This document shows positions 1 through 36,535 of a DNA stretch of 36,535 bases, piece by piece. This DNA comes from Deltaproteobacteria bacterium (GTDB taxonomy: Bacteria > Desulfobacterota > Syntrophobacteria > Syntrophobacterales > Syntrophobacteraceae). Position 1 is the first letter of the stretch. Each line of letters starts with the position of its first letter. The notes beneath the pieces were generated by a model. It saw only the letters and a program-made list of their open reading frames with translations. It was not told the DNA's origin and ran no database searches. The stretch is taken from contig JAJYDE010000041.1 in the NCBI GenBank assembly GCA_021777755.1, positions 1 to 36,535 on the forward strand. The letters run 5' to 3'. The position numbers and the translations under genes were made by a program.

Positions 1-682
1 CCCGGTAAAAGAGAGGAATCTCGCCCTCTCTTGAAACCAGAAGGGCTACACCGACCTGCCTCAGCCAATCCTTCCCCTCTTTATTTTTTCCCCTTTTTGC
101 AAGGTCCGAATCTGTCTGGCCGGCCATGTAGGTATAGTAGTTCGTAGTATCGAAGAGAAAACAGCCGGACTTGGGTTTTTCCAATTTAACTATCGTACTG
201 AAAAAAAGAGAGGCTATCCTTTGGAGGTCCTCGTCTTTTACTCTGTCCCATTTTTCGAAGTACCGTTCGGACGTGAGTTCGTCGACATCGACGGGCCGGA
301 TCTGTTGAACGGCGGTTGCCCGGTACCAATCCGGGAGAGCCCTCTTGGAAGTGGTATCGATCATCCGATTCAGGGCGGCATATAGAAAATACTCCCCGAG
401 CGAAGGTCCCTTTTCACTTTTGCCCTTCTTAATGACCGAATCGACAATGGGTGCAAGCCCGACATGGCTGTCCATGAGGTTTGCGAGCCAAAGTGCGCCG
501 TATTCTTCCACGGCCAGCTTGGTGCACTCGGCTGCCTTGCCGCCGGAAGCGAGCTGCACAATGCGTTCGGCACTTCCCAGGTAGATCTGGCTTACCACCT
601 TGGACTTGCCATTCACCCTGGCCGTCTCGCGGACGTAGTAATAGGGTCTGCCCTTTTTCATTTTTTTATGTATATGCGCCAT
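1..682 (-). CDS. IS1634-family transposase, N-terminal part (runs off left edge)
   Basis: The minus strand is open from an ATG at 682 to the window edge, about 227 codons with no stop. The protein begins MAHIHKKMKKGRPYYYVRE and continues with VNGKSKVVSQIYLGSAERI. This start is typical of IS1634-type DDE transposases, in which a short basic N-terminus precedes the RNase H fold. An aspartate followed by TTNYYTY, at about residue 185, could be the first catalytic Asp. The C-terminal half and the other IS end lie outside the window, so I cannot say whether the copy is intact. It points the same way as the BREX operon and lies just downstream of brxA. The family call rests on motif memory, not a search. 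Confidence 0.8.
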   Translation of the reverse strand, partial: MAHIHKKMKKGRPYYYVRETARVNGKSKVVSQIYLGSAERIVQLASGGKAAECTKLAVEEYGALWLANLMDSHVGLAPIVDSVIKKGKSEKGPSLGEYFLYAALNRMIDTTSKRALPDWYRATAVQQIRPVDVDELTSERYFEKWDRVKDEDLQRIASLFFSTIVKLEKPKSGCFLFDTTNYYTYMAGQTDSDLAKRGKNKEGKDWLRQVGVALLVSREGEIPLFYR

Positions 683-892
683 GGGGAGAGCATATCGGAA
701 GGGTCTCACAAAATCAAGATAAAAGTACATAACAAACCCAAATATTAAATTATTTTTAATATTATATTTTATTTATGTAGGGGCTCACGCCCGGACTGGG
801 GTTAAGTATTTGAATTTACATGTCCAGATGGGCAAGGGGGGCGCCAAACCCCGAAACTCCTGTCTGCTAAGAAGACAAGCGGAAAGTCTCGC
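683..892. other. Gap between BREX operon end and IS transposase, with AT-rich hairpin
   Basis: This 210-base gap should contain one terminal repeat of the IS, but I could not fix its boundary. Bases 735-775 are very AT-rich and hold a perfect 9-bp inverted repeat (AATATTAAA at 741-749, TTTAATATT at 755-763, 5-nt loop). A tiny frame at 896-867 (-), reading MSETFRLSS then TAG, starts in an ATGA overlap with the brxA stop. It may be the stub of a gene cut off when the element landed. No other gene is visible. Confidence 0.5.
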
Positions 893-1681
893 TCATCGCC
901 TATCCTCCTTTTTAGGGGTCGGGTCCCGTAGCATGACCAAAGCGTCGTCCAACCCGTGACGGAAAATGTCGAGCCTGGATGACTCAGCTATAAGGCTTCC
1001 GGCATGAATCGATTTAATCCGGAACGGGAAAAAACTTGGACTATCGATCAAGTCTTTCAAAGGGACCGAGCCGTTAGAGCGGGCATGGAGGGATGCTTCT
1101 GTCAGCCAGGCGATTAACCGGGAATCATCAATGGTCAGCGTCGTCCCGGCTGTGTAAATTCCCTTTGTATCGGTCTCCCGAAGCACTCCCCAATTCACAT
1201 AGGACCGTAATACGTATCGCGCACGACGTGAAACCGTTTCTCGTTCTCCGTATTGTTCTCGTAGGCGTCTCTGCACATGTGTTGCCGCAGCTGAACCCTG
1301 CAGTTTCAGAAGCCGACCGACCTGCACGGCAACGCTGGCCCAAAATGGGTAGACCGCCATAATCATTCCCCAATGGATAGGCATGTGGACAGTCCTAGGC
1401 ATGCGCCTGAGTAGTTCCAGACCTTCGCTGCGAAAAGGCTTAAGCTCATGCGGTACATTCAACCAAACCTTTAGCAGGATGGTAATGGTCTTATCTACCG
1501 ACCCTCGAACACCGGGTTCCGAAGACCGGAATGAATTTTTAATCTCTTCCGCAAGAATTGTTTTCGTTGCTGCCGCATCATTCCCCGCAAGCACAAGGGA
1601 CGCTGTCTTCTCGAGCCATTCCAAACGAATCAGGCGGTCTAAACCGATCTGATTATGCCGGCTATCTTTAGATGATCTCAA
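893..1681 (-). CDS. brxA: BREX protein BrxA (DUF1819-like)
   Basis: This 262-residue protein is predicted to be the last gene of a type 3 BREX locus. BrxA proteins are small, mostly helical proteins of the DUF1819 family found in several BREX types; their exact role in phage exclusion is not settled. No enzymatic motif is visible here, and the call rests on length, helical basic character and position directly after pglZ. The start is a TTG at 1681 that overlaps the pglZ stop (TTGA), with a GGCGGAG ribosome-binding site just upstream. No in-frame ATG exists until about 90 residues in, so TTG is the only sensible start. The overlap suggests translational coupling to pglZ. Confidence 0.72.
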   Translation of the reverse strand: MRSSKDSRHNQIGLDRLIRLEWLEKTASLVLAGNDAAATKTILAEEIKNSFRSSEPGVRGSVDKTITILLKVWLNVPHELKPFRSEGLELLRRMPRTVHMPIHWGMIMAVYPFWASVAVQVGRLLKLQGSAAATHVQRRLREQYGERETVSRRARYVLRSYVNWGVLRETDTKGIYTAGTTLTIDDSRLIAWLTEASLHARSNGSVPLKDLIDSPSFFPFRIKSIHAGSLIAESSRLDIFRHGLDDALVMLRDPTPKKEDRR

Positions 1682-3684
1682 GACTCCGCCCCTTCGATCT
1701 GAACAAACGGGACGATGATCTCCTCTAAAGAAACTCCACCATGGCAGACTATACGCTGTTTCTCCGGAACAAAGGCTTGTCTGGAAGGCGCCAGGAGCGC
1801 CAGATAATCATCCGGCAGCCCAATGGGGTCCCATTCGCTTGCAGTGGGGAAAACATTATTTACCTTTTCGCGAAGAACCGCGTCCGGATAAATTCGAACA
1901 CGTTCGCCACGCAGGTCCGCTACCGCACCTTCTGTTGGGCGACCACAACCTTTCGCTTCAATGTTTCCATGGTCGGAAGTCACATAGACACTGAAACCCT
2001 TCCCCAGAAGCAGGTCAATTAGTGCCCCGAAGTAAGGCTGTTGAGCCCACTGACGCACCTGATTATGCATCCCGGCAGTTCCAAGTTCCATCCCGTGCAT
2101 GATCTTGTCGACCTTGTCCACGACCAGTCCGGCGACCCTTGCTTTGGGATGAGAAAGTGCTTCAGAAAGGCTCTCCAAACTGCCGTCGCCCAGTCCCTTG
2201 AGGTACACGACCTCGTTTGGCGTAAAGCCTTGATCAGCCCAGAACTGCGACCACAGCGCGGGTTCCTTCTCCGTCGTCTGAATAGTATTCGGGAAAAAGA
2301 TGGGAGCCTTGCCGGCGAACGCAGCTTGGCGCGAAACGGATGTGAGTGAAGGAATCCAGGCGAAGACAGCCTGCTCCCGGAATCGGAAACCGGAATGTAC
2401 TGAGGTAAGCGCGTTGCGGACTACCAGCCATTGGTCCATGGCAAGGCCATCGACAACGATCAGTGCAACCTTAGCCTCACGGTTTTTTCCCACCTGCCGG
2501 GCAAGAAACCGCGGTAGGTGATGCAGCATGACCGGAGGCACAGGCGGCAGATTGATTAGCCCGGCGTACCGCTTATGGAGCCAGGCGGAAAAACCGTTGT
2601 CCACCAAGACCTGCAAGCCCTTCGCGAGCTCCTTCGCCTCCCCGGTGACTGGGTCGGGCTGCTCGTTTATTAACAGGATGAGTTCTGCCCAGCGACGGGC
2701 AAAGAGGAGCCAGTCCGTGTGCTTTGAGTTATCGGCCGGAATGGATTCCCGCAGGCTATCGATGAGCTTGCCCAGGCGACGAGGCCTGTCCTCGCTTGGG
2801 ACGGTTCGAACGCCGATGCTCACCCAGGTCTTGGCCAGGGTGTCTGCACGGTCGTGGGGCACGGAATGCAGCAAGCCTTCCACGAATAGGTTGTCGATGT
2901 AGACCCGGACGTCGTGATGGTCGAAGGGCAAATCGGCGGGGCTGGCGATGGCCAGACCGTAAGGCTTCTTGTCCTCACGAACGCCGTATTCACCTTTTCC
3001 TGCCTCTCGGTCGAGAAAAATCGTCCAGCGTTCTTGTAAAAACGTGAAGAAGGCTTCCCGGTCCGAGACAAGTATTTCCAAAGGCCAGTCGTCGAACGTG
3101 CTGTTCTGACGAAGAAGCTGAAGCAATCGCTCATCGAGGATGGCCGGGATTCTCTGGCCTTTGTAATGACGGCGCAGCAGCACCCGCAAGAGGTCTTTGG
3201 CCTCTTTGATCAACTCCGGCGCGATTTCAAAAACGTGCCGCAGGACAAATTCTTTCGTTGCATTATCTCCCAACTGGCCAGGCGCATGCCTCTTTTGGGC
3301 CTCGTACAGCGCCTCTAAATCCCCCCGATCAAGGACAGCAATTACGGGGTAGCTGAGAGTTGGGAAAATGTCACCGAGAGTAAAGGAAAGCTTGCGCCCA
3401 GCCTGCAAAAGATCATAGGGTAAAGAGTCGAGGCTGCTTGCGTGAGAGCGCAAGACGACTACTAATTCAGTCTGCTCGCCACGGTCCCAGCGGGACCGAA
3501 ACCTCGTTTCGTAAGCGTAACGGAACGCGATGTGGTCTTCGAACGGTATCAGCTCGAAGCCCTGCTCCCCGATACCCTGAAGGATACCTTCTTCGAGCAA
3601 CAGGCCATCCGGATCGGAAACCACGGTAAGTCGTGAAACGTCCGGCATGAATTCTCTCAGGATTTGATCGCGCCAGCTACTCAT
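1678..3684 (-). CDS. pglZ: BREX-3 alkaline-phosphatase-superfamily protein PglZ
   Basis: This 668-residue PglZ is the signature protein of all BREX systems and belongs to the alkaline phosphatase superfamily. The C-terminal PglZ domain carries a metal-binding aspartate in ALIVVDGLAMDQW (Asp about 412), a likely nucleophile region PSLTSVSRQAA (Thr about 448) and the metal-site motif YVTSDHGNIEA (Asp-His about 571-572). The N-terminal 380 residues are helical with no motif I recognise. The ATG at 3684 is preferred over a GTG at 3690 because GGAGGG lies 8 nt upstream. The gene overlaps the end of brxHII by 8 nt and the start of brxA by 4 nt, so the three are co-transcribed. No catalytic residue looks missing. 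Confidence 0.9.
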   Translation of the reverse strand: MSSWRDQILREFMPDVSRLTVVSDPDGLLLEEGILQGIGEQGFELIPFEDHIAFRYAYETRFRSRWDRGEQTELVVVLRSHASSLDSLPYDLLQAGRKLSFTLGDIFPTLSYPVIAVLDRGDLEALYEAQKRHAPGQLGDNATKEFVLRHVFEIAPELIKEAKDLLRVLLRRHYKGQRIPAILDERLLQLLRQNSTFDDWPLEILVSDREAFFTFLQERWTIFLDREAGKGEYGVREDKKPYGLAIASPADLPFDHHDVRVYIDNLFVEGLLHSVPHDRADTLAKTWVSIGVRTVPSEDRPRRLGKLIDSLRESIPADNSKHTDWLLFARRWAELILLINEQPDPVTGEAKELAKGLQVLVDNGFSAWLHKRYAGLINLPPVPPVMLHHLPRFLARQVGKNREAKVALIVVDGLAMDQWLVVRNALTSVHSGFRFREQAVFAWIPSLTSVSRQAAFAGKAPIFFPNTIQTTEKEPALWSQFWADQGFTPNEVVYLKGLGDGSLESLSEALSHPKARVAGLVVDKVDKIMHGMELGTAGMHNQVRQWAQQPYFGALIDLLLGKGFSVYVTSDHGNIEAKGCGRPTEGAVADLRGERVRIYPDAVLREKVNNVFPTASEWDPIGLPDDYLALLAPSRQAFVPEKQRIVCHGGVSLEEIIVPFVQIEGAES

Positions 3685-6538
3685 TGCCACTGCCCTCCAC
3701 CCGAATCACAAGCATCGGCACCATCTCGGGATAGGCCTGGGCCTTCTGATTAAGCTGCTCCTGGAAGCTTCGTTCCTCTTGCGCGAGAAGGTTCAGACGA
3801 TGGTTGCGGACCTGCTGCAGTCCAAGCCGCCCGATGGTCTTCCGGCGTGCTGCGAAGGCGTAGTCCGCCTTCTCGCGTTCGCGTGCCACACGGACCCGGT
3901 GTTCCTGAACGAGGGTTTCGTAGATAGGCTTCCCGTGTTCCTCCGCCGCTTTCCGCAGCTTTGCGAAGATGGATCGGGAGACCTCGGCGTCAAGACTGGA
4001 TCGAACCTGGATGCTTGCCGCGAGGCTTTGGTCCCACACGTGTCTGGCTGTAGGCATATAGACCATGCCGTTATCGGCCAGGAAGAGGGGCATGATCCTT
4101 CGCCGGTTCCACTCCATGGTCGCAATCGCAATTCGCCACAAGGACCAGACGCCCTGGACTTCACTGGAAAGTCCTGGAATCGACACGATAGGGACCGGCT
4201 GGCCTGGTGCAAAACGGGGGAGCCGCATGGCCAGACCGCGTACCTTCGGCTCTTCCAGGGTGAGATGACGGGCCGCTGGAAACTTTTCAGCCTCCTTGGC
4301 CGTAAAGACCACGTTGTCGTAGGTTTCGCCATCGGGCCAGGTGAGGTTCCAGCCCTGACTTCTCCTCTCAGCTTGGCCGCCGTGCGCCTTCAGGTAGCTC
4401 ACGGTCATGCGCTCGACCCAATGTGGCAAGGGGTGAGTCAGCAGCCGCTGGGCTTCGCAAAGCTCCAGGTCCTCGGTTACACCGAGCACGGAGGCGGTCG
4501 TCCGCGCTTCGCGGGCCTGCTCCTGCAAACGGACGACCACTCCCTCCACCGAGTCCTCCGCCCTCTCGGGGTTGAGAAGCGCCTCGACATACATTTCGTC
4601 GAACATCCTGCCGGCCTGGGCAGAATCGAGGACATCGCCGGTCTTGTCGATGCCGAACTCCTCGAAAATGACGGCGAGTTTTTTCTCCAATACTTCCCGG
4701 ACCCGGTGCTCGACCGAATCCTCGAAGACGAAGTTGACAGCACGGACGATATGAGATTGTCCGATGCGATCCACCCGGCCGATCCGCTGCTCGAGACGCA
4801 TTGGGTTCCAGGGGATGTCGTAGTTGATCACCACGTGGCAGAACTGGAGGTTCAAGCCCTCCCCGCCGGCGTCGGTGGAGATGAGAATACGGGCATCCCT
4901 AGCGAAGGTCTCTTGCACGCGCTTACGTTCTTCCATGTCCATGGAGCCGTTCAGGCAGACGACCGAGAACCCGCGCTCAGTCAGGAACCGTCGCAGCATC
5001 TCCTGGGTAGGCACGAACTCGGTGAACACCAACGCCTTGAGCTCCGGGTCGCCTTCTTCAGCTTGAAGGCGGTAAAGCCAGTCGAGCAGCACCTCGGCCT
5101 TGGCGTCCGGACCGCTCAGCTCGCAACGGGCCGCGGCCTCCAGCAGCAGCGTGACCTCGGCGCGCTCGTTTTTGAGCGCTTTGAGCCGGGTGCGAAGCAA
5201 TACTTCTATCTGCTCCTGGCCGTCCAGGTCCTCCCATTCCTCCTCGGAGGCAACCGGAAACAGGGTCAGTTGCTCCAGGGGCGCGGCGAGCACTTCGAGC
5301 CGCCTTTCGAGCGTGGTGCGGATGGCGCTGGTGCTGGAAACCACCAGCCGCTGCATCAGGATCATAAGAAAGCCGATGTAGCTCCGCTTTTCCCGCAGGG
5401 CCTGGTTGTAGCCCTCACGGACGTATTCGGTGACCGCCTCATAGAGGAGCTGCTGAGCGCGGTGACGCTCTTCCCAGGAAACCGGGCCAAGCTGCGTCCG
5501 GCGGGGCTTAAACAGCGGCTTCCCTTCAGCGTCAATGGCATGGCGCTTCTCGGTGCGGATCACATGCGGCTGGACCCGCTCACGGGTAACGCTGCCGATG
5601 TCCGGGAATTCCTCTGCGTCGATCAGTGACACCAGCCGGTGAAAGGCGTCGGTCTTACCCTGGTGCGGTGTAGCCGAAAGCAGCAGGAAATACGGCGCGG
5701 CTTCGGAGAGACCCTGGCCCAATTTGAAACGTGCCACCTGGTCGGTGCTGCCACCGAGACGATGAGCTTCGTCCACGACGATCAGGTCCCAGCCGGCGGA
5801 GAGGAGATCCTCGAAGCGTTCGCGGTTGTACTCGCCAACTTGAGCAGCGCTCCACCCACGGCGCTTGTCCAGGGGTTTGACCGAATCCATCGGCACGACG
5901 ACCTGTGAAAAGAGAGTCCACGAGTTGCGGGTTGCGAGCTGTGAATCTTCAGCACCCGGAACTCTGAACTCGTAACTCGGAACCGCCGAAAGGCGGCTCA
6001 GCGTTTTGATATCTTCGGGCAAGACAAGTTGGAAAGATTCATTGAAGTGGGTCCGCATTTCGGCTATCCACTGGCTCACCAGTCCTTTCGGGGCGATGAC
6101 CAATGTCCGTTTGACCAGTCCGCGGAGCTTGAGCTCCCGCATGATGAGACCGGCCTCAATGGTCTTGCCCAAGCCGACCTCGTCCGCCAGTAGATAACGT
6201 ACCCGGTCTCTGGCGGTGGCGCGGGACAAAGCCCGAATCTGGTGGGGCAGCGGGATGACGGAGGACTCGATAGGCGCGAGCAGCACATCCCGGGTAAGTG
6301 CGTCGGCCACCCGAGCGGCGGCGGCGACGTAGGCGATATGGTCCGGCGCGTTGGCGCCCGCGCTCTCCAGAGACTTGAGCCTGGAAGCCGGGATGCGGAC
6401 CACGGAGTCGCGGCCGGGCAGCCAGACGCGGCAGACAGTCTCTCCCCAAAGAGACTGAGTTTCGATGACCTGACAGAGTTGCCCATGGTCAGGGCTATAG
6501 TACCACAAATAGTCGCTTTCAAATTTCGCTAGAATCAT
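3677..6538 (-). CDS. brxHII: BREX-3 helicase BrxHII (SNF2/HepA-like)
   Basis: This 953-residue superfamily 2 helicase is of the RapA/HepA/SNF2 type, as expected for the type 3 BREX helicase BrxHII. Motif I is LADEVGLGKTIEAGL (Lys about 125), motif II is VVDEAHRLGG (DEAH about 256-259), motif III is LLLSATPHQGKTD and motif VI is QRIGRVDRIGQ, with NLQFCHVVINYDIPWNP before it. A long helical C-terminus follows. All ATPase motifs are intact, so it should couple ATP hydrolysis to movement on DNA. It begins by ATGA overlap with the RNA ligase gene and ends inside the pglZ start. Residues about 187-206 are an odd insertion encoded by a short degenerate tandem repeat (5920-5983). Confidence 0.9.
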   Translation of the reverse strand: MILAKFESDYLWYYSPDHGQLCQVIETQSLWGETVCRVWLPGRDSVVRIPASRLKSLESAGANAPDHIAYVAAAARVADALTRDVLLAPIESSVIPLPHQIRALSRATARDRVRYLLADEVGLGKTIEAGLIMRELKLRGLVKRTLVIAPKGLVSQWIAEMRTHFNESFQLVLPEDIKTLSRLSAVPSYEFRVPGAEDSQLATRNSWTLFSQVVVPMDSVKPLDKRRGWSAAQVGEYNRERFEDLLSAGWDLIVVDEAHRLGGSTDQVARFKLGQGLSEAAPYFLLLSATPHQGKTDAFHRLVSLIDAEEFPDIGSVTRERVQPHVIRTEKRHAIDAEGKPLFKPRRTQLGPVSWEERHRAQQLLYEAVTEYVREGYNQALREKRSYIGFLMILMQRLVVSSTSAIRTTLERRLEVLAAPLEQLTLFPVASEEEWEDLDGQEQIEVLLRTRLKALKNERAEVTLLLEAAARCELSGPDAKAEVLLDWLYRLQAEEGDPELKALVFTEFVPTQEMLRRFLTERGFSVVCLNGSMDMEERKRVQETFARDARILISTDAGGEGLNLQFCHVVINYDIPWNPMRLEQRIGRVDRIGQSHIVRAVNFVFEDSVEHRVREVLEKKLAVIFEEFGIDKTGDVLDSAQAGRMFDEMYVEALLNPERAEDSVEGVVVRLQEQAREARTTASVLGVTEDLELCEAQRLLTHPLPHWVERMTVSYLKAHGGQAERRSQGWNLTWPDGETYDNVVFTAKEAEKFPAARHLTLEEPKVRGLAMRLPRFAPGQPVPIVSIPGLSSEVQGVWSLWRIAIATMEWNRRRIMPLFLADNGMVYMPTARHVWDQSLAASIQVRSSLDAEVSRSIFAKLRKAAEEHGKPIYETLVQEHRVRVAREREKADYAFAARRKTIGRLGLQQVRNHRLNLLAQEERSFQEQLNQKAQAYPEMVPMLVIRVEGSGNE
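5920..5983. repeat. Degenerate tandem repeat translated within brxHII
   Basis: On the minus strand this stretch repeats the theme GAGTTCCGAGTTACGAGTTC, with variants such as AGAGTTCC and CGCAACTCG. It encodes the peptide SYEFRVPGAEDSQLATRNS in the helicase between motifs Ia and II. Such GAGTTNCGAGTT strings are usually found as short intergenic tandem repeats, and here one copy is kept in frame. The flanking codons (RLSAVP before, LFSQVVVPMDSV after) read like ordinary helicase sequence. Confidence 0.6.
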
Positions 6539-7224
6539 GCCCTGGTTTCCATCCGCAACCGATTGGCTTTGATGCCAGAATGTGTCCAGTGCCGTTCAAC
6601 TGCTTGAATAAAGGCAGGACGAACCAACTTGGCTCTCTGAACCAGCCAGTCGCCTTGGTCGAAGCGAAGATAAAGACCCTCTGCCGGTCTATCGCCGAGT
6701 TGTGACTGCGATAGGAGTTCACTCAGTTTCGCAAGCGTGAAATGACCTTGATCCACTTTTGGTACTTGAGAGATACCAAGCGCCCGAAAAATCTCGTCTC
6801 GGCGGGTGCAGGAGAAAAAACCATCGGTGTTTTTTTCGTAAATATCGAATCCCAAAAACCAGTCTGGCAATCGGTCATAGACGACCGAGTGCTGTGCATA
6901 GCACCATTCCCCGAAAAGAATGTAGCGGTCGGTCAATTGTTCGAAAAGCTCGTCAGTTCTTCGAGCCAGCCAGTCAGCGAGCTTTTTCCATTGCCCCGTA
7001 CTTGGAAGAGGCAAATACGCCCCTCTATTTTGGGCACGGATATTCCCCTCGGCGTCAAAGGAGAGCCCCAGATTCGCTCCGTCCACCTTTTCTTCAACGA
7101 CGAGTTCATGTCGAAGGAATTCATTTCGGTCGAATTCCGACATGACTTTGTCCCCCCTGACTTCAACCTCACCAAGAAGCGTCAAGTGTGAAGTGGAGGG
7201 AAATTTGAAAAAATCGTCTTTCAC
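6535..7224 (-). CDS. RNA ligase family protein embedded in BREX operon
   Basis: This 229-residue covalent nucleotidyltransferase is of the ATP-dependent RNA ligase (Rnl2-like) type. Motif I is EEKVDGANLGLSF with the adenylated Lys at about 46. Motif III is ILFGEWCY (104-109), motif IIIa is DWFLGFDIYEK (121-131), motif IV is AEGLYLRFD (Glu 182, Arg 187) and motif V is VQRAKLVRP (Lys 199). All motifs needed for ligase-AMP formation are present. There is almost nothing C-terminal to the core, so no extra domain is available for specific RNA recognition. It probably seals 3'-OH/5'-phosphate RNA breaks. ATGA overlaps join it to the PIN-like gene upstream and to brxHII downstream, so all three are translationally coupled. 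Its presence in a BREX operon is unusual to my knowledge. Confidence 0.8.
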   Translation of the reverse strand: MKDDFFKFPSTSHLTLLGEVEVRGDKVMSEFDRNEFLRHELVVEEKVDGANLGLSFDAEGNIRAQNRGAYLPLPSTGQWKKLADWLARRTDELFEQLTDRYILFGEWCYAQHSVVYDRLPDWFLGFDIYEKNTDGFFSCTRRDEIFRALGISQVPKVDQGHFTLAKLSELLSQSQLGDRPAEGLYLRFDQGDWLVQRAKLVRPAFIQAVERHWTHSGIKANRLRMETRA

Positions 7225-7754
7225 GCGCCCGTCTTCTTCGCATACTTTGCCCTGGCATAATCAGGACACAGGAAATGCACGGTAATCCCGACCTCGGCCA
7301 AGGCGCCCTTCCATCCCCACCATTTGCTGTCCGTCGCCTGTAAGACCGGCGGTTTACCCGGATGGGCGTTCGAGACAGCGATGAACTTCCGATCTGAGTT
7401 ATCGAACCGGGCCAAACCCTCATGATCAGGGAATTCGTGGTATGACTCGCCGTTTTTTGTAATCGCAACGCGATCCGCCTCTGGAAACTTCCACCGATTG
7501 TCATGGACCCACTTCATGAATTGGTCCCCCATGCCAGGCTGACCCTTCAGCGAGAGTTGTTGCCGATATTCGTCAAAGATTTCATACCCGGCATCCATAA
7601 CCAAGCCGCCTTTCTTCATGATATGTTCGACAGCTTCAACACAAGCCAGAACGCAGCCGGTCAACTCTCGCGGTATCGTCGCCGGAGCAAGGGCAAGATT
7701 TGCAGTTTTCGGCACATTGGTATCGACCAGGTACTTTTTGGGCAGGCCGTTCAT
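7221..7754 (-). CDS. PIN-like (probable RNase) protein
   Basis: This 177-residue protein opens with KKYLVDTNVPKT, the classic first strand and catalytic aspartate of a PIN domain (Asp 11). Further candidate metal ligands are Glu 40 (ACVEAVEH), Asp 118/121 (FDNSDRKFIAVS) and Asp 142 (QATDSKWWGWKG), in the order and spacing PIN domains use. This fits a Mg-dependent endoribonuclease. No antitoxin-like gene is adjacent; its neighbours are an ABC-type ATPase (its ATG overlaps that stop by 4 nt) and an RNA ligase (4-nt overlap). I infer that the ATPase controls the nuclease and that the ligase repairs or limits its damage. The substrate is unknown. The fold call rests on motifs only; similarity outside them is weak. 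Confidence 0.65.
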   Translation of the reverse strand: MNGLPKKYLVDTNVPKTANLALAPATIPRELTGCVLACVEAVEHIMKKGGLVMDAGYEIFDEYRQQLSLKGQPGMGDQFMKWVHDNRWKFPEADRVAITKNGESYHEFPDHEGLARFDNSDRKFIAVSNAHPGKPPVLQATDSKWWGWKGALAEVGITVHFLCPDYARAKYAKKTGA

Positions 7755-9157
7755 TCAGAAACCTCCACTTCGCCGCCGTTTTGGCGCAGGCGCTTTTTCA
7801 TCGCCGCTTTTGACTGTTCCGTGATGTCTCCCATCTCATCGCCGAAGAAGTTCTCCGGCCAGTTGCGGATGTTTCCAAAGAGGTCAATTTGCAACGGTTC
7901 CAGAGTAGCAGGAGTCCTGGTTATGTTGGCGAAGTAGGCGGACACATTTTCTTTTGGCACGATATCTTCGGCAATTCGGCGTTGCAGTCGCCGTAAAAAA
8001 TGCTCGGAGTGGGTTTCTATAATTAACTGGATGTTCCTGTCAGCGCCATTTTCTCTGGAGTTGACGACATCGAGCATCACATCGGCCAGCGCCGACTGGG
8101 CATTCGGGTGCAGGTGAATCTCCGGCTGCTCCATGAGTATAATCGACCCTCGGGGTGCGTAAAAACACTGAACCAGCACTGGTAGCACCTGGGAAATACC
8201 AAAACCAACGTCAGGGAGATCCACCCAGTCCTTCGATCCTCTGGTTCGCACCTTGACTTCATACTCCTGCCGCTGTTCTGAGATAGGATTGACCTTGAAC
8301 TCCTCGATCAACCCCATTTCCTTAAGCTTGAGCGCAATAATCTCTTCGAAGGGCTTGGCCGGGCGCTTGTAGCCGAGACTAATTTTTCGGCTTCGAGCAG
8401 CCAGTATGGCCGCCACGGTGTTTTCACCGGCATAGCCGACACTTTCAGGCTCGATACCTGTCCATGAGTACAACCGCTCGGTCTTGATGCGAAGTGGGCC
8501 AAGGTAATTAAGTAAGCCGAAAAGTTTTTCATGACGCAAATTTAGTGCCTGAACGAAATCTGCGTTCTGATAGTAGGCAACCACCTCGTCGGGGAAACCA
8601 TAAAAACGAACCGGCGCACCAGGAGACCAGGCCCGGCCTTGTTTCCTTCTTAGTGAGTATTTTTCGGCTTCAACTTTGTATTCGGCTTTAGTTCCGGACT
8701 TCCGTTCCATTCCAATGGAGGCTCTTGGTTTGTCCTTGAGGATCAGTTGGTACTTGAGGTGATCCAGAACCAAGGAACGTTGCTCTTTGTCTCCTAAGCC
8801 AACGCCAGCTTCAAAAGAGAGGGTGTCGCCAGAAAAGATCTTACCGGAAACCGGGTCTTTAAACCTTAACGTATCTTGAAAATCCCATTGGTATTCGAAG
8901 GAGATCTTATTAGAAGGGTTATGGTGAAAAACCATTTCTTGATAGGAGCCGAGTTGAACCGCCGAGTTTTTTCCACCTGGATAGAAGACTGCTTTTCGGT
9001 CCGGGGATTCAACGGTCTGCTTCAACATCATCAAAAATTGTCCGATGCTGGATTTACCTGAACTGTTCGCACCAAAGAACAAGGTAATCGGAGCCATGCG
9101 GATGTTCCCGGTGTCTTTCCATATTTTAAAATTTTGTATCCGCAATCGCTTTAACAT
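7751..9157 (-). CDS. DUF3696 AAA/ABC-type ATPase
   Basis: This 468-residue protein belongs to the OLD/RecF-like group of ABC-type ATPases that carry DUF3696. It begins MLKRLRIQNFKIWKD. Walker A is FGANSSGKSS (29-37). The C-terminal lobe has the Walker B/D-loop stretch SIILMEQPEIHLHPNAQ, preceded by a signature-like DVGFGISQVLPVL, and the switch histidine region LIIETHSEHFLRRLQRR. No nuclease domain is fused, so it probably acts as a sensor or regulator for a partner, here the PIN-like protein. The longer frame starting at 9286 runs into pglXI. The start at 9157, 2 nt after the pglXI stop, is the natural one. Related ATPases pair with toxic effectors in other defence systems, which supports a sensor role by analogy. 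Confidence 0.85.
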   Translation of the reverse strand: MLKRLRIQNFKIWKDTGNIRMAPITLFFGANSSGKSSIGQFLMMLKQTVESPDRKAVFYPGGKNSAVQLGSYQEMVFHHNPSNKISFEYQWDFQDTLRFKDPVSGKIFSGDTLSFEAGVGLGDKEQRSLVLDHLKYQLILKDKPRASIGMERKSGTKAEYKVEAEKYSLRRKQGRAWSPGAPVRFYGFPDEVVAYYQNADFVQALNLRHEKLFGLLNYLGPLRIKTERLYSWTGIEPESVGYAGENTVAAILAARSRKISLGYKRPAKPFEEIIALKLKEMGLIEEFKVNPISEQRQEYEVKVRTRGSKDWVDLPDVGFGISQVLPVLVQCFYAPRGSIILMEQPEIHLHPNAQSALADVMLDVVNSRENGADRNIQLIIETHSEHFLRRLQRRIAEDIVPKENVSAYFANITRTPATLEPLQIDLFGNIRNWPENFFGDEMGDITEQSKAAMKKRLRQNGGEVEVSE

Positions 9158-9159
9158 CT

Positions 9160-11961
9160 CTAGTCGCCTCCCATTCTTGTTACTGCCTGGTCGTACCACA
9201 TGAGGAGCTTGGGGTCTTCCTGGAGGACGTTCTCGGAAATTTTGCCAGCGACCGTAACGATGGTGGCGTAGTCGCGTTCCTGCCACGCCTTCTTGAAACC
9301 GGCGCGGACAGCCTCAAGGCGGAATACCTTCAGACGCTTCTGGCTGGACGTTCGGTAATCCTCAAACTCCTTGAGCAGCGACCGATCGCGCAGCTTCTCC
9401 AGGTCCCCGGCTTTGTTCGGGTCGGGCACATACCAACGGTCATGGGCTTTGGCGACAAGGGTTGGATTGTCCTTGGGCAAGTTCCTCAGGTCTTTCCAGT
9501 TGGTTGAGAGGTAGGCGTGGATTTGCTCGGGAACTGGGCCTTTGCCGTCGTAGCGGAGGAAATTCTGCTCCAGCATCAATGAAAGTTCGATAGGCTTCTC
9601 GTGCCGAGACCAGGTGGTGAGTCGTAAAAACAAGGGCGTCAGGTCCTGGAGCGTCTGTGGCTTGATTTTCAGTTGTTGCCGCAGCCACCGGAGCGTTGAT
9701 ACTTCATCAAAGGGAATACCCTCAAGTTGACCAAGCTCTTTGACTTTTTCGCGCCAGCGGACATAGTCCATTACCTGCTCGGAGAGAAACCACATATCGT
9801 CACGACTATCGAAAATGCTTTTTTCAGTATTCAATCCCAAAGAAAATTCCGCTGCGGAGAGGGGCACAAGAAAGCCACGCTGTACATGGAACGCAACCAT
9901 CAAATCGTAGAGTCGGTGTTCCAAGCGCTCGGCAATGAGCTCCGGCTTAGCCGCACTCTTCGGTATCACCGGGAGTTGCCGAAGATGAGTCCGGACGAAA
10001 TCCCAAGCGCCCTCTTCGGTACCCGCTTCCAGCGCGAATCTCTCTTCGAGGCCATCGTTGGGCTTGTACGTGGAGACGACAAGATCTTCTTTCATGGCGG
10101 CGCTGGTCACTTGCCGGTAAGACCCCTGTTGTTTGTTGAGCGTCGTGACACTGGCGACGACAAACCCTGCGGCGGTCAAGGCTTCCTGGATGGCAACCCA
10201 TACAGAGTTGTGGGAATTATGGAACACCACCGTCATCCAACGGCCAGGCTTGAGCACTCGGTAATACTCTGCAAAACAGCGCTGCATAAGGCGCTGGTAC
10301 TCAGGGAGGCCCTTTTTCTTAAATTTATCGACAATCGCCTCGGGCGTAGTGTTGGTAATGACCCGGTGCCATGATTCCACCAGAAAGTTCAGATCGGCGT
10401 AGTAGATGTTTTCGCCGAAGGGAGGGTCGGTGAAGATGTAGTCAACGGAAGCTACGGGTAACCCCAAGGTTGCGGCGGTCCGCGTGGTAACGACAGCATT
10501 ACTGTCTCTCGAATACCTGGTGGTGAAAGCTTGAATTAGTCGCCCCAGTTTTCCCACAAGAATGTACCAAGGGCTGCATTCAGCGTGCTGGGAGGCGACA
10601 TAATAAACGCCACTCAGGTATTGATTTACTTGGGAGAAATGTGTTGGGGTATAACGTGCCAGTACTGACATGCCCCAGATTGCCTGCTCCACAAAGTACA
10701 ACAACATACTCCTGGTCCGAGGCTCTGAGTGGATATTCGCCTTCCGCCACAGGACAGCCAAGGCCTGCACGGCACGGGGGAGAAAGAGTTGGTGGATATT
10801 GGAGAAGCCCTTCGGCTCGATCCGTGAGCCGTGATACATCTGTTCGATGGGAAAACGATTGGTAGGGACCTCAGAAGGCAGGGGTAGCCGGGCGATGCGG
10901 CCAAGCAGGGCAAGATCCGCCTCGTCGGGTTGCTTCTCATACTTATGTCCATTGGCAATATAGGATATCAAACAAGGCTGGAATTTTACCCGTTTCCATG
11001 TTCCAGCACCGGAAGGATCTACGGTCGATTCAAAGACCCGCTCCAAATTGTCCTTTTTTAGTTCTGCATCGCAGTGGGGGCAAGGAAAAATATCCCTCAC
11101 CCGCTTGGTCTCTGCATCAAAAGCTTCATTCATGAAGACCACTTCGCCTGCGCAGTCAGGGCAGGTGAAAACCTCACTCCAGACAGTGTATTCAATGCGA
11201 CCTTTGGACTTGCCGTCGGTGTGGAGGGTCTCGTACATCCAGCCCAGTTCCTGCTCGACTTCGTCGAGGAGACGCTTGCCGGCTTGGGCAAAGGCTTGAA
11301 CATCAAAAGGCAGGTTATAGTTGGCCGCTATGAAGGTTGCTGCCGGTGCTAAATCATTGAGCACAACGCGTCGGGCTCCCCATTGGGGTTTTCCCCGTCC
11401 TTCCTGAGCCCATTCCGCTTCCAAAGTGCGACGGTACTCTCCCGGTGCCGCGCCGCACCACTGGGCGGCAACTCCGGTCATTCCAGAGCCACAGAAGCCG
11501 TCAAGCACAACATCTCCGGGTTCGGTATAGTGGAGAATAGAAGGCACTATGGCCAGATGCGGCACTTTGGTGTGATAGGAATGCGCCCTGTAGAGAGCAT
11601 GGGTTTTGCCCTCGCTGGTATCGACCGCAAAGGGTTCCCGGTGGTAAGGACCGCTTGCAGGGTTCTCCAATTTCTGTGTTTCCCACTCTTTGATAAAATC
11701 ACCTAGCCAGGGATTCGGGCAGGCGGTGTAGTAAGGAGGATCGGAGAGAGCGAGAATGTCTTCGTCTGCCCCCAACGGGAAGCCTTCGCTCGTGCGGAAT
11801 TCAGGGTCCTGGAGCTTCTCACTCAGTTTCTCGGTAAAATACTTGCGGCGTTCCTCATCGCTGGCGAAGGTAAGGCCCAGGCATTGGACTGGGCGAGACA
11901 ATGAAGTGCTCTGGTCATCCGTGGAAAACAGACCACCTTGTCTGTAAGGTAAGTTGTCCAT
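9160..11961 (-). CDS. pglXI: BREX-3 DNA adenine methyltransferase PglXI
   Basis: This 933-residue site-specific DNA methyltransferase carries a catalytic DPPY near its N-terminus (LALSDPPYYTACPNP, about 74-77) and the SAM-binding motif VVLDGFCGSGMTG (about 154-160). A further DPPF lies in YIFTDPPFGENIYYADL. Two CxxC pairs (FTCPDCAGE and FPCPHCDAE) suggest a zinc ribbon in the middle. The order is of the permuted type, with the catalytic motif before the SAM motif. In BREX the PglX enzyme marks host DNA so that it is spared. The start at 11961 has GGAAGGGAAG upstream; the longer frame to 12165 overlaps sfsA and lacks such a site. It follows sfsA by 34 nt. Confidence 0.87.
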   Translation of the reverse strand: MDNLPYRQGGLFSTDDQSTSLSRPVQCLGLTFASDEERRKYFTEKLSEKLQDPEFRTSEGFPLGADEDILALSDPPYYTACPNPWLGDFIKEWETQKLENPASGPYHREPFAVDTSEGKTHALYRAHSYHTKVPHLAIVPSILHYTEPGDVVLDGFCGSGMTGVAAQWCGAAPGEYRRTLEAEWAQEGRGKPQWGARRVVLNDLAPAATFIAANYNLPFDVQAFAQAGKRLLDEVEQELGWMYETLHTDGKSKGRIEYTVWSEVFTCPDCAGEVVFMNEAFDAETKRVRDIFPCPHCDAELKKDNLERVFESTVDPSGAGTWKRVKFQPCLISYIANGHKYEKQPDEADLALLGRIARLPLPSEVPTNRFPIEQMYHGSRIEPKGFSNIHQLFLPRAVQALAVLWRKANIHSEPRTRSMLLYFVEQAIWGMSVLARYTPTHFSQVNQYLSGVYYVASQHAECSPWYILVGKLGRLIQAFTTRYSRDSNAVVTTRTAATLGLPVASVDYIFTDPPFGENIYYADLNFLVESWHRVITNTTPEAIVDKFKKKGLPEYQRLMQRCFAEYYRVLKPGRWMTVVFHNSHNSVWVAIQEALTAAGFVVASVTTLNKQQGSYRQVTSAAMKEDLVVSTYKPNDGLEERFALEAGTEEGAWDFVRTHLRQLPVIPKSAAKPELIAERLEHRLYDLMVAFHVQRGFLVPLSAAEFSLGLNTEKSIFDSRDDMWFLSEQVMDYVRWREKVKELGQLEGIPFDEVSTLRWLRQQLKIKPQTLQDLTPLFLRLTTWSRHEKPIELSLMLEQNFLRYDGKGPVPEQIHAYLSTNWKDLRNLPKDNPTLVAKAHDRWYVPDPNKAGDLEKLRDRSLLKEFEDYRTSSQKRLKVFRLEAVRAGFKKAWQERDYATIVTVAGKISENVLQEDPKLLMWYDQAVTRMGGD

Positions 11962-11995
11962 AGATTCTTCCCTTCCGTGATCCACAAGAGAAACG

Positions 11996-12703
11996 CTAAT
12001 AGCGAAACGGCAGAAGTTTGGGCCTCTCAAAACCTTTGGCGCGGACTCCTGCGGCGACCGCAAAAACCTCAACGCCTGAGGCATAAGCTTCTTTGAAAGC
12101 TTCGGCATACGCTCGGGAATGTTTCCCATTGATGGTGAAGACCTCCGCGTCTCCTCGCTGCACAACGTAGAGCAACACGGCCCTCTCCCCGGCGGCAGCT
12201 TTGCGAGCCAACCACCGAAGTTGCTTTACACTACGAGGTGTGACTGAATCAGGAAAACGAGCAACTCCTTCTTCAACAACCGTGGCGCTCTTCACTTCCA
12301 CGAAGCAATTTCCTCCTGGACCGGTAAGCACAAAATCAACGCGCAAACCCTCTTCGACGCGCCGCTCCCTCTCCAGTGTCTCATAGTGAGCCAGCCCTGG
12401 CACCAGCCCTTGACTGAGGACCTCTTCCGCGAGGAGGTTAGAAAAATTTGTATCAGTCCCTATCCAAAAGCCATTAAGCTCAACCGCTCTCAGGGTATAG
12501 CGTCGCTTCCGCTTGGGATCTCGACTATCCCAGAGAAGAGCAGGGCTGCCAGTCTGCAGACAACCGGCCAGAGAGCCAGGATTCGCGCAGTAGGCTAGAG
12601 TTCTCGTGCCATCTGCCAAAACCATGTCCGCCAAAAAACGTTGCGGTCGCGCCATGAAAACAGCTTTGTACTGTGGCTGAGGAAAGGGGAGAAAAGAACT
12701 CAA
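11996..12703 (-). CDS. sfsA: SfsA family DNA/RNA nuclease inside BREX operon
   Basis: This 235-residue protein has normal SfsA length. The N-terminal part QRFLADMVLADG and CANPGSLAGCLQTGS matches the OB-like half of the family. The C-terminal half is a PD-(D/E)xK-type core with Asp 123 (RVDFVLTG) and FVEVKSAT (Glu 136, Lys 138). SfsA was first linked to sugar-fermentation stimulation but is now annotated as a nuclease. It lies between the YhcG-type nuclease and pglXI in one operon, a position that suggests a defence role rather than a house-keeping one (inference). The start is a TTG at 12703 with AGGAGAGG 7 nt upstream; the next ATG would remove residues before the family core. Confidence 0.87.
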   Translation of the reverse strand: MSSFLPFPQPQYKAVFMARPQRFLADMVLADGTRTLAYCANPGSLAGCLQTGSPALLWDSRDPKRKRRYTLRAVELNGFWIGTDTNFSNLLAEEVLSQGLVPGLAHYETLERERRVEEGLRVDFVLTGPGGNCFVEVKSATVVEEGVARFPDSVTPRSVKQLRWLARKAAAGERAVLLYVVQRGDAEVFTINGKHSRAYAEAFKEAYASGVEVFAVAAGVRAKGFERPKLLPFRY

Positions 12704-12872
12704 ATAGAACCTCTCCTACCCCTGTTAAACAGGCGCTGTTGGGTCATCCTTTCTTCCGCATGCTTCAATTTCCTCAAAGCTCTCTATTGCCGCCCTTGAT
12801 TTCCCTCAACTCAGAACCGCAACCTCGTCACAAACAAAGTGTGACCAAGTGGCCGCTTGGACGGGGCAGAAC
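12704..12872 (-). other. 169-nt spacer with two small inverted repeats
   Basis: This is the longest gap in the BREX operon. It contains the near-palindrome CCTGTTAAACAGG (12721-12733) directly upstream of the sfsA ribosome-binding site, and a 6-bp stem GTCACA/TGTGAC (12827-12845). Either could shape mRNA processing or mark an old insertion point. No convincing promoter or gene is seen. Confidence 0.4.
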
Positions 12873-14045
12873 TTAGTCACTATCTTGGTCTCTGTTGTCC
12901 TCCGGACTCTGCCTCTCTTCAATCAACCGTCGTTCCCGCTCCAGTTCGAGCCGGAGTTCCTCTTCGGTCGGCAGATAGAGCATGTACTTGGAAGCAAAAA
13001 GCTGTTTGCTTTCGTTCAGCACGGAATAACGAGCGATGGTTTCGTTTTTCTTTGCGCAGAGAATAAGGCCGATGGTCGGGTTGTCGCCTTCCGTGAGGTA
13101 TTTGTCATCGAACATCCGGATATAGCTGTCCATCTGTCCGACAGCCTGATGAGTCAACTCGCCAATCTTTAGGTCAATCAACAGGTAGCATTTCAGAATA
13201 CAGTTGTAGAAAACCAGATCGATATAAAAATAGTGGTCATCGAACTGCATGCGTTTCTGTCGACCGACGAAAGCGAAGCCCTTACCGAGTTCAAGTAAAA
13301 ACGACTGAAGGTTATCGATAATCGCCTTTTCGATTTCCGACTCATGCAGAACCTCAGAATCCGGTAATCCAAGAAAATCAAGAATATAGGGATTTTTAAT
13401 AGTGTCGGAGGGAATGCCTATTTTCTGTCCCTGACAAGCAAGTTCCATGACTCCCGCTTTATCACGGCTCTTGAGAAGCCTTGCAAAGAGGAAGGTATGT
13501 ATCTGACGGTTGAGGTGTTCGACATCCCATCCTTCATTCTCTGCTTCGATCTCATAGAAAAAACGTTCATTTTGATTCGTGACATTCATCAAGGTCCGAT
13601 AATGTGACCAGCCCAAATTGGGCGAGAACCCTCGCTCGGCGCCGGCTTGTTGGACCGCCAACTCCATGACATCCAAAACGCCACTTTGAGGGTGGCGTTT
13701 TCCGGAGGCTTTGAATTCGCCACAGGCGATGTGGCGAATCTCAGGGATGCGGTCGGAATAGACCGTGTAAAAAGTTCGGAAATAGCGCAGGTTAGTGGTG
13801 GAAAAACCGCGCCCGTACTTATGGCTCAACTTTGCGGAAAGCTGTTCTATTACCTGCTTGCCGTATTCGGCACGCTCATCCCCGCCCTGAAGCTCCTGAA
13901 CTATTTCACGCCCGATGAGCCAATAGGCGATGACCATATTGTTGTTGACAGACCGCACAACATTGGCACGCGCTTGTTCAAGAATAGAAACAACGCGATC
14001 AAAGAGATCGTTACCCTTCGGCTGCGTAAGTCCGTTTGTATCCAT
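12873..14045 (-). CDS. DUF1016/YhcG-type PDDEXK nuclease
   Basis: This 390-residue protein has the two-domain YhcG layout: an N-terminal DUF1016 helical region (NNMVIAYWLIGREIVQ and the FSTTNLRYFRTFY helix) and a C-terminal PD-(D/E)xK nuclease. Catalytic residues are probably Asp 276 (YFYIDLVFYN) and LIDLKIG (Asp 291, Lys 293), with Gln 299-304 (HQAVGQ) after them. The C-terminus is charged and likely helical. Such proteins are common near restriction systems. It starts 2 nt after the brxC stop, so it is part of the operon. Residues about 101-124 are encoded by two perfect 10-bp hairpins (13675-13739), a sign of inserted or repeat-derived DNA. Its target is unknown. Confidence 0.87.
   Translation of the reverse strand: MDTNGLTQPKGNDLFDRVVSILEQARANVVRSVNNNMVIAYWLIGREIVQELQGGDERAEYGKQVIEQLSAKLSHKYGRGFSTTNLRYFRTFYTVYSDRIPEIRHIACGEFKASGKRHPQSGVLDVMELAVQQAGAERGFSPNLGWSHYRTLMNVTNQNERFFYEIEAENEGWDVEHLNRQIHTFLFARLLKSRDKAGVMELACQGQKIGIPSDTIKNPYILDFLGLPDSEVLHESEIEKAIIDNLQSFLLELGKGFAFVGRQKRMQFDDHYFYIDLVFYNCILKCYLLIDLKIGELTHQAVGQMDSYIRMFDDKYLTEGDNPTIGLILCAKKNETIARYSVLNESKQLFASKYMLYLPTEEELRLELERERRLIEERQSPEDNRDQDSD
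13675..13739. repeat. Two adjacent perfect hairpins inside the YhcG-type gene
   Basis: Hairpin 1 has arms AAAACGCCAC (13675-13684) and GTGGCGTTTT (13692-13701) with a 7-nt loop. Hairpin 2 has arms ATTCGCCACA (13715-13724) and TGTGGCGAAT (13730-13739) with a 5-nt loop. Both share the core CGCCAC/GTGGCG. They lie in frame in a variable part of the coding sequence. Confidence 0.75.
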
Positions 14046-14047
14046 GC

Positions 14048-17000
14048 TTACTCCAACACGATCCGAACTTTGCCTGGCTCCTTGCCCTTGGTGAGCCCGT
14101 CCAGATATTCCTCGAAGCGTTTCCTCATCTCCGCCGGCGTGGCTGGTGAGCCGCCGGAAAGAAGGGCGTCGCGCAGGTCCGCGATCTTGACTGAGACCTT
14201 GGCGAGCCCGGAAAGCACCTCCTGCAGTGCGTGGATGAAGTCCTGGTCCAAGTCGTCCGGCAGGGTTCGCTTCTTGATGAAGCCGTCAACCAGCTTTCGC
14301 GGCTCGGGCCTGAGCAGGCTCAGATTGCCCTTGGTGGTCGGGTCTTCAAGGTTGGCGAGCAGCGTCTGCGTCCAGTTTTCGACCAACTTATCGAGTTCGC
14401 CGTCCAGGGCGTCCAGCATCGTCGCCGCGGGAGCCGTGGGCGGTTCCACGGCCGGTTTGAAGTTGCAGTGCGGGCAGACCGGCGAGGCCTCCAGTTCCTG
14501 TTCGGTGAGCACGAAGCAGCTCTTCAACCCCGCGAGCCGGTTCTGGAAGTCGGAAAGGTGCTGACGAGGCATCAGGTCGATAGTGGAGAGCTTCTGCAGG
14601 TCCTTGAGCCGCTCGTCGCCTATGAGCTGGGCCTTGCGCTTGTCCTCGTTCACTCCCAGGCGCGCTTTTACATGCATGGCCAGGTAGGCCGGCAGGTAGG
14701 CCTTCTTGAGATCCCCGAGTCGACGCCGGGTCTGCTGGCGGAATGCCGCGGCGCTACGTTTGGCCGGGTCGCAGAGCTGGGCGAGGACCTCGTCCCGCGC
14801 AGTCTCCATCTTTTCGATCCACCCGTTGCCGGTGGGCAGGACCGCCTCGGCGGTGGAAAAGTATGCGGCTGTGGACCCGAGGTCTATCACCAGTTCTTCA
14901 AGCGCTTTGATCTCGACAAGAGAATTGAGCCCGTCCCGATGCGCCGTTACCTCCGAGGCGTCGTAGCGGAAGTTTTTAAGCTTGCCGGTCGTGGTGTAGG
15001 CCTGTAGGGATTCGAGGAAAATCTTGGTCCCATCCAGCCTGGCGCGCAGTTTCTTGATTTCGTCCTCGGCCAGCAGGCCGCGGCCCCAGAAAAACAGCCC
15101 GGTCTGCAAGCTCCGCTGAACAAGCACGAGCCGTTCCACGGTGGTGGTGACAGCCTTCTGCAGCTCCTGGACCGGCTCGTCCTTGCCCTGGGTAACCAGT
15201 TGGGCCATTCCAGGTGTAACCCCGAGCAGCTCGAAAAGCGCCCTGAGCGCCGGAAGGTTCCAGTCCTTGGGTCGTTCGATGTGTTTGAACTGGGCCAGTT
15301 CGTCGATACCGGTCCCGGCCAGTTGCGCCAGACCCGTGGCATCAAACTTCTTGCCCGGAATCGAGAGGACTGCCTCGCCAACATATAGCAGCGCGGCCAG
15401 CACCACCACGGCCCATTCGGGTTCGAGCCGTAGGGATTGCGGTGCGAGGTACTCCACGCCGAGGACGTCCTGAATCAACTCGGAGCGGTTGACCACCTGG
15501 CCGTGCCCCTTCTTCTTTGCGACGCCGAGGATGTGCTTGGCGTACTTGGACCGGTAGGGATCGAGCCGCTCACCGTCGAGAAGCTCAAGCGCGTCGAGCA
15601 CAGCCGTTGCCTGCTTGGTGCGAGTCTGTCCGGCTATGGCACGGAGGGCGTCCTGCGCTGCCTGTGCCCGGTTGGTCCCGGTGATGAGCACTGAGAAGAA
15701 GGGGTACTCCGGGGCCTGGTCCTGAAAATGGGTCCCAAGACAAAGGCCGGAGATAGTGTTCACCAAGTCGCGGAAGTTGAGGCGCTCATGGGAGCCGATT
15801 CCCGAAAGCTCGCGGATGGACTTGCCCTTGGCCCATTCAGTCAGGGACTTGGCGCGCCCCTGGTAGGTGACCTCGAAAGCCGTGGTCATGTTCTTCTGCA
15901 GCCATTGCACCAGGTCGCGCAGGAAGTTCGAAGCCTTCGATTCGTAGGTGGACTTGGCGTTGCCTGAGGCAGTGGATGCAAGGTCCAGGGCCGCGGAGTA
16001 GCTCTTGACCGCGGTCCGGAATTCCTCGTCCGCGTTTGTCAGTCGCAGGAACAACTCGTCGGGTTTCTTCTCATCCTTGAAGTGCGGCACGTCGAAGGGT
16101 TGGATAAAGTAAACGTAGAAATCCCGCGGCGGTACAACCGTGGAGCGTTCGTTGGGCGCGCCGAAGAACAAGTATCCAAGACGCGCGGCCTTGCGCTCCA
16201 GCCATTCGAGTTCGTGCCGCCAGATTTTGTAGCCGGTGACGTAGGTCTGATCGGTGCACTCCATGACCCGTTTGAGGGCCTCATAGTAGTAACGGTCGAG
16301 CTGCGAGGAATCGAGACTTTCGGCCCGCTTCTCAATCAAGGCGTCGAAGTCGTCGGTCTTCTTGAGGTCCAGGTAGTACTGGCGGTTGTCAGGGTTGGAT
16401 GAAATGAACTGCCCGCTGACCGTCTTGTGGATTTCCCGCAGGACAGTCTCCACCTGAGAGAGCAGGTCGTCGGCCGGATCGCCGCCCAACTCCTCAATGC
16501 CCGGTTGGAAGAGGCACAAGCCGTCGCGCAGTTCCTCAGCCGTCGCGCCCATTGTTGCGTAGATGTCGCCGGTGGTGAGCCGGTGGACCGAAAGCGCGTG
16601 GATGAGCCGGGTGGCCATGGGTTTGTAGGCCGGACGAGTGAAGGCCTGCTGGATGCGCGACTCGAGCACCAGGCTGCAATCTATGACTGCCTTGATGTCC
16701 GGGACCGCGCGGAAGGACGGGTTCTCACGCAAGGTCGTCCAGTAGCCATCATAGGCGATGACCCCGGGGCGGTCGTTGGGGACGTTCTGGCCAAGGAGCT
16801 TCTTCATGGCCAAAGACAGAGTCTTGAGAACCTCGCGTTTTTCCACTGCCGTGACCCGCTCGAAGGTATCGATATAGTCGGGATGCACGGGAAAGAGGCG
16901 CACGAACTCGTCCATGCGCTCATTCATGCGGCCGTAGAACTTGGCGAAAGGAGTCAGGTACTCCCGGATTTTCACCTGCTGTTCTCCAGTCTTTTTCAGC

Positions 17001-17776
17001 AAGCGCTCTGCCACAACGAATTTAACGTCCTTACGAGCGATAAGAACTTGTTCGAAGCGATCCTTCACCCGGCGAATGCTGTCGGCCACGAAAGAGAAGC
17101 GAGGGCTGTCAAAAATGGCTTCTTGTACTCCAGCGATAAAGCGGAATCGCAGGTCTTTGCAGACCTCGCCGATTTCGCGAAGGAAATTTAGGTCGAGGAT
17201 CAACTCTTGATCTTTGCGCGTGCGCAGGTAATCGAGCAACTCGTCCACCACCAGGAGCAGACCATAGTCGGGATACTCTTGGTGGAAGGCGCTCATCATA
17301 TCTTCGAAGGCGCCTTTGTTGTTGGCCACCTTGTCCGCGGGCGGGAAGGAATAAGACGCGCCAATTGCAGCCAGGTACTCTTCCAGTTCGGCCACGAGAA
17401 TGTCGCGCAGTGACATGGTCGTGGCGCCTATTTCGGTCCGGACCACCTTGAAGCGGCCACTGATCTTGGCTGCGGCAGTCGCCACGCGCTCGTCGTTCAG
17501 GAGGGTCGCCAGATTGGCGTTTTCGGCCAGAGCGGAGATCACGGACATGAGGTGCGACTTACCAATACCGTAGTTGCCGACGACCAGCAGCCCCTTGTTA
17601 TCCATGGATTGCTCGAACTGGAGCTGAGGTATGACAAGATTGACCAGCTTTTCGGCCATCTCCTCGGAGATGACGTAGGTCTGGACAAGTTGCCGGGCCG
17701 CAGCGGCCTCGTCGGCATCCCGCAACTGAACCACGGACTCGATAGGTTCGAACTGGATCAGATCTTCGTACCTCAT
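14048..17776 (-). CDS. brxC: BREX ATPase BrxC (PglY-like)
   Basis: This protein of about 1242 residues is the large P-loop ATPase of BREX. The N-terminus [20 protein letters not shown] is characteristic. Walker A is [13 protein letters not shown] (Lys about 73) and Walker B is [13 protein letters not shown] (Asp-Glu about 178-179). A CPHCNF element after PVC near residue 1120 may be a small metal site. BrxC is thought to assemble with PglZ/PglX in exclusion and methylation. I chose the ATG at 17776 over 17791 because it has GGGGA 8 nt upstream and matches the usual family start; 17791 has no clear ribosome-binding site. It follows brxF by about 25 nt. No disruption is seen. Confidence 0.9.
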
Positions 17777-17801
17777 TATGGTTGTCCCCATACGGAATCG
17801 T

Positions 17802-18278
17802 TCATAACACAGCCTCCGGGCCGACTATGAGCAAATCTCGCAGTGAATATCGTCTGTATTCAGGGTGGCCTGGCGATGCATAGTTAATGTATTCGCCGCC
17901 AGCGGACCCACTCCAAGCTGCGACGATTGTCCTATTGCGAGAAATCCCCTGCAGCAGCCTGAGCGGATCTTGTTTGAGAAAGACATCGAATAGCACTTCT
18001 ATGTTATCTAGAAGAGCAACCTCACCCTGTTGTGAATTTACGATCTCGGACAGCAGGCGAGGCAATTGAAGTGTCCGTTGGCGTTCCGTGAGATCCAGCA
18101 TACGTCGCGACAATTCAAGATTGACATTTACCAGTGGGGCATTTGTGCGTTCGCTGACATGCCGAAGCGCAGCGGTCTTGCCTGCTCCGGCAGGCACCAC
18201 CACCAATAAGAGCCGATGATAGAGCTCGACAGCTTGTTCGATCATCAGGATTATTTTTTCCGCGAGCGGCTCCGCCAT
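17802..18278 (-). CDS. brxF: BREX-3 P-loop protein BrxF
   Basis: This 158-residue small ATPase is the marker protein of type 3 BREX. Walker A is [13 protein letters not shown] (Lys about 34). A Walker-B-like strand [13 protein letters not shown] follows near residue 90, and [13 protein letters not shown] resembles a sensor region. The start ATG overlaps the stop of the upstream HTH gene by one base (TAATG), so the two are coupled. Its position directly before brxC is the published type 3 order. The biochemical role of BrxF is not known in detail. Confidence 0.87.
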
Positions 18279-18484
18279 TATCGCTCTTCTCCCGAGCCAG
18301 GCACGATCGCCCGCGTTTCCTCAAGCCAGTGGTCAATGGCTCCCTTCCGGAAACGCCAGTGGCGACCGATCTTCTGGGAGGGGATCTTGCCTTCCCTGAC
18401 GAGCTTGTAGAGCGTCGATTTTGGTATCTTCAGGTAGGCGGCCAACTCTTCGATGGTCAGGACATCGCCAGATTTATCATCCAT
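18278..18484 (-). CDS. Excisionase/MerR-type HTH DNA-binding protein
   Basis: This 68-residue protein is essentially one winged helix-turn-helix of the excisionase (HTH_17) type. It includes LTIEELAAYLKIPKSTLYKL, then the wing REGKIPSQKIGRHWRF, and RKGAIDHWLEET. The frame continues upstream to 18595, but the ATG at 18484 has GGAGAGG 10 nt upstream and gives the usual family length. It is the first gene of the BREX operon, so it could be an autoregulator of BREX or a DNA-directing subunit; both are inference. Alternatively it is a leftover excisionase of a mobile element. Confidence 0.85.
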   Translation of the reverse strand: MDDKSGDVLTIEELAAYLKIPKSTLYKLVREGKIPSQKIGRHWRFRKGAIDHWLEETRAIVPGSGEER

Positions 18485-18545
18485 CACAGGTTTACCTCTC
18501 CGGTCTAAGAGCAAAGTAGCCCCGAATGCTTCATATCGAGCGTGT

Positions 18546-18574
18546 AATTTACAGTTGCTGCTAGTTGCTGGCAA
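18546..18574 (-). promoter_or_regulatory. Candidate promoter of the BREX operon
   Basis: On the minus strand TTGCCA (18574-18569) and TAAATT (18551-18546) are 17 nt apart, a 5/6 and 4/6 match to a sigma-70 promoter. This puts transcription start near 18538, about 55 nt before the HTH start codon. It is the only well-spaced candidate I see upstream of the operon. Confidence 0.4.
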
Positions 18575-18635
18575 GCGTTTTTCGATGTTCCGCAAACCTG
18601 AAAATGTCCTCTTGCGCCTTGACGCTAAAGAGAAT

Positions 18636-18916
18636 TGACCCGGGGTTGCTCACCAAAAGTGACCCACCTGGTGAGGGCGCTCAAGGACAGATAGAGCGAA
18701 ATGAACGTTGAGGATTTCAATACTCGTCTATTTAATGCTACAAGGGAATTCCCTTCGGGGTGTTTCTGTGGCGCAGGGATCATTGGTGCGCGCCAACGGC
18801 AATAACCGGAAGAAAAACGCTTACTTGAAACCGCCAGCAATTCTTGATATTTGGCAAATATTAAACAAGGGAACGCAAACTTTCATAGGCCTGAACACCA
18901 GGCACTGCCGAAGGGG
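18636..18916. other. Non-coding stretch with IS-end-like sequence
   Basis: At 18636-18675 the plus strand reads TTGACCC, a GC spacer, then CTCACCA AAAGTGACCCACC TGGTGAG. CTCACCA (18649-18655) and TGGTGAG (18669-18675) form an inverted repeat. The pattern of short repeated TGACCC and GCTCACC blocks resembles the ends of some IS21-type elements, but no transposase is present. The remaining sequence to 18916 holds no gene I can support. Confidence 0.3.
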
Positions 18917-19363
18917 TTAAAACTCAACACGTTCAGGCGGATTGGTGTAACGCTGGATATAGCGCCGGGAGCGATGGCCAAGACGCCGTTCAAGCTCGTA
19001 GGCATCTGTTCCCGCAACCTTCGCCAGCCGGAACGTAAAGGTATGTCGCAGGTCATGAGGGCGAAGCGGCGATACCTTTCGTTCCTCATCACTTAGCTCG
19101 GCATCGTGCCAGCGTCCAATCCGTTCGAGGATGAGATTGATCGCCCTCGGCGACAGGCGTCCGTCAAATCGACGAGCTGAAACTGTCGAGGCGGAGAGAA
19201 AGAGGGCTTCGCTGCCATTGCCGGCGTCCATGGGTCGCTCGGTTTCGCTGTAGTTCGCCAGGGCCGAGCGCGCGTCGGCCGAAAGAAAAACAGTGCGCTC
19301 CGTTTTTCCCTTCCCCGCAGATATCTGCCGCGCAGCCGCTGAAATCGGTGCGGACGGTCGCAC
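18917..19363 (-). pseudogene. Tyrosine recombinase/integrase, C-terminal fragment
   Basis: This fragment of about 130-148 residues keeps the C-terminal catalytic half of a phage-type integrase. GKGKTERTVFLSADAR is the beta-hairpin with its catalytic lysine region. RPHDLRHTFTFRLA carries the HxxR motif, LGHRSRRYIQRYT contains the box-II histidine region and the Tyr nucleophile region. The N-terminal SAM-like domain and first catalytic Arg are missing: the upstream frame stays open to about 19440 but does not read like integrase. It is therefore a truncated relic. It sits at the promoter side of the BREX operon, where an island integrase would be expected. Confidence 0.75.
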
Positions 19364-19573
19364 AGATCCTTGAGCGAGCGGACTTGATTGTCGGTTGGCG
19401 CGCGCGGCTCCAGCGGCGGAAGAGCGAGTTCTCAGATCCCCTTGGAGGGATCGCCCGCAGGGTTGAGGATGTCGCGCTTCACGCAGGCCGAGAGCCGCTC
19501 ATGCCCATAGGACTCCGCAAAGAAAGATTGGAAAGTGGGCCACGAAGCTTCCGAAGGGCCGAAAAATCGATGA

Positions 19574-20005
19574 TATGGACGCCGCGGGGTCGATGACCAG
19601 AAGGGATACAGGGCTCTTCTCCACGGCGAGCATCCCCGGGTGGTGAGCCTGACGTCCATGGGGGAGGAGACCGATTTCATCGCAAAGTATCTGAAGCAGT
19701 TGGAGATTGTTCCTCTGCAAATTGTCCCGGAGAGGCAGGACAAGCCGCTGGCCATCGAGGAGAATGAACCGAAGGAAAGGGCTTTGCTTTACGTTTCGGC
19801 GACCAGGGCGAAGAAGGACGTTTTGGTTACGAGCTTCGGGAAGAAGAGCAGGTTTCTCTGCTTGATTGTCAATAACCGCTCTTTCCGGCATGGCAACAAT
19901 GACAGCGACGGTGTGCGCGAGGACGCCACGGGGGTGGTGCACAGCATGGAGCGAGCAACCCTGGACGCTCTGCGACTGTTTTGGAAAACCCTTACTAAAG
20001 GCTGA
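19574..20005 (+). pseudogene. UvrD/Rep-like helicase, C-terminal fragment
   Basis: After a TGA at 19571 the plus frame reads GYRALLHGEHPRVVSLTSMG and later KERALLYVSATRAKKDVLVTSFG. The latter is helicase motif VI of superfamily 1 (UvrD/Rep) ATPases (YVSATRAKK). Nothing of motifs I-V is present, so this is a remnant. The last 45 codons look unrelated and may be out-of-frame tail. The 19364-19573 stretch before it contains no gene I can support. It reads toward the 3' end of the M20 peptidase gene. Confidence 0.65.
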
Positions 20006-20037
20006 GTGCGAACGGAATTTTCCGCCGCACACCACCT

Positions 20038-21408
20038 TCAGCGGGCCAGTTCAAAAAACAGCGCGGCCGCCGATCTGATGCCCCGGTGAAAGTCGTCGAG
20101 GCTGAAGCGTTCGTTGGGGGAATGGGGGCCATCATCGGGACTGCCCCAGCCAAGAAGGAGGATGTTTTCCTGCTCGAGTTGCTCTCTTATCAGGTTGACC
20201 ACGGGAATCGAGCCGCCGTCCCTTTTAAAACGCGGCTTCTTGCCGAAGCCGATCTCGATGGCTCTTTCGGCCGCCCGCATGGCTGAGGTGTTTCTGTTGA
20301 CCAGCACCGGCCCGGCGTGGTGCAGGCCCGCAAATTCGACACTTACCCCGGCGGGGCACAGCTGCCTTACAAATCGGGTAAACAACTGGTCGATTTTTTC
20401 GGGAATCTGGTTTGGAACCAGCCGCATGCTCACTTTTGCCCCCGCTTTAGCCGGTATGATCGTTTTTGCTCCTTCCCCGGAAAAACCGCCCCACAGACCG
20501 TTTATGTCCAAGGTGGGCCGCGCGGTGCTCCGTTCTGTAACCGTATAGCCAGGCTCACCGGCAAACTCGCAAACCCCCAGGTAATTTTTAAGGGCGTCGA
20601 GATCCGAGGGTTGGGCGGCCATCTGCTGTCTTTCCCACTGCTCAAGGGCAAGGACATCATCATAGAAGCCGGGGATGGCTATGGAGCCGTCGGGGTTTTT
20701 TAGTTTTTGCAAAACGTCGGCGAGCACCTGGGCGGGGTTGTGAACGATTCCGCCGAAGCAACCGGAATGAAGGTCGAAGCGCGGTCCCCTGATATCAATT
20801 TGCAGATAACAAAGGCCCCTGAGGGCGTAGGTTATGGCAGGGATCCCCGGGGCAAGCTGTGAAGTATCGGAGATGGCAACGGCGTCTGCTCGCAACTGTT
20901 CGCGATGATCCGCCAGGAATTTGCCCAGGTTCGTGCTTCCGATCTCCTCTTCGCCTTCGGCAAGCACGATCAGATTGATCGGAAGTTCTCCGTTGACGCC
21001 AAGCACGGCCTGAACGGCGTTGATATAGGTTAGCAACTGCCCCTTGTCGTCGGTAGCGCCCCTGGCATAAATATAGCCGTCCCTTATGTCGGGCGAAAAG
21101 GGCGGGGTAAGCCACTCGTCTAGAGGGTCGGGCGGCTGAACGTCATAATGACCGTAGATCAGCAGGACGGGGGCTCCGGGGACTTCGGCGGAGCGGGCGA
21201 GCACCACGGGGTGACGCCCGGTCGGATAAAGGGCGCCGCTAAAGCCGCACTCCTTGAGCTGACGCAGGACCCATTCGGCGGCGGCAAGGACATCGGCTGC
21301 GTGCTCGCCAAGGGTGCTCACGCTCGGTATTGACAGAAACCGGGCCAGTTCGCCCGTGAAAGCTTTCATGTGTTCGTCTATGAATGAACTGATACGATCG
21401 GACAGCAT
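20038..21408 (-). CDS. M20 family metallopeptidase (dipeptidase)
   Basis: This 456-residue zinc peptidase belongs to the M20/ArgE-DapE-carnosinase group. The metal and catalytic motifs are IYGHYDVQPP (His 87, Asp 89), ARGATDDKGQ (Asp 120) and LAEGEEEIGS (Glu 153-155). A dimerisation domain follows, and the C-terminal GWGSPDDGPHSPNERFSL supplies the last ligand. It is most like the cytosolic dipeptidases usually annotated as M20 dipeptidase; the substrate is not predictable. The frame is open to 21825, but the ATG at 21408 has AAGGAGA 8 nt upstream and marks the true start. It is divergent from the DUF482 gene, with a 106-nt shared intergenic region. Confidence 0.92.
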   Translation of the reverse strand: MLSDRISSFIDEHMKAFTGELARFLSIPSVSTLGEHAADVLAAAEWVLRQLKECGFSGALYPTGRHPVVLARSAEVPGAPVLLIYGHYDVQPPDPLDEWLTPPFSPDIRDGYIYARGATDDKGQLLTYINAVQAVLGVNGELPINLIVLAEGEEEIGSTNLGKFLADHREQLRADAVAISDTSQLAPGIPAITYALRGLCYLQIDIRGPRFDLHSGCFGGIVHNPAQVLADVLQKLKNPDGSIAIPGFYDDVLALEQWERQQMAAQPSDLDALKNYLGVCEFAGEPGYTVTERSTARPTLDINGLWGGFSGEGAKTIIPAKAGAKVSMRLVPNQIPEKIDQLFTRFVRQLCPAGVSVEFAGLHHAGPVLVNRNTSAMRAAERAIEIGFGKKPRFKRDGGSIPVVNLIREQLEQENILLLGWGSPDDGPHSPNERFSLDDFHRGIRSAAALFFELAR

Positions 21409-21514
21409 GGCGGTTCTCCTTGTGAAAAACGGCAAGCCGGGCCGCATTGCGGCCCAAGTTGTGATACAATGCGAAGTGGTTATTAGAATAGTACAGGAGA
21501 ATCGATACCGCCAG

Positions 21515-22630
21515 ATGGAAAAAAGAATAAAGATCTTAGCGAGCATCGAGGAGGTGGCTTCGCAGCGGTGGAATGGACTGGCTGTGGATGCTGCGCCGAC
21601 CCTTGAGTTCGAGTACCTGCACGCGCTCGAAAAGTCCGGTTCGGTTGCACCGGGCAGTGGATATACTCCAAGCCACCTGGCCCTCCAGGACGATTCGGGG
21701 ATTATCGCCCTTGCCCCCCTGTACCAAAGGGATCGTGCCTGGGTGGAATTCGGCGACGGAGGTCTGCTCGAATTTTTGACCGAGATTACGGGCTCGCCTT
21801 TCGGGTCGGGCCTTGTCGGGAGCATACCCTTTACGCCTGTTCCGGGCTATGATTTCCTGGTTGCCCCGGGCTTTGATACAGATGATGTTTTTACCCGCAT
21901 GCTCCAAAAGATCGATGAAATTTCGATGGAACGAGGTCTTTCCACAAGCCGGTTTTACTTCGTCGCAGCCCAATCGCCGCTAAATCGCATCCTTTCGAAC
22001 CACGGATACCTGAGGTTGAGCAGCCCGCACCTGGTGTGGTTCAATCGCGGCTACCGAAGTTTCGATGATTTTCTTCTCTCCTTTAAATCCGTGCGCAGGA
22101 CCAAGATAAAGCGGGAATGGCGCTCCATAGGCGAGCAGGGCATCGAGTTGAGCATGGTTTCCGGAACAAGCGCTCCGTCCTCTTTCTACCATGACCTGTA
22201 TCTGCTCTACAAGAACACATGGGTAAGGCACATGGGGACGCTCATAGAGCCTTTCTTGAACGAAGCCTTTTTCAGCCTGCTTGAAGATAATTTCAGGCAA
22301 AGATGCTCTTTTTGCGTCGCACAACAGTCGGGCACCAGGGTCGGGATGGCGCTTTTCTACCAGAAGGCCGCAAAGCTTTACGGCAGGTACTGGGGGAGTT
22401 TTCGCGAAGTTCCGTTCCTGCATTTTGCCACATGTTACTACTACCCCATATCCTTTGCCATCGAACACGGAATCGACATGATCGATCCGGGTTTCGGGGG
22501 CGAGCACAAAACGCTTCGGGGCTTCGAGGGCTCTTACGCGTATCACTACCTCAAATTCTACGATGAAAACCAGCGTCGCCTTGCGTATGGTGTTTTGGAA
22601 CAGATGCGCAACAGGCAATCTTCGAAATAG
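21515..22630 (+). CDS. DUF482/FemAB-like N-acyltransferase
   Basis: This 371-residue protein fits the DUF482 (COG3146) family, a GNAT/FemAB-related group of predicted N-acyltransferases. Recognisable parts are the N-terminal RWNGLAVDAAPTLEFEYLHALE, the GYTPSHLAL strand, the VGSIPFTPVPG loop and the C-terminal IDPGFGGEHKTLRGFE. No signal peptide or membrane segment is visible, so it is cytoplasmic. Its substrate is not known; FemAB relatives transfer aminoacyl groups in cell-wall synthesis. The start at 21515 has AGGAGA upstream at a rather long spacing (about 16 nt). It ends 22 nt before the flavoprotein gene and probably forms an operon with it. Confidence 0.85.
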   Translation: MEKRIKILASIEEVASQRWNGLAVDAAPTLEFEYLHALEKSGSVAPGSGYTPSHLALQDDSGIIALAPLYQRDRAWVEFGDGGLLEFLTEITGSPFGSGLVGSIPFTPVPGYDFLVAPGFDTDDVFTRMLQKIDEISMERGLSTSRFYFVAAQSPLNRILSNHGYLRLSSPHLVWFNRGYRSFDDFLLSFKSVRRTKIKREWRSIGEQGIELSMVSGTSAPSSFYHDLYLLYKNTWVRHMGTLIEPFLNEAFFSLLEDNFRQRCSFCVAQQSGTRVGMALFYQKAAKLYGRYWGSFREVPFLHFATCYYYPISFAIEHGIDMIDPGFGGEHKTLRGFEGSYAYHYLKFYDENQRRLAYGVLEQMRNRQSSK

Positions 22631-22652
22631 TTCCCTGGAAAAGCGAGGAAAA

Positions 22653-24326
22653 ATGAGTATTGGAAAACGTATTGTAATTATAGGGGGCGTTGCCGGTGGG
22701 GCCTCGTGCGCGGCAAGGGCCAGAAGGCTTTCGGAAGATGCGCGGATCATTCTTATCGAAAAGGGTCCTTACGTCTCTTTTGCCAACTGTGGTCTGCCCT
22801 ATCACGTGGGAAATGTCATAAGGCGCGAGGAGGCCCTTCTTGTGTCGAGCCCCGCGATGTTCAAAAACCGCTTCAATATCGAGGTCCACCCTTTATGTGA
22901 AGCCACCCTGATAGACCGGGAAAACAGCGAGGTCGAAATCGTTGAGGTCGAATCGGGCAGGCGGCGCCGTGAGAAATACGACGCCCTGGTTCTTTCTCCG
23001 GGGGCGTCGCCTATAACGCCGCCGGTTCCGGGGGTGGATTTGCCCGGAATCTTTACGGTCAGAAACATTCCGGACACGAGACGACTCAAGGGCTGGATAG
23101 AAAAACGCAAGGCCAGGCGGGCGATGGTGGTCGGCGGAGGATTCATAGGCCTGGAGATGACCGAGAACCTGAGAGGGCTTGGAATCGAGGTCGGCATAGC
23201 CGAATTGCAGCGGCAGGTGATGCCCCTTATGGATGCCGAGATGATCAGCCCGATTCACGAGGAGCTGAGGCGCCACTCGGTTGGCCTCCATCTCGGGGAT
23301 GCGGTGTCGGGTTTTGAGCAGACCGGTGGGGGAGCCATATCCGTCAGCATGAAATCGGGCGCGAAAGAGGAGGTCGATCTGGTTATTCTGGCGGTTGGCG
23401 TTCGGCCCGAGACCGGACTTGCCCGGGGCTGCGGCCTTGAGATCGGCGAGCTTGGCGGCATAAGGGTCGATGAGCGGATGCGGACAAGCGATCCGAAGAT
23501 CTGGGCGGTGGGGGATGCGGTGGAAGTAAGGGATTTCGTTACCGGACAGTGGACGTTCGTGCCTCTTGCCGGTCCGGCGAATCGCCAGGGGCGCATTGCG
23601 GCCGACGTCATTTCGGGCAGGGACAGGAGCTTCAGGGGAGGGCAGGGGACCATGGTGTGCGGTGTGTTCGACCTGACTCTGGCCTCGACCGGTCCTGGCG
23701 AAAAGGCCCTCAAGGGGGCGGGGCTTTGGGAAAACTGCGAGAAAGTCTACTTGCATCCTTCAAACCATGCGAACTATTTCCCGGGGGCAAAACCGATCAG
23801 TTTGAAACTGATTTTTTCCAAAAGCGACGGACGTGTCCTTGGCGCTCAGGCGGTCGGCCATGAGGGGGTGGAGAAACGAATCGACGTGATCTCCATGGCG
23901 ATCCAGAAAAACGGCACGGTCTTCGACCTGGAGGAAGCCGAACTCAGCTACGCGCCCCAGTACGGAGCGGCCAGGGACCCGGTCAACATGGCTGGAATGA
24001 TCGCGGCAAATGTGGTGCGCGGAGATATGCGGCAGGCTCAGTGGGAGGAACTGGAAAATTCGGGGGTTTTCATCCTCGATGTGCGTGAGCCCGCGGAATT
24101 TAAAAAAGGCCATGTCGAAAACGCCGTAAACATTCCGTTGAACACTCTTCGAGCGAGGATGGAAGAGTTGCCCGAGGACCGCGAGATTTGGACCTACTGC
24201 CTTGTCGGACAGAGGTCCTACTACGCCTCAAGGATTCTATCCCAGCACGATTATGAGGTTAAGAGCCTGAGCGGAGGTTACAAGACCTGCAAGCTAAGAG
24301 AGGCGCAAGCGGCCGAGGTGAATTGA
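22653..24326 (+). CDS. CoA-disulfide-reductase-like flavoprotein with rhodanese domain
   Basis: This 557-residue FAD/NAD(P)H oxidoreductase begins with a Rossmann motif (IVIIGGVAGGASCAA) and has the single redox cysteine of CoA-disulfide reductases in VSFANCGLPYH (Cys 46). A second dinucleotide motif is MVVGGGFIGLE, and IWAVGDAVEVRD closes the FAD site. Residues about 465-550 are a rhodanese domain with VFILDVREPAEFKKGHV and an active-site loop CLVGQRS (Cys about 516). This fusion is known from CoADR-Rhd and related persulfide/polysulfide reductases, which act on CoA persulfide or sulfur. A sulfur-redox role is therefore likely. RBS GAGGA precedes the ATG. Confidence 0.9.
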   Translation: MSIGKRIVIIGGVAGGASCAARARRLSEDARIILIEKGPYVSFANCGLPYHVGNVIRREEALLVSSPAMFKNRFNIEVHPLCEATLIDRENSEVEIVEVESGRRRREKYDALVLSPGASPITPPVPGVDLPGIFTVRNIPDTRRLKGWIEKRKARRAMVVGGGFIGLEMTENLRGLGIEVGIAELQRQVMPLMDAEMISPIHEELRRHSVGLHLGDAVSGFEQTGGGAISVSMKSGAKEEVDLVILAVGVRPETGLARGCGLEIGELGGIRVDERMRTSDPKIWAVGDAVEVRDFVTGQWTFVPLAGPANRQGRIAADVISGRDRSFRGGQGTMVCGVFDLTLASTGPGEKALKGAGLWENCEKVYLHPSNHANYFPGAKPISLKLIFSKSDGRVLGAQAVGHEGVEKRIDVISMAIQKNGTVFDLEEAELSYAPQYGAARDPVNMAGMIAANVVRGDMRQAQWEELENSGVFILDVREPAEFKKGHVENAVNIPLNTLRARMEELPEDREIWTYCLVGQRSYYASRILSQHDYEVKSLSGGYKTCKLREAQAAEVN

Positions 24327-24339
24327 TCCCGGCTGGCGG

Positions 24340-24396
24340 GTGTGCGTCCGGAAACCGGAGGATTTGGAAGGTGCTTGGACTTAACCGGATTTTCGG
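24340..24396. repeat. Short dispersed repeat, copy A
   Basis: This gap between two convergent genes contains GTGTGCGTCCGGAAACCGG (24340-24358) and GGACTTAACCGGATTTTCGG about 20 nt later. The same two blocks, slightly changed, recur at 28893-28970. It may form a hairpin (CCGGAAACCGG pairs with CCGGATTTTCGG) and could also serve as a bidirectional terminator. Confidence 0.5.
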
Positions 24397-24407
24397 GCTG
24401 AGGCTGC

Positions 24408-26681
24408 TTAGAGCGTTTTGTAGAGCCACCGGGGAATATGGAACCGTCTTTTGTTGAGCACTGCTCCGAGCACTTTCACGTCGGCCTGAAGAAGGGCTTG
24501 CCCGACTTTTTCAGCCACTTCCCGGCGGGTCTTTTCCGCCTCGATCACCAGGACCACACCGTCCATCATGGAGGCGATAAGCTTTGCCCGGTCATGTTCG
24601 AGCAGGGGAGGCAGATCGCAAACAATTGCTCCATAGCCGCGTCTTAGAGCCGGAAGGGCTTGGGAAAAAGCCTTGAGCATATCGGCCGTAAGTTCCCCTC
24701 CGCAGTTTCCGGCGCTCAGGATATCGAGGTTGGCCGAAATTGGCGACCGGGTGCAAGCCGAATACGGGTTTGCGTTTGCCTCCATTTCGGCAAGGCCCGG
24801 GCAGAGTTTCGTATCAAACCTTGAGTGCTGCCCCGGGTTGGCGAAATTGGCATCGATCAGCAAAATTCTTCCCTCGCCGCTTTGAGCAAGCCGCAGGGCG
24901 ATAAGCGCACAAGCCGTGCTTACCCCTTCGGCGCCGTGGCAGCCCGAAAGGGCGACGGCCTGGCAGGTTCCGTGCGTGTAGAGGCGCAAAAGATCACCGA
25001 GCGCGGCCCTGTGGCCGTTGGTCAAAAGGAGCAGTTCGCAGCCGGGGTCGGCCGGTATCGGGATTTTTCCCGGACTTGCCCGATCATCCGCGTGATTTTC
25101 GGGCGAAACCAGCGGAAGGGTGGCCAGAAGGGGTAGATGCAATCGGTTTTCCACGTCTTCGGGCCTTCTTATGGAGTGGTCTTGAAACTCGCAGAAAAAG
25201 GCGAGGCAAAAGGCGCCCGAAAGCGCCAGGAAAAGACCGACCGCAAGCATGAGCAGCGGTTTGGGCCACACCGGTTTTACCGAGTAGGTGGCAGCCTCGA
25301 CGATGCTTATGTTCGATATTCTCTGCATATCGAGCGCCTCGTCGATGCGTGCCTGTTCAAGGCTCTCGGAGTACTTCAGATAGTTCGAGTTTTGGGTTGC
25401 CAGATCGCGGTCTAGTTGTTCGAAGCGCATTTCGGTATCGTTAAGGGCGTGCAGTTTGACAAGGGCTCTGATGAGCTGCGCCCTGAGGGCCCCGGCCCTG
25501 GCCCCAAGAGAGGAAAGGTCGGCCTTTTTGGCAAGCAGATCGAGTTGAAGCTTTTGATAATTCTCATTGATTCCCGTTGTGACCTGATCCTGCTGGCGGG
25601 CCTTTAAGAGCAGGGCCTTGCCCTGCTCGATGCGGCGGCGGATCTCCTGAACCGGTATGCTGGCTTCGGTGAAGGTGGAAAGAAGTTTCTGTTCCTGAAG
25701 CTCCAGAAGGTCGACCTGCTTTCTCATCTCGTCGGCGGCCGAGTTGGCGAACCCGGAGGTCGTGTCTTTTCGCACAACCGCCGGCAGCCTGGCAAGGGTG
25801 GCCCGAAGGGCTTTGATGCGGCCAAGGGATGCCGCCGTTGACGATTGAGTATTTCCAAGCTCGCTTCGCATTGCCTCGATACGTTCCAGGAGCAAGCGAC
25901 GCTGATCGGCAATCGAGGCGACCGAGGTTTTGTTCTTGAGATTTTTTAGCGCTTTTTCGGTTCGTTCGAGTGAAGACAGGAGCTGGTCTTTCTGTTTTTT
26001 AAAAAAATTGTAAGACCCCGGTGTGCGATTTACCTCAATGTGTTTTTCAAGGTAGAAGGCCACGAACCGATTCAACACCTTCCGGGCAAGGTAGGGAGCG
26101 TTGGTCTTGTAGGAAATGGTGATAATGTTGCTTTTCTTTGAAGCTTCCACATCCAGCCGTTTCATGAAAGAGAGCACGGCCAGCTCTTTTTGCATTTGAC
26201 GAGCGTAGGGGGTCGAATCCGACGTGGTTGGCAGAAGACGGGCGAGAAGTCTCACCGGGCAGGCAAGAGCCCGCCAGGTCCAATAGCGAACCGCGGCGGG
26301 CAAGGGGGCGCCGGCTGGAAGGCTTTGTTTTGCGCCGGCAAGGATTGGCTTTGCGCCGATCTCGTCCACCACCTTTTCCGCCAGTTCCCGGCTCCTCAGG
26401 ATATCCACCTCCGAGTTGATCTCGTTTTCCCGGTCGACATTGATGTTCACGATCTTGCCCGTGGCCACCGTGGGGCCAAGGGATGCATTCTCACGACCGA
26501 TTCGCACAAGCACCTCCGCTTCGGATCGGTAGACCCTCGGTGCGAGCAGCACGAGAAGACTCATGGCCATCATCAGGGAAACAAAAAAACCGATCATCCT
26601 TCTTTTCTGGCGAAAAAGGACGTTATAGAATTCCCTGAGGGAAGTTTCCCGGGCCGTGTATCGATGCCCCGTATCCACCAT
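24408..26681 (-). CDS. GumC/Wzc-like polysaccharide co-polymerase with degenerate kinase domain
   Basis: This 757-residue inner-membrane protein has a Wzz domain (TM1 about 29-47 in GFFVSLMMAMSLLVLLAP), a long periplasmic coiled-coil region, TM2 near 470-490 (LLMLAVGLFLALSGAFCLAF) and a C-terminal BY-kinase/ParA-like domain. The kinase domain keeps Walker A' (ILLIDANF) and a CDLPPLL strand, but Walker A reads SGCHGAEGVSTA (about 579-589) with Val where the invariant Lys should be. The C-terminus (PRWLYKTL) has no tyrosine cluster. It probably still helps polymer export or chain length but not as an active kinase. The ATG at 26681 begins the cytosolic tail. It lies 29 nt after the Wza-like gene. 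Confidence 0.87.
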   Translation of the reverse strand: MVDTGHRYTARETSLREFYNVLFRQKRRMIGFFVSLMMAMSLLVLLAPRVYRSEAEVLVRIGRENASLGPTVATGKIVNINVDRENEINSEVDILRSRELAEKVVDEIGAKPILAGAKQSLPAGAPLPAAVRYWTWRALACPVRLLARLLPTTSDSTPYARQMQKELAVLSFMKRLDVEASKKSNIITISYKTNAPYLARKVLNRFVAFYLEKHIEVNRTPGSYNFFKKQKDQLLSSLERTEKALKNLKNKTSVASIADQRRLLLERIEAMRSELGNTQSSTAASLGRIKALRATLARLPAVVRKDTTSGFANSAADEMRKQVDLLELQEQKLLSTFTEASIPVQEIRRRIEQGKALLLKARQQDQVTTGINENYQKLQLDLLAKKADLSSLGARAGALRAQLIRALVKLHALNDTEMRFEQLDRDLATQNSNYLKYSESLEQARIDEALDMQRISNISIVEAATYSVKPVWPKPLLMLAVGLFLALSGAFCLAFFCEFQDHSIRRPEDVENRLHLPLLATLPLVSPENHADDRASPGKIPIPADPGCELLLLTNGHRAALGDLLRLYTHGTCQAVALSGCHGAEGVSTACALIALRLAQSGEGRILLIDANFANPGQHSRFDTKLCPGLAEMEANANPYSACTRSPISANLDILSAGNCGGELTADMLKAFSQALPALRRGYGAIVCDLPPLLEHDRAKLIASMMDGVVLVIEAEKTRREVAEKVGQALLQADVKVLGAVLNKRRFHIPRWLYKTL

Positions 26682-26710
26682 GCAAACAACTCTCCCAGGA
26701 TTTGACAAAA

Positions 26711-27415
26711 CTAATATACGGTCGCCCCTATGCCGAGCGGAGGAAGCAGATGCCACAGATGCTGCTGTATCCAAAGATCGGCGTTTACGATCCGTTTTTC
26801 GGGAACATAGACGATGTCTCGCGGTTTCAGGTAGAACGGGTTTGAGGCCCGAGCAGTCAAGGCCTCTTTGATATCGACAAGCCTGCCCACCATGCGGCCC
26901 TCGATCTTTCTCACCACGATGACATTTCCCGGCTCGGCTGTTTCCCTGATAAAACCACCGGCGCTCATCACCGCTTCAAGAGCCGTCATTTCGCCGGGCA
27001 TGAGCACCGGGCCGGGCGTTTTCACCTGCCCGCCAACGTAGACACGACGCTCATAGAATCCCTTTACAATGACGACCAGTTGAGGGTGTTTCAATTGCGC
27101 CGCATAGAGTCTCATGAGTTCGTCTCGAAGCCCGGCGGGCGTCTTGCCGCAAACGACAACCTCTCCCAATAACTGCAGTTCGATTTTTCCATCCGGTCGC
27201 ACCGTTTCAATTTGATCGAACCGGGAGGCATAGGCGAATTTGATCTCCAGTTCATCGCCGCTTTGGAGCTTCACCGTTGAAGGATGGCCGGCTTCGACGA
27301 AGGGCCGCGAGGGGGGCGCGGGGCCGGGGGTTTGGCTGGACAGGCAGCCAGAAGCCAAAATCAGGAGGGCCGAAACCGCGATCAGGTGCGGACGCATCCT
27401 CCCGGAACAGTTCAT
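26711..27415 (-). CDS. Wza-like polysaccharide export lipoprotein
   Basis: This 234-residue protein has a lipoprotein signal peptide (basic start, then LIAVSALLILASGCLSS with the lipobox Cys near 23). A polysaccharide export (Poly_export) domain follows with LQSGDELEIKFAYASRFDQ, and an SLBB-type domain with YVGGQVKTPGPVLMPGEMTALEAV. It is short for Wza, with one SLBB domain, as in many GumB-like outer-membrane export proteins. It should form the outer-membrane part of an exopolysaccharide channel with the GumC-like protein encoded next. No glycosyltransferase is in the window, so the pair is an orphan here. Confidence 0.87.
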   Translation of the reverse strand: MNCSGRMRPHLIAVSALLILASGCLSSQTPGPAPPSRPFVEAGHPSTVKLQSGDELEIKFAYASRFDQIETVRPDGKIELQLLGEVVVCGKTPAGLRDELMRLYAAQLKHPQLVVIVKGFYERRVYVGGQVKTPGPVLMPGEMTALEAVMSAGGFIRETAEPGNVIVVRKIEGRMVGRLVDIKEALTARASNPFYLKPRDIVYVPEKRIVNADLWIQQHLWHLLPPLGIGATVY

Positions 27416-27915
27416 CGCTTTACCTTCATCGGGCTTTTTGGGAAACGGGGAAGGGGAGCCACGGCATGCGGGCGGAAGGGAAGATCAAAGCGCCGAGCCC
27501 CCCCTGGAACATCGGGGTATCTAGGAGAAATCGGGAAAGGGTGGATTGGACTTTTTGCGACCATGGATCAGGAGATCCTTCGCAAGCTGTTTTATGCTGC
27601 TACACGCCATTCTATCCAGTTGTTTTCTTTAGAGCGGATGGATTCCGGAATCACTTCTAATTGCAATATATAATGACATATATTTTTTTGAAGTAAGAGG
27701 ATAGCGCAAAATGATGAATGATGTCAATTTAAATATGCATGCATATGTCTACAAATGATGATAATGGTGATCTAATAATATTGAATCCTGATCGTCAATA
27801 TTTGCTCGCTTTACCAACCTTGTGTGGATGGATTGGTTACTTCACAAATTCCCCCGTGCGGGACGCAACACAGCTATTAGTATTTGCGCAGCGTACTGAC
27901 TGCCAATTTATAATA
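27416..27915. other. 500-nt intergenic region, AT-rich in its right half
   Basis: The part near the Wza-like gene is GC-rich with no clear feature. From about 27650 to 27910 it becomes strikingly AT-rich compared with everything around it, and contains the candidate promoter listed separately. No coding frame here looks real. AT-rich upstream DNA is common before surface-polysaccharide genes and may bind nucleoid proteins (inference). Confidence 0.6.
27698..27727 (-). promoter_or_regulatory. Candidate promoter of the Wza/GumC-like operon
   Basis: Minus strand TTGACA (27727-27722) is a perfect -35, followed after 18 nt by TATCCT (27703-27698). This would give a leader of about 275 nt before the Wza-like start at 27415. 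The long leader leaves room for post-transcriptional control. Confidence 0.4.
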
Positions 27916-28698
27916 TCACCATTCGCTTTCCAATTTTCGTTCCACGTCGGTCCATCTGGCGCTCATTGCTTTTACCGCCTCGAGCGCGATATCCAAATGC
28001 AGCGGCATGTGCTTTTCATAGATTTCGTTATGGAGTTTCTTGCCCTTGATGCCCGTTTTCTGCAGCGGCATATCGGAGACGAGCATGATGGAGCCAATGG
28101 GGATCTCGTAGCGGTAGGCCACGGCAAACAGGGTGGCAAGCTCCATGTCGATGGCCATGATTCTTTGCTCGCGCAGGTAGGTGACAAACTTCTCATCGTA
28201 TTCCCACAACCGGCGGTCGGTGGTGTAAACAATGCCGCACTTGGGGTGCATACCCATTTTTTTGAGGGCGCCCATGCAAAAAAGATTGACAAGAGAGGCG
28301 GGCATCGCGGGAAACTCCGGGGGCAGGTAGTGCCTGCTAGTACCCTCGCCCCGTATCGAGGCGGAGGGGACGATGAAATCACCTATCTCCAGGCGGTCGT
28401 CGATACCACCGCACATCCCTAGCATTATGACGGATTTGAGGTTGTCCAGGTAGGCGATGCAATTCATTAAAAGGGCGGCCTGGGGGGAGCCGATGCCAAA
28501 GTCTATGAGGGTGCAGTTGATCTCGGGGGCATTTATGACCACAAAATTACCCTCGCGCAATTCACCGCCGATTTTTTCCTTGAAGGCCAGCGCGTATTGC
28601 CTGAAATTGGTTATGAGCAGATGCTCGCAGAAGTCTTCAAGCGGGCAATTGGTGTAGCGTTCCAGGGTCTGGCGAATATACTCGTGTTCTTTGAGCAC
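27916..28698 (-). CDS. amn: AMP nucleosidase (short form)
   Basis: This 260-residue nucleoside phosphorylase-fold protein cleaves AMP to adenine and ribose 5-phosphate if the call is right. Key stretches are SVIMLGMCGGIDDRLEIGD (phosphate/ribose site), SIRGEGTSRHYLPPEFPA and the purine/ribose-binding MAIDMELATLFAVAYRY followed by GSIMLVSDMPL. The length and these motifs fit the short AMP nucleosidases found outside the enterobacterial Amn type; other PNP_UDP_1 enzymes cannot be excluded. The start codon is GTG at 28698 with AAGGAG 9 nt upstream. No ATG is nearby. It is transcribed toward the AT-rich region. Confidence 0.87.
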   Translation of the reverse strand: MLKEHEYIRQTLERYTNCPLEDFCEHLLITNFRQYALAFKEKIGGELREGNFVVINAPEINCTLIDFGIGSPQAALLMNCIAYLDNLKSVIMLGMCGGIDDRLEIGDFIVPSASIRGEGTSRHYLPPEFPAMPASLVNLFCMGALKKMGMHPKCGIVYTTDRRLWEYDEKFVTYLREQRIMAIDMELATLFAVAYRYEIPIGSIMLVSDMPLQKTGIKGKKLHNEIYEKHMPLHLDIALEAVKAMSARWTDVERKLESEW

Positions 28699-28892
28699 TT
28701 AAGAGTCTCCTTCGTGTTGCGCGGATCAAAGGGGCGGCGCCATCCGATTTTTCCCGGAACCTTACCACCGTTTGGATCGACTATCCCACCATGACAATAA
28801 AGTGCCCTTATACTGTTAAAAGCCGAGGAAATAAAGGCTCCATTGGGCAGAAATGGAAGAGCCGGGAAAGCCTTTCAATTTCACTGGCGGTT

Positions 28893-28970
28893 TCCGTCCG
28901 GAAACCGCTTTCAAGGGGGGGGGAACCATACCCGGTCTAGGACTTAAACGGGTTTCCGGACGGACACGAG
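28893..28970. repeat. Short dispersed repeat, copy B, with 14-bp inverted repeat
   Basis: TCCGTCCGGAAACC (28893-28906) and GGTTTCCGGACGGA (28951-28964) are perfect inverted repeats 44 nt apart; the first also sits in the palindrome GGTTTCCGTCCGGAAACC. The middle carries GGACTTAAACGGG, shared with copy A near 24.34 kb. It lies in the 425-nt gap between amn and tRNA-Gly, which otherwise shows only the tRNA promoter. Confidence 0.65.
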
Positions 28971-29081
28971 GCAGCCCGGGATGCAGGGGCTTTCCGGGAG
29001 CAAATCGTCAAACTCGCAGGGCTGAATCGGGAGTTCCGGTTGGTTTACATAATATATATTATCGGACATTACGTTTTTTTC

Positions 29082-29110
29082 TTGACCTGGGCCCTGTTTT
29101 CCTCTATCTT
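29082..29110 (+). promoter_or_regulatory. Promoter of tRNA-Gly
   Basis: TTGACC (29082-29087) and TATCTT (29105-29110) are separated by 17 nt, placing transcription start about 6 nt before the tRNA. An AT-rich run (AATATATATTAT) lies upstream at about 29051. Confidence 0.6.
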
Positions 29111-29123
29111 CACCGAACTCAAC

Positions 29124-29198
<75 letters not shown>

Positions 29199-29209
29199 AC
29201 GGAAATTCA

Positions 29210-29237
29210 GGGTGGTCTTAAAAGACCACCCTTTTTT
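29210..29237 (+). terminator. Rho-independent terminator after tRNA-Gly
   Basis: GGGTGGTCTT (29210-29219) pairs perfectly with AAGACCACCC (29222-29231), followed by TTTTTT (29232-29237). It lies 12 nt after the tRNA CCA end. Confidence 0.92.
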
Positions 29238-29268
29238 CGTTAACCCATTCCGGATATATTTCCATGTC

Positions 29269-30297
29269 ATGAGCCACTTCGAACCCGTATCCCAGATTGA
29301 GAAAACCGGCGGGTCAGCCCGGCCCCCCCAACTCCAGGAGCTCTACTCCTGCTTTACCTCCAGGGATACGGTTCTGATCACCATTGACCCGGACCCTGAC
29401 GCAATCGGCTCTGCGCTTGCTTTTAAAAGGCTTCTTCGGCACAAGGTGGCCTCCGTTTCGATCGGAATCATCAGGCAGATAAGACGGCTTAACAACCTCA
29501 CGATGGCTCGCCTGCTCCGTCTTCCGCTTATTTTGCTTCAAAGCCCCGATACGCTAAGGGCCGATAAATTTGTCCTGGTCGACGGCCAGCCCTCACACAA
29601 CGAGTTTTTCAGCCAGTTCGACTACACGGCGGTTATCGATCATCATCCGGAAAGTCAACCGATCGAAGTGCCCTTCCGTGATATTCGACCCGATTACGGC
29701 GCCACTTCCTCGATCATGGCCCAGTATCTGCGGGCCGCCGGGGCCGAGCCTTCCCAAACAGTGGCCACCGCCCTGCTCTACGGGATCAAGACCGATACCC
29801 GCAACTTCGAACGTCACACCCTGCTCGAAGACATCGACGCCTTCAGGTATCTTTTTGAATTTGCCGACCACAACATTTTGAGGAAGGTCGAGATCTCGGA
29901 TCTGTCTTTGGCCGACACCAAATATTTCCAAAAGGCCTTCACCAGAAAACATGTTGTAAAGGACCGGATTTTTGCTCATCTCGATGAAATCCCCTCCTCG
30001 GACATCCTTGTCGAGGTGGCCGAATTCATGCTGAAAATTCACGACATCAACTGGACCGTCGTATCGGGCACCCATCAAGGCAACCTCATCGTATGCGTGC
30101 GAAACGACGGGCATCGAAAAGACGCCGGCAAACTTGTCAGGCGTGCCTTCGGTTCGTTGGGCTGCGCCGGTGGACACGAGTCCATGGCTCGCGCGGAGAT
30201 CCCGCTCGAGAGTTTGCACGAGATCATCGGCAATTCACATTCGGAATCTCTTGAGCGTTTTGTGCGCAGAAGGCTTTCGCCTTTCAGGAAATATTAG
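29269..30297 (+). CDS. DHH-family phosphoesterase (NrnA-like)
   Basis: This 342-residue protein has the DHH-DHHA1 layout of NrnA-type oligoribonuclease/pAp phosphatases, which degrade 2-5 nt RNA or pAp. Motifs are ITIDPDPDAIGSAL (40-48), FVLVDGQPSH, VIDHHPE (the DHH box), YGIKTDTRNF and the C-terminal substrate-binding GGHESMARAEIP. The first motif usually starts with His (HxxPDxDAxGS); here it is Asp 40, an unusual but conservative metal-ligand change. I chose the ATG at 29269 because an earlier frame start would lie in the tRNA terminator. No strong ribosome-binding site is seen. RNase HI follows 35 nt later. Confidence 0.87.
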   Translation: MSHFEPVSQIEKTGGSARPPQLQELYSCFTSRDTVLITIDPDPDAIGSALAFKRLLRHKVASVSIGIIRQIRRLNNLTMARLLRLPLILLQSPDTLRADKFVLVDGQPSHNEFFSQFDYTAVIDHHPESQPIEVPFRDIRPDYGATSSIMAQYLRAAGAEPSQTVATALLYGIKTDTRNFERHTLLEDIDAFRYLFEFADHNILRKVEISDLSLADTKYFQKAFTRKHVVKDRIFAHLDEIPSSDILVEVAEFMLKIHDINWTVVSGTHQGNLIVCVRNDGHRKDAGKLVRRAFGSLGCAGGHESMARAEIPLESLHEIIGNSHSESLERFVRRRLSPFRKY

Positions 30298-30332
30298 GCT
30301 ATTCACCTTAATCTACTGAAAATAAAGACAAT

Positions 30333-30806
30333 ATGAACGCAATAGCTGAAAATGCCGGAGCTTCTCCGGCCAGGATTGTTGAAATCTATAGCGATGGGGC
30401 CTGCCGTGGCAATCCAGGGCCCGGGGGGTGGGCGGCCATCTTGCGCTTCAAGCAAACCGAGAAGGTGATTTCGGGCTTCGAGCGGCACACGACCAACAAC
30501 AAGATGGAAATGATGGCGGTGATCGAGGCTCTGCGGCTTTTGAAAGAACCCTGCAGTGTGAAGGCCCACGTCGATTCGCAGTATCTGAAAAACGGCATAA
30601 CGGAATGGATACACGGGTGGAAGCGCAAGGGGTGGATGACCCGGGACAAGCAGCCGGTTAAAAACCGTGAGCTTTGGGAGGCCCTTGACGATCTGGCCGG
30701 AAAACATCGGATCGAGTGGATATGGGTGCGGGGGCATTCGGGGCATCCGGAAAACGAGCGTTGCGACGAGATTGCGCGGCGGGAGATCGATAGAAACATT
30801 GGTTGA
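30333..30806 (+). CDS. rnhA: Ribonuclease HI
   Basis: This 157-residue enzyme cleaves RNA in RNA-DNA hybrids. The full active-site set is visible: Asp 21 ([14 protein letters not shown]), Glu 59 (NNKMEMMAV), Asp 81 ([10 protein letters not shown]), His 135 ([11 protein letters not shown]) and Asp 145 (ERCDEIA). The basic-protrusion helix [18 protein letters not shown] is present, as in E. coli type RNase HI. A short extra N-terminus of about 14 residues precedes the first strand. It is probably transcribed with the NrnA-like gene, making an RNA-turnover pair. Confidence 0.95.
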
Positions 30807-30921
30807 ATGGTGAGGTGCGGGGGCGCAGGGATCGCAGCGTAGTATTTCGAACGACTGCGGGTGATACCCCTATGATGGCAGTATAACCGCACGAATCGTT
30901 GACGTCTCGAGTTTACATTTC

Positions 30922-31182
30922 TCATTCGCGGCGTAGCGCTTTTAGCGATTTCTCAGATTGGGCAAACACCTGTTTGTAGCAGGCATCGAACAGCTTGCCG
31001 TTGAGCGTTGAGGCTTGCGCGGCTGTCAGGCCTTCGGTGGGGAACGACGGCTCCTCATCAACGTCGCCCTGGAGAAGTGCGAGCTGCGGCGATATCGGAT
31101 AGTAGATGGAAACGCTTTCGGGCGAATGCAGCGCGGGTTTGCTTTCAAGTTGATCGCGAACATGTGAATTATGACGTTCCAC
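30922..31182 (-). pseudogene. DUF4238-like protein, C-terminal fragment
   Basis: The frame gives 86 codons from a GTG with no clear ribosome-binding site. The part SVSIYYPISPQLALLQGD followed by GKLFDACYKQVFAQSEKSL resembles the C-terminal third of DUF4238 proteins, where a YFPLSP-type strand precedes a helical end. The expected upstream domain is absent, and 31183-31454 on its 5' side contains only GC-rich sequence with short inverted repeats. I therefore treat it as a truncated gene; the family call is tentative. Confidence 0.45.
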
Positions 31183-31454
31183 ACACGGCTAAGATCGAGG
31201 TGAGGTGTACCCCGGAGTCTAGACAAAAATCAGGTTTGGTTAAGGTAGTCTTTCCCGCTGGCCGGCCCCTCCAGTCCATATCAACCTGCTTGCCAAGTGA
31301 GTTTTATTTATGGTGCCAGCCCGGAGGATAGGACCCGCTGGGGAGCGGCCCGAGCGCCGAGGCGGGGAGATGATGAAGGGGCAGGGCGTGCGTTGCGCCC
31401 CGCCTTTTCTCCCCTTGCCCCTTTTGATTCCCCTAAAGCAGCACCCCAGGGGGG

Positions 31455-31721
31455 TGGTGCCGCGATCTTTTTGCCCAAGCCCTCGATGTAGGCCGCGACG
31501 TGGAAAGCACGCACCTGGCCAAGCTCATATATTCCATTTTCGGCGCATCAGGCGGCAAAATTGCCGACAGCCTTCGCATAAGCCTTGCGGGTGTTCTTGT
31601 TGCGGATTTGTGCGGTGAAGAATTCAATGATCTTTTCTGCCGTCTTGGCATCCGGGGCAAGGAGCGCCGGCAGTGTGAGCCCGCCTTTTTTCTTTCCTAT
31701 TGCCGCCAAGTTTTTCTCCAT
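31455..31721 (-). pseudogene. Tyrosine integrase, N-terminal fragment with in-frame TGA
   Basis: From an ATG at 31721 the minus strand reads TLPALLAPDAKTAEKIIEFF, then RNKNTRKAYAKAVGNFAA, a TGA at 31550-31548, and CAENGIYELGQVRAFHVAAYIEGLG. This is the SAM-like core-binding domain of a tyrosine recombinase in which the usual WC has become stop-C. Similarity stops near 31455 and the catalytic domain is gone. It is a dead relic. An RBS-like GGGCGAGG lies upstream. Confidence 0.7.
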
Positions 31722-31747
31722 CGGCCCCTTGCCTCGCCCTTTATGTT

Positions 31748-31813
31748 TTATGAACGAAACCGTTCTAACGCTCTTTGCCGATCGGCTTCAGGCAGTGTTG
31801 ACAGTTCGCTCAT
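31748..31813 (-). pseudogene. Mu/IS481-like transposase N-terminal stub
   Basis: A 21-codon frame with RBS AAGGA reads MSELSTLPEADRQRALERFRS then stop. The LPEADRQRALERF stretch matches the very start of Mu-type transposases that continue with an HTH domain. The rest is missing, replaced by the integrase fragment. The call rests on a short string and is tentative. Confidence 0.4.
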
Positions 31814-31815
31814 CA

Positions 31816-31881
31816 GTACAATGTCCTTGCAAGGTGCGGAACATTGTACGCCAAATACCGGAGAAAATTCCACGCCAAATA
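31816..31881. repeat. Transposon-end-like repeats beside the transposase stub
   Basis: GTACAATGT (31816-31824) and ACATTGTAC (31841-31849) are perfect inverted repeats. ACGCCAAATA occurs twice (31848-31857 and 31872-31881), 24 nt apart. Repeated transposase-binding sites in front of the transposase gene are expected for such elements. Confidence 0.55.
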
Positions 31882-32274
31882 ATTTCGAAAGTGACAATGC
31901 CTGGGAAAGGGAAAAAATCGGTTTGATCCGCTGGAATGTAGTCTGAAGCTGAAAAAAGGATCGGCCGAAATTCTTCTCCATTCCCGGATCATTCTGCAAG
32001 CCCTAGAGGGCAGTCAAGATGTTTGTTTTCCATTATATTTAGTCAGCGCATTCCCTTTTTAGTAGTTCTAGATACTCTTTTTCGGCACGGTCTTTTGCCT
32101 CTTTTCCCAATCGTTCATCCAGATTAATCGTTTATTTCACTTCGCTTTTGCTCTGGCGAGATCTCTTGATTGTTGTCGGAAACATACGAACATGCCCATA
32201 CCAGTCTTCGCGGTACATCCACAGCAATACATATATCCTCGGACAATTTTCATGAATATTCTGCTGAGAGTGAG
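31882..32274. other. Non-coding stretch between transposon relic and hipA
   Basis: No intact gene is visible in these 393 bases. On the minus strand, roughly 32125-32040, a short frame reads INLDERLGKEAKDRAEKEYL and ends with a stop; it may be the tail of a lost helical protein. I see no terminator for hipA that I trust. Confidence 0.4.
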
Positions 32275-33558
32275 TTAAGCCTTCGTGTTTATCGCCTCAA
32301 ACTTCAAGATAGTCCTTTCACAGCGCTCGCGTATAAGCGCGGCTACTTCATGAGCGACCTTATGGTCTATCTTGACGTTCTCCAGACGATCCAGAATAGC
32401 TCGCGCCAGGGTGGGAACTTGCTGTCTAACAGACGCTTTGCCGAGATTTGCTTGCTCGGCCAAGCGTTCAAAATGTTTGGGCAGAATACGGTTAGACATA
32501 TATTCGCCGCCAATTTTCATCGCCATTTTTTTAGTGAGTTCGGAATAATAAACGGTGCTGACCAGATCATAAAAAGGGGCAAGCCTTGTCTCCCGTCCCA
32601 GAACGGTTTCTCCGCTGTAGAGCAAGGAGAAATTCTTGCCATGCGCATCGTGGTTACCGATTAGAAAATTGAAAATAACCGCCTTTAGCAGCGCCAGGAT
32701 ATCCACAACAGGAACGTCGGACGTCTCGCGCAGCAAGTCAAAACATTGTTTGAGGGAGGGGCCGCCTTCGTTTTGGTATTTCAGTTCGGGAACGATGCCG
32801 AGCGCCTGGCAGAAGTCTTCCTGATGCAATCGTTCCGTATGAGGCCAAGCGTGGGGCGGGAGCACTCGGAGGGAGGTTTTTCGGTCGTATCTTTCCACTA
32901 GCAGATAATCTATACCGTCTATAGTGCCGATCTCCGTTTTTGCGACGGGCAGGCTCACCATTGCCGCCAGCTTCATGCAAAAAGCTTCGTTAAAAACCAA
33001 GCCCTCAAAATGTTTGTTGGCCGGCTTCAGGATATGGGTACTTGGCGCACCGCTTAGCGGCAGAGAAATTTGCCCTTTAAACACGTGAACGGGTATCTTT
33101 TCTTGCGCCCCTGCAAGCGACAGACGTATATCCCTGTCTCCGGCCAGCATGGGACGGCGCGGCAGTTCTTTAAGGACGCCTAAAAGTTCTTCGGTGGATA
33201 ATTTTCTATAAGTATATTTCTGTTTGGGCAGCGGTTTTCCAGAAGGCATGAATGTTACGGCTCCAGCGCATTCGCCGCCGATTTGTTCCAGCATTTTAAA
33301 ATCATTTTTGGCGCTGATGCCAAAAATGCGCGCGATGTTTTCGCGCATATTTTGTTCCGGTAAAACGCCCGCAAAGAATCCGCGACATTGTTTGCGGAAG
33401 AAGATTTCTTTCCCTAATGGCAAAGATTGCGAAAGAGGAATAGCCACAGCGTTTTCCAACCAGCTATCCGCATAGCTAAAGGCCAAGTCGCCATGATCGT
33501 CTTGTACTAAGTGCCCGACAAGATCATCGCGCAGATAGACATCGAGGGTTTTGGGCAC
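32275..33558 (-). CDS. hipA: HipA-type serine/threonine kinase toxin
   Basis: This 427-residue protein is a full-length HipA. The N-subdomain (LDVYLRDDLVGHL, and FFAGVLPEQNMRENIA) is followed by LSLAGAQEKIPVHV, where Ser 147 aligns with the autophosphorylated serine of E. coli HipA. ILKPA holds the ATP lysine (about 178), FLIGNHDAHGKNF the catalytic Asp 304, and APFYDLVST the metal-binding Asp 331. All catalytic residues are present. Known HipA kinases phosphorylate glutamyl-tRNA synthetase and cause dormancy; this substrate is inference. The start codon is GTG at 33558, 3 nt after the hipB stop, the usual antitoxin-first order. Confidence 0.95.
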   Translation of the reverse strand: MPKTLDVYLRDDLVGHLVQDDHGDLAFSYADSWLENAVAIPLSQSLPLGKEIFFRKQCRGFFAGVLPEQNMRENIARIFGISAKNDFKMLEQIGGECAGAVTFMPSGKPLPKQKYTYRKLSTEELLGVLKELPRRPMLAGDRDIRLSLAGAQEKIPVHVFKGQISLPLSGAPSTHILKPANKHFEGLVFNEAFCMKLAAMVSLPVAKTEIGTIDGIDYLLVERYDRKTSLRVLPPHAWPHTERLHQEDFCQALGIVPELKYQNEGGPSLKQCFDLLRETSDVPVVDILALLKAVIFNFLIGNHDAHGKNFSLLYSGETVLGRETRLAPFYDLVSTVYYSELTKKMAMKIGGEYMSNRILPKHFERLAEQANLGKASVRQQVPTLARAILDRLENVKIDHKVAHEVAALIRERCERTILKFEAINTKA

Positions 33559-33561
33559 GGC

Positions 33562-33789
33562 TTATTCCTTCCTCGATGTGACAGGAGAAGCCATCGCCAA
33601 CGTGATGCCGAGCGTATTTAAAACCGTCAGCGCCTTTCCCAACTGGCAGGTCGGTTTCCCTTTTTCTAGCTCGCTGATAAATCTCAGCCCGGTACCGGAC
33701 GTGAGCGCTAATTCCTTTTGTGTCACCTTCATATTCCTGCGCGTCTTTTTGACGAGCTTCCCGATTTGTTCTGGCGTATATGTTTTCAT
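33562..33789 (-). CDS. hipB: HipB-type HTH antitoxin
   Basis: This 75-residue Xre-family repressor has the HTH in KLVKKTRRNMKVTQKELAL and GLRFISELEKGKPTCQLGKA. It should neutralise HipA and repress its own operon. The frame extends to 33864, but the ATG at 33789 has AAGGTGGT upstream and gives the normal HipB length. Operator half-sites and a promoter lie directly upstream. Confidence 0.92.
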   Translation of the reverse strand: MKTYTPEQIGKLVKKTRRNMKVTQKELALTSGTGLRFISELEKGKPTCQLGKALTVLNTLGITLAMASPVTSRKE

Positions 33790-33810
33790 GAGACACCACC
33801 TTAATGCCAT

Positions 33811-33903
33811 CGGAATGTTACTGATCGGGAATAATATGCCAACTATCAAGCAAAAACAAGTCATATGTTCCCGTTCGGGAATATCTCTAATTTAAATATT
33901 CCG
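33811..33903 (-). promoter_or_regulatory. hipBA promoter with repeated operator half-sites
   Basis: On the minus strand TTGTTT (33859-33854) and TATTAT (33836-33831) are 17 nt apart. CGGGAATA occurs at 33826-33833, over the -10, and at 33876-33883 within the palindrome TTCCCGTTCGGGAA (33868-33881). TATTCCG lies at 33897-33903 and CGGAAT at 33811-33816. The arrangement fits cooperative autorepression by HipB dimers. Confidence 0.6.
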
Positions 33904-33941
33904 ACCAGAGCACGCTACAAGCCTCTCTTCGCCCCTGTCCC

Positions 33942-35000
33942 TCAGCAAACCAGGAGGCCATTCCCCGGCCAGAAGGCCGAAAAACCTGTTCGGGGCAAAA
34001 ACGAGATCCTAATAGACACGTTCGTCTTCGAAGAAGCGTCCTTCAGCTTGTAGGAGAAGCTCGGTTTGTCCACCTCGAAGAAACGCAGTGTGTCGCGTAC
34101 GAAGAGCTTGTCCTCTTCGTCGCCCAGGTCCTCGCCAGCCACGCATGGCGTTGCCGTCAGGCCGATCTGGACGCCGTCGAAATGTTTTAGGACCCCGCTC
34201 CCCTTGCTGTAAATGCTGCGGTGACACTCATCGCTGAGCACCAGGTCGAAATACCCCGACGAATAGTCGCCGTAGATGTTGATCATGCTTTGCAGCGTGG
34301 TGATCGTGATCTGCTTTTCGTCCTGAAAGCGCCGGCTGGCGCGCAGCACATAGCAGGGGTAATCTGGCAGGTGTTCGGTGAAAGCGTCCTCGGTTTGCAT
34401 CGCAAGCGGGATACGGTCAACGAGGAACAGCACCCGTGTAATCGCGTTCGCCTGGAACAGGCGCTTGATGAGGGCCGCCGCCGTGCGCGTTTTGCCTGTA
34501 CCGGTCGCCATCTCGACGAGCATCTTGCGCCTGCCCTGCCCTATTTCCTGGCAAAGAGTGTCAATTCACTCGATTTGATAATCCCGGCTGGCGATGTGCT
34601 TATCGACAGGCACGGCAAGCGGGTCTTGCCTTACCTGGCGCGTGGCAAACCGTTTTTCAAGATCCGTTTGCTTGAAGAAGGTTTTGACCGGCCGGGGGAA
34701 GGCCTCGCCTTCCCATTCCCAGAACAAAATCTCTTTGCCATTGGCGAGAAAAACATAGGGGACCTTGAGCTGCCGCGCATAGGCTTTCGCTTGCTCCGCA
34801 GCATCTCCTGGGCTTATCGAGAACCGCTTCGCCTCGATAACGGCCACTGAGTGCCCATAGCGGTCACAGAGCACATAATCTGCCCGCGTGCCGTCCGGCA
34901 GCACGTATTCATGACGAACGCTGTTCGGGGCTTGCGTTTTCCAGCCCTGGTCAGCGAGCTGGGAGTCGATGACAACCCGCGAAAAAGCTTCATTCGGCAT
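33942..35000 (-). pseudogene. hsdR: Type I restriction subunit HsdR, nonsense-mutated and truncated
   Basis: The first 144 codons (35000-34569) encode the N-terminal nuclease domain with PDGTRADYVL and VAVIEAKRFSIS (PD-ExK). A TGA at 34568-34566 interrupts RDYQIE-stop-IDTLCQEIG. The same frame then continues with helicase motif I MLVEMATGTGKTRTAA, VLFLVDRIPLAMQ, motif II-like LVLSDECHRSI and motif III IGLTATPCVAG. Similarity ends at SYKLKDA near 34030, well short of the family's roughly 800-1000 residues, and the last 30 codons are unrelated. No hsdM or hsdS is in the window. The start overlaps the fic stop by 11 nt, showing it once belonged to that operon. Confidence 0.85.
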
Positions 35001-35640
35001 GAGCGTGATCCTTTATCTTTTTTCCCTTTGCCGCTGCAGCTTTTGCTTTTGGTAGCTCACTTGAACAGCGGGAAATGAAGGGTTTCAGATAGGCATCGAG
35101 GAGCCCGGCCCCCGGCTTTTCAATCTCTTTTGTGAGCGCCGTCAGATATGCGGTTTTGCTTGTTGAGGCCCAATCGATGCTTATGCCGGCGCGCTGCGCC
35201 AGTTCGGTATGCACCACCATATTGGTGCGCCCGTTCCCATCAGGGAAAGGATGGCCGTAAGCCAGGTAACCCATCACTTCGCCTGGCCTTTCTTTCATCA
35301 ATGCCGGGTCTGATCCGATCCGCAGCGCATATTCAACAGCCGCCCTGGCGTCTTGCGGATGCGCAAAAAGGACGTTGCCCTTGCTCACCGCGATATCCGG
35401 CGCGATCTGCGCGCGATCCTGCCCGGCCCAGGGATAAATATCCCCGAACAGCAATTTATGTGTGTGCAAAACGTCCCGGTAGGACAGTTTTTTTACCGAA
35501 GCCAGATACCTGAATGCCTCGGAAATCCCCGCGATAAACGAACTATGTTCGAGATGCTTTATGATCTGTGGGTCTTTTTCGCCCAATTTATTGCGAAGAT
35601 AGCCCTTTGTTTCAAAATCATTGAAGGGATCAAAAATCAT
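34990..35640 (-). CDS. Fic-domain protein (probable AMP-transferase toxin)
   Basis: This 216-residue protein has an intact Fic core motif HPFPDGNGRTN (His 130, Arg 138). The beta-hairpin flap lies near IAVSKGNVLFAHP. The upstream sequence EHSSFIAGISEAFRYL (31-46) matches the position of the inhibitory (S/T)xxxE(G/N) helix, but the Glu is Ala (SSFIAG), so self-inhibition by that residue looks absent. Fic enzymes usually transfer AMP from ATP to target hydroxyls. The C-terminus is basic and Ala/Lys-rich. It is coupled by ATGA overlap to the DUF6088 gene, which may be its antitoxin. The target is unknown. Confidence 0.9.
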   Translation of the reverse strand: MIFDPFNDFETKGYLRNKLGEKDPQIIKHLEHSSFIAGISEAFRYLASVKKLSYRDVLHTHKLLFGDIYPWAGQDRAQIAPDIAVSKGNVLFAHPQDARAAVEYALRIGSDPALMKERPGEVMGYLAYGHPFPDGNGRTNMVVHTELAQRAGISIDWASTSKTAYLTALTKEIEKPGAGLLDAYLKPFISRCSSELPKAKAAAAKGKKIKDHAHAE

Positions 35641-36290
35641 GGTTTGGCTTCACGCAGGTAATTGGCCTGAAGCCGCAACGCTTCGGGACGGCTGAGATGG
35701 CCGGTCCGCTGAAGCTCTATCAAAAGCAATTCGATTGCATCAAGCGTGACATCATCATCGGCCAGGCGCGTAACGTTTTGCGCCCACGTATCGCCCGCTG
35801 TTTTGGTATAGGCGACGCCATGCTTTTTGGCCAACGCAAGAATGGTATGCGCGGTGCCTTTTCTTGTTGCGGTTGCGGCGCTTCCGCTTCCCTCAAAACT
35901 CATGAAAATTCCCTTGTACCCAATCTTACGGCGTACCCGCTTCCGCACGGCGATCACACGCCCGGCAGGAACCTGGGTGGTTTGTCCGGCAATATAAGAT
36001 TGTTCGAAGCGCGTCGGGGCGCTCTCGACCCCGAGGCGGCCGAGCGCTTCCTTCGCCAGGGCGCGAAGTCCTTTCACAGGTGCTGGTGTGCCGTCGAAAG
36101 GCGATTCCGCCGCGCGTGTGTAAATGCCTTGGCCGAGTTTCAGAAGCTTGCCCTTGTTGACGAGCAGACGGAGGGCGCGGCCAACCTGGTCATAGCCGCC
36201 GAGATCGCTGAAATCCGCGCGCAGAAATACATCGCCTCGCTTGCGGTCGATGCGCTTCATAACGCGCGTTTCCAGTTTTTCCGCTCTCAT
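35637..36290 (-). CDS. DUF6088 (AbiEi-like antitoxin) protein
   Basis: This 217-residue protein begins with a winged-HTH-like region (RKRGDVFLRADFSDLGGYDQ, VGRALRLLVNKGKLLKLGQG, IYTRA), as in AbiEi-type antitoxins. The middle FEQSYIAGQTTQVPAGRVIA is typical of DUF6088. The C-terminal half is helical. I expect DNA binding and autoregulation, with antitoxin function toward Fic inferred from coupling: the stop overlaps the fic start (ATGA). The ATG at 36290 is chosen over 36305 because GAGAGGTG lies at good distance and the upstream ATG would be almost leaderless. Confidence 0.8.
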   Translation of the reverse strand: MRAEKLETRVMKRIDRKRGDVFLRADFSDLGGYDQVGRALRLLVNKGKLLKLGQGIYTRAAESPFDGTPAPVKGLRALAKEALGRLGVESAPTRFEQSYIAGQTTQVPAGRVIAVRKRVRRKIGYKGIFMSFEGSGSAATATRKGTAHTILALAKKHGVAYTKTAGDTWAQNVTRLADDDVTLDAIELLLIELQRTGHLSRPEALRLQANYLREAKP

Positions 36291-36307
36291 AGTGGCACCT
36301 CTCATAC

Positions 36308-36340
36308 TGTCAATTTACGACAATTTAGCGCTGGTTTCAA
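36308..36340 (-). promoter_or_regulatory. Promoter with palindromic operator for DUF6088-fic
   Basis: On the minus strand TTGAAA (36340-36335) and TAAATT (36317-36312) are 17 nt apart. The -10 lies inside the palindrome TGTC-N7-GACA (36308-36322), a good site for autorepression. The remaining bases to the window end (36341-36535) show no gene. Confidence 0.5.
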
Positions 36341-36535
36341 CAGCTAATCAAAGAGCTAGAGATAAATCTAAAGGACTCGTCAGTCTAAATTGCCGGCCAT
36401 CGAAGCGGGTGCTTACTGGAGTGTCAAAAATCTTGATTTATGGCACGGGGCACAGGATTCGCTTGCCGGTAATTCGGCTAAGGGCTTGCGAGAATAAAAA
36501 AGGGGGATCGTTCAGTGCGGCTCAGGGTTTTGGGC

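What the first reader, a model, noticed from the sequence alone, without database searches (positions are those of the whole stretch)
11996..14045. Two unrelated PD-(D/E)xK nucleases (YhcG-type and SfsA) between brxC and pglXI
SfsA is normally a lone house-keeping gene; here it sits mid-operon in a defence locus next to a DUF1016 nuclease. BREX cores lack an obvious nuclease, so these could add a restriction step to BREX.
Basis: partly seen in the sequence, partly recalled or inferred. Interest (0 to 1): 0.62.

Follow-up and report, generated by a model that had tools for sequence, protein, structure and literature searches.

The report
Nuclease cargo inside a BREX operon
Inside a bacterial anti-virus operon (type III BREX), the space between two core genes is a swappable cargo slot that here holds two DNA-cutting-enzyme genes: one (YhcG) turns up in the same slot of other bacteria, while the other (SfsA, normally a housekeeping gene) was acquired from a distant lineage and has been seen in this position only here.

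Summary
On the minus strand, a complete type III BREX operon carries yhcG (DUF1016_N + YhcG PD-(D/E)XK, 12873-14045) and sfsA (OB + SfsA nuclease domain, 11996-12703) between brxC and pglXI.

The wider picture is a cargo slot. Among 48 other type III BREX intervals resolved at both ends, 9 are empty and most of the rest hold Schlafen-AlbA_2, Fic, OLD ATPase, DUF6602, Mrr, HD or BRO-N genes. YhcG sits directly after brxC in the window and four further loci; these five plus one other form one clade (support 100). SfsA occurs in none of 59 other loci: a singleton.

Best reading: YhcG is a recurrent accessory nuclease of BREX; SfsA is an intact, co-directional, captured xenolog whose defence role is plausible but unshown. 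"BREX lacks a nuclease" is outdated: PglZ is one, and auxiliary nucleases in BREX loci are catalogued. Novelty: SfsA as cargo and the slot-linked YhcG lineage.

The parts
11996..12703 (-). sfsA xenolog: OB fold (SfsA_N) + PD-(D/E)XK domain, TTG start at 12703 behind AGGAGAGG, catalytic RVD...VEVK intact; about 35 nt before pglXI
12704..12872 (-). 169-nt yhcG-sfsA spacer, the only gap over about 40 nt between the genes from brxF to brxA; no sigma-70-like promoter found
12873..14045 (-). yhcG: DUF1016_N + YhcG_C PD-DxK nuclease, member of the clade found directly after brxC in other type III BREX loci
14048..17791 (-). brxC (DUF6079 ATPase), 5' border of the cargo slot; stop codon 2 nt before the yhcG ATG
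9160..11962 (-). pglXI (type III BREX N6-adenine methyltransferase), 3' border of the slot; start at the ATG near 11960
17802..18278 (-). brxF
18278..18595 (-). HTH_17/excisionase-like regulator, also found beside brxF in many relatives
7751..9286 (-). HEC-03B: AAA_15/AAA_21 + DUF3696 ATPase, in the second cargo slot (pglXI-brxH)
7221..7754 (-). HEC-03A partner
6535..7224 (-). RNA ligase (PF09414), third member of the recurring trio
3677..6538 (-). BrxH (SNF2-type helicase; PADLOC BrxHI|BrxHII model, by operon context BrxHII of type III)
1678..3690 (-). pglZ (BREX_PglZ_3)
893..1681 (-). brxA
18917..19363 (-). tyrosine integrase C-terminal fragment at the island edge
20038..21825 (-). M20 peptidase with homologs in all 10 congeners (65-80% identity): ties the contig to this genus and marks the host side of the island

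Best explanation
The brxC-pglXI interval of type III BREX is a cargo slot: accessory effector genes are put in, replaced or lost there while the core operon stays intact. In this genome the slot holds a slot-associated YhcG nuclease and, behind it, an SfsA acquired horizontally from another family. Shown: position, co-direction, intact motifs, xenologous origin of SfsA, recurrence of YhcG at the same junction, exchange of slot content between close core relatives. Inferred: both genes are translated from the BREX transcript. YhcG acts as an auxiliary or backup DNase on invading DNA (DUF1016_N giving DNA or protein contact), much as YhcG accompanies type I R-M operons. SfsA, an OB-fold plus PD-(D/E)XK DNA/RNA nuclease, is an additional nuclease effector of the same kind. 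The SfsA step is the weakest (about 0.35 that it works in defence at all); the confidence given is for the cargo-slot reading with YhcG as its recurrent nuclease.
For: YhcG lies directly 3' of brxC in L248 (72% identity, intact), L259 (82%, nuclease domain lost), L241 (68%, truncated) and L296 (87%, cut by the contig end; preceded by the last ~53 residues of a BrxC). These four plus the window and L295 form one clade, support 100. Slot content varies: of 48 resolved intervals other than the window, 9 are empty, about 20 have SLFN_AlbA_2, 5 Fic, 4 23S-IVP, 3 DUF6602, 3 OLD ATPase, 2 YhcG, one each HD, HATPase, BRO-N and Mrr (some hold two of these), 4 unclassified. The closest core (L066, BrxC 92% identical) carries AlbA_2, and a congener (L260) carries DUF6602. 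SfsA: the window falls with f27/f50/f91/f99 sequences (100/99), apart from the own family's 13-row clade (100/100); no SfsA in 10 congeners; the neighbouring M20 gene shows that the contig belongs to the genus. dN 0.20 and dS 0.70-0.84 between the two copies point to purifying selection. Literature: auxiliary PD-(D/E)XK, Schlafen and OLD-linked nucleases embedded in BREX loci (PMC12839542); a BREX island that also uses type IV restriction for complementary protection is a tested precedent (PMC8565348, title; BrxU named from own knowledge).
Against: SfsA in BREX is a single case; no other locus has it, and no transcript or phenotype is available. Nine empty slots, and two YhcG slots with a lost or truncated nuclease domain, show that the core does not need these nucleases. 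SfsA is preceded by a 169-nt spacer, so it could be a chance insertion. L295 shows that the YhcG clade is not strictly confined to BREX, and strict monophyly of the five slot members is rejected (p-AU 0.02).
Confidence: 0.66

Rival explanations
1. YhcG is real slot cargo but SfsA is a chance insertion: an sfsA gene landed in the operon by illegitimate recombination and is merely tolerated, with no defence role.
For: Singleton among 59 other loci; 169-nt spacer; a related copy in the same genome is already truncated, so such copies do get captured and decay.
Against: Intact ORF with a good ribosome-binding site, intact motifs, same strand, and dN/dS about 0.25 for the pair.
Confidence: 0.4
2. 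The BREX-borne sfsA supplies the ordinary cellular SfsA function to a species whose genus lost its own copy; its location is incidental.
For: No other intact SfsA in this genome; 10 congeners lack SfsA; its relatives sit in housekeeping neighbourhoods with trmJ, ridA, gmk, guaA (names by eye from the sequences).
Against: Ten congeners live without any SfsA; the window/C21 pair sits on a long stem with changes at otherwise conserved positions, e.g. CANPGSL for CPNTGSM.
Confidence: 0.2
3. YhcG and SfsA act together with PglXI methylation as a true restriction step of this BREX.
For: Next to the methyltransferase gene and co-directional; YhcG also accompanies type I R-M operons (L300, L301, L305).
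Against: Core BREX already has the PglZ nuclease (shown for type I, PMC11974810); other loci have an empty slot; the YhcG nuclease domain is lost in L259 although the neighbouring core genes remain.
Confidence: 0.12
4. The arrangement is an assembly or binning artefact of a fragmented draft genome.
For: The genome is in 103 contigs with a 2.84% contamination estimate; the window is a whole contig.
Against: The M20 peptidase on the same contig has homologs in all congeners; gene joins are operon-tight with proper start sites; the brxC-yhcG junction recurs in other genomes.
Confidence: 0.04

Closest known systems
Type III BREX with embedded auxiliary nuclease effectors (Rakesh and Krishnan 2026, PMC12839542)
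   Same: Same core genes; nucleases of PD-(D/E)XK, Schlafen and OLD-linked kinds lie inside or beside the core operon
   Different: The main text of that catalogue does not contain 'SfsA', 'YhcG' or 'DUF1016'; its supplements could not be read here, so YhcG may be counted there under PD-(D/E)XK REases
BREX island with a type IV restriction enzyme (BrxU/GmrSD family; PMC8565348)
   Same: A separate nuclease encoded with a BREX cluster, giving complementary protection
   Different: Different nuclease family; experimentally tested, whereas nothing here is
YhcG/DUF1016 proteins in type I R-M operons (PADLOC PDC-S02; PMC1189080)
   Same: Same two-domain protein; one such operon lies in this very genome (C47, L305)
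   Different: The window YhcG belongs to a clade found after brxC, 42-49% identical to the others aligned here
Housekeeping SfsA (PDB 4DAP, sugar fermentation stimulation protein A)
   Same: Full OB + nuclease domain architecture and EVK motif
   Different: Xenologous, inside a BREX operon, with a changed OB motif (CANPGSL)

Membership tests
Type III BREX | brxF, brxC (DUF6079), pglXI, BrxHII helicase, pglZ (type 3), brxA in one operon | tested here: met
   all six found in order; BREX_PglZ_3 850 bits
Type III BREX | Site-specific methylation and phage exclusion | not testable with these tools
   needs methylome and plating assays
SfsA (TIGR00230/PF03749) | OB fold plus SfsA PD-(D/E)XK domain above curated cut-offs | tested here: met
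   128 and 59 bits (Pfam), 165.7 bits (NCBIfam cut-off 126)
SfsA (TIGR00230/PF03749) | Catalytic D ... ExK motif | tested here: met
   RVDF ... FVEVKS aligned with relatives
Vertical housekeeping SfsA of this lineage | Groups with SfsA of the same family | tested here: not met
   own-family clade (100/100) excludes it; groups with other families (100/99)
YhcG/DUF1016 (PDC-S02) | DUF1016_N plus YhcG_C with D ... (D/E)xK | tested here: met
   133 and 191 bits; YIDLVFY ... LIDLK
YhcG/DUF1016 (PDC-S02) | PD-(D/E)XK fold in a confident structure model | tested here: inconclusive
   mean pLDDT 55.6, not used
BREX auxiliary nuclease effector | Nuclease gene inside the core operon, recurring across loci: YhcG | tested here: met
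   window plus four other loci
BREX auxiliary nuclease effector | Nuclease gene inside the core operon, recurring across loci: SfsA | tested here: not met
   0 of 59 other loci
BREX auxiliary nuclease effector | Contribution to phage defence | not testable with these tools
   needs gene removals and phage plating

The most novel reading that the evidence does not exclude
SfsA has been recruited as an anti-phage nuclease in this lineage: a housekeeping OB-fold/PD-(D/E)XK enzyme turned BREX cargo. Both SfsA copies of this genome lie among defence-type genes (BREX; and an arfB-linked site with an AAA_21-DUF4276 pair), which would make SfsA a new kind of BREX auxiliary effector and offer a function for the otherwise obscure SfsA family.
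Probability: 0.25. Interest if true: 0.58.

Novelty: new variant of a known kind. Interest (0 to 1): 0.4.

Why it matters
If right, type III BREX is a chassis with a definable cargo slot directly after brxC, so accessory effectors could be found simply by reading that slot. The YhcG clade linked to the junction gives an evolutionary test of partnership, and an SfsA in the slot is a natural experiment on what the long-known but poorly understood SfsA nuclease can do.

Tried and rejected
Contaminating contig: rejected because the M20 peptidase on it has homologs in all ten congeners. SfsA as the vertical copy: rejected by the tree. SfsA as phage or plasmid cargo: plasmid hits at most 42% identical and mostly on very large replicons, phage hits at most 37%, no viral-contig relative. 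The genome-contig scan with SfsA gave only three distant relatives. Flanking repeats that would mark an insertion around sfsA: none convincing. Nucleotide similarity between the two sfsA loci ends within the gene (77.8% over 424 nt), so no larger segment is shared. AlphaFold of YhcG with 12 sequences gave pLDDT 55.6 and was not interpreted. AlbA_2 matches in L063 and L089 were discounted, because the seed protein overlaps the brxC tail and those gaps are only about 77 nt.

Full report
What is there. The window is one whole contig of a 4.2 Mb genome in 103 contigs. Its minus strand carries a type III BREX operon in the order HTH_17, brxF, brxC, yhcG, sfsA, pglXI, HEC-03B, HEC-03A, RNA ligase, brxH, pglZ, brxA. 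yhcG starts 2 nt after the brxC stop; sfsA follows after 169 nt, with a TTG start behind AGGAGAGG; pglXI starts about 35 nt after sfsA. No sigma-70-like promoter was seen in 11800-13000, which fits one transcript but does not prove it.

Is sfsA the housekeeping copy? No. A Pfam search finds two SfsA genes in the genome: the window copy, and one on contig C21. Ten congeneric genomes have none, while most other genera of the family have one. In a 58-row tree the own family's SfsA form one clade (100/100), and the window and C21 copies fall elsewhere, in a 100/99 clade with families f27, f50, f91 and f99, where sfsA sits near trmJ, ridA, gmk or guaA. So the window SfsA is a xenolog. The C21 copy lacks its first 63 residues and diverges at its end, but over the shared 152 codons dN/dS is about 0.25, so the two lineages spent much of their divergence under selection. 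The C21 copy's long end branch reflects its damaged end, so branch lengths there should not be read closely.

Is the contig native? The M20 peptidase next to the island has homologs in all ten congeners at 65-80% identity, and an integrase fragment lies between it and BREX. The BREX cluster therefore looks like an island in a genuine contig of this genus; its far edge is beyond the contig end.

The slot. I collected type III BREX loci from the window's phylum (395 genomes), its class (55), another class of the phylum (331), the phylum of an alphaproteobacterial genome (398) and plasmids. Fifty-nine loci with BrxC at least 50% identical could be read past brxC; 48 had both ends of the brxC-pglXI interval. 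Nine are empty, about 20 carry an SLFN_AlbA_2 protein, and the others Fic, 23S-IVP four-helix, DUF6602, OLD-type ATPases (one with TOPRIM, others with separate partners), Mrr_cat, HD, HATPase, BRO-N or YhcG genes; four are unclassified. Classification is by similarity to a few seeds profiled with Pfam, so single counts are approximate. Content does not follow the core: the BrxC nearest to the window's (92%, L066) has AlbA_2 beside it, and a congener (L260) has DUF6602. A second variable gap lies between pglXI and brxH.

YhcG in the slot. A search of the loci with the window YhcG found L248 (intact, 72% identical), L259 (82%) and L241 (68%) directly after brxC. A whole-genome search added L296 (87%), directly after the last residues of a BrxC remnant at a contig end, and L295 (71%), which is not beside BREX genes on its short contig. 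These six form a clade with support 100. Five of the six are in the slot, although strict monophyly of those five is rejected (p-AU 0.02), so the lineage has moved at least once. The other YhcG aligned, 42-49% identical, lie in several settings including type I R-M-like operons (L300, L301); the genome's own second YhcG lies in a type I R-M-like operon as well (L305). In L259 an internal deletion has removed the nuclease domain and left the start and the last residues, so the nuclease looks dispensable to the operon.

SfsA in the slot. A profile of 58 SfsA sequences found no SfsA ORF in any of the collected loci. The window case stands alone. The case for function rests on intactness, direction and selection; the case against rests on its being unique.

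Mechanism. Established elsewhere: PglZ of type I BREX is a metal-dependent nuclease that contributes to defence (PMC11974810), and BREX loci of all types carry auxiliary nucleases that the authors read as auxiliary restriction factors or backup suicidal effectors (PMC12839542). I therefore read YhcG as such an auxiliary nuclease. SfsA is possibly another, with the alternatives that it is tolerated or does its ordinary cellular job.

Novelty. BREX with embedded nucleases is known. A YhcG clade tied to the brxC 3' junction, and SfsA as cargo, were not found in the papers searched: no paper in the library holds both BREX and SfsA, and the main text of PMC12839542 names neither SfsA nor YhcG, although its supplements could not be read. 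I rate it a new variant of a known kind, of moderate interest.

Noticed in passing
window 6535-9286 (-); also L204 347-2995 (-), L207 14043-16677 (+): A HEC-03B ATPase / HEC-03A / RNA-ligase trio occupies the pglXI-brxH gap here and in two other type III BREX loci. An RNA ligase beside an OLD/PARIS-like ATPase pair suggests repair or control of an RNA-cleaving effector; HEC-03A's activity is unknown.
   Followed up: partly
L091 7171-10670 (contig C21); congener loci L307-L317: The second sfsA overlaps an arfB (RF-1 domain) gene followed by an AAA_21-DUF4276 pair and a partial arfB copy. Congeners carry many partial arfB copies (residues about 28-141) near arfB, some beside TIR-like ORFs (recognised by eye in L311, L313): a possible arfB-linked insertion hotspot for defence genes.
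   Followed up: partly
L259 7368-7907 (-): A slot YhcG with an internal deletion that removes the nuclease domain but keeps DUF1016_N and the last residues (RDQNSD).
   Followed up: partly
L305 (G000 contig C47), 313-9274: The same genome has a type I R-M-like operon with its own, distant YhcG (28% identical).
   Followed up: no
window 20038-21825 (-): The M20 peptidase ORF is 595 aa here, but in most congeners the first ~128 residues match a separate piece with stops: fused or frame-shifted relative to kin.
   Followed up: no
L298 4898-8897 (-): A YhcG gene lies near a HEC-03A/HEC-03B pair outside BREX, so the two cargo types occur together elsewhere too.
   Followed up: no
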